Assembly: GCA_002224055.1 (NCBI GenBank)
Contig: AZLU01000012.1
Span: 186,001-250,000 of the forward strand
Length of the DNA stretch: 64,000 bases
DNA from: Pezizomycotina sp. ARF18
Lineage: Eukaryota; Ascomycota
Direction: 5' to 3'
Each line of letters starts with the position of its first letter. Positions within the stretch are counted from its first letter, which is position 1. Shown one piece after another: positions 1-64,000 of this stretch. The notes below the pieces were generated by a model. That model worked only from the letters and a program-made list of their open reading frames with translations, had not been told where the DNA came from and did not search any database. The position numbers and the translations under genes are program-made.

Positions 1-315
1 AAAGCAGAAAAGAGTTAGGACGATCATGCAGTCGGAAGCGTTGAGGCGTCGTGTTTGCCGAAGGCGCACGCATAGCCGGAGAGCGACGAAAAAGAAAGCG
101 AGGCCGACGAAGCACCATTCGAAAATCTTAAAATGGTGAACATGTTAGTTCCGGTATATCGGTATTTCGCGAAAGACATGCAAAATACAGTTGAGCTAAG
201 GAATAACTTACGACTACGTTCGAGGGCGATATCCGTATTAAATTTGTCGGCGTGCCCATGGCTGCAAATCTTGGATGTAAAAACCCGGCAAGCTAGATAA
301 ATTTCAAGACAAAGC

Positions 316-350
<35 letters not shown>

Positions 351-2074
351 AGCTAAACAAGTGGGAATTAAGATAGTTATAAAACTTTCGGTTTGTGATC
401 TGACAGGAAGAAATGGAAATTTCAATCTTGAGGATCCACCACGATAAGCCTAATGGACGGTCGTCAGCGGGCAAAGCAAGTGCATGAAATGTCTCGAGCT
501 TGCAGAAATTTGGGGGGGGGGGGGGACGTACCCTTGCCTTATCTCTTTATTCGAGACGATCAAAAGGCTCGTAATTTTAGGGACGCCGCCATCAAAAGTG
601 ACATCGGGGGATACTCTTGACTAAAAGAGGTCAAAAATAGATCTCGGCGCAAGCCCTTTTGGGATTACAGTAAATAGAGCTTGGGCTAAATCGGTCCAAG
701 CTTGTGATAAATTTGGCTCACAAATCAACAGCTCCAGTTGGAGGATTCCGTTGGCACTCAGCGCTGGAAAGCTGAGACTGACTAAACGATAAACTAAGAA
801 CTTAGGGTTCGTATATCACCATCACGATAGTGCAAATTGTTTACCCTGATTATAGATGACACCAACTATAATTTTCTAAAGATAGGTGGATTTCCTTTTA
901 CTTTCTCGGTGTTATTGGAAATCGGGACCTGATCACGGCCTATCGCAAATATCATCACAGCAACAACAAGTAAAGCTCAACACCACTCGAAAAGGTCAGT
1001 GTCCATCAGCTTAGCTCTCTGCTGGCAATATTTTTTCTCCGAACGAAATATTCCTTTCTCTGGGGTTATGATACAAAGGGTTCTGTCACTGTCAATATCA
1101 AAATTGAAAACGGCTGGAAAAGATCGGGGTGACATGCAATTAAAGCCGGAGGAAACCGTTTCACCTTGCTAATTTGGCTTGCGATTGTTTTGTTTCTTCC
1201 TTCGAGATGCCTAAATAAGCGAGGTGCCTGTGAAGCCAAAAAATTATTATTGAGAGGGCTGCAGCATGACCTATTAATATATCTCAGAAAACCGATTCTG
1301 GAATTCGTGGCAAAATGAGGTTAGATGCTCGGCTTGGTTGCATCCTGTCTGTTGGCTCACTCGCCAGGAAAACAACAGAGCTTCTAGGTATTATTGTTAT
1401 TCCGTCGTAGCTGGAGGCTTGTCACGGGTTATCAGACCCTATTCACTGTAGCCCTTTGGAAAACAGTCGCGTAAGTGCAGCATCTATTACAACATGGGTT
1501 TGTCCTGCGTATTCCCCGCGAAGTTTGGCAAGGCGAGCGGTGGCGAGGAATTAAAGTCTCTGATACCGCGGGTATGGGCAGCTGCAGGCAAATTCCCGGT
1601 TGTGTCAACTTGCGTTAATATCAAGATTCCCTAACAAGCTACCCCTTAGGCGCGTCGCCCAAAAAAAAAAAGGGGGGGGGGGGGAGGATGTTCACTAGAC
1701 GTACTCTTAGAAATGTCTAGGGAGGCGTGCAATGGATAACTGTCAAAGCTTATGGAGCTCACTGAAGTTTGCATGGTTCTCTGATTTGCAGATAGTCGGG
1801 AGTTTTACAAGACTGATATTGCTGCCATCGGGAGGTTGCTTTTCAAGAGTATACCCAGACTCTGATAGAATAATATGCGATGAGCCGAAGGACTTCCAGA
1901 AGCTACCATGCGCCCCGTGGACGTATTAAATGGAGCAAACATCGTCCATATATTCATATAATGGTGCACGACTTTCTAGAAAAATGATTGCAATATAACA
2001 ATTGTATATGAGACAATTATCTATATAATTCCCCAACTTTCATATCAGGACTATCTTCAACCTGAACAATCCTA
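1..2074. other. Gene-poor left end
   Basis: I see no supportable gene here. A plus-strand stretch at about 85-290 reads as a hydrophilic peptide without a start and could be the end of an exon from outside the window, but nothing confirms it. The stretch has notable homopolymers: 32 A at 318-349, 14 G at 512-525, and 11 A followed by 13 G at 1661-1684. Small open frames in it have no coding character that I recognise. Confidence 0.6.
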
Positions 2075-4721
2075 ATGCTCGCAAGATTGGGTTTGATGAG
2101 AGAAACCGATACTGCAAAAATCTTAACGGCTAAACAACTTGAACACATTCGAAATTTCAGTGCAGCGAGTTTTCCGAAAAAAACTATAACAAATCCTCCG
2201 TTGCAATCAAATTCATCGCAGAACGAGATCAGGGATCGCCAGTTTACGAAAAAGATGGCGCGAAACGCAGGGCCTACTTTTAGCTTCGAAAATGAAGAGC
2301 GAGCCGGCTCCTAGGCGTCATCGATCAGTTCCGAGAGCTGGGAGTTGGAGGACACGTCTCTTCCTCAAGTGAGTTCTTACCTTAATAAAAAAATGGCAAG
2401 TTTAGCACTAATATGATTCGCATTCTCAAAAGCTTGTCGTCGTAGTGACCAGTCAAGCGGCAAATCCTCGTTGCTCGAGGGCCTCACTGGCCTTGCTTTT
2501 CCCGTCGCTAGTGATCTTTGCACCCGCTTTGCAACCCAGATAGTTCTCCGGCGGACCGCTATTACCGAGACTGAATCGATTTGTGTATCCATTATCCCGG
2601 GCCTGAGCCAAAGGAGATGAAGATATCAAGCAAAGGCTCGAACAATTTGCTCAAGACGTCGATCCGGATGATTTTAGTTTTGAGGAAGTTCTGAGCGAAG
2701 TATGTTCATCTGATATATCCATAATCCCAGCCATACTAACAATCTCTCAGGCGGCGGAATGTATGGGACTCCCGGCCTGGTACGGAAGCCACAGATTACA
2801 TGACCAAAAGATTTTCCGATGACGTTCTCAAGATTGAGCTGGCCGGCCAAACCATCCGCATTTGAGTGTTGTAGATGTTCCTGGGCTGTTCCATAGTTAG
2901 TCATCCTGGTGTCACTTTTTATTCCTTCCTAGGTATACTAACCCAAATTTCACAGACGCCACAAAGAATCAGACCCTTGAAGATGCGGTAATCATTCGTC
3001 AACTCATTGAAAGTTATTTGAAGGATAGGAGGACTATTATCCTGTGAGTAATTATCAATATATAGAGCAAATCTCTCTTTCTGCAATTAGACACATTTAG
3101 TAGAGTCTGTATTGTTGTAATGGTTATCCTAACTTCGACAAGAGCTGTCATGGACGGCCGCCAAAATCTGGCCAACCAGGAAAGTCTTCCAAATGGCAAG
3201 GAATGCTGACAAGGATGGACGTCGTACTGTCGGCATTATCACGAAACTAGACGCCCTTCAAGAAGGTGAAACGAAAGGCGTAAGTCACATCGCACGCAAA
3301 GAATTCAACCCGATCAAGCGCATATTTTGAAATTTAACAACCTTCTGGAAATCACTAGGCTTTCAAGATCGCTTCGAACGAATTCGAATACCTGCACCAC
3401 GGGTGGTTTGTCGTAAAGAATCGTTCCCCGCAGGAAATAGAAGACGGAATCTCAATCGAACAACGTCATATCAGGGAAGCTGCCTTTTTCAAGACGGCAC
3501 CCTGGATAAGCTGGATGCTTCCGTAAAGGTGTTCTAGTTTTGAAAGACTACCTTGGCAAGCTTCTGTATGACCACATTCATGCGGAGTTTCCTGAGCTTT
3601 TAGATGAGATCAGGAAGAAACGTAATGAATTTAGCTCGGAGCTCGACAATTCGGACAATCCAGGCAAACTTCAAGCGATAAGAGGAGATACCTTACGAAG
3701 CTCGCTACCGAATACCAGAGAGTCTTGGACCAGCTCTTGACGGGAATCTACCCGATGGTCTTTCTCAGGACCACCCCCTCAGGATCAGGATGCACTTGCA
3801 TGCGAAGAACGAGGCTTTTGGCCAAGCTATGACGAAACAGGGCCACACAAGACCATTCAAGACTGCAAAGACGAGTTCGACATTGAATACTTGCTCGATG
3901 ACCTCGCAATTGACGAAGACGCCGAAGGAACATCCGCCAAGAAAGAAATAATCGACATCTACGAGTGGATCCGGGAACTGTATCGCCGCGGCCGTGGCGT
4001 TGAACTCCCAGGACGGTGAATCAGTTCCTTATTGCGCCGTCTTTCCGTGAACAAAGCAAGAAGTGGCACGGCTCGCCAGCCGCCACATATCCGAGGTCTT
4101 CAAAGTTGTTTATGCAGCGAATCAACAGCTTTTTCAACTTAGCATTAGCGACGAGATAGTTCGCGAAAGGGTGCAACGGCGCCTTTCTGAGAGCCTCAAC
4201 GAAAGCTACGCCCGTGCCGAAAAATGGTTGGAGATCCTTATCGATGACGAGAGGAACCAGATCCCACAAACTGTTAACGATTATTTCTCTGAGACGCGGG
4301 ATGCTATTCATTCTGCTCGTCTCATGGAGCGCTTTGGAAAGGCAAGGGAGGAGCTAAAGAGTGACCATCCTGATGGAGAATGGTACACGACGGCCCAGCT
4401 CAACATGTTGCAGATTCACGTTTCCTCGAATATTACTAACGAGCAACAAGCTGTTTACGAGATCCATGATCTCCTTAAGAGCTATTACAAAGTTGCTTTG
4501 AAAAGGTTCGTCGACAATGTTATCGTCCAGATCGTGGAAAGAATTTTCATTGTGGAAGGACCCTTGAAGATTTTCACGGCGGAGTATATTGCAGGATTGT
4601 CGACGTCGAACTTAGTTCCATCGCTGCAGAAGATTTCACGGTCGCCGCGCGGCGTAAGGAATTGGAGATGAGGATCGAGAGGCTTGAAAAGGCGGTAAAC
4701 ATTGCGAAAACGCTCGCTTAA
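2075..4721 (+). CDS. Dynamin-like GTPase, intron-containing, frame-disrupted
   Basis: This is a fungal dynamin-superfamily (Mx/DRP-like) large GTPase, a family that remodels membranes by GTP-driven polymerisation. The G1 loop reads SDQSSGKSSLLEGL (about 2446-2490), followed by the family block DLCTRFATQIVLRR. G3 reads HLSVVDVPGLFH (about 2859-2895) and G4 reads GIITKLD (about 3235-3255). The middle domain and stalk follow, and the GTPase effector domain ends in RRKELEMRIERLEKAVNIAKTLA at 4721. Introns with GT...AG borders fit 2369-2432, 2700-2750, 2896-2955 and 3280-3358; another begins near 3044. Splicing at 2896-2955 restores GLFHNATKNQTLED. Several single-base frame changes occur: before G1 the expected GGT codon lacks one G, and others fall before HLSVVDV, inside the block before NADKDGRR, near 3520 and in the stalk. 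Either a decaying gene or sequence error explains these. The start at 2075 is uncertain. Confidence 0.85.
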
Positions 4722-5361
4722 GTCCTGGGCCAGCGACAAGTAACGTTTATCTGGAGTTTTTGCGGAGATTCTAGACAGCAATAGCCTATTGCTATGAGAT
4801 ATTTGTTATCTAATATATTATTATCTAATATATTATTCTTCCTGGATGGTTAATATTTCATTCTGAGGATGCGTCATGGTTTCTAAGGTATATGTAGTCT
4901 GATGGGCAATAGTGCAGGAAATTCCTGTAGCGTAGATTCAAACTACTAGATTCTTTACAATAAAAGTCCTAAAGCAAACCTGATCTTCAGCTCAGTGGAT
5001 CATATCCGGACCTTCCAGGCCCCTGCTGACGCTGCACGGGGAGAGAGCCGTTGAACTTGGCAAAAGCCTCTAAACCGCAAATCGTCCAACCAAATTGCGC
5101 CGGGATGCGACGGATCCACCTAGAGCCTCATCGGCGGTCGGTGAAAAGTGAAAGGACCGACATGCAAATCCTCTAAGCCTCAAACGCGTATATGCACTGC
5201 AAGCTGTTCTGACAAGTGCTACTTCTGCGTGGCATGGTCTGAGAACTTGCATCTGCGGGATGTAATAGCACAGTTGGTGATATACCCCTGCGATGGTTGG
5301 TTGAATGAACGGCTCGGGGGTTAGCAGCTTCCTTTAGCGGCTATGTCGATGTTCCCCTCCC
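4722..5361. other. Intergenic, no gene seen
   Basis: This is the spacer between the GTPase and the secreted-protein gene. It contains AT-rich direct repeats near 4801-4840 (a TAATATATTATTATC-type motif repeated twice). Nothing coding is supported. Confidence 0.5.
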
Positions 5362-5368
5362 TATAAAA
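5362..5368 (+). promoter_or_regulatory. TATA box of the secreted cysteine-rich gene
   Basis: The sequence TATAAAA lies about 100 bp upstream of the ATG at 5463 and is followed by a pyrimidine-rich leader, a normal arrangement for a strongly expressed fungal gene. Confidence 0.6.
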
Positions 5369-5462
5369 GCCCGACCGTCCCCTGCCTTTGTTCCGCCTGT
5401 CATTATACTAACGACAACATCCTTCTCTGCAAAAACCTAGAAGAATTCCAAGCCTTACTATA

Positions 5463-6539
5463 ATGCCGACGAATATGAAAAGCCTTCTACTTCTTACAGC
5501 CTTCTCAGCTGTTAGAGCACAATCGATTAATCTATCAGGATTCAACCTCACACAATACGCAGAGCCTCTTATTGCCAAGTGTTTTACAACTGCCCCTTCT
5601 CATGGGGCAGCAACGAAGGACAAGGTAGATTTCAACTATTCCTTTGAAAATGAACATCGCGATTTAAAGAGGCGACATTAGCATTTGAAGAGAAACTGTT
5701 CTAACCGATTTAACTAACGATAATCTCTAGCATGTGTCGATGCATGGTGCAAAACGCCTTTCGGCGGCTCTGCGATACTCTAATGTAGCGAAAAAGAAGT
5801 GTTGCGACGCTGGTAATATTCCACAATGCTTCGAGTCGGCTCATCCGCATAGAGTAAACGAACGAACGTCGGTTCCATAGTCGCATCCGCGATCTCGCCT
5901 ACAAACTCTGCGGAGTTTTCGTCCCTTTCATCCCAGTTCCAGCCCTGCGCGACTATCGGCAGCCTCGTCTCCAAGTGTGCCGTAAACTTCGTGACTGGCC
6001 AACCGACTCAGCTGCCTAGTGACCAGGTTGTCGAATGTGCCTGCTATAATCAGGCAAGTATGACCCAGATGTCTTTGACAAAGCGGCGGCTAGCTGTGCG
6101 AAAGTCGTTACCGGCGCTGTCCCGTCTCTGGGATCGATTGGGCGCAGGTTACGGATTTCTGCAAAAATCATTCGGCTACTGTAAGTAGTCCCGTCATGAA
6201 TCAAATCTGAAAGGCATTATTGAATTGACTCTGCTGTCGAAATAGGGTACTGCTGCTGCAAACGCTGCTAGCAAGACCGGCGAATCTAGCGTAGCATTGC
6301 CGCCGGATCCTCTGCCACTGGTTCTCCCGCGTCTGGTTCAAAATCATCGTCTACCGTACTGCGACAGGCTCCGCCGTGAGTACCACGACCACCGGCTCAA
6401 GCGGGGCGAGCAGCCTCGCAATCGAACTTGTACGTGATAGACACCCTTGCTTGATATGATTGCAAAACCGATGGCTTATGCTAACAATTCTCGATCGACA
6501 TAGTCTATGGTGATAATGGCAGCTTTTTCGCTTACTTAG
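5463..6539 (+). CDS. Secreted cysteine-rich protein with Ser/Thr-rich tail
   Basis: The product begins with a clear signal peptide (MKSLLLLTAFSAVRAQS, the second Met at 5475 being the likelier start). The mature part is cysteine-rich, with segments reading SLVSKCAVNFVTGQPTQ, VVECACYN, DKAAASCAKVVTG and VTDFCKNHSATV. A Ser/Thr/Gly-rich linker follows (GSSATGSPASGSKSSS, then TTTTGSSGASS) with a short hydrophobic end. This is the layout of fungal cell-surface proteins, possibly GPI-anchored; I could not match the cysteine spacing to CFEM or another named domain. Introns fit 5625-5730, 6181-6245 and 6430-6503, with a branch-like CTAAC before the last. Single-base frame changes occur in the cysteine-rich part and in the linker. 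Function is unknown; a wall or host-interaction role is inference only. Confidence 0.65.
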
Positions 6540-6941
6540 CCGTGATGTAAAATGTTTCAATATTCAGCTAGTATCGATACCTAGATCTCATGTATATCGC
6601 AGTGGTAGAGCACAAATTATTACAGTTATTTATCGGCGTTGATTGGCTATATCGAAAATAGGAGGACAAAAACTATTGCGTTCTCGCGAAATATATATTC
6701 GTCGTTAAGAAAAATAAGAGGGGAAAAAAAAAAAAAAACTTCGCTACGCATGTTTTTTCAATGCATGCTGCATTTCATATGTAATCTATTTCTACAGTGA
6801 ATATCAAAACGGTGACATAAGGACATGGCCTCTGGAGAATGCACTGCTAAGCTATTATTATGTCCATATAACCCCCGCGAATGATATTTTCTTGTATTGG
6901 TTTATTATCTTTTGCAATTCAGGCTAAGATCCTGCGTGCAC
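6540..6941. other. Intergenic, no gene seen
   Basis: This AT-rich spacer separates convergent genes. It has an A run near 6725-6739, and no coding signal was found. Confidence 0.5.
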
Positions 6942-8000
6942 TCACGCCTCAATAATCCTCATACCTGACATGTCTGCTGCTCGGCTATACGAGCGCTGGT
7001 CCGACTCCCAAGTCTCTCCAGATGAAGACATGGATTCGTCCTCAGCATGATAATGAGCCCTTCTATCCTTATTGTTTGGGTGTCGCAGTAGATCTCTATG
7101 AGCATGCGGAGGGAATTCCTCTCGATACCCGGATCTTTCTCTGCTCGGCACAGGCAGATTAGGGTTCGGCACCCTGGGGATCGCACCTCACCTGAGGGTC
7201 ATATATTCTCCTACCTCTAGGGGAAGGAGGGCGTGGCAGGTCTCTCGGAGTATGAGTTCTTGGAGAAGTAGGTCGTGGAAGATCTCTCGGAGTATGAGTT
7301 CGTCTTGGTGAGGGAGATACTCTCCGGGTAGGAGATCGGGACCGTGCCCCGACTCGGACGCGTGGTACAGGGGACGGGGAGCTTACCCCGACCTTGGCTC
7401 CTGTCGAAGAGGGCCGACTAGAGTCCCGGGGCTGACTAGACTCCCGCTGCCGCGGCCGTGCTCTGCCCAATGGACGTCTCAAGAACTGACTGAATATTGT
7501 CTGCTTGCCGCTAGCCGCTGGTCTTGCACCTCTCATCATAGGCCGCCGTGAGCCGCTTGTCGCCTCTCTAGGATGACTTGTCGATCGTCTTCCAGCTACA
7601 GGACTTGTAGGTCTGCTGCGATTTAATGGCCGTCTCGCGCCATGCTCCGATTGCCAAGGAACGCTTTCAGGTCGTAAAGGTTGCCAAGAAGCCCATTGAC
7701 CCCAGTAGGCCGATTGCCGATCCGCTTCAGACTCGTAGTGCCGCTCTGAATCCATGGCGCCTCCGAAGCCCCGCGACCGGGATCTCGACCGGCTCCGCGT
7801 TCGCCTCGAGTTGGTAACGCTATAGACGGAGGCACGGTCGTCATGATACTCTCAGTATCAGTCGACCGCCTGCTATGTGTTTCGTTGTAGCGGGCCCAAT
7901 CCGGCAGTTCACGACTCCCCAGGAAATCATCTACCCAGGGCCTCGTGTTACGGTGGCTTTGATGATGGCTATGGTGGCTCGCATGGTGGGTGGCGTCCAT
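6942..8000 (-). CDS. His-rich to Arg/Ser/Pro-rich disordered protein
   Basis: I do not recognise this gene. The N-terminus is His-rich (MDATHHASHHSHHQSHRN), with an in-frame stop just upstream supporting the ATG at 8000. The rest is strongly basic and low in complexity, rich in Arg, Ser and Pro. It contains a duplicated 14-residue unit around RTHTPRDLPRP encoded by a 42-bp direct repeat (7242-7301). The C-terminal part reads PNPNLPVPSRERSGYREEFP and ends in SGMRIIEA. Coding signal moves between two minus-strand frames near 7750 and again near 7165, which suggests single-base changes or sequence error. The composition recalls RS-type RNA-binding tails or structural disordered proteins. Its His-rich character is shared with the Ser/His/Gly-rich gene at 12.9-15.5 kb. 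Confidence 0.5.
7242..7301 (-). repeat. 42-bp direct repeat in the Arg/Ser/Pro-rich gene
   Basis: The 18-bp core CTCTCGGAGTATGAGTTC appears at 7242-7259 and 7284-7301, exactly 42 bp apart, with similar flanks. The period is a multiple of three and encodes 14 residues, so it expands the protein without shifting frame. Confidence 0.8.
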
Positions 8001-9266
8001 CCCCTGCTATCTCTGGAATGGTCATAGTAGTGTCTATCGTGCCTGCTCTCGTTTCTTTTGCTGGGTGATCGGCGGGGTCAATCCGTATATACCGTTGTCC
8101 GGCATGATTGCGTTAAGTATTATTTAGAAAGTATAGGATAAGATTGCTTGCTCTAGATGTATCCTAGTTTAATCTGAACAAATTTTCCTGTGTAGCTCAC
8201 TTCGAAAGAAAACAAAAAAGAAACTATTACCTTCCGGGGCCTGTGCGATGCGACTTTTATAGCCTTGATGAGGATCATACTTGAGCTCATTATTTTCATG
8301 ATCGTGCAAATGTACCTTGAGTTCAAGTATAACACTTCCCAGGCAGAAGCTTAAGGCTCGAGACTATACTCAAGCCTCCAAGTAACATACGCGGAACGGT
8401 TCGACGTGCTAAAGATGGGAATAATTTCGGTACATTCCTGTAGCTTTTTAGATGAGACTAAATCTGCGCACTCTAACTTCTATTAACGCCATGGATTTGA
8501 AGGATGGGTCGGTAGTAAGTGATATTATTATTAGGAATGGAAGGGATTCTTTGGAAGCGACGTTAGTGTGAGTACTTCTTTTATTAATAACTTCGGTAAG
8601 TACATATTAAAGAAATTTGTGAGAGTACAAGTAGTATTACAACAGTAAGAGAGTTTTAGCTTTTCACAACTGTGAGCAGCGGACGTGATTGGGATGGTAG
8701 AGTAGTAGGCGTAGGATGAAGCTCCGGGTTTTGAGACAGGAATCGTTAAATTGCTTTCTTCCGGAGGTTTGCTGAAGTGAAAATCTCAGCGTTTGGCACA
8801 GTACCACTATATTTCCTCCGCGAATATCTTCTAGGCTTGCTAGAGTATCGACGGAAAATATTCTAGGACAATACCGTTGTGTAGACCTTTCCAGGACCGA
8901 TTAAGGCATTACAAAGCACCATCGCTGGCGAGGTATTGCTATGTCCATCTCAACGCCTTCTCAACATCTCAGTTTATAAATATGATGAATTGGCTGAACA
9001 ATCGAATAACCAGACCATCACCCAAGTAGCTTAAGAGAAATACCAGGACAGTGTAAATACCTAAGCTAAGAAAGATCCAGCCTAGGGCTTGGAGGCGCGC
9101 TGCGAGTCTCCATTTCCGTTGACAAGCTCGTCATGACGATCTCGTAGGTCCATAAATAGTATTTCCGGGCTAAACGCGTATTTGTAGATAGTATAGGCGC
9201 GTAAATGGTAATTATCCTCTCTATCAACAATCCTATTTTTTTGGTAGGTCGTTTGTGTAGTGAGAA
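8001..9266. other. Intergenic, no gene seen
   Basis: This long AT-rich spacer was read on both strands. I found no family signature, tRNA or repeat worth annotating. Confidence 0.5.
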
Positions 9267-9407
9267 TCAGAGTTCGTGTCCGGGTACTGAACATTTAGCG
9301 CAATAGCAAGACTTTTCGTAGATTTTAGTCTCGCCACATCTACAGCCTTTGTAGTCGAATATTCGTGATATATGTGAGCAAAGGTATATCCACTGTAGGT
9401 CGCACAT
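9267..9407 (-). CDS. MC-family small cysteine-rich protein, short
   Basis: The 46-residue product is the leftmost member of the MC family. It starts MCDLQWIYLC and has the first knot GCRC at residues 21-24 and the second knot CYCAKC at 34-39. The family's charged helix and closing proline tail are missing, so this is a truncated copy or it continues after an undetected frame change. There is no signal peptide. The seven cysteines in two knots suggest metal binding, which is inference. The nearest relatives by start are the copies at 11.6 kb and 12.9 kb, which also have a Cys near residue 10. Confidence 0.55.
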   Translation of the reverse strand: MCDLQWIYLCSHISRIFDYKGCRCGETKIYEKSCYCAKCSVPGHEL

Positions 9408-10974
9408 TTTTGCTCTTTGGCTTCGCGTTGAGGTTTGGTGTTTGAGTTGAAGGTCGTCGTTGTAGTTAAGTAGCAATCTGAAGCCTTGATATACTTTCAT
9501 CTCAATCCAAATTGACATACTTTGATTCAATACAAACCTGTCGCATGGACGGATTACTCTGAAAAGCTCTGTCGAATGACATCTCTGGAGTAGGCAATTT
9601 AATTGAGGGATTTTTCGAACTCATGGTTTATTGATGAGAGTTGACCAGTTATGACATACCGATGCAGTGTTGGTATTGCGAAGTCTGATCGAGTGAAATA
9701 GGCTGAGACTGATTCCGCGAAGGCTTGCGACAGATAAGCGAGATGATGAACGGGAATGCATTTGTGTATCTGGTTCCATCTGGGAATAAAACACGATATT
9801 GGACCTTTTAGAGATGATAATACGAAACAACTCGTCTTTAAGTTAGCGTGAGTCCGAAACTCGATATCCAATTATTCGCCTAATCCTCTCCTACTGGTAG
9901 CGGTGAGGTTAACAGCGAGTTTGGAGCAAATAGAGGAAGAGGAGCAGTGTATTGGGATGAGATGAGCGAGACAAGTTTGTGGCAATCTCACAATACATCC
10001 CTGGCAAGGAACTGGAGTTCCTCTCGTAATTTAATGTAATACCTGCGCGCGCGCTGACTTTTACTTCTCGCGACCATACAAATAATGCATTTTAGCAGGA
10101 GCTTGTGGCCACAAGCGCTTTTTCTATCATTTTTTTTTCGGGGGGATTTCTCCTGGGTTCTCGCTTTGAGGACCTTCCCAGGCACCGTGTCATGCCATAA
10201 TTTCTGGGCGAGGGAGATTTGGACATTCTAGACGCGGTTCTAGTTCCGACACTACTCGGGATACGATCATCGCCTCATCGAATTTACCCGGAATTGGTTC
10301 CTTGCATCCAGCAAAAACCTTGTTTGTGGCCATGTGTGCTAATAATAATATTCAATAAGCTACCAGCAAGCCGACCATGGTTCGAAATAGCTTCTCGAAC
10401 GATTCGCTTGTATTCGTTGGCATATTTGTAAGTGCCGCTTCGGAAATCGTGAGTTACCCCCAATCAGTGAGCTATGGCATTTATGACGTGGCAAAGCCCA
10501 ACGACCACAGGCTAACGTAGCTAACGAATGCAAATTCAATCAACTTAAATTTATACAAACTGGTGACGGTCCTTTAAAGGCATCAAATTTCGTCCAATAT
10601 TTAAGGAAAAATAAGTCACATCTGGTAATTTACAGCGGAACGACCAAGGTGGCCTTAAAAATCGATGGAGCATTCTTTTCACAAAATTACGCCACTTGTT
10701 CATCTTTCAGCTCCTCGTTGCACGAATATCTGGTTTCCTGTAACTAAAAAAGACCTGGAGGCATCTATTCGTCGCCTATTGCATTGTTGTGTGCTTTGTT
10801 CGGGAAGTTAGGTAAGGAAGAATATCATTAAATGGATTTATAATCTAGAGTGGCTTTTAACATACTTGAAATTTTACCGGTGAAAGAAGAGGTAGTACCG
10901 GATTCATCGTTATCCTTCCCTGGAATGAATAGAAATTAAAGTCCCTAGTACCCTAAAGATGCTTCTCTAGATGC
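9408..10974. other. Intergenic, no gene seen
   Basis: This spacer lies between two minus-strand MC genes. Open frames here have no recognisable motifs. The last few hundred bases before 11355 may hold a C-terminal extension of the next gene. Confidence 0.45.
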
Positions 10975-11354
10975 ATGCTTGTCCTTTACTTGCTTCGCGA
11001 TTCATACAAGAGTAGCTTTCCATGCAACTCTGCAACTTATGGAGGATCTATCCTCATGAATACCTCCTATGCTGTTGAAGATCGTCGTAGCTCTCTTTCC
11101 ACGTCCCGGGAATGCCGCTCCCGTTTCACGCATCTTGCGAGACGTCTCAGCTATTTTAAAGTGGAGCGTATCTTCCTGCTTGCTTCTAAGCCCGGTGTTT
11201 TCCTACAAAGGAGGCGTGGCCTTGCATAGCCGCCACAATCCTCGAGGATTTGCTTTTTTCTCTGTCATCAAGATTGTCACTTGTGATAGTAGGTGGGTAT
11301 TCTATCAAATTGTGCCCGGTATTGCCTCCATCTCCTTCAAAGTCGCTTGGGATG

Positions 11355-11644
11355 CTAGTCAATCTTCATCGTCGAAACTGAAAAAGGTAGGCTCCCCGAC
11401 TGAGTTTTCCGTGGTTTGACTTGCTTCGGGGACCCCGCGGTTTTAGCTGTCAGCGATGAAGCGCTGATTTGCATAATGAGCTTAACTTTATCGGCTAGAG
11501 TAACAGGATCATCCTCTGGAAGGCAGGAGCATTTCGCACATGATGAGTTCATGGAGGTGATAGTCGTATGAGAACATCTGCAGCCGTCCAAAGCTTGACT
11601 ATCGTTAAATGGTCGCATGGATAAACCCACTTCTTGGTGCACAT
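11355..11644 (-). CDS. MC-family protein, frame-disrupted, perhaps with long tail
   Basis: The start reads MCTKKWVYPCDHL. In the next frame, the first knot DGCRCSH and the second knot SSCAKCSC follow, with a hydrophilic region ending VSTMKID. The switch between frames falls between the start and the first knot, with no room for an intron. Further hydrophilic minus-strand coding-like sequence continues to about 10990, so the true gene may have a long disordered tail like the copy at 12.9 kb, from which it is transcribed divergently. No signal peptide is seen. Function is unknown. Confidence 0.5.
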
Positions 11645-12893
11645 AATGAGAGAATGAGCCGGATGGCGAAAAGATCTGTGTCCTTTGGTATTAATAAAGC
11701 CGTTGGCTGTGAATCTTGCAGGCAGAAAAAAGAAAATGAAAAGAAAGGTGTAAATTCTTGGACAAAAAGGGTTCAATAACATAACTTGTCATTCAAGTTT
11801 TCATTCTCGATCGATGTTTATATAATCATGAAGGAATTATTCTTCAGCTACGCAAAGCGCCATTCCTGGCTCAAGAGCTGCGGAATAACTACTGGTATAT
11901 ACTTCATCTAGAAGGATCTGTAAAGCCTCTAGTCATTGAGCTTTGAATAGCGCATAAAAGAAGGAGAGAGGGGTAAGAACCAAGCTTGCATCCTGGTCCA
12001 TTCTATCCGCTTCCACCACTAACAATACGTGTTCGGATTTTACTTCTCGAAGGCTCTCTAGAGACAAATCTACTTCGGCGGATGGGTTTAATACTTCATT
12101 CCTTTCCGCCGCAGCTAAATTTGGTGGTGCGTCCGAACTACCGCCCTCATCCAATAAAACCGACACCGTTCAAACCAGGTCATTAATACACTCAAACGGT
12201 CTATTTGTTCTATATGTCGTGTGGTGGGGCGCCTTATACCGGTATAATTTAAACGTATTCCTACTGAATCTTGTAGTTGATTTTTCTTTCTTTCTTTTAT
12301 TTGATCGAGAGCGCATATCGCTGCTCTAATATATTAATAGTGACTATTGATATGTTGTCTGCCATTCGAGTATCTATCCTTCAAACTGCTTCAAGAAAAG
12401 CCGGTATTCACAATTAAATCAGAATGAGTGAAGGTCTGCAATATCAACTTGATATCTAGGAACACCAAGTTCGTGTTACTGGTTTATTCTCATATTGCAA
12501 ATGAAACAATGACTGTATGCACGATTATCGTATAGCTGTGGAAGAACAAACTCATAGTACTGAGCTTATGGAGGATACGTAATAGGGCTACACAGCAATA
12601 TTGTTGTTCCGGTTCTTGTAATAAAGGGTTCAAATGGCTTCAAAAGCTTGACCATTATAATATCTTCGATATAACGATGTGTAGGATACTAAGACCACGA
12701 AGCAAAATTGATATTTCAAGATCAGTCCCTATTTACCCATTCATTTATCGTTTCTCTAGACGCCCCGCCATCAGAAAAAGGCCTAAATTCTAACTATAAT
12801 ATTTTGGAGCTCTTCTCGCGTTGGTACAGAAGAGCACTGTTGGGTTCGACATCGGTTTTTATTTAGAGACTACTATCTCCCCTCTATAGCGCC
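11645..12893. other. Divergent spacer between two MC genes
   Basis: This region must carry promoters for the minus-strand gene at 11.6 kb and the plus-strand gene at 12.9 kb. It is AT-rich, and no gene is supported in it. A 77-residue minus-strand frame at 11933-12166 has no recognised motif. Confidence 0.45.
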
Positions 12894-15537
12894 ATGTGTC
12901 GCCAAGCGATCAAGTACAAATGCTGCAACCAACTAGGCTATTCCACTTGCCAGAATCACAGTGTAATAATCCTCGCAGGGGTACACAGCAATGTAAAAAA
13001 GTTATTTCCAAAGATGATCCCATCCGCAAGAGTACTGCGAGAGCTGTTACAAATACGTCCAGGAACAAACAAAGGATAAGCTCAAGGCGGAAAAGGAGCA
13101 ATATAAACTGAAAATGCAGTTCTTGAAGGAAAACAATCCCAAGAACGCGATGAAGTCGCCGGGCTTCCTAGACAAATTGAAAGGTGTAACTTCTCCAAAA
13201 TCATCCAGCTTAAAGCCTGATATGAAGGACCTTGGTGGGCCGGCACCACCGAGATTTCTTGGAACGGAGAATCAGATAATGAGAGATGAGGAAAAGAGGC
13301 AGAGAAAGGAACACCGGCATAATGAAAAGAAGAAGAAATCGAGTGCTCATAGTCATCGCAGTGACCGTGTCCTTCCGCAAGCCATGAAGCCTCTAAGGGA
13401 AGAAGCCAATTTGAAGAACAAGCGCCACTACCCCCACCTGACGGTCAGTACGTTGAACAGGATGGCATAAGGATTCTCCCGGATCGGGGCCGCGAGGTCA
13501 GACAACACGACTTCGTCGGAACAACGGGGCTCAAGCCGGTTCTTTCAACTCGGGCAATGCCGGAAGCGGGTCTGGCAGTAAAACCACCAGGCCTGAATCA
13601 ACGCATGAAAGTGAACACGGTAACGGCTCCCAAACATATTTGTACTCCCGCCAGCCACTTCCCATAATTATTCCAAATATCGCGATCTAGATCACAAGCT
13701 AGCTCTCGTCATGGTACGCAAAGCTTCAATGCGACGCGCAAGCTCCCGTGGCGATGCGCAAAGCTCTCAACATGGTGCGCAAAGCTCTCGATCTGCGTCA
13801 CGAACTGGTTCACATCGGAGTTCGGAACATCCTACGTCTCAATATGAGTACGGATCGCATCATGGTTCACAATTCATGTTTCAACCAGAAGCCATTCTGG
13901 TTCTCACCGTTCCTGTCACCGCGTGGATCAGGAACACGCGGCGGTCCAAGTCGCGCCGAATCTAGGCCGGCAAGTCTTTCTCACCAAAATGCTGCGCCAG
14001 GATCCAGCTCCGAAACTGCACCTGCAACTTATCAGAGTAGATCTGGAAGAGGGTCTTCGCATGGTGTTTCTGATTCTCAGTGCCCAGTTCCTTCCGGAAA
14101 TGAGCACCATCAAAGCCCCAAGGGCCCTGAATCTCGGCAACAGGCTACCGCAGGATCATATACGTCGTCGTCGTACGCAGGTGAGCCGTACATCGGACCA
14201 GACGTAGACTCATGGTTGACTAATCAGACTAAAGTACGTTACCCTATAGGCACTCCCTCAGAGCTTTCGTTTGCTACGAGTGGCCAAGAGTTCTCTACAT
14301 TAGAGTATGAAAGCAGAGGGGAAGTCACGAGCCCACAGCAGACTATCGCGAAAAGGGATCCGCAAGAGGTTCCTCTCTTGCTGGATCCGTTCCTCCTCCA
14401 GAGAGACCTAGGGACGGAACTCCTGATCGCCATAGTTCATCGAGAACCTCCCATGGCAGTGGATCCGTCTCGCGATCCAATTTACCGGAAACTACGTCGT
14501 CACGCCCGCTCCGACCGTGACGTCTACGAAATCTGGATCTACGTCAAATATGCCGAGACCGCCAGAGGTATGAGCCGTCAAGGATCCGTTAGAAGTTCGA
14601 AGCATTCCGCCGCACCGACGGACATTCAGGGAGCCATCATTCTGCTGGGACGTCGAAGCACTCAGGAAGTCACCATTCTTCAGGAACGTCGAAACACGCG
14701 GGAAGCCGCCACTCCGTATCCGCGTCGAAACATTCGGGAAGCCATCACTCGGGATCTGTGTCAAGACATTCAGGGAGCCATCATTCATTATCCGGGTCGA
14801 AACATTCGGGAAGCCGTCATTCGGAAGCCATCATTCAGGATCTACGGCGCGGCCTACCTCCAGAGCTACGACATCTACTCATGGCCCTTCGACGCCGAGC
14901 ACGAGCTCAAGACACCATGGGACCGAGTCACGCGATGGCCGTAGTACTAGAGAGTCTGATAAGCCTCAGGCCATTCACATCATGCTCTACAGGTTCGCGA
15001 TCACACATATCACGGTCCGGTGACTCATCGAAAATACCTAGAACTAGTTCGGGTCAGCCCGAGCATAATATTTCCGTGAGCTTCCGGCCCACGCTCCCAC
15101 TTCATCACGGATCTAGTGCCGGGTCAAGAACGAGCTCCAGAGCAGCTCCGTCTGGAACTTCGTCTCAAGTCTCCAGGTCACGCTCGAGGCGTCATGATGA
15201 CCGAAGCTTTTCAAGTGGACATTCTCGCGGTAGCGGTAGCGGGTCTGTGAATTCGTCGTTTCATTACCTCTAGTTAGCGAAGCTGGCTCCTCGCTTTCTG
15301 GAAGATTCGGTGCAGTTTCCAGCTCGTACCCTGCTATGACAGACGGAACTGGCGGTGAGTCTTACTATGGATCTTTCCATGACGCCGGTGGACCTCATGG
15401 TTCCCGGGACACAGAGACCACAATATACGGGTTCCAGTCGGGAATCGTCCTCGAGGAGCGGCTCCACTCGAGGACCGCCTAGCAAGTCTTCGAAAAATGG
15501 TTCTGATCATTCGTCTCACCACAGGCCACGGCGGTAA
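12894..15537 (+). CDS. MC-type head fused to long Ser/His/Gly-rich disordered tail
   Basis: The N-terminus is MC-like (MCRQAIKYKCCNQLGYSTC), followed by a second knot YCESCYKYVQEQTKDKLKAE in another frame. A Lys/Glu-rich, coiled-coil-like helix runs through about 13470 (QFLKENNPKNAMKSPGFLDKL, then RKEHRHNEKKKKSS). The remaining 2 kb encodes low-complexity Ser, His, Gly and Arg sequence (GSFNSGNAGSGSGSKT, GSHRSSEHPTSQYEYGSHHG, SSRESSSRSGSTRG), including a 36-bp tandem repeat at 14617-14832. The frame shifts many times along the tail, as shown by the Ser/His-rich reading moving from frame to frame. It could be one gene of about 880 residues, or several. Metal or RNA binding are possible guesses; I recognise no domain. 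No signal peptide is seen. Confidence 0.5.
13711..13800 (+). repeat. Imperfect 21-bp tandem repeat
   Basis: About four units share a CGCAAAGCTC-like core spaced roughly 21 bp apart, inside the low-complexity part of the MC-type gene. The period keeps the reading frame. Confidence 0.55.
14617..14832 (+). repeat. 36-bp tandem repeat, six units, encoding SKHSGSHHS units
   Basis: Units begin at 14617, 14653, 14689, 14725, 14761 and 14797, exactly 36 bp apart and imperfectly conserved. In the Ser/His frame each unit gives a 12-residue block of the form SKHSGSHHS plus three variable residues, for example SKHSGSHHSSGT and SKHAGSRHSVSA. The variation is mostly synonymous or conservative, so the amino-acid pattern appears to be selected. 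Three or four His per unit makes metal binding conceivable. Confidence 0.85.
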
Positions 15538-16294
15538 ATTCATTCTTTGACTGCCGGTACGCCCTGTCGCTTTGAAGAAACAGTTTCGTTTCTTAGGGTT
15601 ACTTGGTGTAAATGGGGTAAAAGGAGTTGGAGGAACAAAGGGTACGGTGTCACGGAATATCAGTTTGAGGAGGTTTGACGTATTTGAGCACTAGATTATG
15701 TTTCTCTGAGTTCACCTGTAAGCGTTGACGAACTATTTGATAAATAAATTCGAATGAATAATATATGGATATTTGAATTAAGTAAGAGCAACCCCGAATC
15801 ATTGATAGATTGCTCCTGAATCCAATACAATATTTGGAACAATATTACCAAAGATTGTGTATTTACAAAGTGCAATGGTGAAATGGGAATCTAACTCTCC
15901 ACATAATAGTTGTAAATTAAAAAAGAGGGGAGAGAATAACGTATAGAATATGATTTTTATTGCTACGTCTTACGCATTTTCAAGTGCTGAGCTACTCAAG
16001 CGAGGATGGCGGTGTCAAAGAGTTACCATGTTAAGTATTTAGGACGTGAACCCTTTTCTTAAAGTAACAATAATAGCAGTATTCATTATCTATTGTATCT
16101 CCGCTTTAAAACTGAACTCCGTCTTACCGCTGCGGTAAATAGTTGCGAAGACGTAACGAAAACGGGCCTTCATAGATCGGACGAGGAAAGTTTCAGATTT
16201 AGCCTTGTCCTATTTAGTCCTAGCCTATTAGATACAGAAATATCCTCACGTACTCATGCCTCCGCTTGCGATTTTTGAGCTGTCTCAAACGGCT
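15538..16294. other. Intergenic, no gene seen
   Basis: This AT-rich spacer separates convergent genes. No coding signal or repeat is supported. Confidence 0.5.
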
Positions 16295-16738
16295 TCAGCT
16301 TAGTACAATTTCTTTTAGCAAGCCATTGGCTGTATTGGTCCGTGCATCCTCATCCTGGCTATCGAGTGGCACTACTGGAGGTGGATCCCCGGCGGGGCGC
16401 TTTCTCTCCCTCGGTTTAATTGTCGAGTCTTTGATGTCGCGGATTGAACGTTCGCATCGTTTCTCAATTTTTTCAACCTTCTTATCTTCATCGTCGTTTC
16501 GTTGTTGACTTCGTTTGCAAAGTTGGTGATTTCTCCGCAAGATTCGCAACCTTCTGCGCAAACGATATAGACCCAACCTGGCTTTTCATTATCGGAGAAC
16601 ATTCTGCCACCGGGGACCACGCTGTGATAGATTTTTGGCAGGCGCAGCCGTTTGTGGGTGTTCGACGTGCTTCATCACCCGATGACAATCTGCGCGGTTG
16701 TCTCGGCAGAAGATATAGACGGGCACTGTATAACACAT
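16295..16738 (-). CDS. MC-family protein, frame-disrupted, long charged tail
   Basis: The start reads MCYTVPVYIFC. In a second frame comes the first knot NGCACQKS, and in a third frame the second knot VCAEGCESCGEITNFANEV. A charged helix and a basic Pro-rich tail follow (IKPRERKRPAGDPPPVV), ending LLKEIVLS. All family parts are present in the expected order across about 440 bp, but the frame changes at least twice. This looks like one gene with small indels and not three fragments. Confidence 0.55.
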
Positions 16739-17523
16739 GACTAATTTTGGAGATTGAGCGTTTGAAGCCTGTAGAAAGTTGCGATTTAACCGTCTAAAGA
16801 GGTATTTTATGGCCTAAATTTGGACTTCGAACGGAAGACTTGGAGGTGTAAATTTTAACGGAAACCAAATCTTCGATGTAGGTAAATATCTCCAAGTTTT
16901 ACTCGGAAGGAGATACATGTGCACGGGAAAATCCCAAGAAATGGCCGAAACAGAAAATCAATTGATACAAGCTTCAGTTTAGTGTGACACTAGGGTGAGC
17001 TCATCACCGTAAAATAGTGCAAAAGAGAATACGTGTTGGAACAACGTACAAAAATTTCTCTTTATCACTTAGCAATCTGCTTTGAAAATTTCTTGAAATT
17101 TTCTGAGCCGAGTTTGAGATATTGTCTATTCAATCTTTAGCCGTGACATTTCAGCGAGAATTTTCAAGGCAATATTTTGATATTTGTCTCGCGGTTGCCA
17201 TATGACCATGATAGAAGACGAGTACAATAGAGCCACGAGCTACAATACTACGCCGTCGTTTACATTGAAATCGGCTTTTGAAATTTTCGGGAGTATTTTA
17301 ATATCGCAGCTATCCTTAGGGAATAGAACAGAAATTTGGTATCGCGTTAGTAGAAACATTATACAATGGATCAATATCGAAGACCTCTGAGATCCAAAGG
17401 CTTCATCAAAAGTTGTTTCATAAAAAGGTCATCCGAAAAAAAAAAAGTCTAATAACTATTTTGTTTCGTTTCTAGGACCGAGAGTCATGAAGGGCGAGTC
17501 TGGAGTCTAGCAGAGGGAAAACC

Positions 17524-17996
17524 TTAGCAAAAGCGGAGAGACCGGTTTATGGTGAGATTTGTAGAATGGCATGTCGCTTTAATCCTTAATATTTCTGAGG
17601 GACTTCTGGCGGACTTGCGCCCGGCGATTACGGGCAGACGCGTAGGGCGGAAGCTCAAGCCCCCTGTATCGTGGCGCTTGAATTTCGGCGGAATGTCGAT
17701 CGTACGCATTGTTTCAAGTGGTAAAGAGTCTTCTTTTAAAAGCTCATGAACTAGCTTGAGATTTCCATCCCGATAGCCCAATTCAACTCGCGGATGTGTT
17801 CATTGACGACTACGCAGCCATGGCATAAACATTCGACGTACCCCGACAAGGGGTTTTTGACATCTTGATGACCTACGTTCAGGGCATTGTAACTCAACCT
17901 GTTGCAGGGACAACCGTCTTTCTGTCGCACAATATGCTTAATCGGCTTTTGGCTCAGGTCAGGGCAATAGAAATATAGAATCGTATGCGTGCACAT
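17524..17996 (-). CDS. MC-family protein
   Basis: The first 81 residues form one open frame: MCTHTILYFYC start, first knot DGCPCNRLSYN, second knot ECLCHGC, then the helix VVVNEHIRELN. Near 17760 the frame changes and continues as GNLKLVHELLKEDSLPLETM, then IDIPPKFKRHDTGG, which matches the closing part of the family. The gene is in tandem with the copies at 16.7 and 19.2 kb, all on the minus strand with starts 1.2-1.3 kb apart. No signal peptide is present. Confidence 0.65.
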
Positions 17997-18878
17997 GTTT
18001 TACTGGCCTGTAGGTTGGAGTGACTGTGGTAGATTGCTTGCTTTCTAGGATGTGGTGAAGAGCTTTGACCGAATGTTGAGACAAATGTAGTGACAAGGAT
18101 TTGCAGGACCCGCATTCAGGGCGCAGACCATAATTCTATAGAAATGGGCAAGATATCGATTGGGAATCATTGAAGTACTTCGCTTTGAAATACTGGTAGA
18201 ATAAACTAGGGAGCGATATTTCGGCAGAATTATTTTATCATATCAGTAGCTAGAAAGTGTTCTAGCCCCATTTTCGAAATGCTTAGTGCTAATAAAATTG
18301 CGAACGATTGAATCAATGGTTGCAGCATGCCCTTTCGATATACGAATCCAAGAGCCATGGCAACAGGCTGCTGAATAGAGACTTGGGTGTCGTCTAGCTA
18401 ACCATGCCCTCATTTACCTATATCCAAATCTGCGTCTTATGTATGAATTCAGTATACTATTGGAGCAGCAATAGGAAGAGAGCTGGTTCTTGCTCTTATT
18501 CTTAACTTCCGAGAGAGGGGATATCATCCCATTATATACGTGATCGCGTTGTTCCAACATATACAACAGTCGTTTATATTAATGGGAATTTCACAAAGCC
18601 AATGGCATGAAGATCTACGATCTATGATAATAGTATGTTCCAGGCAATCGCAACCGCTCTCCTTCTGAAGATTTAGTACAAACTAAAAGGCCACGGAATT
18701 GAAAGCCAATTTGGGAAAGTAAGGCACTAAGATATGAGTACCGTGTGGTGAATAAGTGAAATACCATTAGTGGCGGAAGATAATTTTAAGCTTTGGTCAT
18801 TCAGAGGAAGTAAAATGGTGTTCTTCCATCAAGCATAAATAGGGCTCCGACGCCAACCCGGCCGTAAGTGCCATGTCA
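17997..18878. other. Spacer between MC genes
   Basis: This AT-rich intergenic stretch lies upstream of the 18.0 kb gene. I see no gene or repeat in it. Confidence 0.5.
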
Positions 18879-19208
18879 CTACCAGATTCCGCCAAAGTCC
18901 CCGCAGTCGGTTGTGTCGTACATGCCCACACGCTCCAGGTTTCGCAAAGGCCCGCAGAACTGCTCCAATAGTACCCAGGACTCCGTTGGCGCCGGCAGAT
19001 GCGAATTGAACGAACGGTTAAATTTGCGGATCGCGAAGGAGATTTGCCGACAGAGCTCGCAGTTGTTGGCGCAGGCATGGATATCCGCTCTGATGAATGT
19101 ATTCTGCGTACATGGACACCGTCCGAAGGATCCCGTTACCCGAATTTTCGCTGTCGGTCGACCGAATACGTTAGGGTGCTCAAAGATTACGACGCAAAGT
19201 TCGCACAT
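18879..19208 (-). CDS. MC-family protein, intact
   Basis: This single 109-residue frame has all family parts: MCELCVVIFEHPN start, first knot GRCPCTQNTF (about residues 29-38), second knot ACANNCELC (about 45-53), and a charged helix AIRKFNRSFN. The C-terminus is longer than usual and lacks a clear G-x-IP tail. The opposite strand is also open here, but only the minus strand carries the family pattern. A TATAAAA on the same strand lies 196 bp upstream. Confidence 0.7.
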   Translation of the reverse strand: MCELCVVIFEHPNVFGRPTAKIRVTGSFGRCPCTQNTFIRADIHACANNCELCRQISFAIRKFNRSFNSHLPAPTESWVLLEQFCGPLRNLERVGMYDTTDCGDFGGIW

Positions 19209-19403
19209 GGTTACCGGTCTGGGATCGCGCTATCGGGGAGCTGTCCTAGATACCTAAGCTGTAGAATGTTAGACTGGGCGTAGAGAGCTTTCGTAAAGTG
19301 TTCTTTAGAGGGGCGGTTCGAAGTTGGACAACGGGAAATCCTGGACGGGTAGCGCTTTGGTGGTATATTAGAGGAAACAGGATTAAATCATCGCCGCGAA
19401 ATG

Positions 19404-19410
19404 TTTTATA
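19404..19410 (-). promoter_or_regulatory. Possible TATA box of the MC gene at 19.2 kb
   Basis: The minus strand reads TATAAAA, 196 bp upstream of the ATG at 19208. The distance is slightly longer than for the plus-strand array genes. Confidence 0.35.
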
Positions 19411-20178
19411 CGATTTGCTGAGGTACGTTTATGGAAGACATGAGAGAATATGCATCGGAGCTTGGTTGTTTCACAGAAGGCGTATTTGATAGCTTGAAGT
19501 TGAACTCGCAGGCGTTTGGAGTCGTATCGAATGAGTGTTTCGAAGATGCGTATAACAGAAGCAGTCGAGGAATTGAGATAGTATCATTCTCAATAAATTC
19601 TAGGGATATACAATGCTGGATATCTGGTTTTTTGTTCGGTGTAAAACAAACGGGAAAAAAAAAGTCAGAACCGGTTTATTCTTTCTCTTTCGAAATATGC
19701 GAACAATAGAGGAACTGAGGCGACGTCCGACATGGAAGTGATATGTTCAGTAAACCGTTTTGATGAAATCTATTAATTTGGTTTTGTTTCGGGTTCTGAA
19801 CAAGAGCCTCTGGCGTGATAACTCGAAAAAAAAAAATCATAACAATTTAGCGATCGCAACAATCAGAGGAATTTCAGCTTCGGAAGTCTTCGCACTTGGA
19901 TTTTGAATTTCATATTATTCTAGGATGAGGATTGTTTCTTGAGGACTGCTGTACTTCAGTTATATGGCGCGTTTTCTTGCGTCACGGATATAGAGCGAAA
20001 TCTTATTTTCGAATATACATATTAGAAGATGCAAACTGAGGAAAACCGCTTAACTACCGAAATGATGAAATTCAAGAACCTTGGGATAAACTATCTGATA
20101 ATCAGAGAAATAAATTTCATCTTCTCCTCAATAGCTCAAGGACGATACCGAGAGAAAATTCTGTTTCACTTGCTTAAA
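19411..20178. other. Intergenic, no gene seen
   Basis: Plus-strand open frames at 19.4-19.7 kb have no recognisable motif. No family signature was seen on either strand. Confidence 0.45.
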
Positions 20179-20826
20179 CTAACAATCCACGATACAGGGT
20201 TGCGGCGCTCCGGGGTCGGCCCAACCGACCCGATTCTTGCAGGCGCAAAGTCTCGGCTCATAGAAGCCATTTCCCGACGGATCTTTCCGCGGTATCTGGA
20301 CCGTGAAATTTCCCTCAGACTTTATGATCGGTCCACCCTTGCAATCAGCACCGCCGTGAATATCTCTGTATCCAGTAACCTGGAGCATTCCAGGATATAC
20401 CAGCAGAGAACAAGTCCATGCGCCCGGAGGACAATTTTCCGTAACACTTTCTGTTGTCCCGTCACTGATACTCTCGGCGACGGAGACGGATAGCCGAGGC
20501 TGAAGACGTCGGAGATTTTGATACCGAGATCGGCCCCTTCCGTGAAAGTGAAACCGATGGTGTGCGTTTCGCCGAAGGTGAACGCTTAAATAAGAATTAG
20601 TTTATAATTTACGAATAAAATCAATAAGGAAGATAATAGCGATGGGAGCTCACAGGTTCGCCTGCAGCGGAAGCACCGATCTGCCACGGCGGTCCTTGTA
20701 TTGTTTGTTCGCTAGTCTTTACTGGGCAGTTTGAGGTCGGGGTGGTGGTGGAGAGAAGGGCTTTGGAGCGGTAGCAACCAAAGTTGCGATGCTTAAGATA
20801 CTCGTAAGAAAATGAAGTCTAAACAT
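20179..20826 (-). CDS. Secreted protein, one intron, frame-disrupted
   Basis: The start MFRLHFLTSILSIATLVATA is a signal peptide. The next part reads SNCPVKTSEQTIQGPPWQIG, then an intron with GT...AG borders at 20585-20653. The second exon reads FTFGETHTIGFTFTEGADLG and IKISDVFSLGY, then VAESISDGTTESVTENCPPG, TCSLLVYPG and KGGPIIKSEGNFTVQIPRKD. It closes with RLCACKNRVGWADPGAPQPC and stops at 20179. The Cys, Gly and beta-rich character fits a secreted fungal protein, and I do not recognise the family. The frame changes after the signal peptide and after FSLGY. A TATAAG on the minus strand lies about 125 bp upstream. A plus-strand frame of 154 residues over the same bases is a shadow. Confidence 0.6.
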
Positions 20827-22922
20827 AATGGAATTCGAAGGTTTGATGTTTTTCCTTTCTACTGTTCTTGGACGCGATGCTTTAATGTGCTACGGCGGCT
20901 GGAACTCGATTGTTGAGATATTCTTGTCATGGCGGCGGATATCTTTCGTTCTTATAAATTTTTGTCGCCATAATTACCTACATCTTGCGTTATTCCTGAT
21001 GAGACTAGAAATCATTAGATTACCAAAGGCTCAACATTATCGTTTCCATGACGTTGATGTTAGAGATGGGGCCTGGAGAGAAGCGTAAAGGTTCCTTGTG
21101 CCGCCATTGCGACTCTGGTGGCCGTCTAGCGTGCGGCGTTGAGAATAACCTTCGAGGCTTCAAGCTTTTAGTCTACCATGATTGACGATAAAGATCACCA
21201 GTGAGCGGCTGTGCCTTGAAGTCTCCGTGAAAATTCGACTCCACAATGCTCAAACTTGTAGGTTTAAGCTATTTACTGTGGAGATTCATGTGTATAGCTT
21301 CGCTGCCTGACGTTTATTGGTTCTGAGTTTTATTTTCGAAGCTACAGGCCTACTCCGTGTCACACAAGGATATATTTAAAATACAAACGAGTTTCATGAT
21401 AATGGATGATATAATCTTAGACGATCAACACGGTGGGTCTCTCCACCTTACCAAATCGTGATATACAATCATATCGATTCAACAAAAACTGCGAAGGTAG
21501 AGAAATAGTTACACTTTGTACGAACCTTATCGGAGCGAACAAGTAAATTATTACCTCCAAGTAAGCAGAAGAGGTAATTATATTTCCAGGGGAAGATAGG
21601 ATTCTGCCGCGACGACCGGTTCATTCAAAGAAATCTCGGGGTACGCAGGGCTTGATGCGGAATATAGATATCCCGAAACCCCCGAGCATTCCGCGGGGGC
21701 TTCGCCGCAAGATCGACGTGATTCTCCTCACGCTCTCCCGGACCCTTGCAGCTCGCTATCGGCCGAAATTTAGGTCCCACCAAAAAGTATTACGACACTG
21801 TCGCGACTGAGGAAGGAAACCATTTATAGAAACCATGATAAGGTTCTTTAAAACTGGAATTTTGGTGTCTTTTCTACATCAGGCTACTATCTATACGCGG
21901 GTTAGTTATTAAATGTTCAAATTTTGTCGCGCATTGGGAGGCTTTATCCGCTTGAAACAAGTTCAGGAAGTTCTGTAAAAAATGCTCTTGGGTAACTGTG
22001 TGCCTGCCTACCCAGCTAGCAATAATGACATAAAAGTGGAATAGAAGGGCCGTTTTTGAGAACAGCGACTATGGGAACCTCGTAGTCAATGTTGCATTGC
22101 CCTCAAATTATGCTACATGAAATGTTTCCTGGATACTGGCAATAGCGATAGCCTTGACTCTATAGAGCTCGGCCTGAACTTGAAACCAAAGACTTAGGGC
22201 GTGCCGCTCTTGTTTTGGAAATGCTACGAAAGTCAAATTTGCTGGATATTAATTATCATAGAACCTCAACCTCAATGTATTTCTTTGCTCTAAAAAAATG
22301 AGAAAAAAAGTCTTTAATAGGTAATTTTGACGGAGCTTTGGTTAATTTTGGCCGATGAAATTTAATTGGATCCACGTTGAAGTACTTTGGAAGGTAACTC
22401 AAAGAAGAAAGTAAATAACAAGCTCTGGATCAATCTATTATTATTACTATTATTATCATTATTATTCTTACTATTCTTACTATTATTATTATTATTATTA
22501 TTATGGCGAGTACAGTAAAACGAATGAAAAAAGAAAAAAGAAAAAGGGAAAAATGAAAGAAAATAAGACAGGAAACGACGTGCATTCAATGTTGAGCGAT
22601 ACGCAAAATGAGTAAGTTGCAAAAATAAATAATAAATAAATGAATAAATAACAATAATAATAAAAAGACTCTACTAAGCTTGGGGCAATAGTGCTAGAAA
22701 CTAAGGCTCAAATGCACGTTGTAAAGCTTGCTGCGAAATGTGGGCCACTATAGCGGGACACACAAGGTAAGCCAGTCTTGCTGAATAGTCCGACTTTGAT
22801 TAGTGCGGCCAGGTCGGGTCAAGAAGCTTCACCTTCTTTCAGGGTCCGTTTCTTCTTTGATGTCGCTTAATCTCTTCACCTGAGCAAGCTCTATTATAAA
22901 GTGCAGCTTGTGGTCGGGTCCG
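20827..22922. other. Intergenic, with a GC-richer patch
   Basis: No gene is supported in this 2-kb stretch. A GC-richer patch at about 21600-21790 stands out from AT-rich surroundings and may be a remnant of coding or inserted DNA; I could not identify it. An ATT microsatellite lies at 22434-22504. Confidence 0.45.
22434..22504. repeat. ATT/AAT microsatellite
   Basis: About 70 bp of imperfect ATT triplets, interrupted by C substitutions. A related AAT/AAATAAAT stretch follows at about 22620-22665. Confidence 0.85.
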
Positions 22923-23181
22923 TCATAGTATCAATTGAGGAGATATAAGTCTCGAAGTGGGGTCCTTATAACACCACAGACTGATGCAAGGACAATCTCT
23001 GAAGTAGACGCGGAGACCATCTCTGGGCAGTTGCATGGCTTCCCGTCGTTGAGGGTGTAGTAGGGAAGGTCGTGTGCATAGTCGGCTGTAATTTCCGTAC
23101 ATGATGGGGCCGAACGTTGTCATCAGGCTTGCGAATGGGATGGCGGGCGCCAATCATGTAGATGTTCGTTTGTCGGCACAT
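22923..23181 (-). CDS. MC-family protein, frame-disrupted
   Basis: The start is MCRQTNIYMIGARHP. In another frame comes the first knot GKPCNCPEMV, and in a third the second knot YFRDCPCISLWCYKD. The order and spacing fit the family, but two frame changes interrupt it and no closing tail is evident. It lies 790 bp downstream of the start of the intact copy at 23.97 kb, on the same strand. Confidence 0.5.
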
Positions 23182-23710
23182 ATTTGCGTGTATGTTTGCT
23201 TTAAGGTGTCCTTGATTTCTAGTAGTTGTACGATTGGAAGATAATGGCGTTGAAGAAATTTAAGGATTGATATCTCATCCCTGCTTGTTCAGGTAAGAAG
23301 CCCTCTTAAAATAATGAAGGGATCAGCATGTCATTTGAACTTGTTAATTATTTCTGACCCTAATAACTAAAACCTGGCGGGATATAAATAGCTGTTATGA
23401 TAGAGAGATTACAAGCTTGAATACCCAGCAACAAAGAAAAAGGTAAGACTTTTGAATGCGTTCCATCAATTTGACGTTTTGAAGTTTAACCGATGATGAG
23501 CGGAGGTCAGACTAGATTTGCTTTACACCGATTTGGGATCGCATTGAAAACAAAGGGCACAAAACCAAAGAAAATCCGTTGGAATATTAAAAACACGATT
23601 TCGCGTATAGATTCATTAAATGATTGTCCCAGTGGCAATGATATCCCAGTATGTAACGGTCGTCGGATCTGTAATCTTGAGGTCGTTGATACTGGCCAAG
23701 CTCCGACTAG
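23182..23710. other. Spacer between MC genes
   Basis: A GATATAAATAG TATA-like motif on the plus strand at about 23384 has no obvious plus-strand gene behind it. No coding signal is supported. Confidence 0.4.
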
Positions 23711-23971
23711 TCAGCCTGGTAACGCCGCGAGCCACAAGTTGTCGCCTGACATGTTGTTGAGCTGCTCTACGAAATCTGATAACTCTGCGCAAGGCGCGCA
23801 GTTGGGCTTCTGACACTTATACATGTGGAGGCGATCTATTATATATTCTTGGCAGTCACAGTCGTCGATGAAACCCTGGTCTATCTTGCCGACGTAACCA
23901 GGCCTGACTCCAGATCCGTCGGTGTCAGACTGAAAGCCTCCGTACAGAAATAGGTCTGTCTGTTGACACAT
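23711..23971 (-). CDS. MC-family protein, intact
   Basis: An 86-residue open frame: MCQQTDLFLYGGFQSDTDG start, first knot DDCDCQEYIID (near residue 37), second knot KCQKPNCAPC (near 53-62), then the helix AELSDFVEQLNNMSGDN. The middle loop between the start and the first knot is longer than usual. There is no signal peptide or membrane segment. The basic IP tail is not obvious and may lie in another frame downstream. Confidence 0.65.
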   Translation of the reverse strand: MCQQTDLFLYGGFQSDTDGSGVRPGYVGKIDQGFIDDCDCQEYIIDRLHMYKCQKPNCAPCAELSDFVEQLNNMSGDNLWLAALPG

Positions 23972-24512
23972 TGCTGGACCCCGTATGTCGATATCGGTGT
24001 TCTATGGTTGTAGGAAACAGAAATGTGTAATATCCTAGATGAGGGAGTGGACTAATGTTATTTTGGATGGGGTGGGGTATATCAAGGTAGGATTGAGAAT
24101 CATTGGATATAAAACTTCGTCACGACGTGTGCGCTATCGCTGGAAACATATGAAGTGATAATTTTCTTAGAGCTTCACTGTATCATTTTAGATTCGCCCA
24201 CTGATAGTGATACTGAGATACAACAACTCGAAATCGTTGGGTTGTGAGATGTTCGTTATTGAACAAAACTAACCAAATTATCTGAACCATGCTTTGTTTT
24301 TGGAAGTAATTTAGTCTTTTTAAGCTTTGGCCAAGTGCTCCACTGGGAAAGGCCATCTCTACGTTATAGCAAAAGGTAAGTTCTTTAGCACTATATCGCA
24401 TAACCCTCGTTAGAGGCTCAGGAGCCATATATCAGATAACCATAATTGAAGATATCTACCAGCAAAATTTATTAGTTAAAAATAAAGAGGAAGCACGGAG
24501 GCTAATTCAAGT

Positions 24513-24640
24513 GTGTTACTTTCCTGTGGCCAATTCGACCGCAGCTCATACTTCTATGGCTGCAGATGCTCCTGGCATGAAATTATAGAGTACTGTCCTT
24601 GTCACGAATATTTACGTGATTCGGGCATTTGACAGAGAGA
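24513..24640 (+). pseudogene. MC-family relic without a start codon
   Basis: The plus strand reads KCVTFLWPI where the family has MC-x-VTFL, so the ATG appears changed to AAG. The first knot YGCRCSWHE (codons 24559-24570 for GCRC) and a second knot EYCPCHEYLRD follow in another frame. It lies between minus-strand copies, in the opposite orientation. The reading rests on motif order only. Confidence 0.4.
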
Positions 24641-25184
24641 TTGTAAACATCGAGCACAATTAATGAAACTGATAATGCCGTCGGGCTCGATGCAGAACCC
24701 TCTGAGGACTTATTTTATCTCAATCTTCATACTAGATACACTTCTTTTTACTAAAATACAAGGGTAACTTTAGGACTGAAGGAGGCTTCTGTATATAAAT
24801 TTAGGCATATAGATCTTTATGAATTTCATTTCGAATGATCTAAGAAGCCCTAGGCCCTTAAAGATTCTTTATAGTAGGAATCGAACCTAGAGGGCTCTTC
24901 ATATGAGCGCCCTGAGGCCCGTTAAGACAAAATGAAATGAAATGGAACGAAATTGACAAAGAAGCTACAGCCACCGACGGTTAATATACCCAACTCATGG
25001 TATTCAAGGGAGATAGAAGAAGAGAGATGATTCAGCCGTCTAAGGCTGAACTTTGGTTAGAGATTTGTAAAGCTGGAGCAAAGTAATAAGAGGAGTGTGA
25101 GATAATGTAAAGATTACTCTGGCTTTGGATCCTTCCACCGGGTACCTCCTGTTGAGAGGCAAGGAGGAAATTCGCCAAGCTGTT

Positions 25185-25381
25185 TTAACCTATATATCTC
25201 CTGCAAGTTATTACTCTTCGCCTCTGCTCTCCACGCCAACAGTTCGGGCAAAATCTATTCAGACATGATATGTATGTCCATACTTGTATGTGACTGTAAC
25301 AGGTACAGCCTTTGTAGCTTGATCTTGCTCGACAGTGTCCTCGCCCCTGGAGTAGGAAGTGTGAAAAGTAACCCAACACAT
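25185..25381 (-). CDS. MC-family protein, frame-disrupted
   Basis: The start MCWVTFHTSYSRGEDTV changes frame into YKGCTCYSHIQVW (first knot) and SCLNRFCPNCWRGEQRRR (second knot and helix start), ending CRRYIG. Only one frame change is needed, and there is no intron-sized gap. The C-terminal IP tail is absent. This is the rightmost member of the minus-strand block; the next genes, from 26.8 kb, run the other way. Confidence 0.55.
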
Positions 25382-26232
25382 ATTATAAATTCAAAATTTG
25401 GATGGCTACTTTATGCGTTGGCGGTTTGTAGTTGGTGCTTCAGTATGCCACTGGAAGCTTTCAAGGTTAGATGAAAGTGGAATGATGGTTATTTATGTAA
25501 CTGCTATTGATTCTCCGAAGGCGCTGAAATAAGTAGAGATACCTTTACCGCCAGAAAACATCAAGATCACTGTCTAGAGAAATTATTATTATGCCTTGTA
25601 AGCAGTGGAGCTATCCTTAGTAAAACAGTGGGCATCCAGTTGGCTTGGTGAATAAAAAGGGTGTTATCGGAGTTTGATGATGAATTCGAATATTCAACCT
25701 AGAAAGCTAGAATGTTGAATACAACTGTCTTTGCCTATTGTACGGAGCGTATAATTTGACTCTGCATCGAAGTCCTTCTTTGTTATAGGCATTAATAGAA
25801 AAGTAGTGTTTTTTATACGGACCAAGCGATTGTCTCTTGATATCGAGTTCAAGATTCAAGATCGGGGCAATTGCAAATAGATCGATCCGCTCTTCAATAC
25901 GCAAAAAGGATCAGAAATCAAAACTACAGCGCCTAATTAGCTAAATAACAACTTGGATACGGTATGTATATGATACCATTCAATGTATATATCTTAACTT
26001 GGATATTTAACTATTCAATATCTTGGGATAATTAAATTTCATTATTGGTGTTTTGTATCAATTTCTCTTTTTATCTCTGAAAGGAAATACTGCTCGCGGT
26101 ATATAAGGCAAGACTGTAGCCTGGGAATTGAATTTAAAGTTTTATATAGTTCCTATACTCATAAATCACTCTTCATAGCCTCTGCCAGATAAAACGCTAT
26201 CGATCTTGAGTTTTAATTATCTGTTCCACGAA
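25382..26232. other. Boundary between the two MC blocks
   Basis: This AT-rich spacer lies where the orientation of the MC genes flips from minus to plus. I saw no gene or obvious inverted repeat at the switch. Confidence 0.45.
26100..26107 (+). promoter_or_regulatory. TATA box before truncated MC gene
   Basis: TATATAAG lies 133 bp upstream of the MCQ start at 26233, close to the spacing seen for other array genes. Confidence 0.4.
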
Positions 26233-26334
26233 ATGTGTCAGGCATACATCAACACGCGATCTCATGAATTTGTTATCTGTATAGTTGTCGTGATTGGAAT
26301 TGTTTTACGAATTGTTTTAAGAAAACTATCGTAA
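26233..26334 (+). pseudogene. Truncated MC-family start
   Basis: A 33-residue frame begins MCQAYINTRSHEF and then turns hydrophobic (CIVVVIGIVLRIVL) without either cysteine knot. A TATA box sits at the family's usual distance upstream, so this looks like a promoter and N-terminus whose knot-coding part has been lost. A small independent hydrophobic peptide is the alternative. Confidence 0.35.
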
Positions 26335-26693
26335 TAATAGTCAAAAATGAAAAATTGACCAAAGCCTCAGTGGGGAAATGAAAGGTGTTCCCGAAAAAAA
26401 AAAATATTGCCCTTCTATCAAAAGCTTGAAAGGGAAATAAGCCACATTCACCTTACCCAAGGCTCTAGACGTATCTCATTAGCGAGAAGAAGTAGTTTTA
26501 ATCCATAGTGAGTTTCTATTGTTACACACGATATACCGAAATTTGAATTACTGAAATAGCCTACAAAGTTTTGATTTCCAATGAAAGATAAGATCTTGTG
26601 TGGTATATCAGTATACTCCCGAGACGATGATTGCGAAAATGGACGACAATTTTTAATTAGCACCATTTAGTAGAATAAGCCCCGCAACAAGAC

Positions 26694-26701
26694 TATATAA
26701 A
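26694..26701 (+). promoter_or_regulatory. TATA box of first array MC gene
   Basis: TATATAAA lies 149 bp upstream of the ATG at 26843. Confidence 0.5.
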
Positions 26702-26842
26702 TGACATCTACAAAAAAAATATCAAAGAATTTCCTAGATTTCTTCGTAGGAAACGGGTCGTTCCAAATACATATCTATTGCAATCTGCACTGGTAACTTG
26801 AAGACGAATCACAAAAAGAGTTTTCAAATCTTTTAATTCAAA

Positions 26843-27105
26843 ATGTGCAGAGTCACTCTCTTATACAGCAATCATCACAACGGGAAATCAGAACAAAGAA
26901 GAAGGGAGCACCAAAACTGCAACTGCGTTTTAATGCTGATGAAGTGGAAGCGTACTGCCTGTGAGTGGGAGAATTGCTGGTGGTGCCGTTTACGCGAAAG
27001 AAAGGCGAGAGATAGGAAGTAAAGGAAATGAGGATGTGGCAAACGCTGGGTAAAATCCCATCAGCATTATTGCCAATGAACCGAATCACCCCTTCGGCGG
27101 TATAA
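26843..27105 (+). CDS. MC-family protein, array member 1
   Basis: The first open frame gives 59 residues to 27022: MCRVTLLYSNHHNGKSEQ start, first knot NCNCVLMLM, second knot ACEWENCWWC, then the basic helix RLRERKARDRK. The closing tail GKIPSALLPMNRI follows in the next frame and stops at 27105, so a single small indel probably separates helix and tail. This is the first gene of the regular plus-strand array. Its TATA box is 149 bp upstream. The first knot has Asn in place of the usual Gly. Confidence 0.6.
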
Positions 27106-27695
27106 AGATGGAATTATAATACTAAATGATAGTAGTTTAATGGAAACTGGGATGGAAGTGTTTAATATTCAACAACCGGAAGGTATTTTGCGTCAACAGC
27201 GATTTAGTTAATAATTCACTCCTGCAAAACTTTTCGTATTTGGAAGTAAAAGGGTCGCTCCGGAAATTCAAAACACAAAGGCTATCAGGAATTTCATTCA
27301 CAGATTTAATGGTCGACAGACTTTCTTTGTTCTAAATCGTATATCTGAACCAAAAATCTCAGGCTATAGGTTCAGAATTTCGAGCCTGGCGTTTGTCTTC
27401 TATAGTTAAATATCCATATGAAGATCGGGCGGGTAGACGAATTTGAAGGTTGAAATTAATTAAGGCTGAGTTAAGATTCTAAGCTTGAACGACTCAGCAA
27501 TATTTGAATAATATCAATTATAAGTATACCTTGGGTATTTAATCTTACATATACTACGTGGATTTTTCTATCTCTAATCAGAAAATCCGGTACCTCCAAA
27601 GCCGTCCTCCTAAAAGCGATATTAATCACTGCCAGACCAATCATAAATCGATCAATTCAACATCACGATCATTCTAAATAATCACACCCTGCAAG

Positions 27696-28010
27696 ATGTG
27701 CAAGGTCCAGATGTTCCACCTATATCATGACCGGCGACCGACGGATGAGCAAGGTTACTGGCTCGAAAGTTTCGGTGGATGTTCATGTCCAGAAAAATTC
27801 GCAAGATTCAACTATCATTTTTGCAGCTTTCAATGCGCCTGGTGCTGGGCGAAGTCCAACGGAGTATTTGACTTAAACCAGGGGGAATGGATAAGAATTA
27901 GAAGCGAAGGAAGGGCCATCCCAGCGGCTCTACACGATTTTCGCTACGAGATCCCGGCGATTCAGATTCCGATTGATGTGGTCTCACTACTGGAATTTGC
28001 CTTGATGTAA
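27696..28010 (+). CDS. MC-family protein, array member 2, intact
   Basis: A single 104-residue frame with every family part: MCKVQMFHLYHDRRPTDE start, first knot GGCSCPEKFARFNYHF (residues about 27-31 for GGCSC), second knot CSFQCAWC (about 43-50), a helix NQGEWIRIRSE, and the closing tail GRAIPAALHDF. An extra hydrophobic stretch, VSLLEFALM, ends the protein. This is a good reference copy for the family. No signal peptide is present. Confidence 0.75.
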   Translation: MCKVQMFHLYHDRRPTDEQGYWLESFGGCSCPEKFARFNYHFCSFQCAWCWAKSNGVFDLNQGEWIRIRSEGRAIPAALHDFRYEIPAIQIPIDVVSLLEFALM

Positions 28011-28231
28011 TACAAGTAGCTTATCGAGAACGAATATAAAAGATTTTTTTTGTATTAGTACATTCGCAGAACAGTTAGACCTCTCAGAATAACCTGGATT
28101 TTCTGTTATTCAGATCCTGAAAAATCTGTAATCTGTATTAATAGATTGCAGCGAGGGGCATCTGTGGTTTTGGTCGTGAAATGTGATCTTTCTCATGAGC
28201 TTTTAATTCTTATGAATTGGGAAGCTGACAC

Positions 28232-28288
28232 CCAGTACACAGAAACGTTGCCAGTATACAGAAATGTTGCCAGTATACAGAAATATTG
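28232..28288 (+). repeat. 19-bp tandem repeat, three units
   Basis: Units at 28232, 28251 and 28270 share CCAGTATACAGAAATGTTG with one or two changes each. It lies between array members 2 and 3 and is non-coding as far as I can see. Confidence 0.85.
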
Positions 28289-28740
28289 AAAAATCTATAC
28301 CTGAAGCAAAGCTAATTGACCGCTTTTGCTGCATAAAATATAACAAATATTCCTTTATAGTTATCGACACTGAGCATCTTTTTCAATTTGAAAAATCCTC
28401 CTCAAATTTGCGTTTCAAAGATAGAGGTTGTGATTCGTGACGAAATGAATTTATCAGAACTCGATATTTCGACACCGAGTGGACCTTTTGAGATTCAGAA
28501 TGAATCGGTGCAATATTTTGGAACCAAAGCACAAAAATTGATTCGTCGCAAATTTATCAGCTATTAGGCGCCGCCGGCTCATAAAAAAAGCTTGATAACC
28601 CTCCGTCAACCTATTGAAGTTCCGTAAACAAACCTCGATCGTCCATTCCATTCTTTCGATATCTAGGATCAGCTTGGTATTGCACTCAATATACACTTTA
28701 CAACGACTCTGCCATAACTTCGCGTTTTATATACAACAGG

Positions 28741-28999
28741 ATGTGCCAGGTCTTTATTGATCATCTTTTCCACGACAACAATTATGATAGCGAGAATAGA
28801 CAGGACGACGAAATTAGAATTACCTTGGATGCGTATGCAGCGAATCGTACCTCATATACGTTTGCGACGTTGCTCAGAAGTCTTGAACTGAACAGAATGC
28901 CCGTATCTTCTCACCAGAACGCGTAGGAACAATGAGGAGCAGTATCGAGTTTTCGCTGAGAGCGGAAGAACAGTCCCGAAGCCATTAAAACAATTTTAA
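28741..28999 (+). CDS. MC-family protein, array member 3, frame-disrupted
   Basis: The start MCQVFIDHLFHDNNYDSE is followed in a second frame by the first knot GCVCSESYLIYVC, and in a third by the helix and tail TRTRRNNEEQYRVFAESG and RTVPKPLKQF, which stop at 28999. The tail is a close match to the family consensus. At least two frame changes are needed. The first open frame alone ends at 28926 and would be a misleading annotation. Confidence 0.5.
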
Positions 29000-29580
29000 A
29001 CCTAAGGCAATGAATGGAATTAGGCATTAACAACATAGGTATCATGCTGGTGGAGGCTCTTGAGATTGCGATGGGATATTGCATGAATTATAAAACATAA
29101 AAATCAGTATTCTTGAAGATGGGTTTCAATATAGTAGAGACGTAAATTGAATGATCATGGTAAAAGTGTTCTATCCCGATTTGGTGTACGTGGAGCTGGA
29201 TTAATTCCCATACTTCGAAAATAACTAAACTCAGTAACCCTATTGAAAGTACGCTAACTCCCGATTAAAGCTACTACCACCCACTAGAATGGTTGGGAAG
29301 CGAAATATAATCTCATGCAGATGTCATGTTCGGGCATCTACCTACTAAAAATTCAATCAAGCTTTTCTGTTTTACGCCATTTCTGGGTCGTATACTCCGA
29401 GAGGTATCCGGATTTCGCTAAGATCTGAGGCAAGTCTTTGATCTAATCTGAATGCAGATTCAATAGTTTGTAGATAATTATAATAAGAGATCCAATGAAC
29501 CGAATATAATACGGATAAATACAAGACCCTTTTATTAACTTAAACTTGTCCTAGGCCCGATAATTCCGTTCAACTCTCCA
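29000..29580. other. Array spacer
   Basis: This spacer between array members 3 and 4 is AT-rich. No gene is seen. Confidence 0.5.
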
Positions 29581-29620
29581 TTATTTAAAGACCGTCAATA
29601 CCCAACTAGTCAAATTCATC

Positions 29621-29705
29621 TCTCATTCTACTACCTTAAAAAAATCCTTTCTCATTCTACTGCCTTCAAAATTCCTCTCTCATTCCACTATCTTACAAAT
29701 TTCTC
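29621..29705 (+). repeat. Pyrimidine-rich leader repeat upstream of MC gene
   Basis: The core TCTCATTC[TC]AC occurs at 29621, 29650 and 29678, giving three units of 28-29 bp within a CT-rich leader that ends at the ATG at 29750. CT-rich tracts mark start regions of many fungal genes; the duplication here is local. Confidence 0.65.
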
Positions 29706-29749
29706 AATCTCAACACTGCCAACCACCTACAATCTACTAAACCGAAACA

Positions 29750-30004
29750 ATGTGCCAAATGAAATTATACGATAGCCGCTGTAATATGCCCGCTAAAGAC
29801 CTTCGCAAAATGAAGGAAAACTACGAGAATTGCCCGTGCCCGAATGAGTTCAGTTATTTCGAATACACGAAGTGCGGAGATCCAGGTTGCAAGAAATGTC
29901 GCATCATGGCCAAAATGACTCTCACAAACAACCAATATGAGTACCAAGAACTGAAGAAGAAAGGGAGGCCAATACCGGAACTACTGCGCCGTTTCGCTTC
30001 GTAG
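29750..30004 (+). CDS. MC-family protein, array member 4, intact
   Basis: The 84-residue product is the most compact complete member. It has the MCQMKLYDSRCNMPAKD start, first knot NCPCPNEFSYFEY (residues 28-30), second knot KCGDPGCKKC (41-50), a helix RIMAKMTLTNNQYEYQ, and the tail KGRPIPELLRRFAS. It is Lys-rich and soluble, without signal peptide or membrane segment. The three-cysteine second knot with C-x4-C-x2-C spacing resembles a small zinc knot; metal binding is inferred only. A CT-rich repeated leader precedes it. Confidence 0.75.
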   Translation: MCQMKLYDSRCNMPAKDLRKMKENYENCPCPNEFSYFEYTKCGDPGCKKCRIMAKMTLTNNQYEYQELKKKGRPIPELLRRFAS

Positions 30005-30859
30005 GCTGCATTACTGCTATCTCAAAAAGGGGAGGGAACTAAGAGGGGTTTATCAGGGTATAAAACAAGGGGGGTGTTGGAGCATCGTGGAGAGGGATCG
30101 ATCATTGTCTTGATTGATGGATAAGGATGGGAGGAAAGCTCCCCTATTTATGTACAATAAGGCATATACATGATCTATGGTAATGGTGTTCCTACAGTAG
30201 GCTGGTTCCTAAACTTCGGAATGCTGAAGTTTAATATTTATGCACTGGTTTTTGTTCGAGCGGTTTGTTCTTTGTACTAGAACTTCTTGCCATCTGCTTT
30301 CAATTACTTAGAGAATAAGAATTAAACTGTCCTTTGAAATTGACCATGAGCCGCGTTGAGCCGTTCATTAGTAGCATTGATACTTTTCATGTCCTTTACA
30401 ATGTCAATTTGTATTGTGCTTCCTCCCAGCACCCCAATCCAGTTGATTTGTGAGCCCTTCAAAATACGCACAATTTTTGATGTGAAGTGGTTTTGGTAGG
30501 CAGCAATTCTGGTATTAGTCAGGGATTTGCGTTTCCGATGATGATTTAAAACTTAAAGTATATGAAAAGATGCCATTCCGACGAGGTCGAAGAGCTGTGA
30601 TGATTCGTCAACCACAACCTCAGCGTTAAAAAGGTTGAGAACATAACCTTGATGAAAATCCTAAACTCGCATACAGATTAAACCTATTAATAGCAATACT
30701 CTACAGAAAACTTCTACATAAATTGGCCCTGCCTGGCCCCAACTTTTCAGTGACAGTTTCACCAAATTTTCCGTAAAAATTCGGAGGTATGCACAGGCAG
30801 TTGAATGAGAGCCGTACCTAACCTAACTTCGTAGCGAAAGCCACGAATCAAACGACAAA
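30005..30859. other. Array spacer
   Basis: This spacer between array members 4 and 5 is AT-rich. No gene is seen. Confidence 0.5.
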
Positions 30860-31088
30860 ATGTGCCAAGTCTCCCACCTTATCACAGACCACTACGACAG
30901 CAACCCCGTCGTTTAGATCTTCGCGATTATCATGGCTGTAACTGCAGCAAGTCTACGGAATCGCCGTGTACTTCATATGCTCTATCGACTGTGAAAAATG
31001 CCAGGAGGGTGCTCAGCTGGCCCGTGAGCGTAACGAAGCTGTATGGAGGACGTTTCATGAAGAAGGTGGAGGCATTCCGAAGGATTGA
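30860..31088 (+). CDS. MC-family protein, array member 5, frame-disrupted
   Basis: The start MCQVSHLITDHYDSNPVV runs to a stop. The first knot YHGCNCSKSTES is in a second frame. The second knot and tail are in a third: FICSIDCEKCQEGAQLARER, then NEAVWRTFHEEGGGIPKD, ending at 31088. The helix motif ARERNEA matches members 8 and 9 closely. Two small frame changes explain the layout. Confidence 0.55.
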
Positions 31089-31920
31089 GAGAGTTCACTC
31101 CTAAGGCAACGAACGGGAACCATTAGATAGATATTTCATCACCGGTAGTGAGGCGGGTGACACACACCACTCATTAGCATATCTCTTAGCACAGTTTGGT
31201 AGGTGGGCGAGAGAGTGGACGAAACTAGCTTGTTTCGATTGTAAACTCTAATACAAAATCTTCTACGCGCATATGTCGGCTTTATTCGTGCTAGCTTCAT
31301 GGGCACCTTAAACATTCAATGATATTTTCTTTCTTTTTTTGTGATCTGAAATTTAGGATGGCGCTTAGTTTCTAAGCGCAACATCGACGTAGTTGCACGC
31401 ACCGCGTCTACAGTAGAACGAAAATTCGGAGGGTTGAACATTCAGACTAATTGAGGTAAAATCTGTGCCACAAAGGCATAATTCATGAAGCTGTTATAAT
31501 ACCTTATTTAAAAGGGTTTCATGATTAATCAATAGATTTCTGTTCAAGTATGCATATTTATTGCAAACTGGACTATTATGTTCCAGAGAAGTACAATGAA
31601 AATAATAAAGAAGCGAGAAAAAGAACAGTAAAACAAATAGGTTACAGGGCTTATTTAGACATCGAAGACGGGTAGCCTATGACCGAAGGATAACCCGGAG
31701 ATTCCACTTCTCACAACTTGTAATTCAAGCTTCATACGAAAACGTAGAATTCAGCGGCATCTGGTACTTGCATCAATGATCATAACCTCGTGTTAGGACG
31801 ACTCATCGATGTTCAACCTTCAGTATCTTGACATAGCTCTGGCCGGGTAAGTCTTGTATCGCCTTGGGATCGAACTTTAGACATGTTCTGGAAAAAAATT
31901 ACATTCAGAAGATCGTAGGG
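31089..31920. other. Array spacer
   Basis: A 41-residue plus-strand frame near 31550 (MHIYCKLDYYVPEKYNENN start) is charged and could be a degenerate family start, but it lacks both knots. Otherwise nothing is seen. Confidence 0.4.
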
Positions 31921-31927
31921 TATAAAT
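31921..31927 (+). promoter_or_regulatory. TATA box of array member 6
   Basis: TATAAAT within GGGTATAAATATGG, 177 bp upstream of the ATG at 32098. A near-identical GGGTATAAG context occurs before member 7. Confidence 0.6.
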
Positions 31928-32097
31928 ATGGAGCTAAAAGCCGCCCACCTCCCTTCCTCTGAGTAAGAAAACGTATACCACGCCTATAATTATATATAGC
32001 CACCACATACGATCTAAGACAGACAAGAGAAAGGTTTATCATACCACCATCTACTGCACTACTACAGACATCTAAATCTCCTCGGACAGAATCAAAG

Positions 32098-32427
32098 ATG
32101 TGTCAAGTTACACTAGAAAATAGCGACTGCGAAGGTGGCAATAAACACGAGTGGCCGGAAATCGAACGTCAGAATTACCTGGGCTGCCCCTGCATCGCTA
32201 AATATACCCTGAAATTTCATGAACCTTGTGACACTTACATGAGGGTGGGCGCTGCCCGGGGTGCTCTACCGTCGTGCCGATGGTATGGAATTGAACAAAT
32301 TCGAGGCACAGATGGTCGAATTGGAAGGCAAAGAGGTACCAAAACCACTGCAGAAGTATTTGAAAAAGGAGTAATCTGCAACGTAGCCATTGCCACAACC
32401 AAGGTGGAGCAGAAGGTTAAATACTGA
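32098..32427 (+). CDS. MC-family protein, array member 6, frame-disrupted
   Basis: The open frame starts MCQVTLENSDCEGGNKHE and includes the first knot GCPCIAKYTLKFHEPC (residues about 30-45). After CDTY the family reading leaves this frame: the second knot appears as GGRCPGC, and the helix and tail appear in a third frame as DGMELNKFEAQMVELEG and KEVPKPLQKYLKKE, stopping at 32374. The remainder of the first frame to 32427 is therefore probably spurious. The TATA box is 177 bp upstream. Confidence 0.6.
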   Translation: MCQVTLENSDCEGGNKHEWPEIERQNYLGCPCIAKYTLKFHEPCDTYMRVGAARGALPSCRWYGIEQIRGTDGRIGRQRGTKTTAEVFEKGVICNVAIATTKVEQKVKY

Positions 32428-33042
32428 AAATAGTTCATTGTCATGAAGATGTAAAGCTTTGTGCAATATCATATTACATTTTCTTGCATGTATGATTCTT
32501 AAAGTAATAGATAAATTGATCTTTTCATAATGGATTGTTCATTTTTCTTTTTTACATTAAGACCTTTCTCTTCAGCATCTCTCTGATCGAGTCCCTGATA
32601 TAGTGATTTTTGTAATTATTTCCAGACACCAAAGTACTCTTTTGCGTCTTCCAGGTGTGAATTCATTAAAACTGAGCTTCTAGCCCTTCCTCCGTTATGC
32701 CAAAGTAAGAATCTCAAGAATAGTATAACTGCGCTAAAGGAAACTAATCAAAGGAGAGAAGAGTTCGTGTGACGTCTCAACGATGTAGTTGATTTGTGAA
32801 TTAGAATTAGTGGGTCTAAAGCCCATTTAGAGCATTTACGTAGAGTATTCATGAATTCAAAGTTGAGGTGGACGTCGCGCTTGAGACGAAAACTTAACTT
32901 GCAGATGGGCTGTGCTTAATATCCTCATGTTTGTGCTAACAGATAGGTGAAGTTTGAGGCCAAAGCAATGTTAGGTGATAAACCATAGCATAAGTTTAGA
33001 CGTACGAAGAATGTGTTATAATTTTATCCAAAGATAGCAGGG
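32428..33042. other. Array spacer
   Basis: This AT-rich spacer lies between members 6 and 7. No gene is seen. Confidence 0.5.
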
Positions 33043-33048
33043 TATAAG
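33043..33048 (+). promoter_or_regulatory. TATA box of array member 7
   Basis: TATAAG within AGGGTATAAGTAGG, 165 bp upstream of the ATG at 33208, in the same context as the box before member 6. Confidence 0.55.
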
Positions 33049-33207
33049 TAGGAACCCAAAAGGCAGCATCAGTATCCCTCGAATACTCAACAACCACCTC
33101 CTCTCCAACTAAGTATTATTTCGAGTCTTTCATAATCTAAGAAAACGCAATACCCTACTAAGAATCCTCCAGAATCTCTTTATCTTCCAGCTTGAAACAT
33201 ATCAAAC

Positions 33208-33581
33208 ATGTGCCAAGTTTGGTTATACAGAGGCGCATGCCCAACGGTTTCGGGTCGGTAATCTGGCCGCCCCCGGTGCGGGAACTCAACTATTTAGGCT
33301 GCCCATGCGCCGCCGATTACAGCTACCACCATTACACACGATGTGGTAACCCTGATTGTGAATGGTGCAAGCATAATTGGCCGGTTCATCGGGAGCTGAA
33401 TCGCTGGACTGCGCGGTACTTCAAGCGCATGGTCAAGATGTTCCGGGTTGCTGAGATATTGGCTCCCAAAGCGGTCAAAAAGGAAGGCGAGTGCATCACC
33501 GAAGCGCCCACCGAAGAGGACCCGAGCGGCTCGCCTCCGCCGCCTAAGCGAGGGGGAAGACGGCCAAAGACCCTAGAGTAG
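33208..33581 (+). CDS. MC-family protein, array member 7, Pro/Lys-rich C-terminus
   Basis: The start MCQVWLYRGACPTVSGR reaches a stop, and the rest lies in the next frame: NYLGCPCAADYSYHHY (first knot), RCGNPDCEWCKHNWPVHREL (second knot and helix), then AEILAPKAVKK. An extended tail, APTEEDPSGSPPPPKRGG followed by RRPKTLE, is unlike other members and resembles a nuclear or nucleic-acid-binding tail. The apparent upstream start at 33192 in the knot frame is unlikely because it lacks the MC start. One frame change is needed. Confidence 0.6.
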
Positions 33582-34467
33582 CTGAGAGCTAAAATGACTT
33601 GAAGCCCAGGATACGACCGGGATTTTCCTTTCTTTTTTATAGTGCTTTATCACTGTCCCCAAGCGTGCTGGTTTTAATTTTCAGCAGAGTTAATGCAATT
33701 TAAATTTGCCATTTTTTCTTTTATAAATCTTCGGAAACTCTATAAGCAAATTAGGTTATGAAAAAGAATGAATGAGCGCGGAGCTGTTATACTAGAGAAA
33801 TAGAAGACAGACAGGCAAGATGCGGTCCGGAGGGTTACTTTTGAGGTACAAAAAGAAATCTTGAAAAACTTCATATGATGAATGGATAGTGCGCGTATGT
33901 CACTGGCTGATTATCGATGGAAGCATCTTTGGGACATAGAAGACACTTAATAGAGATTATATAGGAATGTTCAGAAGTTTTGAGACAATGAACAATGAGT
34001 TCATTATCATTTAACGATAATATTGAGCCAAGTAACGAATAGTTCCTCAAATAAACACCAATTTCGAGCTTAAATTCTTTGGGAGGTTTCAATATGAAGG
34101 GGATGAAGTTAGAAATGCTCCCGGTTTCATACTGTGATAACGCATCTTGTATTAGTTCAATAGTGCTCTCCAAAACTCAACTAGCTGGCAAGGGGGTTCG
34201 AGTTTTCTGATCAATTTTGTCCCAGACTTTTCGAAAAAAAAAAAAAAAAAAAAGGCGTCTGCATCAAACCCAAATGAATTTTCTCCGTAATACATCTCAA
34301 AATCCATTAAAGCACTACTAATTCTATTGCCCATTGAAATCCTAGATATAGGATAAAAATTTCCTTAAAAATAAGAAGAAAAAGAATAAAACTAAAATAA
34401 ATAAACGTAAACAAGAAATAAGAAACAAGAAAACTATTTATTCTCCGAAAAAAAAAATCCGAAAGAC
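33582..34467. other. Array spacer with poly-A tract
   Basis: This spacer between members 7 and 8 has a run of about 20 A at 34222-34241. A 100-residue minus-strand frame at 33871-34173 has no recognised motif and is not called. Confidence 0.45.
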
Positions 34468-34770
34468 ATGTGTAAGGTTAGTCCCTACCTCGAGGATCAC
34501 TGGGCAACCCAGGAGGAAGCCGACGCCATGAAGAAAAAGATCAAGAACGATACCGGCGGGTGCAAATGTAAACAGGAAGTCACCATATATGTCTTCATAC
34601 CTTGCGAGCAATACTGCGATAATTGCCGTCGAGAACTTAGGTCGGCTCACGAGAGAAATGAAGCTGCCTACACAAGTTTTAAGTCGAGAATATTCCCTGG
34701 GAAGCGAGAGGGCTGGGTCCCGGTCGCTCTTTCGAGCTTCAAGCCTTCTACAAAGACCAAGGCGAGGTGA
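34468..34770 (+). CDS. MC-family protein, array member 8, intact
   Basis: A single 100-residue frame: MCKVSPYLEDHWATQEEAD start, a Lys-rich helix, first knot GGCKCKQEVTIYVF (residues about 31-35), second knot CEQYCDNC (about 46-53), the helix RRELRSAHERNEAAY, and the tail EGWVPVALSSF. The second knot and helix are very close to member 9 (YCESC, then RERNEKAY), suggesting recent duplication of the two. No signal peptide is present. Confidence 0.75.
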   Translation: MCKVSPYLEDHWATQEEADAMKKKIKNDTGGCKCKQEVTIYVFIPCEQYCDNCRRELRSAHERNEAAYTSFKSRIFPGKREGWVPVALSSFKPSTKTKAR

Positions 34771-34920
34771 CTGGAAAATAGTCGTCAATTGCAAATTGTG
34801 GTGGTCTAGAAATGATTCCAGTGGGAGGTCATTTATTGCGATACTTTTTTCCAAGGGTCTCTCGGGCGTCAAAGGGTATATCTCCTCCGACAACCGTACG
34901 AAGGCGGAACATTACTATCT

Positions 34921-35012
34921 TCCGTATACGGGCCGAGACTTTTAACACAGAACGTCAAAGAAAGCTAAGACGAAGGGGGGAGATACCTATCGCACTTGAA
35001 GAATTCGCCTGA
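34921..35012 (+). pseudogene. Tail-only MC-family remnant
   Basis: The frame ends ERQRKLRRRGEIPIALEEFA, a good match to the family's closing GxIPxxL tail, but no MC start or cysteine knot is found just upstream. It lies directly behind member 8, so it may be the leftover of a partial duplication. Confidence 0.35.
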
Positions 35013-35500
35013 TGACAGCTGTACATCGAGTTTGTCCTTACCGGATACGTGAAAACGTATTCCAGCCTTTTGCGAAGGCTTTAAGCAAAGGGTCTCACGC
35101 GCTTATTCTTTTCATCGTGATTGATAAAAGCTTTGTCAAAGAATGTTAAAGATAGAACTGGTTATTTAGTTAGTAAATAGAGCCGACTTTTGATACCCGG
35201 ACCTATGGATTGTAATAGGATCACAATCCGTAAGGATTGTATTGGAGATCCCTATCCACATCTTACAACCTCAGATAGATACCAGAATATTAACACAAAG
35301 CTCAGTCGCCTCTTGCAAGAAGGTTGATACATGGAGAGGCGGAGACTATTTAACTGCCTCCGTGATCCCTCGACTCCCAGTTCTAGTATTATTGCATTCC
35401 CACCTTTCCGCATCGCAAAGGCCCGATCACATATCCTTCCGTTTTCCTACATATTTTACAACGTCCACTGAATGTCTACGTGTATCGACATCTAGAAGAC

Positions 35501-35806
35501 ATGTGCATACTCATGATCGATATCGAGGACCACGCGGACTCCCGAGAGGCTCGCGATGAGGCATTAAACAAAATCCTACAATACGACGAATGCGAACGCC
35601 AATGCCAAGAGGTAGTGAAGGTCTTTACAGTGGCGCCTTGCAAAGATTATTGCGAGAGCTGCATTGATATGATTAAGGAAACGCGCGAACGGAATGAAAA
35701 GGCATACATTGAGTACTACAGGAATAATGACGGTTGGGTTCCGAGTGTCCTACGCAAGTGCAGGCCGGGGTTAAGAAGCTCAGGTGTCCAGATAGTCGAA
35801 TATTAA
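35501..35806 (+). CDS. MC-family protein, array member 9, intact
   Basis: I choose the second Met at 35501 because it gives the family start MCILMIDIEDHADSREARDE. The first knot is altered to ECERQCQEVV, the second knot is PCKDYCESC, the helix is KETRERNEKAYIEYY, and the tail is DGWVPSVLRK. The upstream Met at 35480 would add seven residues (MYRHLED). This is the last gene of the array. It lacks the Gly of the first knot and has an expanded Cys spacing there. Confidence 0.7.
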   Translation: MCILMIDIEDHADSREARDEALNKILQYDECERQCQEVVKVFTVAPCKDYCESCIDMIKETRERNEKAYIEYYRNNDGWVPSVLRKCRPGLRSSGVQIVEY

Positions 35807-36486
35807 GCGTTCCTATATGGGAACTTCTTTTCTACAATATACATAGTGACGCCTAATAGTCCGAAGGTCCCGTGAACCCCAAGATTAGCAGTCCGATAAT
35901 TATGTTCATGAGGGCTGCGATTCTATAGAAAGAGTAAACAGTAGATCACTTATCGCCTAGATCGATAACAAACAAAATCTTTTCTGAGCACTAAGTTTGA
36001 GAGAAAAAGATGAGTTCAAAGCCGGCTGCTGCTATGGTTCGACTTTACATGGAACTACAAAATCCATCTGTTAATTTACTGTGTATTCGATCCGCGAGAG
36101 GTTCAACCTCGTTATCTACCAGAAAGGCCTATCGCTTGAACGCGCATCGAAGATTAACTTAAAAATCCAGCTTGCGAACCTCAATTCAAATGAATCAAGT
36201 ATAAACCGCTTTAACCATACAATTCGTTGACTAAAGAGAACCTATATAGATCTAGAATAACTATAATTCCTGAAGAAGTGAGTTGAGATAGTACAGGCAA
36301 AATAGGGCAAAAGCTAGAATAAAAAAAAAGACCTTAGAGAAGAATCTCAAAGGTGGGGGCCGTTCAGAAATGAAGCACGACTTATAATGAGCATGCTACT
36401 TACAGTACGACGATCGTAAAAGAGAAATTTAGAATTTGTCGCTCAATAAGTATGGGCTTGGAGCCCTGGCGGCGGCCCCCTCACCG
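35807..36486. other. Intergenic, no gene seen
   Basis: This AT-rich stretch lies after the MC array. No family signature or repeat was found. Confidence 0.5.
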
Positions 36487-37235
36487 TTATATATACAGGT
36501 TTTTAACAACGTAATATACTTGATGTAAATATGGCTCTTTATTAATATTTCGCATTTGGTTTTTCTTGTAACTGCTCCAGTTCATTCTTTGCGCTTTAAT
36601 TTGGGCACCAGGTGCAACGTGGATGTATTCAATCTCTTCCTGGTCCATTAATTTCCAATGACCGCCGTCGTTGCCATCATGCATCTTCAGGCTCGAGTGA
36701 GGGCCATCAAAGGCATAATTCGGAGGGGTAGTCATCCCCCTTCGTCTTTCTCCAGGACATTCCATCTCGTTTGGCATTTAATTGCGTCGAACGAGAGGTA
36801 AAGCTCTGGTTGGAAGTGCGTGCGCAAGGTTCCGTCCCGTCGCTTCTGAAGATATCAGTCTTAAATATAGTAGACGGCTTTTCACCGAAGTTTTTCGATT
36901 TTTTTCGCCGTTTTGTCCCTATCGGAGGTTTCCTTCCACGAACCCAAAAAACACCCCGCCAACCTCGTTCTTGATTACCACCGCGTGTCCTCTAAATTCA
37001 TTACCGGCGCCGACGACGCGGAGTTCGTAAAACATATCCGGCGTTGTTGCTTTGTAGATTTCAGATATTGGTGGTATAGGCTTTTCCGAAATCGTACCGG
37101 ATTTGCTGGTTCCAAATTGCTCTGTGGGATCTTCAGGAAGGGTGACCACGGAGTCGCGGGTCTTGAGTCCATGGGATGTGCCTTGACGTACTCGAAACAT
37201 GTCGCTAGCACGACAAAGAAGCCCGTGAGAATCAT
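36487..37235 (-). CDS. Secreted protein of unknown function, frame-disrupted
   Basis: The ATG at 37235 begins a signal peptide, MILTGFFVVLATCFEYVKA, with the mature part starting near HPMDSRPATP. Coding then continues in another frame as SGTISEKPIPPISEIYKATT and MFYELRVVGAGNEFRGH, then VVIKNEVGGVFFGFVEGNLR. After a basic stretch it ends as GGHWKLMDQEEIEYIHVAPG and AQRMNWSSYKKNQMRN, with a stop at 36487. The total is about 250 residues with two or three frame changes. The opposite-strand frames over this region are shadows. A secreted effector or enzyme is possible, but I recognise no family. Confidence 0.5.
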
Positions 37236-40200
37236 CTTGTCGAGCTACTTGGAACGCGCACGTCCGATTTCTCTATGAGAAGCAGGAGAAGCGGAGTAAG
37301 GTAGAAAAACTAAAAACGTTGAACGAGATGTATTTCTAAGATGTAAGGAGTTTGGTGACGGATAGACAGAGCACCTACGGCCCGGGGGTCGGTGCTTGTG
37401 TGCAAATCGAGGAGAGACGTGGGTTTTGCGGTTTCAAACTATCGCTTGATCGTGTTGATCAAGTTCGGGGGATATGGAACTCTAATTATATTAAAGTTCT
37501 TTGGGTCCTTCAGTTACGAAGTGACACAATACAGCTTATGCTATGGTAGCTATTAAGACATCGCCCACGCCTGGCTCTTGGCGAGCTTAGCATGGGGTGA
37601 ACGCAGCATCATCAAGCGTTTGATCGGAATGCTATTAAAGCCTATTTCTAAAATAGTTAGGCTTTTATCAAGCCCGGTTAAGGCGCAGTCCGAGAGGGGT
37701 TCGGCAGCTCGCAAGCCAAGACTGGTTTTATGTAACTAGAAACCCCGGTATAATCAACGACAAACGCCTTGTAGCGCTACAGCCACAAAGCGTATAACAA
37801 AATTATACCACCATATTTACCCGTTCGGATAAGCAGTATAACTCAAGTTAATTGCTCAAAGGGATCGAGGCTTGACTACCATAGACTCAGGAGTTTATAC
37901 CAATTGCAATCTCTATCATAATGCATAAGGGGCCATCCGTCATCATTGGCTATCTTGATACTTTACGGATAAGACACGCTGATTGAGTTACGCTGCTTTC
38001 CTGTAGCACGCGTGTGGCCGCAACTCTCGATATTTTATTTATTTATTTATTCGTTATTTGATACGGCTTAAAAGAAACGCGATGTATTCCTTCTCGCTCG
38101 CTCCTCTCCAAGGAAGGTGGGCGAGCACATGGCGAGAGGAAGGAATACAATGAAGCATACATCGAGGAGAGGAATAATAGTGAACATACGGGAGATATGG
38201 AGAAGATTACAAGAAAAATACTGAAGGGAATACAGGAAGGAAAACAAGAAAAGCGGAGGACTTGATATACAGTTACGCGTATATACTATACAGATATCAA
38301 TTCGCGAAACTGCACTAAAGAAGATACTGAATTCTATACAGTATCTCTGTTACTCTGTTAACTTTACCCCCTCTTTCTGGCACGACTTCCTTTTTCAATA
38401 CCTGATAACCTGGTCCTGCTGCAGGTTGCCGTGATTATGGGCTTTCCCGAGAATTCCAACCGACTTTGTGAGCCTTACTTTTTTACCAGAGGGAACATCG
38501 GTGTACTTCTTGCTGTCGAAGTCACAGATAACCATTGACCAGCTGTTGCGTCAACGATATTTAACCCTGTTTTTTATACTCGACCCCGCAGCGTCGTATC
38601 TTCCGAAACGAGGTACGACGCAAGACCTTCCAGTAAGCTTGGTAATCTCCCACCTTGCTCTTTTGTGCCGAATTCTTCCCGCTTGTTGGTTCCCGCTTGA
38701 TTGCTCCCGATTGACTAGGTCCCGCTTGATGAGGCCACGTTGGTAGGGTCCGATAGGTCCGGCATCGTGTCTCGTGTGGTGTAAGACAGGTAGTAAAACC
38801 TCTCTGTTCGTGCGATTCGGTGAGCAGATGTCCTCATCGTCGGTCAAAAACCTTCCGGGCTTCCAACCGATTGGCGGTTTTTCTTGGCTATAATCTCTCA
38901 CGAGACAAAGTATGTTTTAACGTCGCGGCCTGTGAGCCTTGGGGTTGGCAGATTTTCCGGGCTCGGTCGAGGTATCGGATGATTGTGGGAGTGGTTCATA
39001 ATCGTCAAGTACCCTAGGATCTTCCATTTAAATCGAAGCTTCGAGTAGGTAAGTATCCTTGGGCTTCGATCCTTGAGATATTTGAATACTTTTGGCTTTC
39101 TCGTCATCGCCTGGTGCAGGCACTGCACGGACTCTATCTAAAAAAGCTGCAACGAGAATCAAAAGCGGTAATAATCATGTTTCTGAAGGAGGTTTGAATT
39201 CTGGAGTGAAATTGATGGGATGTAATAGAGTCTAAGCAAACGTCAAAAGGGTCGAGTAGATTGCTGGTACTGATTATATCGGAAAGATGTATGCGAGCTT
39301 GGTGTCAATTATTTTCCTGATTTGCATCGAAAGGTCTGGCGTCGGACATATATAAATATATGGACGTTTAAATTTCTGAATAATACCACGGGCCTTTCTA
39401 ATGTGCTATGGCGTAGACCTGAGCAGTGAGGGCATTAATCAATAGTGTATGTCGTTGTGCTGGTTTCAGAGCATAGGATCAAGCGAAGGCTTTAACCAAC
39501 ACATCTGGAAAACGATCCAACTGTAAGGCTTAGGCTTGAGAAGAACTAGTGCCCTAAGCCCCGGCGCATGATAAACGGCGGCTGTAAACACAAGCCACTG
39601 CACTGTATGACACGCATTTAACTATATATTTGCGGAAGATCAAAAGCAACGATGCTGATTTTCAAGGGAAATATTGCCCATGCCTTGGTGGATGCTATAC
39701 TGGAAGGACTCCGAACGAGATATCTAACCCGTACCCTCTCCACTCAGATTGCCAAAAAAAAAGAAAGAAAGAAAAAAAAAAAGAGCTTAGAACGCTAGTT
39801 TGAAGCTAACGGTCTAGCTTGTAATCCAGCTAGATCAAAGCGAGATAGCACAAATGATACATTTGCCTGAATCTTCCTAAAATTACATATAATTAGAGAA
39901 GATTCAAGCAAATTATACTAGCAAGTGTAGAAACGAATTATTCGCGTAGACTTAAGTATCGACATCGAGTCGCGATCTTGACCGCTTCATTTTCGGGGTT
40001 CGTTGGGGGCTTCAATAGGAGAATATTGCGCGGTGAGAGCTAATCGCCGGAACAAAGCCGCGATCTTAATTGGCTTCGTGGTATCGGATCAAAAAGCTCC
40101 GAAGTTAGCCATTTATATGCAAGATGGATTATAGAGCTTTGCAAAAGCACAACTCAGTGTCCGTATATAATTGCCCCTACACATCTGACCCCCCTCATCC

Positions 40201-40448
40201 GCCCGATCACCCCTTCAATTTCCTCCCCTCCAATTAAACAATCACACTCCCCTCTTTGATCTACAAACCACCCTCCGCGGGATATGCATGCGGGAACTGG
40301 GGCGGAGAAGATGTCTACGGAGTAGCTGATTGATGTGGAGGAGAACGTGACATTGGAAGGGCTGTCCGGCCCGAGCCTTTCACTCCTTATTGCTCGTCTT
40401 TCAGGTTGGTGTCCTGTTGACGACGTAGCCTCTAACAATTAATGTTGT
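37236..40448. other. Long gene-poor region
   Basis: More than 3 kb without a supportable gene. It contains a hairpin at 38084-38148, A-rich low complexity at about 39753-39784, and a minus-strand 116-residue frame at 38551-38901 that is hydrophilic but unmatched. A fragmentary mobile element is possible around 38.0-38.9 kb, but I cannot name one. A 94-residue minus-strand frame at 40154-40438 is not convincing. Confidence 0.5.
38084..38148. repeat. Inverted repeat / hairpin
   Basis: The left arm GTATTCCTTCTCGC and the right arm GCGAGAGGAAGGAATAC are complementary apart from a small bulge, with further partial pairing inside. It is preceded by an ATTT-rich microsatellite (about 38035-38052). 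It could be a transposon-end remnant or a fold-back. Confidence 0.6.
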
Positions 40449-42273
40449 TTATATTAGAGGGGAAGAAAGCCTCACCTTCCTGTTCTTCGTCCGCCTGGGT
40501 TTCTCCTTGATGCCATACTCCTCCTTGATACGTGCTTCTTCCTCGGCGGAGAACTCATACTTTATACGAGATTTTTCCTTAACGGAGACCCTATACATAC
40601 CTGATACGCTCACTGCGATTCGGAACATTGATCACCTTGGATATCAAAAAATTACAGGGAGACGAAGTAGTTTACCTCATCGGCGTCCTCAGACTAAAGC
40701 CAAAGCTCTGACCTTCTTGGCCTTCGCCTTGCTGACAGCACGTGGCGGGCGCTGAGGGAATCTGAGGTCGTGAGACGACTTCCTCCGGGACTCTGACAGC
40801 TTCCGCTGGCCGCGCTCCTCCCCATCTGATCTAAAGCGTGCAAGACCCATTTCAGCTACTGCAATAACCCAGATTCACTGACGGATACTTGGCTTCGCGA
40901 CGGACGCCGCGATACCGGGAACCGGGCCCTCTCGGACTGGTTTTCAGAGACCTGCGTTGCGGTTGTTCTTACGAAGAGCGATCGATCTCTCGGACTGACG
41001 TTACGATGGTTTCTGCGGGGGTTGTGCCGGTTGCTCCCGATGCTGGGCACGGGCCTGTTGCAGCTGCTGATGTTAATTTGAGGCTGTCCCTGTGTCTGAG
41101 GTTGCTGCTGTGCCGGTTCTGAATTGGTGGGATGTGAACTTGGCCGCCTCGAGACCTGACTTTCTACGATGGAACGCGGCGATGCTTGCAACGGTCTCGC
41201 ACGAATACTCTTGGCAAGAGTCCTCGTTCGTGGTATTAGATCTAGGGCTCCATCAACAACGGCTGCATCTTATTCTCCCCACCAATTTCATTCTCGTTAT
41301 TATTCGCAACCTCCTTCGTAGCCTTCCGAAACCCGATCTTCTCGTCATCTTTCCTCTATTCTCAACGTGCTGCGGCTACAAAAAGTGCTCGACATAGTCG
41401 CGACGGGATGGGAAGTTCTTGTCGCAGGTCGTGCAGTAAGTTGGGCTGACGATTTCGGCGGGAAGGCGCTTTAACGTTTTCGGTGGCTTCAGAGGTAGCT
41501 TGGCATCGAAGGCCGTAACGGCCCTCATCTCGATGTCGAACGAAGTTACGGTGTAGTTATAAGTCGAAGTTGGCTCGGCCAGATGAGTTTGGGAGTAGTG
41601 CCTGCTTCTAGTTGGGATGTTGAAGCTTTGGCTATAGATCCGGTTTCCCCAACTTCAGCTTGATTTCCTTCTCCATGGTATTCACAGCTGGGTCGGGTTT
41701 AATCTCGACTCTGGCTTGGAGGCTGCTAGGCGCTTGTTGTCTTTAGAATATCTCGCTAGTCTTTGTAAATATATCTGCTATCACGCCTGTCCGAAAATTG
41801 TAGATTCTTACTGTCATGCGGGCTGGAGGCCTGGCGCATCAGTTGGTCGAACTTGAATCCGTGTAGTAGGAGACCCAAGGACTTCCCTTTGCGGGATAAA
41901 GTCTATCAGGGTGTATCGCTGGAAACGCAGAAGAGAATGTCCTTTATAGAAAATTTACTTCCAACCTCTAACGCAACAGTTTCCCCTTCTCGGTGCGGAT
42001 ACACAGAAGGCTGATTCTTCGGTTGAGGTATCGGTGCTCATTGGTGGCGCGTAGCCCTTCTGATGAATTGCCCAATCCAATCTGGGTATAATCTAGCATG
42101 GAATGATCAAATTGTTCATTATAGAGTAGTCGGATCGATGCTGTAGTTTTTGTGAGAAGAATCCGGGAGTGGATTCTGAGACTGCGGGCTCGGGACAGTG
42201 TCCGATGCCGGATTTGATGCGGTTCGCGTAGTAGTGCGCGGATAGCAGTCGCGAGTCGGAGGTGAAGGGGCAA
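40449..42273 (-). CDS. Disordered protein with one C2H2-like zinc finger
   Basis: The coding signal runs along the minus strand with several frame changes. It includes the Ser/Pro-rich upstream segment SNPASDTVPSPQSQNPLPDS. The part TYNYTVTSFDIEMRAVTAFD leads into a single finger-like motif, YCTTCDKNFPSRRDYVEHF. A Gln-rich region (HQQLQQARAQHREQPAQ) follows, then basic sequence, and a C-terminus reading AEEEARIKEEYGIKEK with RTKNRKVRLSSPLI before the stop at 40449. This composition suits a transcription or chromatin factor; that is inference from one partial finger and low-complexity sequence. The start is not fixed and the gene may extend upstream. Confidence 0.4.
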
Positions 42274-42543
42274 TCTACTTTTTCGGAAAGTTTAGCTCGT
42301 TAGTACATTATGAAACATAAATGATGTTTGGAATATAAAGATGGTGAAACCGCAATTACTCGAGCCTGTCAGTGAGGCCAACTCGTTCACGTTTTGGCGG
42401 TTTCAGTAGAGATAGCCATAGAGATTCGCATTGATAGTGGGTTCGCTTCCGACAGCTTCGCCTTATCGTTCTTTTTAGTGTTCCCCCAACTTCCTCTTTA
42501 ATCTTCGCTTATTTCGGTTCCGCAGCCGGGACCGGGTTGATTT

Positions 42544-43933
42544 CTAACCTGTGCATCCTTTCGGGGTTTTCTGGAATAGGCCTGAATACATTTCCGCGTC
42601 TGCTACTTTCTTTAGCCTTGGGATACCGGGGTCGTCCTCTGATAGACGATCAAGAGTGGTTTCTGGGATGTCAACAGGACGGCGTTTCTGTGAGGTTGGC
42701 GATGCATTGTCCCCAGACGAGTCTAGCATGGAAGTTATCAGCTGGAACGCTAATGGTCGGGGACCGATGGAGGCCGCCTGCTCTCCGGTTTCAGAATCAC
42801 CCTCATCCCCTTCCTGAGGTTCTAAAGTACCGGAAGGGTTTGCTAGTCTAAAACTGAGAAGACGAACCCGCAGATTGGAGTTGCAGGCTTGCTGACTGAC
42901 TGTCGCCGTGAGGAATGTGACCGGAGGTCGTACCTGGCATGGTACTGTTTCCCTGGTCGTTCGCGAGGTTTGGCCGGGATCCCAGGTCGACAAAATGAAG
43001 AACAACGTCCGCATGCGCTTCACCTCATCCTTGAATAGAAAGTGTTCTCCATCAGCAGAGGAGGCCATATAGAGGCAGCCCAGTGTTCCCGAAACCGCGA
43101 GCACCGGACTCTTCCGTGGAGAGAGAGTTCTTGAACGAATCCGCAGCGAAATCTCGCACTGGCTCCTTCCGCAGTCGAGGTACCAAAATCGTAGGAACCG
43201 CGACGAAGTGATGTTGTTGGATGAGGTGTCGTGACTGTTTTCGGTTGCGGTCACGGGAGGAGGCAGAAGTGGTGATCTCATCGTCGATTCCGTATCTTCC
43301 TCCTCGAAATCATCCTGCTCACGGCGACCCTGTTGCTGATGACGCTCTTATTTTCCTTATCCTCCTTATGTTTCCTCTGCCAATACAAGGGATCGCTACG
43401 ACTGCCAAATTCATCGAGATATTGTTGAGATTCTCGTAATGAGGTTGCTTCTTCTTGCTCCCCTTGGCGTACCACGGCAACGTGGGTTCTTGCTTGACGT
43501 ATCCACGTGGCAAATTAGCCTGAAGCTGCACAACGCTGTAACCCTTTTGGACGGCGGAGAGGACTTCACCGCGGACTGCAGACCTGGACGACGACACCCT
43601 CATTTCACCTTGCGTACCGGGGGCGGACTGTATACTCGAAGTCGCAGGGCTCCTTCAGGATGAGTGTAGAGTTACAGAATGCCAAGCCCGATTCCTCAGT
43701 TGACTGGATCTTTTCATCAACACTAAAGCTCGCAAAGGAGTAAGATCGTTTCAATCGAGTTGGAGAAGGTGTGTGCCTGGTACGTCCAGGTCACATAGGA
43801 GATTCCGGTGAGAAGAACATCTGCAGAACCATCGCGGTGTTCGTTTTACACTGGTACGCATCGTGAAAGGGGGGTGGGGTGGGGACTCTGCGACCTTACG
43901 ATATAATCCTTGAATTTGGTAGGTAGGCAGCAC
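42544..43933 (-). CDS. Hydrophilic disordered protein, unknown
   Basis: An open frame of 245 residues (42544-43281) ends with acidic, Pro-rich sequence ([17 protein letters not shown], then [19 protein letters not shown] and [15 protein letters not shown]). Upstream coding-like parts read [32 protein letters not shown] and [19 protein letters not shown] in neighbouring frames. Together they suggest one hydrophilic gene with several frame changes, perhaps continuous with the neighbouring minus-strand genes. No domain is recognised. Confidence 0.4.
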
Positions 43934-44194
43934 GCATAGTCCCCATTTGTGTCCTTTGAAGGTGCGGGGCTTCCTTGTAAGGTGTAAGTCCTGCGGAAGC
44001 TAGGTTGTGGCTATCTTCGGACTGCTGCGATTGTCATTGGGCACCGCTGGTGGCCGTCTTGGGACTGCCGTGATTGGCGTTGGTGATTGGCGTTGGATAC
44101 CTTTGTAGCTGTCTTGGGACCGCTGCGATTGCTGCTGGGTACCTCTAGTGAATGATGGGTCTAAGTGCCCCACTCTGTTGCGTCAAGCTTCGAC

Positions 44195-44632
44195 CTACTT
44201 GGTCATCCAGCCACCCACATCCGCAAGGGCAGCCCGCGACATCGGCCTCTTCGGGATGATAAGGGCAAGACCAGGACCAGCTTCTCTTTCTTTGATGAGG
44301 GTCTCGGAAGCAAGGAGGTTCTCGCTGAAAAAGCCTTGGGAGGTGTCCACACTCGAGACGTCCAGGTAATAGTCGCTGGAAGAACCGGGAATGCGTTTAA
44401 GCTGACAAGGTGCATCGGTTGCAACGCTTGCAGCTCGACGACCCCAAAGTCTGGGGAAGCAGGAACCGTTGGAACGCTGATCCATGGCGATTGCGGCTGA
44501 AGTGGACGTCCCGGGGATCCTGCGGCGGTGGAGGAGGCCTTCCCCATCGCTTGCAGTCTTCGTTGCGTTTTCCTTGCAGATCTGAAGCGGCTCTTCCTTC
44601 GTCTCCCCTGCGCTGAACCATTTCATTGACAT
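44195..44632 (-). CDS. Uncharacterised 145-residue protein
   Basis: An open frame beginning MSMKWFSAGETKEEPLQ and ending DVGGWMTK. The second half (SSDYYLDVSSVDTSQGFFSE, then NLLASETLIKEREAGPG) has balanced, protein-like composition, while the first half may be better in another frame. Plus-strand frames over the same bases include a CIGCNAC cluster that I treat as chance. No family is recognised. Confidence 0.35.
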   Translation of the reverse strand: MSMKWFSAGETKEEPLQICKENATKTASDGEGLLHRRRIPGTSTSAAIAMDQRSNGSCFPRLWGRRAASVATDAPCQLKRIPGSSSDYYLDVSSVDTSQGFFSENLLASETLIKEREAGPGLALIIPKRPMSRAALADVGGWMTK

Positions 44633-45081
44633 CCGCTACAATATGCAAAATATTGTCGAGCCCACCTCATCTTTATTAGAACAAGACACCAAAATGAAAG
44701 TAGGAGGAAGGTATGATGTAATATCATACCCCAAAATTCGCCTGTGGGCCATCACCTTGCCTCCTGCGTAAAGGCCTGTCGGATCGGCCTGGGAACCAGA
44801 TTGGTTGCGCCCATGGCGGGGGGACGCTCCTTTGAACATGTAGGACCCATTCATCATAAGCAGCAGGGTGGTTCGATGGGCGAGTTGCTAGAGGAGCATA
44901 ATGTGTGGAAAAAGTCAGTACTCATTCATAATGAATTGCATTCGAAGTATCCTGATTTTCTATGAAAGTGTCTGCGAAATAGCGACAAAACAGCGATATG
45001 GCTTCCAAACTGGAGGAATATACGTACTTACTGAAGGCAGGATTATCACAGTAGCAATACTTATTACACCAATTAAAGCCC

Positions 45082-45598
45082 TTAGGAGTTAATGTCGTAC
45101 TCGCCGACAGTTACACTAGTACTGATGCAATCAGCGCCGTCTTCCATCTCACTCTCCATGTCAATCCACTTGTCGCTGAGCGACTCTTCAGACATGTTCA
45201 TTTTCGCATGGGACCTAGGCGTAAAATTCCCGCGCGAACGATTCGCCGGACCTACAGTGGAAGAGTCCGGTTGCAATGGGCGAGATTTTATATGCCTCTC
45301 AATCTCATTGAAAGCCCCCCTTGAGCCTGTACGCGTGGGCGTGACAGGTGGGGAGTTAGAGATCCCAGAACTTATGCATGGAATATGTAGCGTTTTAGGA
45401 CTATTAGAGACGATCTGGTGGTTGGCTGGGGTTCCGGGGCGCGGAAGTGAGATGGTTGAGGTTGCAGAGAGCTTGAGTCGCAAAGACGGGGGCGTTGGTT
45501 GGGAGGATCTCTCTGAGCTTCTTGATGCCATTTCCGCAGGTCAAGCTCAGAATAGCCTTGGGCTCAGCTGGGTAAGACATTGCAGCGCAAGGTCATAA
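45082..45598 (-). CDS. Ser/Thr/Pro-rich protein, unknown
   Basis: The main frame (45082-45531) is low in hydrophobic residues: SSERSSQPTPPSLRLKLS, then ISNSPPVTPTRTGSRG, then an acidic end DKWIDMESEMEDGADC. An alternative start slightly upstream in another frame reads MSYPAEPKAILSLTCGNG. A 168-residue plus-strand frame is its shadow. It has SP and TP sites typical of phosphorylated regulators, with no domain recognised. Confidence 0.45.
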
Positions 45599-46086
45599 CT
45601 TCCGTCGGCACCGAAGTAGCTATCGGTGGTGGATTCCTCAGGCCAATCATGCTGGAGCGCAACGGAACGAATCCTGTTTGTTAAGAGAAAACAATACGTT
45701 AGCAAAGAAAAAAACGGGGGGGAGCGTTGAAGTTGATGAGGGAATGATCGGATGTGTATATTACCTTCTCAGAGCTGGTTTCCTTGGGCTCCTCATGAGC
45801 TTGACGGGCTTGGACTCAAGAACTTGAAGCGGTGTCTTTCAAAGATCGTCATCAGACGAATGAAGGGGAATTAACGATTGATTTGATTCGACGGTGAAAT
45901 TGCCGGTCGGTGGTGGGCATCCTGAGTACCGTTGTGAGCCATGGAGTCAAAGGAGTGGCTCGTAAGGAGTTGAAGTGAAGGAGGGAAGAGTTGGGTGCTC
46001 TTCAAAGAAGGTAGAAGGATGATTGAATGCTTCTTCAACGAAAGAACGAAGAAGACGTGAGAAAGAGAGAGTTGTGTAGTAGGTGG

Positions 46087-46430
46087 CTAGTGTTTAGTCT
46101 TTGTTTGTTGCTTTGAAGACAACGACGCGGACAACAGGCATCTCGGGCTTCCGTAACAACAACGAAGAAGACCCACATCCCTCTCCTCCCCTCTCCAACT
46201 CTCCAACGCGCATTGGGCGCCGCCAGAGATCGGCTCGTCCGGAATGATTCCGGCTCGCAAAACACTTGCAGTCTGCGTCGCGACCGCAATCTCGCTCGGA
46301 CTTCTCGTTGCCGGTGTCCAGGGCTGCAGAGCATGAGTTCGCCCTTGACCGGGCATTCGAACGGGTGCCCGCGTCGGGCCTAATTTCGCGAGGTTCACGG
46401 TGGCGCTGAAGGGACATCCCTTGCTGGATG
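46087..46430 (-). CDS. Possible small protein sharing the VKGEL-LCSP module
   Basis: The minus strand contains CPVKGELMLCSPGH, the same module as CSVKGELTLCSPEQ in the gene at 48.3-48.9 kb. The shared 30-bp DNA (46321-46350) is 29/30 identical to 48880-48909. Beyond the module, the frame with EIAVATQTASVLRAGIIPDE looks most protein-like. The gene limits are uncertain. Confidence 0.35.
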
Positions 46431-46741
46431 AGTTCCTGCTTCTGCTTTTAGGGAACGGGTTGCCCTGTTGGCTAGGGTGATAGCAGGTTTCCTAACATTA
46501 TCATTCAGAATCAGTATTCCTTGAACCATTTCGATCTTGTTGAAGACTACAAGTACAAAGGAAGAAGACTTACAACGTTTCCCGTGATTGCCCAAGTGGA
46601 GCCCTAGCCTTGAAGCCAGTGGACATGGGGCCTGTGGAACGAGCTGGGATTAGAGTTACCCGTCCCGGGAAGTCAGTGAGCTCGTCAGACCACTGAGAGG
46701 GGAGGTGGCGACAAGTGTTTGCGCTATTGTGCGGGGGGCCT

Positions 46742-48211
46742 TCACGACTCTAAAGCGAGCTGGAGTTGGGGGCCGATGGTGCAGTTCCAGCACAGTCTTT
46801 CAGTCTCGTCGAGGAAAGCTGTTGAGAACGCGATTGCATTCTGAAGCTCGTCACCTAACATCCTAATGTTCTCACGCACAGCATCCGCGTGCAGATTATA
46901 CTCATTTCCGTTACTCTCGTCGACGGGAAACGGGAATCTGTGATCAAGCGCCTCCGTCTCCATACGCGCGCTAGAAAAATCCCACTCGAGCTGCCTCACC
47001 ATCGCCCTCAGCGCTATGAGTTCGAGTTAGGTGTAGGCGGCGGAGGAGATCTCTGGGCATGCTTCTTCTGCCCTAGTTTTAGCTCATCCATCGCATCGTC
47101 GATGCAGTCGAACTCCTCCACAAATCTTGACTTCCTCGTTTCGCCTCCTTAGTCCGGAGCCAGAATACCTCACGTCGTATATCCAGCGGTGGGAGGGTGT
47201 TTTTCTGTTTTTCTTTAGAGGAAACCCATAATCGCACCGGCGCGCGCTCTCGATGTTCCGACGTATCCACCAGGAGACGCAGGTGTATCTCTCCATGCGG
47301 CGAAAAAGGCGGCAAATCTAGCTCGAAGAGTACCACCTTCCTTTCGTTTTCATCTTTAGGAAGTGGCCGCTAGTGCCTGGTTAAGTTTGTGATTTTTAGT
47401 TCCATCATGGACGCACTTTAAGGCCCTTGCCTCTTCAGGCTCTTGGTACCTTTTATTCTTCTGAGTTATTTCTTCAATGCGCTCGTCGCGTTGCTTCTGC
47501 GCTGCCTTTTGGATTTCCGTTCCCTCTTCTGATATTCCTGGTTTCATCATAATAGCGAGCACCCGCTCCATCTGCCTCAACGAAAGCCATTTTCCGTTAG
47601 CGCGTTTCAGAACATGGGACATGACGCGAGGTCATGTGTTTGAGAGTTTTCTCCAGCACTTCTGAAAGTCCCGGTCATTCCGCTGCCACCACTCCTCAGT
47701 GTTGTTGGTCCAGCCATCACCGAGAGGCAGCCTATTCTTGCGACGTATTGATGTTTGTATATGGGCTTGGTGTGAAACTGCAGCGTTCCTTGAGGAAGAA
47801 CCGCGTAAGCCGGGCCGACAAATGATCTTCAACGAACCCACCCGGCTCTCTCGAGCCTGGGAACGGTTTCGAAGACGCGGTGGGCGGCTGTTGTAATTGG
47901 GATCTCTATGAAGGGAGATGGCGCACCAGTAGTTCCAGCAGAGACCTCCAGAAATTCTATCATGGAGTGGCGGACGGGTTCGGTTATGGCCGTAGGCGTT
48001 GCATTTCTGGAAGGTGGTGTAGACTTCCTTGGCGTTCCCGTAGCGGCCGTGTCCTCCTCCGGCTCTGGGGGCAAGTCCTGGGGCTCGTGCGCGCGCTTCT
48101 CCAAAGCCTTAGGCGTTGCGTTGCGGCAATGTGGAGTACTTCCCTTACGTCCTCGGGGTGTCCATCGATCGGAGGCCTAGAATAGATGGCAGAGTTAGCA
48201 TCGTCATTCAT
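46742..48211 (-). CDS. Large hydrophilic coiled-coil protein with CWN motifs
   Basis: Coding signal runs from MNDDANSAIYSRPPIDGHPE through EPQDLPPEPEEDTAATG and VRHSMIEFLEV. A CWNYWCAIS motif follows, then WTNNTEEWWQRNDRDFQKCW, the coil EIQKAAQKQRDERIEEITQ and the segment VVLFELDLPPFSPHGEIHL. The end reads LDETERLCWNCTIGPQL and LALES, stopping at 46742. Pieces lie in different minus-strand frames but in a consistent order, so I annotate one gene of about 490 residues with several frame changes; two adjacent genes are possible (46742-47622 and 47632-48211). Function is unknown. It shares the CWN motif with the next gene upstream. Confidence 0.4.
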
Positions 48212-48279
48212 ACTACAACACCAGACAAGAAGAGAAGGAGTTCACCAGATGCAAGAGCACACGACAATCTTGCAAGCGC

Positions 48280-48941
48280 CTAGAACCCTTTTGGTAAGAA
48301 CGAGATGTGTTGGCGAAGGAGCAATGCCACCAGGGGAGATTCGCGCCACCAGTAGTTCCAGCATTTTGGTGATGACCCGGACCTTCGGGAAGAACTGAGG
48401 ACCCTTTGGAGATGGTGTGCATGTATTCGGGTTCCGGTGAGTTATGTTTATCGAAGGCGTCGATACCCTTCGCCGTCAACAATTGAAAAGGCGCCGGACG
48501 TCATCTCAACCATACTTTTGGCTCCCGGGTCATACTGTTTCAGTCTCCTTTGAAGCTCATCATCTCTGAACCTCGCAGTGAACCATCCCGGTGAGCCTGC
48601 GGGACTTTGGTGGGCTGTGGAAGGGATTTGGCTCGTATTTCCTTAATGGACTATTCTCTACAGCGAACGTATGTCCAGAATAACGGCGAGAGCCACCATT
48701 GCCGGGGCCCGCGGTCAAGAAAGCAATGGAAGTGTGACCTTTCTCAGAGTTATCCTGGTACGTCTTGAGCGCAGTGTAGAAGTACTCCTTGAAAAAAGTC
48801 GCCAGCTGGGTGCACATAATTTCCACATCTCTGAAGTGTAGAAATCAAGTCGCGAAAGTAGTAGGCGACATACTGCTCGGGGCTGCAGAGCGTGAGTTCG
48901 CCCTTGACCGAGCATTTGCACTCTGGCAATCTGTGTGACAT
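48280..48941 (-). CDS. Cys-start protein with CKCSVKGEL module, unknown
   Basis: The start is MSHRLPECKCSVKGELTLCS followed by PEQYVAYYFRDL. The next part reads ATFFKEYFYTALKTYQDNSE and GGSRRYSGHTFAVENSPLRK, then DELQRRLKQYDPGAKSMVEM, and near the end PKCWNYWWRESPLV before a stop at 48280. The order is coherent across three frames. The CWNYW element shares 17 bp of DNA with the neighbouring gene (47924-47940). No domain is recognised; the first 30 residues hold a compact cysteine cluster. Confidence 0.4.
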
Positions 48942-49380
48942 CGAACAATCCTCGTGCGAACCGTCCTTGTTGCCGGGTGTCAGAAATCCTCAATAGTCAT
49001 CTCTTTCTCGCCATTTTCGTTGACTCTTGAAGCGAACTTCTCAGCGGTTGGCACCTCGTTTCTCCAAGAGCTGGGAAAGTCCCAAAGGCAATGATCTTTG
49101 CAGGAGCAGATAAAGAAGAAAGAAGATGTCTTGAGAGTCCATCAGCAAGAGTTGGTAGCATGATGATCGTCGTGAAGATAATTTCAAAGATATATTAGCC
49201 GCCTGTTCAGAAAAGTTGCAATACAAATGGGGAGAATATTCAAGAAAGAGAAAAGAAACTTACTGCGATAGCGGTGATGGGCGTTGATGTCCAACCCTTA
49301 GGAGCCCTAGACTGAAGGAGACGGCGCCTGAGAGTTGAAAGAGCATGATGAACGAAGAGGGTAGAGAACAGCATCTTCAA

Positions 49381-49470
49381 CAAATAGATGATGCATCGAT
49401 GATGATGACGATGATGATGGCGTTGGTGGTGTGGTGCTGGTAGTGGTTGTCTTTGTGGAGGAGATGATGA
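49381..49470. repeat. GAT/GGT low-complexity tract
   Basis: Imperfect triplet repeats (GATGATGATGACGATGATGAT, then GGTGGTGTGGTGCTGG) lie upstream of the minus-strand gene at 48.3-48.9 kb. A 106-residue frame across it is composition-driven and not called. Confidence 0.6.
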
Positions 49471-49928
49471 AGAAGGAAGAAGATAGATGAAAGTGGAGAA
49501 AGATGAGAAGATGGTTACGGTTCTTAAATAGTTGAGGCGGTCTCCAGCGTGGGATCAAAATTTTCAAAAAGGATTTAGGCATGAAGCCCTTGCTTAGTCG
49601 TCGAAGTTGCTTAGTTGCTGGTCGCATTGAAACGGGCGGCGGCCGACGCGGGTGGGCGCTCAGAAAAATTAATTAACATTGGTATCGTCGCGGCAACAGG
49701 TTATTAGCGTCACGTTGTACCTCCTTCGGTAGTATTCTTGATACTGCTATTAGATATTAGAGCAGTAACGCACGCAGTAAGCGTCGTTCTAGCTACAAGA
49801 TGGTTCGTAGATTGAGTCTACTCTCATTGAACGGCTTCAAGTATTTACATTCTTCATTCATAGAATAGACCTCCCTCTCGCACTCCTCATAAGCTAAAAA
49901 GCACTACTTTGTCACGCTAGTTTCCGAA

Positions 49929-50944
49929 TTACAAATCATCCCTATTGCTGAACTGAGAAACGTCGTTTTCCAACATTTGGTTGAGAAGGCACTGCGTAGC
50001 CCATTGCCTGTCAGCTCTCTCTTGATTGGTTGCGGGGAAGTCCTCATCCTGGTGGGTTCCGTATTGATACTACGTCGCTGATATGCTGGCCTGGTAAAGT
50101 CCGCGCTTCCGTGTTCAGCAATGTCGTCTTGTGGAGTTTGAGACGCACGAACGTGTTGACGGGTTCTTTCTTGAAACCAAGTGGGACAATGACGCCCCAG
50201 AGTTGGACTATCTTCGCCATCTTCCAGAGTATCCGCCTCACGAGCTCCTAGGGTACAAGTGCACTGTGGTGAACTGACTGGGCTACTAGCTCTATCATGT
50301 AGGAAGACCCATTTCCGCAAAGTTGATCGATGAAGTACAACTCCAAAGGCTCGGTTCGGTAGGGAATTCCGACTCGGACTCGTATTTGTTCCGGTAGTAG
50401 TCGTAGTCATCGGAGAATTTCTGCTCGACGGGGTCATAGCTTAATCGAGAGCTGTCTGAGAGGTCGAAATCATAGCCGTTCGCGTCCGAAATTCACCGTG
50501 GGGAGAAGGATAAGGAATCGAAGCGTCGATGTGCGGAGGTTCGTATTCGAAATCTTCGCCTTGTTCGTCGCTAGTGTTGTCACGATGGAGATAGCTAAGT
50601 TCGATAATACGCTTTCTCAAGGTTTCGATTTCTTCCAGGATATCGCGATAGATTTGACGAGATGGCCTTGGATTGCGAGAGGCATGGTGCGTGCTTCTAG
50701 TAAATTTGGAACTGAGAGGTGGAGACGAGTTTTGTAGATGTCGGCGAGAAAGGGAAGTTTGGGAAACTTGTAAATGTCTAGATCTACAAACTAACGGAGC
50801 TTGTTGTAAGGCCAAGGTAGAGAAACGGGCCTTAATTTTGAAGTGGGCGTTCATAACCCGTATCTTTGTAAACGGCCGTTCTTTCTTGGCCGTTCGAACC
50901 GTGCTCGTGCATTTTCGTTTCATTTCACTATGGTGGGTTTTCAT
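49929..50944 (-). CDS. Uncharacterised hydrophilic protein
   Basis: The N-terminal frame starts MKTHHSEMKRKCTSTVR and includes a coil (RDILEEIETLRKRIIELSYL) and an acidic part (DEQGEDFEYEPPHIDAS). It then continues in other frames as YDFDLSDSSRLSYDPVEQKF, DDYDYYRNKYESESEF, GVIVPLGFKKEPVNTFVRLK and LLNQMLENDVSQFSNRDDL, stopping at 49929. It would be about 340 residues with several frame changes. No family is recognised. Plus-strand frames across it are shadows. Confidence 0.45.
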
Positions 50945-51334
50945 GTAACGAAAGATGGAACATATTCATTTAGCTGAGATACTGAAATATTTACGAGACT
51001 ACGCGCGCCATTTCTGAGTAAAACGTTGCGCTGATACAATGATTTCCAAAGTCCTAAACATGTTACACCAAATGGGAGAATTTTTGAATGCAGTTTCAAT
51101 ATCGCTGCATCGCGGGCTCACTTCCGGCGGATGATATTCTCGTTGCTTCGACTGAAGTCCGCCGTTAATTGCTACTCTGCTACATGTTTCGCTATATATA
51201 TCCGATATTAGCCCCTACAATTAGAGATAGCAATTATTATTTCTTATTTCTATTATTAAAAGTATTATGCTTGAGACGAATTGCGCTTTTCCTCCGGAAA
51301 AATCTGGCAACCTGTGCCAGCAAATATTGAAATT

Positions 51335-51712
51335 TCACGCCAACAAGCAGACAAAGAAAGCAACAAACGAATTACTTTTTTGCAGGCTAGTGGGCATCCC
51401 TCTCTCTCCGCATCTCCTCCATCTCAAGCACATGTTTCGCCCACTCCTCCCCCTCCTGCACCCACCTCGTTGCCATCGCCTCCTCCCTGCATCACCCACT
51501 CCCCCTCTCCTCGTGGCGCTTGAGGTAGCTCTTTATGACGTCTAGCTCCGTTTCTTCGACGTTTCTTCGACGGCGGCGAGCCTCGAAACGTAGTCTCGCA
51601 TCTCCGCGGCCCAGTTCCTGTGGCCGATGCTCTCTGATTCGATGGGGTGTTGCATGTTGAATGATAAGTCTTGAGTTTCTGTGTTGTTTTGGCGATTCTG
51701 AGAGCGAGACAT
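51335..51712 (-). CDS. Small charged protein, unknown
   Basis: Starts MSRSQNRQNNTETQDLSFNM, then GHRNWAAEMRDYVSRLAAVE. After a frame change it continues ELDVIKSYLKRHEERGSG, and in a third frame EWAKHVLEMEEMR, leading to a possible end GMPTSLQKSNSF. The helix followed by G-x-P-x-x-L resembles the MC-family tail, but there are no cysteine knots. Function is unknown. Confidence 0.4.
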
Positions 51713-52273
51713 GGCGTCTTGAGTAACTGAACGAACGTATGTGTCTTCTGATTCTTGTTTTTGGATTGGATGGATTTGACCTAGGCACATACAAGTACCA
51801 CAAATTTTCTGGAGAGTTCTCCTTTTTTTTTTTTTTTTTTGTGGGTCTATTCGATGATACAAGGTGGGTGATATTATATGGCTTCCGTGATGAATTCTGT
51901 TCTGAGATATAGCATGAGCTCCTAAGCACGGAGGATTCGTACTTCTCACTTCTCACTTCTTACTTCTGATACAGAATTTTAGTAACTGATGCTTTGATTT
52001 TGAAATCGAATGTACTGAAATTGCCATCAAATGTGGTAAATGCATAGGATTTCGGCTTTGAGGAGTATCACGGTCTGCTTCCGCATTATTCTTTTACGTA
52101 CGTACTTGACACTCGCAGATTTATTTTCTTCAAAAAGATACGTTATCTGACCTAATCCGTAGGAAGCCGCGAAGCGTCCGGGGAGAATTATACTAAGGTC
52201 GAACCTCGGAATAAAGCCTTGTATCAGTCCACCACCACAATAGCTCAGAAGCCGTTCCGTGCAAATCCCCAGT

Positions 52274-52755
52274 TCACATGCTATCGGCCCTTCGAAGGCT
52301 ACGCGGAGTCATTTCCTGCTGGTGTCGCATTTCCTCTAACTCATCCCACTCCGAAACTACCGCTAACTCCATTTCCACCGCTTCGACGTATTCCTCCATG
52401 TCTTCTAGCGCGAAAGTTAACAGGACCCTCAACCTGCGATTGTACTCGGCTTCAATAAAATTTACTCGCATCTCGTTCCACGACTGAACGACGTCTGGTG
52501 TTCCGTTATGATTGTTTTGCTCGAGCTCGCGACGAGAGATGTTCTCCATGATCCTGTACTCGTCTTGGACGATTGCCATAATTCTGGGCCACAGCCTGTG
52601 AATCGGTGCAATGGGCGTTGTTGGTTGTCGAGGATTAGTTCGGGGCGCTCGAAATGGCGAGCTCTATGTTCTTCGTCTCCGATGGCTAGGTCGATGTGTT
52701 CTTGCATGGCTTCGTCATCGGCTTGCTCGAGTGGGTGGGGTTGCTGTGGACACAT
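52274..52755 (-). CDS. MCPQQPHPLEQ-start coiled-coil protein
   Basis: The start is MCPQQPHPLEQADDEAMQEH, then the sequence shifts frame near 52570 into DEYRIMENISRRELEQNNHN and EMRVNFIEAEYNRRLRVLLT, ending EWDELEEMRHQQEMTPRSLR. About 160 residues, strongly helical and acidic, with one frame change. The first 11 residues match the gene at 56.8 kb at eight positions (MCHQHPHPLEQ). Whether it is a distant MC-family relative is open: it shares the Met-Cys start and the final helix-Pro-x-x-L end but lacks the knots. Confidence 0.5.
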
Positions 52756-52819
52756 GGCGATCTTCGGAAGTTTGAAATTGATCTAGGGAGGAAATGTATT
52801 AATAGGACGGGTCCCAGTC

Positions 52820-54015
52820 GATACTATCGTTTTCCTAAGAGAGCGTTGTTTATCGTTGATCGGGTGGTGGCCGAAACAAAGTTGGGAATACATCATAGCC
52901 TAAGTGGTATATCATGCTCTTGGTCATCAGCGAAGACGTGTTTTGTCTCATTATGTTTCGTTTTCACTCAATGTTTCCGAAGCCGTTCCATTTCACGAAA
53001 CCATCGTCCGTAAACACGCACCGAAAACTTCATTTTTTTTTTTTTATTGTTGGAGGGAGAAAAGTATGATAGATGCCTTGAAAACAGTATGAAACGTATT
53101 TAGTCTTCCATTCGAATCCTCCTGCGCCGTTTATCTTTACAGGAAAATAGCGGAAACAATATACAGGCATAGAGAAATTTTCGCCTTAGTCGGCGAATGA
53201 AATAATAGTCAATGCGCCAACTGTATGGCTTTAGGTTCACCCATCTCGAATCTTCACGGAAGACTTCGCCTCATGCTACCGAGGGGTGTCTACACTAAGG
53301 ATTATATCACTCAGCGGCTTGTAGACCCTGTGTTCCGGTCTCTAACTCGTGCTCATAGAAATACCGAATCTTTTCCTCGTTATAGCATCTGACTTAGAAG
53401 ATCTTGTTGACTACCCAACCACACGTTGAAATCCTGGAGACTTCCCGTTTCCGCGTCTTGCACCTCCAGGTTCATCAGGGAATGAGCAAAACAAAGTGCT
53501 TCACAGTTACCCAGATAGCGGGATTTTTTTCCGTTAATAGTGTTCAATCCCTGCATTGCAAAAAGCGGGGTAGTTCAGGCCGAGATTTAAACAAGTATAC
53601 ATGCAAATTCGTAACTTCAGAAACACAGAAGTTGTCTATAGCTTCCGAGTACTTGTGAAATTATCGCAAATTCTCTACGGGCGGGGAAGTCGAACATTTG
53701 CTGCTGAAAACCCTAGCGTCTTCAAGATAAGGATTCCGTGGCGTGCTCAGTCTTATTGCCGTAGTCTACCCCGCTTTTTAACAAGACGAATAGCATAAAA
53801 GGCTGCCATATGCTCGAGCCTTTCGTCTTTCCTGCCTTTAAATATCTCTTTACGACAAGATCGTGAGCGGATATTGTTGGCGTTGAGGTTTGTTCACAAA
53901 AATAAGGTTAGTGTTACACAAACGAAAGCGAAGCTAAACGAGAGCGCTAATCTTGTTCTGTGTTAGCGGACTACGGCGGACTTGTCTCCGGCGCAATCAA
54001 AATTTAACAAGCGAG
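52820..54015. other. Spacer upstream of the FAD oxidoreductase
   Basis: No supported gene. It includes a T run at 53032-53045 and a TTTAAATA motif near 53836, about 180 bp before the oxidoreductase start. Confidence 0.45.
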
Positions 54016-55777
54016 ATGAGCTTCCCTGACTTTCCCAAGTTGGATGGCCGAGTCGTGATACTCGGCGAATCTCCACCGGCAGTGTATGACACGAGTCGTT
54101 ACCAATATGCAACCAGTTCTTATAAAGATCCAGACAGCCAGGCCGAAGTGGTGACTCCTGGACTCATTGCCTACGCGGCCAGCGACAGTGATGTCAAAAA
54201 GGTCATCGTATACGCAAAGGAGAAGGGAAGAGCCGTCTCTGTGCGAACGGAGGACACCAGTACAGCGCCGCTTCGACCACAAGTCCAAACAACATTCAAC
54301 TAGACTTATCCAGCACGTACACAGACGTAAAATGGGAGAACTCTGATTTCAGCATTGTAACAATCGGCGTTAGCTTCGCCTTGGGGGATTTCAACAAGAC
54401 TATTAGGGAGAAAGGCCGTTTCATACCCATGGACAGTGCCAGTTTGTCAACTTGGGGGGCACGTTCAGACTGGTGGCTATGGCCAACTTGGCCGAAGCTT
54501 CGGCCTCCTCGCCGACCGTGTGCAGAGGTTCCGCATCATTCTCGCCGACGGTCAGGACAGTGAGGTTACTCAGCAGTCCGATCCCGATCTTTTCTTCGCT
54601 GTGCTTGGGGGCAGCCCCGGAATTTTGGTGTCATAACGCATGTTACGATACATCTTTACAAGGACGAGGACTATCCGATTCCCGCGGCTTCAGGCGGCTT
54701 GTCCATTCCACAAGGCGTTCTTAAACAACTCCTAGATATTATGGTCGATGAGATGATAGCGGATGAAGATTACCCTGCGGATTACGACTATTGTATTTCC
54801 GCATCAACGCAGTCACAGAACGCCTTCGAGCAGCAGGACTCCGGGTCTACGTATGACGCTCAGCATATCGACACGAGCGAAACACTGTACAAGATTGTAC
54901 CTGGATCTATCACCATCTTCGTTCAATGGGCGAACCTGGAAGGGAGGAAGCAAAATTACGAAAAAGACGGTATAGTCAATGGCGTTAGGCTCGTTGATAA
55001 GATTAAGGAAGTGCTTAAAGTGTTTCCCCGCAATACGTGAAAATTATGGTGGATGATACGCAGCACTACCCGTTGTCAATTCTGACCAGCCACTGGATCA
55101 TTCCTATAAGGAGGGAATTCGCCTTGCTTATAAGAAGCGATGCTACGCGTCTAATTACACGGCAGATGAGCTTCGTCGGGTAGATCTAGACTTACCGGAA
55201 GACGATAGCGGAGACAATAAGTGGACATGGGCAAAGCTAGTAGCAGGTCTCTTGGACGACACCAACTGGCAGTACATAGCCACATCCTCCCAGTTTCAGC
55301 ACTTCGGTGGCGCAAAATCCAAATTGAAACTCAACGGCAGAGATAACACCACGTCTTATAGCTGGCGGGACACGCGCATTGTCAGCACCATGGACGCTTG
55401 GTACTACTTGGATCAAGAAGACAAGTCTATTGGAGAAGCGAGTTGGTTTGCGGAACTTGTCAGCCTTATGGTACCATCGTGGATAAAGGATCCGCACCCA
55501 CCTTTTTGCAACGAGGACCGTCGCTCCTCTGGGTTCTCAGGACCTGAACCTGCCTCGCAATCGTAAATACTACTTCGACGACATTCCGAAAGGGAAATAT
55601 CAAAAATTGTGCGACATCAAATTACGAGTAGACCCGACTGATGTTTTCACGCCCAACGAATTCAGCGTCGGTCCGGAGAGGGAAAGGGGCGGAGATGGAG
55701 TGGTTGGCCCTGGCCCTGATATTCCCCGGAAGAGCCCGGAGCTCATTAACAAAGAAGCAAGTTTTTACATGCAATAG
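54016..55777 (+). CDS. Berberine-bridge-type FAD-linked oxidoreductase, frame-disrupted
   Basis: This is a PCMH-type FAD-binding oxidoreductase of the berberine-bridge/glucooligosaccharide-oxidase group, enzymes that oxidise secondary metabolites or sugars with covalent FAD. It starts MSFPDFPKLDGRVVILGESP without a clear signal peptide. The FAD domain reads KKVIVYAKEKGRAVSVRT, then the GGHQYSG box carrying the expected flavin-linking His, then QTGGYGQLGRSFGLLADRV and LFFAVLGGSP. The substrate domain and the BBE C-terminus (KYYFDDIPKGKYQKLCDIKL, then RVDPTDVFTPNEFSVG) follow, with a stop at 55777. The length (about 585 codons) suits the family. Single missing bases shift the frame at the GGHQY box (GGG read as GG), before the flavin-linking Cys block GQCQFVNLGGH, at PGNFGVITH (AAA read as AA), and elsewhere. 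No intron is needed. Confidence 0.85.
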
Positions 55778-56258
55778 ACGATCAGCCCCAGAAGGATCCT
55801 GCTACTATGCCTGTCAGAGAGGAGTTCCGCACGGATCCTCGGAACTTAACTGGGCCACGACCCATGTGGGAACAATGGCGCGTGTAGAAGACTGGCTTGG
55901 CTGTTAAAGAAGTTTCGTAACGGTTGATCGAAATTGCTGACTATTAACCAGAAAAGTTGAAATTGTTTCTCGGACTACCATGTCCTTGATTGATTTGAAA
56001 AGTAACCAATGAAATATATCAAATTGAACGAATGATAGTAACTACTTTTAGGGATTGTGACAACCTATGATTAAAAGTTTCATCTAACAACCTCGAATAT
56101 CTTCCTTTTACTTCTTTCAAACACTGATATCGTTATACTTTTCTCATCGATGGATCTGATTACTGTACCTCGCTCTTAAGCCTCACGGGGAAGAGAAGGG
56201 GCCGGGGATGTTCCAATGGCGGAATGTTGGACTGGTGAAGACTCCATCTGGCTTTGGA
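55778..56258. other. Intergenic, no gene seen
   Basis: This spacer separates convergent genes. The frame running past the oxidoreductase stop to 55907 is a shadow. Confidence 0.45.
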
Positions 56259-56807
56259 TTATTCAAGGGCATAGCTTATGAGCAGTGCGATATGGTACTC
56301 CTGGTAATAGATATCATCAATACCTCCAGTTTCATTTACCAAATTCTCCGCCATTGTTCTGCTCGGCGCCAGTAAATATCTTGAGCGGTCAGGTAAAAAG
56401 TCCGTGAAAGGATGTGGCGGTCGGGTCCACTCTCCCCCGACTACCCAGAGGACACAAGCCGTCGGTACCTGTACACAATTCATCCATGACATTAGATAAT
56501 ACTATATGGTTCAGCGCATCCGGGTCTATCGAGGATAAAGCTACATGAATGAAGAGAGTAATTGTGGGCGAAGTTGGCAACCGGATTATTAATTCACCAT
56601 CGGATCTGGTTGATGTGAAATTCGCGCTACTAAGGTGGTGCTGAGAATTAAGCGTAATAAATCCGATTGCGGGTCTTGTATAAGGTTATACACATCGTTC
56701 TGAATGATCGTCTCATGTCGTTCGTGTCGGAGCTCAGCCTCCCGAACGAGACCGTTGATTTCCTGTCTGTACTCCTGTTCAAGTGGATGTGGATGCTGAT
56801 GGCACAT
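56259..56807 (-). CDS. MCHQHPHPLEQ-start protein, unknown
   Basis: The start MCHQHPHPLEQEYRQEINGL matches the gene at 52.75 kb, then a charged helix (REAELRHERHETIIQNDVYN). In a second frame the sequence continues LFIHVALSSIDPDALNHIVL and NVMDELCTGTDGLCPLGS, and in a third it ends PHPFTDFLPDRSRYLLAPSR and GIDDIYYQEYHIALLISYAL, stopping at 56259. About 180 residues with two frame changes. Paralogy with the 52.75 kb gene is supported mainly by the N-terminus. Confidence 0.45.
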
Positions 56808-57397
56808 TGTATGTAGGAGAGAGACACAGATAAGGTTTTAGGAATATAAACTCTGTTCTGGCTAGCTTGATCGTGGGCTGGGAAGTGACCTAAACCTGGA
56901 TATTCACGTTCAGACTGCCGTGCTATCCAGGATCTTTGTGCGAATAACTCAATCACATAATCCTGCTTCCACTCAACGGAAGAGGCATTTTAGCTCTTCC
57001 TGGCCAATCGAGCAACAAGAAATCGCGGCGTTACGGAGAAGTACATTTACGACACGATACTCAATTCCTGGTACCTTGAATAATATCCATTTCGAATATG
57101 GGAAACTTACTGAACGCGAGTAAATATTTTGATGTATAGCTTGAGAATTTTCTTTCGTGATATTTCATACCGATACATTGACATATTAAACCCGGTGTGC
57201 CTGATTTTCAAACCAGATTTACTCTTATGAAAATCTTTGAGGAATAATTCCATATTGTGTTTGTGGACAACTAATGTTTCATATAGATGGAACTACTAAT
57301 AGCCTGCTATTCTCGGAAATGTCATGTAGTACACGTATACATCGTGGATGGAACGGTATACCAAACTCTGTTCATACAAGGGAGAATGCTTTGCAAG

Positions 57398-57914
57398 TCA
57401 GACCCGAAGGCCGCTCAATTCCGCCGTAGCTTCGGATTCCGAATTCATCTCTTTAATCATACGGTCCATGTATCTGCGGAATTTCCTGAAACGAACCCAG
57501 TTCGCGCCACATTCCTTGAAGATGTCCCAGTACAAAGTTCCAAGCATGACAAAATCCTCCTCCGCCACCGATTCGGCTTCATCTCCATCGTCCTCCGCTT
57601 CTTTATCGCCCGAAAAGTTCCTCGTCGTCTGAATATTCTAAGTCGATTGAAACGGCATCCGAGGCCTTATATGCGCCAGGTGTTTGGTGAACTTGAGGTC
57701 GGTCTAGAAACCGACCTTCGCCGCGCTCGAATTCTAAGCCATCGTGGGCGGTGGCCGGATCTCTCCGAATCGATATGGCGCTCCAGAGAATGTCCATGTG
57801 GGTAGACCATGGCTGTCGCGGTTGTACTGAGATAGCTTTTTGAGGATTTCTTCCGAGGGAGATAATCGAGGGTAGGCTGGTTTTCGTGGGTGTAGGAACG
57901 TTTATTGGGAGCAA
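57398..57914 (-). CDS. Acidic uncharacterised protein
   Basis: The N-terminal frame (57603-57914) starts MLPINVPTPTKTSLPSIISL and ends with the acidic DAVSIDLEYSDDEELF. Coding then continues in another frame as KEAEDDGDEAESVAEEDFVM, GTLYWDIFKECGANWVRFRK and RRYMDRMIKEMNSESEA, with a stop at 57398. About 170 residues, one frame change. The plus-strand 172-residue frame is a shadow. No family is recognised. Confidence 0.45.
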
Positions 57915-58086
57915 AGGATTCGTTGAGACTCAGAACGCAAGCAAAAACGGTAAATAGGCTATCTAGATGCCTTTCGCGGTATTCGCGCCACGATCTGCAT
58001 GGGATGTAGTTTTTTAAGTGGCTGGAAAACTTTCAACTGGGATTTGTTTGCAAAGTAGGACCTCCATATCTGCTAGAGTAGGATCT

Positions 58087-58140
58087 ATATATGTATCAGC
58101 TTGTATATATGTATCAGCTCGTATATATGTATCAGCTCGA
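58087..58140. repeat. 18-bp tandem repeat, three units
   Basis: Units at 58087, 58105 and 58123 share ATATATGTATCAGCTCGT with one change each. On the minus strand it would encode a repeated ADTYI peptide in a 90-residue frame that I do not otherwise support. Confidence 0.85.
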
Positions 58141-58919
58141 CATGTCGTACGAAGAGTTAAATTTGAAGCGATTTTTTCTTTTTGTTTCAAAACCCACCTG
58201 GTGAACGAATTGGTACACTGACGAGGATACATTGACAAAAAACGAAGCGACTTTCCTACCCCTTGATCATAGAGAATGTCTATCAATGCGTGGAGACTCA
58301 GAACTCCCCTTGCTACTTCTCAATCAAAGCTTTAAGCCGTTTCGTGTCCGCAAGTTTCGTACCTTCCAATTATTCTATTTTTATTTTATTTTTTTTTCAC
58401 AGAAGTTGTCAGAAATCTTCAGCGGTGGGGGTAGGTTTTGTCTGCCAGGACAAAGAGACAGCCAGAGCTATATTTAGAATAGCTACTGGATAGCCCTACT
58501 TTATTGTTCTGTGTTGTATCAAGCGCCTATAATCCTATATAGGAGGGATAGATTCTATTGTTGCTGTACAAGCTGGTACACATCACTGGCAGCAGGGAGA
58601 TTGGGAGGAGAGATTGCCCTTAAGCATCCTTCTAGAAGGTATTGACGACCACGCGAGTCTACGCCTGTTTTAAACCAAAACTGGCTATCTTATACTCGAA
58701 ATTATCTTTTATTGAAGACAGAATGTGAATTCTCACATCCGGGAGTCGGATATCCGTGAGCCAAGAGATATCATGAAGCCGAGTTTAAGCTCTCCTTCGA
58801 GTCGAGCTTTGGAAGCTACAGAAATTAATCTACTGTCTATAAAGTATCTATGATGTCCAGTTTGAATACCTACAATCCCAAGTTTCCCCCGATACATTGC
58901 TCAAATGCCGATCCTGAAT
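58141..58919. other. Intergenic, no gene seen
   Basis: No motif or coding signal is supported on either strand. Confidence 0.45.
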
Positions 58920-59772
58920 TTATTGTGATGTTTTATCCACCCAGCGGTTTTGCCTCTGGAGGAGTTTCGCCAGGTAATGCAGAGTGATTCGGGAAGCGTC
59001 GTCTATCTCTGGATCAAGGTTAGGCAGTTGAATATCGATGTTTTCATTGGTTGCAAAGCCCATAACAGCGTCAAAATATTGGCTTTCCGCTTCGGCCGAG
59101 CGCCTTCTCGCCTTGTGAAAGTAGTTCAAAACCGCAGAAACGGTTTTGAGATTCGCCCTGTCAAATGCTTGGCCTCGAGCTTTTGCATGTTCTCCAACGC
59201 GGGTTTAGCACCAGTTTGAGGGTTTCGCGCCAGTGTAACGCCGCCTGCTGTACTCTCCCCGGCTTGAATACCTCTTTCATTGTTTCAAGTTCTAGATCGA
59301 TTAGAATCTGGAGTTGTGCATTGCGGTGGTACTCAATCAGGATGAGGAGTTTGGTAATCTTCTGGGGATCTTGAGACCACAATTTCCTTTCGTAACTCTC
59401 CTGGTGACTCAATTCATCCTCTCGATACATGGCATCCGCGAACTCTTCGTAGTTTCGCGCGAGGTATTGAGAAACAACGTCGTTGGTTGACTTATATCGA
59501 TCGAGTAAGTCCATGAGGTAATGATCCTCCACCATCTGAGCAAGATTCATGGGCTTGAGTGGGGCTACACTTTGCTGTAAACGTGCTAGAGGGTCCAACA
59601 TTCCGAACTCAATCTTTGTCTCTTTCAAACGGGCTGGTATGCGATATGGTGTCCCTAAGTCTGGAGCAATCTTTAGGTTTTTACTACGAGGTATTACCGC
59701 AAACGACGACGAAGGAGTACAGCCTTTTAAATAGGATTGTCGTTGATAGTACCCCCTAGATTCGGAACACAT
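58920..59772 (-). CDS. Helical charged protein, unknown
   Basis: A 203-residue frame (59161-59772) starts MCSESRGYYQRQSYLKGCTP and is largely helical: DPLARLQQSVAPLKPMNLAQ, YLMDLLDRYKSTNDVVSQYL, YEEFADAMYREDELSHQESY and DLELETMKEVFKPGRVQQAA. After a frame change near 59165 it continues ARRRSAEAESQYFDAVMGFA and PNLDPEIDDASRITLHYLAK, stopping at 58920. The total is about 280 residues. It begins with Met-Cys, like the local families, but has no cysteine knot. Function is unknown. Confidence 0.55.
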
Positions 59773-60445
59773 CTAACCTTAGTATTACTCAAACTTACGA
59801 TGCTGGGGCATTCTGGCCCCATCAAGCAGCGATAGAGCTCACGGATTTTAGATCTGGCATCAGATTGGCCGATAGCGAAATCAAAAACCGGATGTGGTTT
59901 TGAAAATATCCGCGACGGCATGATAAGTTTGGGAGCCCACGGTCCGTATATACCAGGATTTTGAGTCCTTGATCGCGAATCATTGGTATCGAACGAGAAT
60001 GAAACCCGAACTTTGAAATGGCTTTGAAAACAAAAAATTAAGATACAAACTATGGGTTCGAGTAGAATTATCTTCACAAAGTTTTTCTGCGCTCAGGTTC
60101 GACTGCTTGGACAAATTTAGCAAGTGTCACAACAAACGGGTCGCGCGATGTTTTGACTCCCGATATTGGAGAGGTGTTAGTGATATATGAAATATTACTT
60201 TGCATGTTGCGATCTAGAAGAATCAAGTACTCGATGGGGAAGTGAGCATTCGGATTCTGTACAGCTGTGTCAACAATACCTTGATTAATCGCTGCCTTTC
60301 ACGGTGGGTTTAATACAGATAGAGTCCTAGAGCTCTGAATCCAAAGTAAAGCCGTGGTTCATGCTAAGCCATTAGATCCTTTGCTAAAATGTTTAGTCGA
60401 TTATCCTCTATTGTAATCTCAAACTACAAACGGAGATGTTAATCT
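59773..60445. other. Intergenic, weak minus-strand coding signal
   Basis: A 116-residue minus-strand frame at 59727-60077 has no clear protein-like composition. Nothing is called. Confidence 0.4.
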
Positions 60446-61335
60446 TCACTCTCGAGTCATGTACTTCTGTAGCCCACCGATAAAATGGATTATACTCCTC
60501 GACCCACTTCCGATGAGCATCTTTTGATCGTTCTCTAGCGTTTGGAATCTTCGCAAAAGCGTACTACTGGTGCCGCTCCCCATATTGTCAATCGCCGTCA
60601 AAACCTCCTCGAGCGCATTCAAATACATCATTGACGTCGAGATGGCCTTCATGTTTCGTTTTCCTGCTTCGCCATCGTACCCGCGTTCCTGTTGCATTTT
60701 TACACGATCCATGAAGCGTTTTACATCGTATTCTCGACTTGTGAAAAAGGTCCTGGGGTGTTATTAAATATTTCAAACAATCCCTTTACACCATCCATCT
60801 CAAACAACTTGTGTTCTATTTCGGTCATCTTGGCGTTTATAGAATCCATACGCTTCGCTGACCTCCCAGCCCTTCTTTCGCAAGTGACCGTCCAGCCTAT
60901 ACAGTACTTCACGTGGGAGATCAGCTCAGCACGAAGTGCTCCTATCCTTACTGTTCTCCAAACAGCATTACTATCCCATGTTAAGTGGTATAGTTCTACT
61001 TCAGCATGTGGGTCCTTTTCTTCTACCAGATCGTCTAGACGCCGATAGCGACTTTCAATTTCTCCACATCTTTTATAATAACCTTAAGGCCAGCAGCAGG
61101 CGACACTTGATCCTCTAGTCTTCGCCGCTCAATAAGCTCTAAGCAAGCGCAGTCACGTTCATCTTCCAAAGAGTCATCTTCTTAGTCGTCGCCTTCCAAG
61201 TTTTCAGCTTCCAAAAAGTCAGTGGTTCCCCAGTCGATGTCTTCCGAGAGTCATCTTCCTAGGAGTGATCTTCGAGTGTTCATCTTCCGAATCTCGAGAA
61301 AGCTCTCGGCGAGTGAGTACTTCTTCCTCATCCAT
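60446..61335 (-). CDS. Coiled-coil protein with acidic N-terminus, unknown
   Basis: The ATG at 61335 opens MDEEEVLTRRELSRDSEDEH. Acidic sequence (TTDFLEAENLEGDD, then EDDSLEDERDCACLELIERR) follows in another frame. The core reads RRLDDLVEEKDPHAEVELYH, then LISHVKYCIGWTVTCERRAG, RMDSINAKMTEIEHKLFEMD and GLFEIFNNTPGPFSQ. After another frame change it ends MKAISTSMMYLNALEEVLTA, RRFQTLENDQKMLIGSGSRS and GGLQKYMTRE at 60446. About 290 residues with three or four frame changes. No family is recognised. Confidence 0.5.
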
Positions 61336-61823
61336 TTCTTGGCTTCATGCGCTGTGAAAAGAAAAATCGATTGATGTTCGTCGGCTCTCGTTTTGAAACC
61401 TCAAGATTCGATACTCAAAGTTAACGTGAACTTGCAAAGCTCCTAAACCCCGATATGATATTATACCCGGTCTATGCGGTTCTATTTATACTGCGTAAAA
61501 GAAAACTTTGTTCGAGGCATGGAACAACAAAGTAATCTCCTGCGTCTGGTTTGAATTGACATCAAATTTAAATTTGATACTCAATGCTCAGTAGAATTTA
61601 CTGATGGCAATAAGTATCACAGTACACCTTTGGAGTCGTGGTTCTCCGATGTATCACCTCTATCGTGTATTGTATCACAGACCATAGCGACCTTGGAAGT
61701 TCACATTCAACACCAAATCCCCTTGATCTCAGATATTGTTGAACTTTCGACGATTGTAATTGTCTGGACATTGCTGGCGTCCATTCCTATATGACCTCTA
61801 ACTTAATTCATCATTGGTGTCAA

Positions 61824-62556
61824 CTAGTTGCTTCTCTTGTGTAGGCTTTGAAGTACATTCCTCATCTGCGGCTTATAGAACTTACCCGTACATTTCTGAA
61901 AGGTGCTTAAAAGGGCGCCGAGTTTCGCATTGTAGTGGAAGGACTCTTGTAACTGAAGGTCAATACCCCTTGCCCCGAATGCACTCCGTCGCCTTATCAA
62001 ACGAATTTCCAAAGGCACGTGATTCCATTTTAAACTCATTCATGAATATTCTCAATGACCGGGCAGTATTTTGTGATCGTCTGCCTATCTTTATGGCTTA
62101 CAAGACTATTATTCTCATCATGGCCGTCGCATATTCCCAGCAGGTCCACTTACAATCCCATTCCCGTTAGAAGAGCACTTTAGTATCCATACCCTTAATA
62201 TTTTCAATAAATGTGACAAGTTTAGGTTTCGCCGCAATCTTAGCTAAACTCGCATTCACCTCTTCCTCCTTTTATCCATGAGGTCCAGTTCCATGTCTAG
62301 CATCTCGAGTTCATCCTTCAAGCCCTCGATTTCTCTTTCAATCTATCGATTTCAAGTTCCTCACGTGCGGGAGTCGTACGCCTCTCGTAGCGTCGTCCAG
62401 CTCCAACCAACTCATGGCTTGCCGAGCGGCGTGGAGGTCGTGGCTGTTGAGCGCTTTCTGCAAGTTCGCGCGTACGAGGCGCCGCCAGGTCCTGTCAAAT
62501 TGAACTCTCGCCATGGAGGGGATGTATTGCGCCGTGCGAGCTCTAAGGTCGTCCAT
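61824..62556 (-). CDS. Helical charged protein, unknown
   Basis: The ATG at 62556 opens MDDLRARTAQYIPSMARVQF, then DRTWRRLVRANLQKALNSHD. It continues in another frame as REIEGLKDELEMLDMELDLM, then NASLAKIAAKPKLVTFIENI and MNEFKMESRAFGNSFDKATE. It ends in the first frame as QESFHYNAKLGALLSTFQKC and KPQMRNVLQSLHKRSN at 61824. About 240 residues with several frame changes. It resembles its neighbours at 58.9-61.3 kb in helical, charged composition only. Confidence 0.45.
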
Positions 62557-62639
62557 GGTAAGGCGAGGGCTCGTTGGGATGCCGGGAAGGACGGGAGTCG
62601 TGGTTGGTTGAATACCTTATTCTAGTAGAATATCCTCCC

Positions 62640-63641
62640 TATGAGTTATTGTTACCAGTCCGAGGTCTTGATGTGGAGCAGATATTTCGTCTCTACGCGG
62701 GATATTTTGCTAGATCTTAGGTAGATTTCCCGCCTGGTGTCCGAAACAATGGTTACGCGGGGGCTTTGGGGTGCTCCATCAGCTCCTCCCATTCCGTCTT
62801 TTTAAGGGTGTAGAAAGTTCCATGACGGATTCGAAACAGCTTCGGATGCTATCATGATATTTCTACGTACCGTATAGCTCACGCACCCCAAGATACAATG
62901 GTGTAAATACGTAGCTATCATTCAATAAAACAATTTTCATCTCGCACCCAGACGGGCATTCAATCAGACGCACTGGCGTTTTCCACTATTTCCGGGCCGT
63001 TCGTTTTCGTTTACTCAGTTTTAATCATCTTGAAGCCAAAGGCCTTGAGGGTAGGCTCTATTGGCCATTCGATCATGAAACCCTATATTCAATCCTTCTT
63101 GGGGAGCAGAACACCATAGTTCTGCGAATTGGTATATATTGAGGTATCTTCTGTCAATGCCGTACTTCGGGGCAATATTTAGCTTGTCCAACTATATTGG
63201 TTTTATTGGTTCACTATTCGGAAATGCTTCAGGTATGTAGCACAGGAAACCAATATATAAGTAGAATGGTACTAAAAGGCGACGAAAACGCCTTTTCAAT
63301 TATAGATCAAAGAATCCGATAGCAGTGAGATCCTTAGGCGAATTACGAATGAACATGAGCTTATAAATTAAAAGTGAAAATTATTAACCGATTAACAGAT
63401 ATAGAGGTAAACCAACAGAGAAGCTATAGAGGAACAAGTTTTAGCAGATTTAGACCTATACACCTCACTCTGACCCTGTATTCTAATCGCATCAGTAGCC
63501 AGACCACCCTAAAATGTCTACTTCAGTTTTCCCTTCATTTTTATCCTTTTTTTCCCGGTGATGTATTTGATTCCCCTTTATTTATTTTTCCTCCCCGTTG
63601 GGGTATGTCGCTCATTTAAGAACTTGAACCCATCTAGTTGA
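62640..63641. other. Intergenic, no gene seen
   Basis: AT-rich spacer. A short plus-strand frame at 63374-63619 is low-complexity and not called. Confidence 0.45.
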
Positions 63642-64000
63642 TCATGGTCGTCTCATGGCTCCATCATTGTTGATCATTTTAACAGTAGACGCAGCCTGGT
63701 TGGTATCAGCTCCGGTCTCATGGTCAGAGCTCTCGTGGATCCTGAGGTCTTCGAAATCAGTGATGTTCGCCGCATGAGACTGCTGTAGTCGTCCTCGTAG
63801 TCATCCTCGGAAGCTTTCAAGACCTCATCGCCGCCGCGGTGATGAAGGAGGTATTGGCGACGTCGTTGTCGTCGTTGTTGAGGGTGTCAGTTTCGGGGTC
63901 ACGGTTGCCATCGCTTTCCGACCTCAGCGCTTTGAAAGCTTTGGAATCGAGCTTACCCAGACCGAGCTGATGGTGAGTTCGCTTTTCGGAATAGGAACGC
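63642..64000 (-). CDS. Acidic disordered protein, C-terminal part at window edge
   Basis: The minus strand shows coding-like acidic sequence: KALRSESDGNRDPETDTLNN, then DEVLKASEDDYEDDYSSLM in a second frame, and AANITDFEDLRIHESSDHET with ADTNQAAC in a third, stopping at 63642. The 5' end lies beyond the window. Asp/Glu/Asn-rich and unmatched. Confidence 0.4.

What the first reader, a model, noticed from the sequence alone, without database searches (positions are those of the whole stretch)
26843..35806. Tandem array of nine small two-knot cysteine proteins at about 1.1-kb spacing
Starts at 26843, 27696, 28741, 29750, 30860, 32098, 33208, 34468 and 35501 are all on the plus strand, with gaps of 0.85-1.26 kb. 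Each starts Met-Cys-[QKRI] and shows, in order, a [GNE]-C-x-C knot (widened in the last member), a C...C-x-x-C knot, an R-E-x-N-type charged helix and a G-x-[IV]-P-x-x-L end (the last two weaker in member 7). None has a signal peptide. Regular spacing with strong divergence of everything except the knots suggests old tandem duplication under diversifying selection. I recall similar MC-start proteins as unnamed in fungal genomes; a dense array like this may be an undescribed local system, for example in metal handling, stress or self/non-self functions (speculative).
Basis: partly seen in the sequence, partly recalled or inferred. Interest (0 to 1): 0.85.

Follow-up and report, generated by a model that had tools for sequence, protein, structure and literature searches.

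The report
Divergent array of small zinc-binding-like proteins
This stretch of probably fungal DNA holds a family of very different small proteins that share a set of metal-binding-type residues and lie in two gene rows pointing away from each other; what they do in the cell is unknown.

Summary
All nine plus-strand starts exist at 0.85-1.26 kb spacing. Leave-one-out profiles recover the four intact members at E 4e-7 to 1e-9.

(1) Codon 11 is Cys or His in 9 of 9 members, against 75 of 1281 other open ATGs: the Cys/His exchange expected of a metal ligand. (2) There is a second arm: seven more MC..CxC..CxxC sites at 9.4-25.4 kb, all minus strand, so the arms point away from 25.4-26.2 kb (14 in the window; 100 shuffles: mean 0.21, maximum 2).

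Five of nine members are frame-broken, yet eight of nine keep CxC and C..CxxC when frame is ignored: recent decay or assembly errors. Diversifying selection is untestable; synonymous sites are saturated. No relative was found in Pfam, PDB, Foldseek libraries, viral or prokaryotic contigs; no fungal collection was on hand.

Best reading: an unnamed family of intracellular, zinc-stapled miniproteins with variable helical surfaces, spread by tandem duplication. The zinc is inferred; a role in recognition or conflict is a guess.

The parts
26843..27022 (+). member 1, 59 aa ORF with C2, H11, CxC, C..CxxC; tail motif in another frame at 27049 (frame-broken)
27696..28010 (+). member 2, intact 104 aa, H11
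28741..28996 (+). member 3, frame-broken; H11, CxC, no last CxxC found; tail at 28964 in another frame
29750..30004 (+). member 4, intact 84 aa, C11; second structure model
30860..31088 (+). member 5, frame-broken, pieces in three frames, H11
32098..32427 (+). member 6, frame-broken although a 109 aa ORF runs from its ATG; C11; tail at 32327 in another frame; profile score within the range of shuffles
33208..33581 (+). member 7, frame change shortly after the start, then a long open stretch; C11; no tail motif
34468..34770 (+). member 8, intact 100 aa, H11; first structure model
35501..35806 (+). member 9, intact 101 aa, H11, widened first knot
34938..35012 (+). leftover tail piece of a further copy
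   Evidence: (4.2 bits, not significant alone)
26233..26334 (+). possible relic start: Met-Cys with H11, no CxC
25188..25381 (-). left-arm relative, start and knots in different frames; no C/H at 10-12
23711..23971 (-). left-arm relative, intact 86 aa; no C/H at 10-12
22934..23181 (-). weak left-arm candidate, Met-Cys and CxC in different frames; fails the composite test
18879..19208 (-). left-arm relative, intact 109 aa, H11
17751..17996 (-). left-arm relative, intact 81 aa, C11; leave-one-out E 0.31 (not significant), composite positive
16375..16738 (-). left-arm relative, frame-broken, C11
11358..11644 (-). left-arm relative, frame-broken, C10 and H12; 8.5 bits only
9267..9407 (-). left-arm relative, 46 aa ORF, C10 and H12; not found by the profiles, composite only

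Best explanation
The locus encodes a divergent family of 80-110 aa intracellular proteins whose fold is stapled by metal, most likely zinc. Ligand-type positions are Cys2 (the first residue once Met is removed), Cys/His11, a Cys-x-Cys knuckle, and C..C-x-x-C at the start of a long helix. In the models a strand follows Cys2 and a second strand lies between CxC and C..CxxC. If these strands are antiparallel, Cys2 would complete a four-Cys site with C..CxxC, and residue 11 would join CxC in a second, three-ligand site. The variable middle, the long helix and the G-x-[IV]-P-x-x-L tail would be the binding surface, so that paralogues bind different partners. The genes arose by tandem duplication in two arms that diverge from 25.4-26.2 kb, with copies gained and lost. 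Shown: the family, the ligand pattern, the two arms. Inferred: zinc, the pairing of ligands, intracellular location, partner binding. Speculative: use in biotic conflict or self/non-self recognition.
For: Leave-one-out recovery of the four intact right-arm members (E 4e-7 to 1e-9) and of 19208 and 23971 (3e-6, 9e-5). C/H at codon 11 in 9/9, background 75/1281; the column was not used in picking members, though the members are related and so not independent. 14 composite sites, seven minus then seven plus, none elsewhere in the window; 100 shuffles mean 0.21, maximum 2. Two AF2 models of members 22% identical give the same order strand-helix-strand-long helix with the CxxC at the helix start. 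Tail 7/9 against 41/5061. Purine at -3 in 9/9; A in 7/9 against 86/294, and in 6/8 left-arm starts against 106/289; loose TATA-like box 140-180 bp upstream 6/9 against 35/294 (interval chosen after looking). pN below pS in all six intact pairs.
Against: AF2 confidence is moderate (pLDDT 74.1 and 70.2, pTM 0.63 and 0.58) and residues 1-30 of the second model, which hold Cys2 and position 11, are below 50. No coordinates, so ligand clustering was not measured. Seven conserved ligand positions leave one site with three. Left-arm 23181, 23971 and 25381 have no C/H at 10-12; 17996 fails leave-one-out (0.31); 0 of 8 left-arm genes have the tail. Strict TATA box is 2/9 against 20/294, not notable. 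Foldseek, PDB and Pfam give no zinc fold. Five of nine copies are frame-broken. No expression data, no relatives outside the window.
Confidence: 0.5

Rival explanations
1. Decaying relics: the array is mostly non-functional remains of an old duplicated gene, and only a few copies, or none, are still used.
For: Five of nine right-arm copies and several left-arm ones are frame-broken; leftover pieces at 26233 and 34938; another gene in the window, FAD-oxidase-like, also looks broken.
Against: Eight of nine keep CxC and C..CxxC when frame is ignored and seven keep the tail; four intact right-arm ORFs with pN below pS; the frame changes could be assembly errors.
Confidence: 0.2
2. Metal buffering: the proteins are metallothionein-like scavengers of metal, and copy number sets capacity.
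For: CxC motifs and tandem copies.
Against: Only 6-7 Cys in 84-104 aa; ordered helices predicted; strong divergence between the knots is not needed for buffering.
Confidence: 0.06
3. N-degron regulation: Met-Cys is conserved because removal of Met exposes a Cys whose oxidation marks the protein for degradation, as in plant ERF-VII factors.
For: Met-Cys in 9/9; the plant and animal pathway as told in passages of PMC12994171 and PMC11773813.
Against: A passage of PMC11773813 says that the plant oxidases need an unstructured N-terminus, whereas a strand is predicted from residue 3 or 4 (low confidence in the second); a passage of PMC12994171 says fungi sense oxygen indirectly; C/H11 and the knots suggest that Cys2 is a metal ligand.
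Confidence: 0.06
4. Effector-like proteins that leave the cell by an unconventional route and act on another organism.
For: Small, Cys-bearing, fast-diverging, clustered in a stretch with almost no recognisable gene.
Against: No signal peptide by eye; metal-type C/H exchange points to a reducing compartment; lifestyle of the organism unknown.
Confidence: 0.08

Closest known systems
Unnamed Met-Cys-start small Cys proteins of filamentous fungi
   Same: Met-Cys start, a Tyr-x-Cys-x-His-like segment in left-arm 9407 and 11644, later CxC and CxxC
   Different: Could not be compared: no fungal collection. Right-arm members have a single C/H at 11 and a G-x-[IV]-P-x-x-L tail.
Treble-clef and zinc-ribbon zinc fingers
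   Same: Paired Cys ligands, the last pair at the start of a helix
   Different: Cys2 and C/H11 in place of a first CxxC knuckle; no Foldseek match; best Pfam match Pcf11_C on 27696, E 0.0036, 17.6 bits against a cut-off of 26.7
Zn2Cys6 (Gal4-type) fungal DNA-binding domain
   Same: Six or seven Cys in a small domain
   Different: CxC-x(11-14)-C-x(3-4)-C-x2-C plus Cys2 is not the recalled C-x2-C-x6-C spacing, and Pfam gave no match
Fungal metallothioneins
   Same: CxC motifs, tandem copies
   Different: Few Cys (6-7 in 84-104 aa) and predicted helices

Membership tests
Treble-clef / zinc-ribbon zinc finger | two pairs of Cys/His ligands around one metal | tested here: inconclusive
   Ligand-type pattern present; geometry not measurable without coordinates
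Treble-clef / zinc-ribbon zinc finger | fold similarity to solved members | tested here: not met
   Foldseek against the PDB, best E 2.3 for each of two moderate-confidence models
Zn2Cys6 (Gal4-type) | C-x2-C-x6-C spacing (recalled) and Pfam match | tested here: not met
   Spacing differs; no Pfam match in 12 family ORFs or pieces
Metallothionein | very high Cys content in a short chain without helices | tested here: not met
   6-7 Cys in 84-104 aa; helices in both models
Unnamed fungal Met-Cys proteins | significant similarity to fungal database members | not testable with these tools
   No fungal collection; viral and prokaryotic contig scans confirmed none
Cys N-degron substrate | Met-Cys start with a flexible, accessible N-terminus | tested here: inconclusive
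   Met-Cys 9/9; strand predicted from residue 3 or 4, residues 1-30 of the second model below pLDDT 50

The most novel reading that the evidence does not exclude
A two-arm divergent array of N-terminal-Cys, zinc-stapled miniproteins serves one fungus as a repertoire of paralogous recognition modules (self/non-self, or against viruses or competitors). A fixed metal core carries a freely changing surface, and because Cys2 becomes an N-terminal ligand after Met removal, folding or turnover could be gated by thiol oxidation.
Probability: 0.1. Interest if true: 0.8.

Novelty: new variant of a known kind. Interest (0 to 1): 0.5.

Why it matters
Small MC-start cysteine proteins are, as recalled, common unnamed entries of fungal genomes, and the members scanned here match no Pfam family above its cut-off. 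A ligand set that includes Cys2 and an exchangeable Cys/His11 gives such proteins a testable definition, and a dense two-arm array gives a place to study gain and loss of copies. If they prove to be recognition modules, the locus would be an undescribed fungal system; if they are plain zinc miniproteins, a family still gains a definition.

Tried and rejected
Relatives elsewhere: alignment A1 was too diverse to scan with. Single proteins: 34468 and 29750 in viral contigs (2 and 6 pattern matches) and 34468 in genome contigs (46), none confirmed. The closer alignment A4: 77 matches in viral and 28 in genome contigs, none confirmed. PDB profile: one match, SDF-1 at E 0.8, taken as chance. Foldseek: best E 2.3 (PDB, both models) and 0.86 (viral library, first model only).

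Pfam: 50 entries, 49 distinct ORFs or pieces (8, 46 and 47 at E 0.01, 7 and 18 at E 1). The only match below 0.001 is FAD_binding_4 on 54192-54560 (9e-5, 22.6 bits against a cut-off of 26.4). Pcf11_C on 27696 is at 0.0036, below its cut-off. Of the family, eight right-arm and four left-arm ORFs or pieces were scanned; 28741, 16738, 11644, 9407 and 23181 were not. About half of the 75 stop-free stretches of 110 aa or more were scanned, so Pfam-recognisable genes in introns-rich pieces may have been missed.

Introns as the cause of the frame changes: judged by eye only, for 28741 and 30860, where the pieces in different frames nearly touch; rejected there, not settled for 23181 or 12894. RIP: TpA/ApT 0.71-0.89 over the window, no sign of it. 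dN/dS: saturated. Papers: seven searches for the family and one for N-degrons listed nothing that describes it by title or start of abstract; only PMC12994171 and PMC11773813 were opened, and only passages of them were seen.

Changed: count of family members scanned by Pfam, the R-E-x-N count, the strict tail count, the strict TATA result and the weak first FAD match.
Full report
CHECK. The nine starts lie on the + strand at the given coordinates and spacing. Intact ORFs with the whole pattern are 27696 (104 aa), 29750 (84), 34468 (100) and 35501 (101). 26843, 28741, 30860, 32098 and 33208 are split by frame changes. A profile of the four intact ORFs, run against 2702 stop-free stretches of the six-frame translation, recovered pieces of 30860 (25.3 bits), 33208 (22.9), 26843 (18.5) and 28741 (11.6); 32098 scored 7.5, within the range of shuffles. 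The best score in 20 dinucleotide shuffles was 10.0. Leave-one-out profiles from seven ORFs gave E 4.1e-7 (27696), 1e-9 (29750), 1.4e-9 (34468), 1.8e-8 (35501), 3.1e-6 (19208), 8.6e-5 (23971) and 0.31 (17996, not significant). Part of these scores comes from the Met-Cys and knot motifs by which members were picked; position 11, the tail and the minus-strand hits were not used in picking the nine.

A HIDDEN POSITION. Aligned from the start codon without gaps, column 11 of the nine reads H H H C H C C H H. Apart from column 2, no other of the first 15 columns has C or H in more than two members. Of 1281 other ATGs whose first 11 codons are open, 75 have C or H at codon 11. The members are related, so the nine are not independent trials. 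Left-arm 19208 (H), 17996 (C) and 16738 (C) share it; 9407 and 11644 have C10 and H12; 23181, 23971 and 25381 have none at 10-12. Cys/His exchange at a fixed place is what a zinc site allows (general knowledge of zinc proteins) and is the best sign that the knots bind metal rather than form disulfides.

A SECOND ARM. The profile of the four + strand ORFs also hit minus-strand stretches 25382-25188 (18.5 bits), 19229-18882 (16.8), 16671-16375 (16.5) and 24001-23714 (12.5), all above every shuffle. A separate DNA-level composite (ATG-Cys, then CxC, then CxxC at set distances, any frame) occurs 14 times: 9407, 11644, 16738, 17996, 19208, 23971 and 25381 on the minus strand; 26843, 27696, 29750, 30860, 32098, 33208 and 34468 on the plus strand; none elsewhere in the window. 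100 shuffles gave a mean of 0.21 and a maximum of 2. The composite misses 28741 (no last CxxC) and 35501 (widened knot). So the left genes run left, the right genes run right, from a centre at 25.4-26.2 kb. A weak + strand candidate at 12894 (C10, C11) breaks the rule inside the left arm. Neighbouring tandem copies tend to share a strand, so the strand split is one or two events, not fourteen. The widened tail motif is in 7 of 9 right-arm genes against 41 of 5061 random positions and in 0 of 8 left-arm genes; the arms are therefore distinct subfamilies. In 24-38 kb the + strand holds three further tail sites: 34977, read as a leftover copy, and 36725 and 36828, which belong to no known member. 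A further Met-Cys start with H11 is at 26233.

ARE THEY GENES? The -3 base is a purine in 9 of 9 (A in 7 of 9 against 86 of 294 other ATGs; left arm 6 of 8 against 106 of 289). A loose TATA-like box lies 140-180 bp upstream in 6 of 9 against 35 of 294, an interval chosen after looking; with the strict box it is 2 of 9 against 20 of 294, not notable. In the six intact pairs pS is 0.75-0.91 and pN 0.43-0.53: old, constrained, and too saturated for any claim of diversifying selection.

BROKEN COPIES. Eight of nine keep CxC and C..CxxC when frame is ignored (no shuffled control for this count) and seven keep the tail. A FAD-oxidase-like gene at 53938-55563 also looks broken: two stretches in different frames match overlapping parts of FAD_binding_4, the first only weakly (E 0.071), the second at 9e-5, which seems to leave no room for an intron. 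Breaks are thus probably not special to the array. Recent decay and assembly errors both fit and cannot be told apart here. No RIP signature.

STRUCTURE. AF2 on 34468 (12 rows): pLDDT 74.1, pTM 0.63, strands 3-10 and 37-44, helices 15-27 and 51-75. On 29750 (11 rows): 70.2 and 0.58, same order; block means of 77-92 from residue 31 on, 37-44 before. The tools gave no coordinates, so Cys distances were not measured and the pairing proposed here (Cys2 with C..CxxC; residue 11 with CxC) is inference. Foldseek found nothing convincing.

WHAT IT IS. No Pfam family reaches its cut-off for the eight right-arm and four left-arm ORFs or pieces scanned. Viral and prokaryotic contig scans confirmed no relative. 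Fungal origin is inferred from the look of the sequence; one search says only that no genome is held for the window. I favour metal-stapled intracellular interaction proteins spread by tandem duplication, at 0.5 overall. Zinc, ligand pairing, location and partner binding are inferred; recognition or conflict is a guess from divergence and copy turnover.

NOVELTY. Fast-evolving tandem families of small zinc-binding proteins are a known kind of thing (general knowledge). This ligand pattern with Cys2 and Cys/His11 and the divergent layout did not appear in the listings of seven text searches, in a library that leaves out most subscription papers; this is weak evidence of absence.

Noticed in passing
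12894-13467 +: Another Met-Cys start (C10, C11), with Y-C-x-x-C and a Lys/Glu-rich stretch in another frame at 13018-13467: perhaps a longer relative on the opposite strand to the rest of the left arm.
   Followed up: partly
13703-15270 +: Ser/His/Gly-rich ORFs with 36-bp repeats (14652-14824 and neighbours) that seem to switch frames; no Pfam match.
   Followed up: partly
53938-55563 +: FAD-binding oxidase-like gene that looks broken; the only conserved gene hinted at by Pfam in 49 ORFs or pieces.
   Followed up: partly
51790, 52755, 56807 (-): Three minus-strand Met-Cys starts followed by H-P-[LI] and Glu/Arg-rich stretches without knots: perhaps a second, unrelated MC-start family.
   Followed up: no
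46321-46362 and 48880-48921: 42-nt direct repeat, 90% identical.
   Followed up: no
7216-7299: Two tandem 42-nt copies inside an Arg/Ser/Pro-rich ORF (7162-7851, minus).
   Followed up: no
36725 and 36828 +: Two tail-motif-like sites beyond the last member, attached to no recognised copy.
   Followed up: no
1-64000: No Rfam match, no tRNA and only short repeats, and almost no Pfam-recognisable gene among the ORFs scanned.
   Followed up: partly
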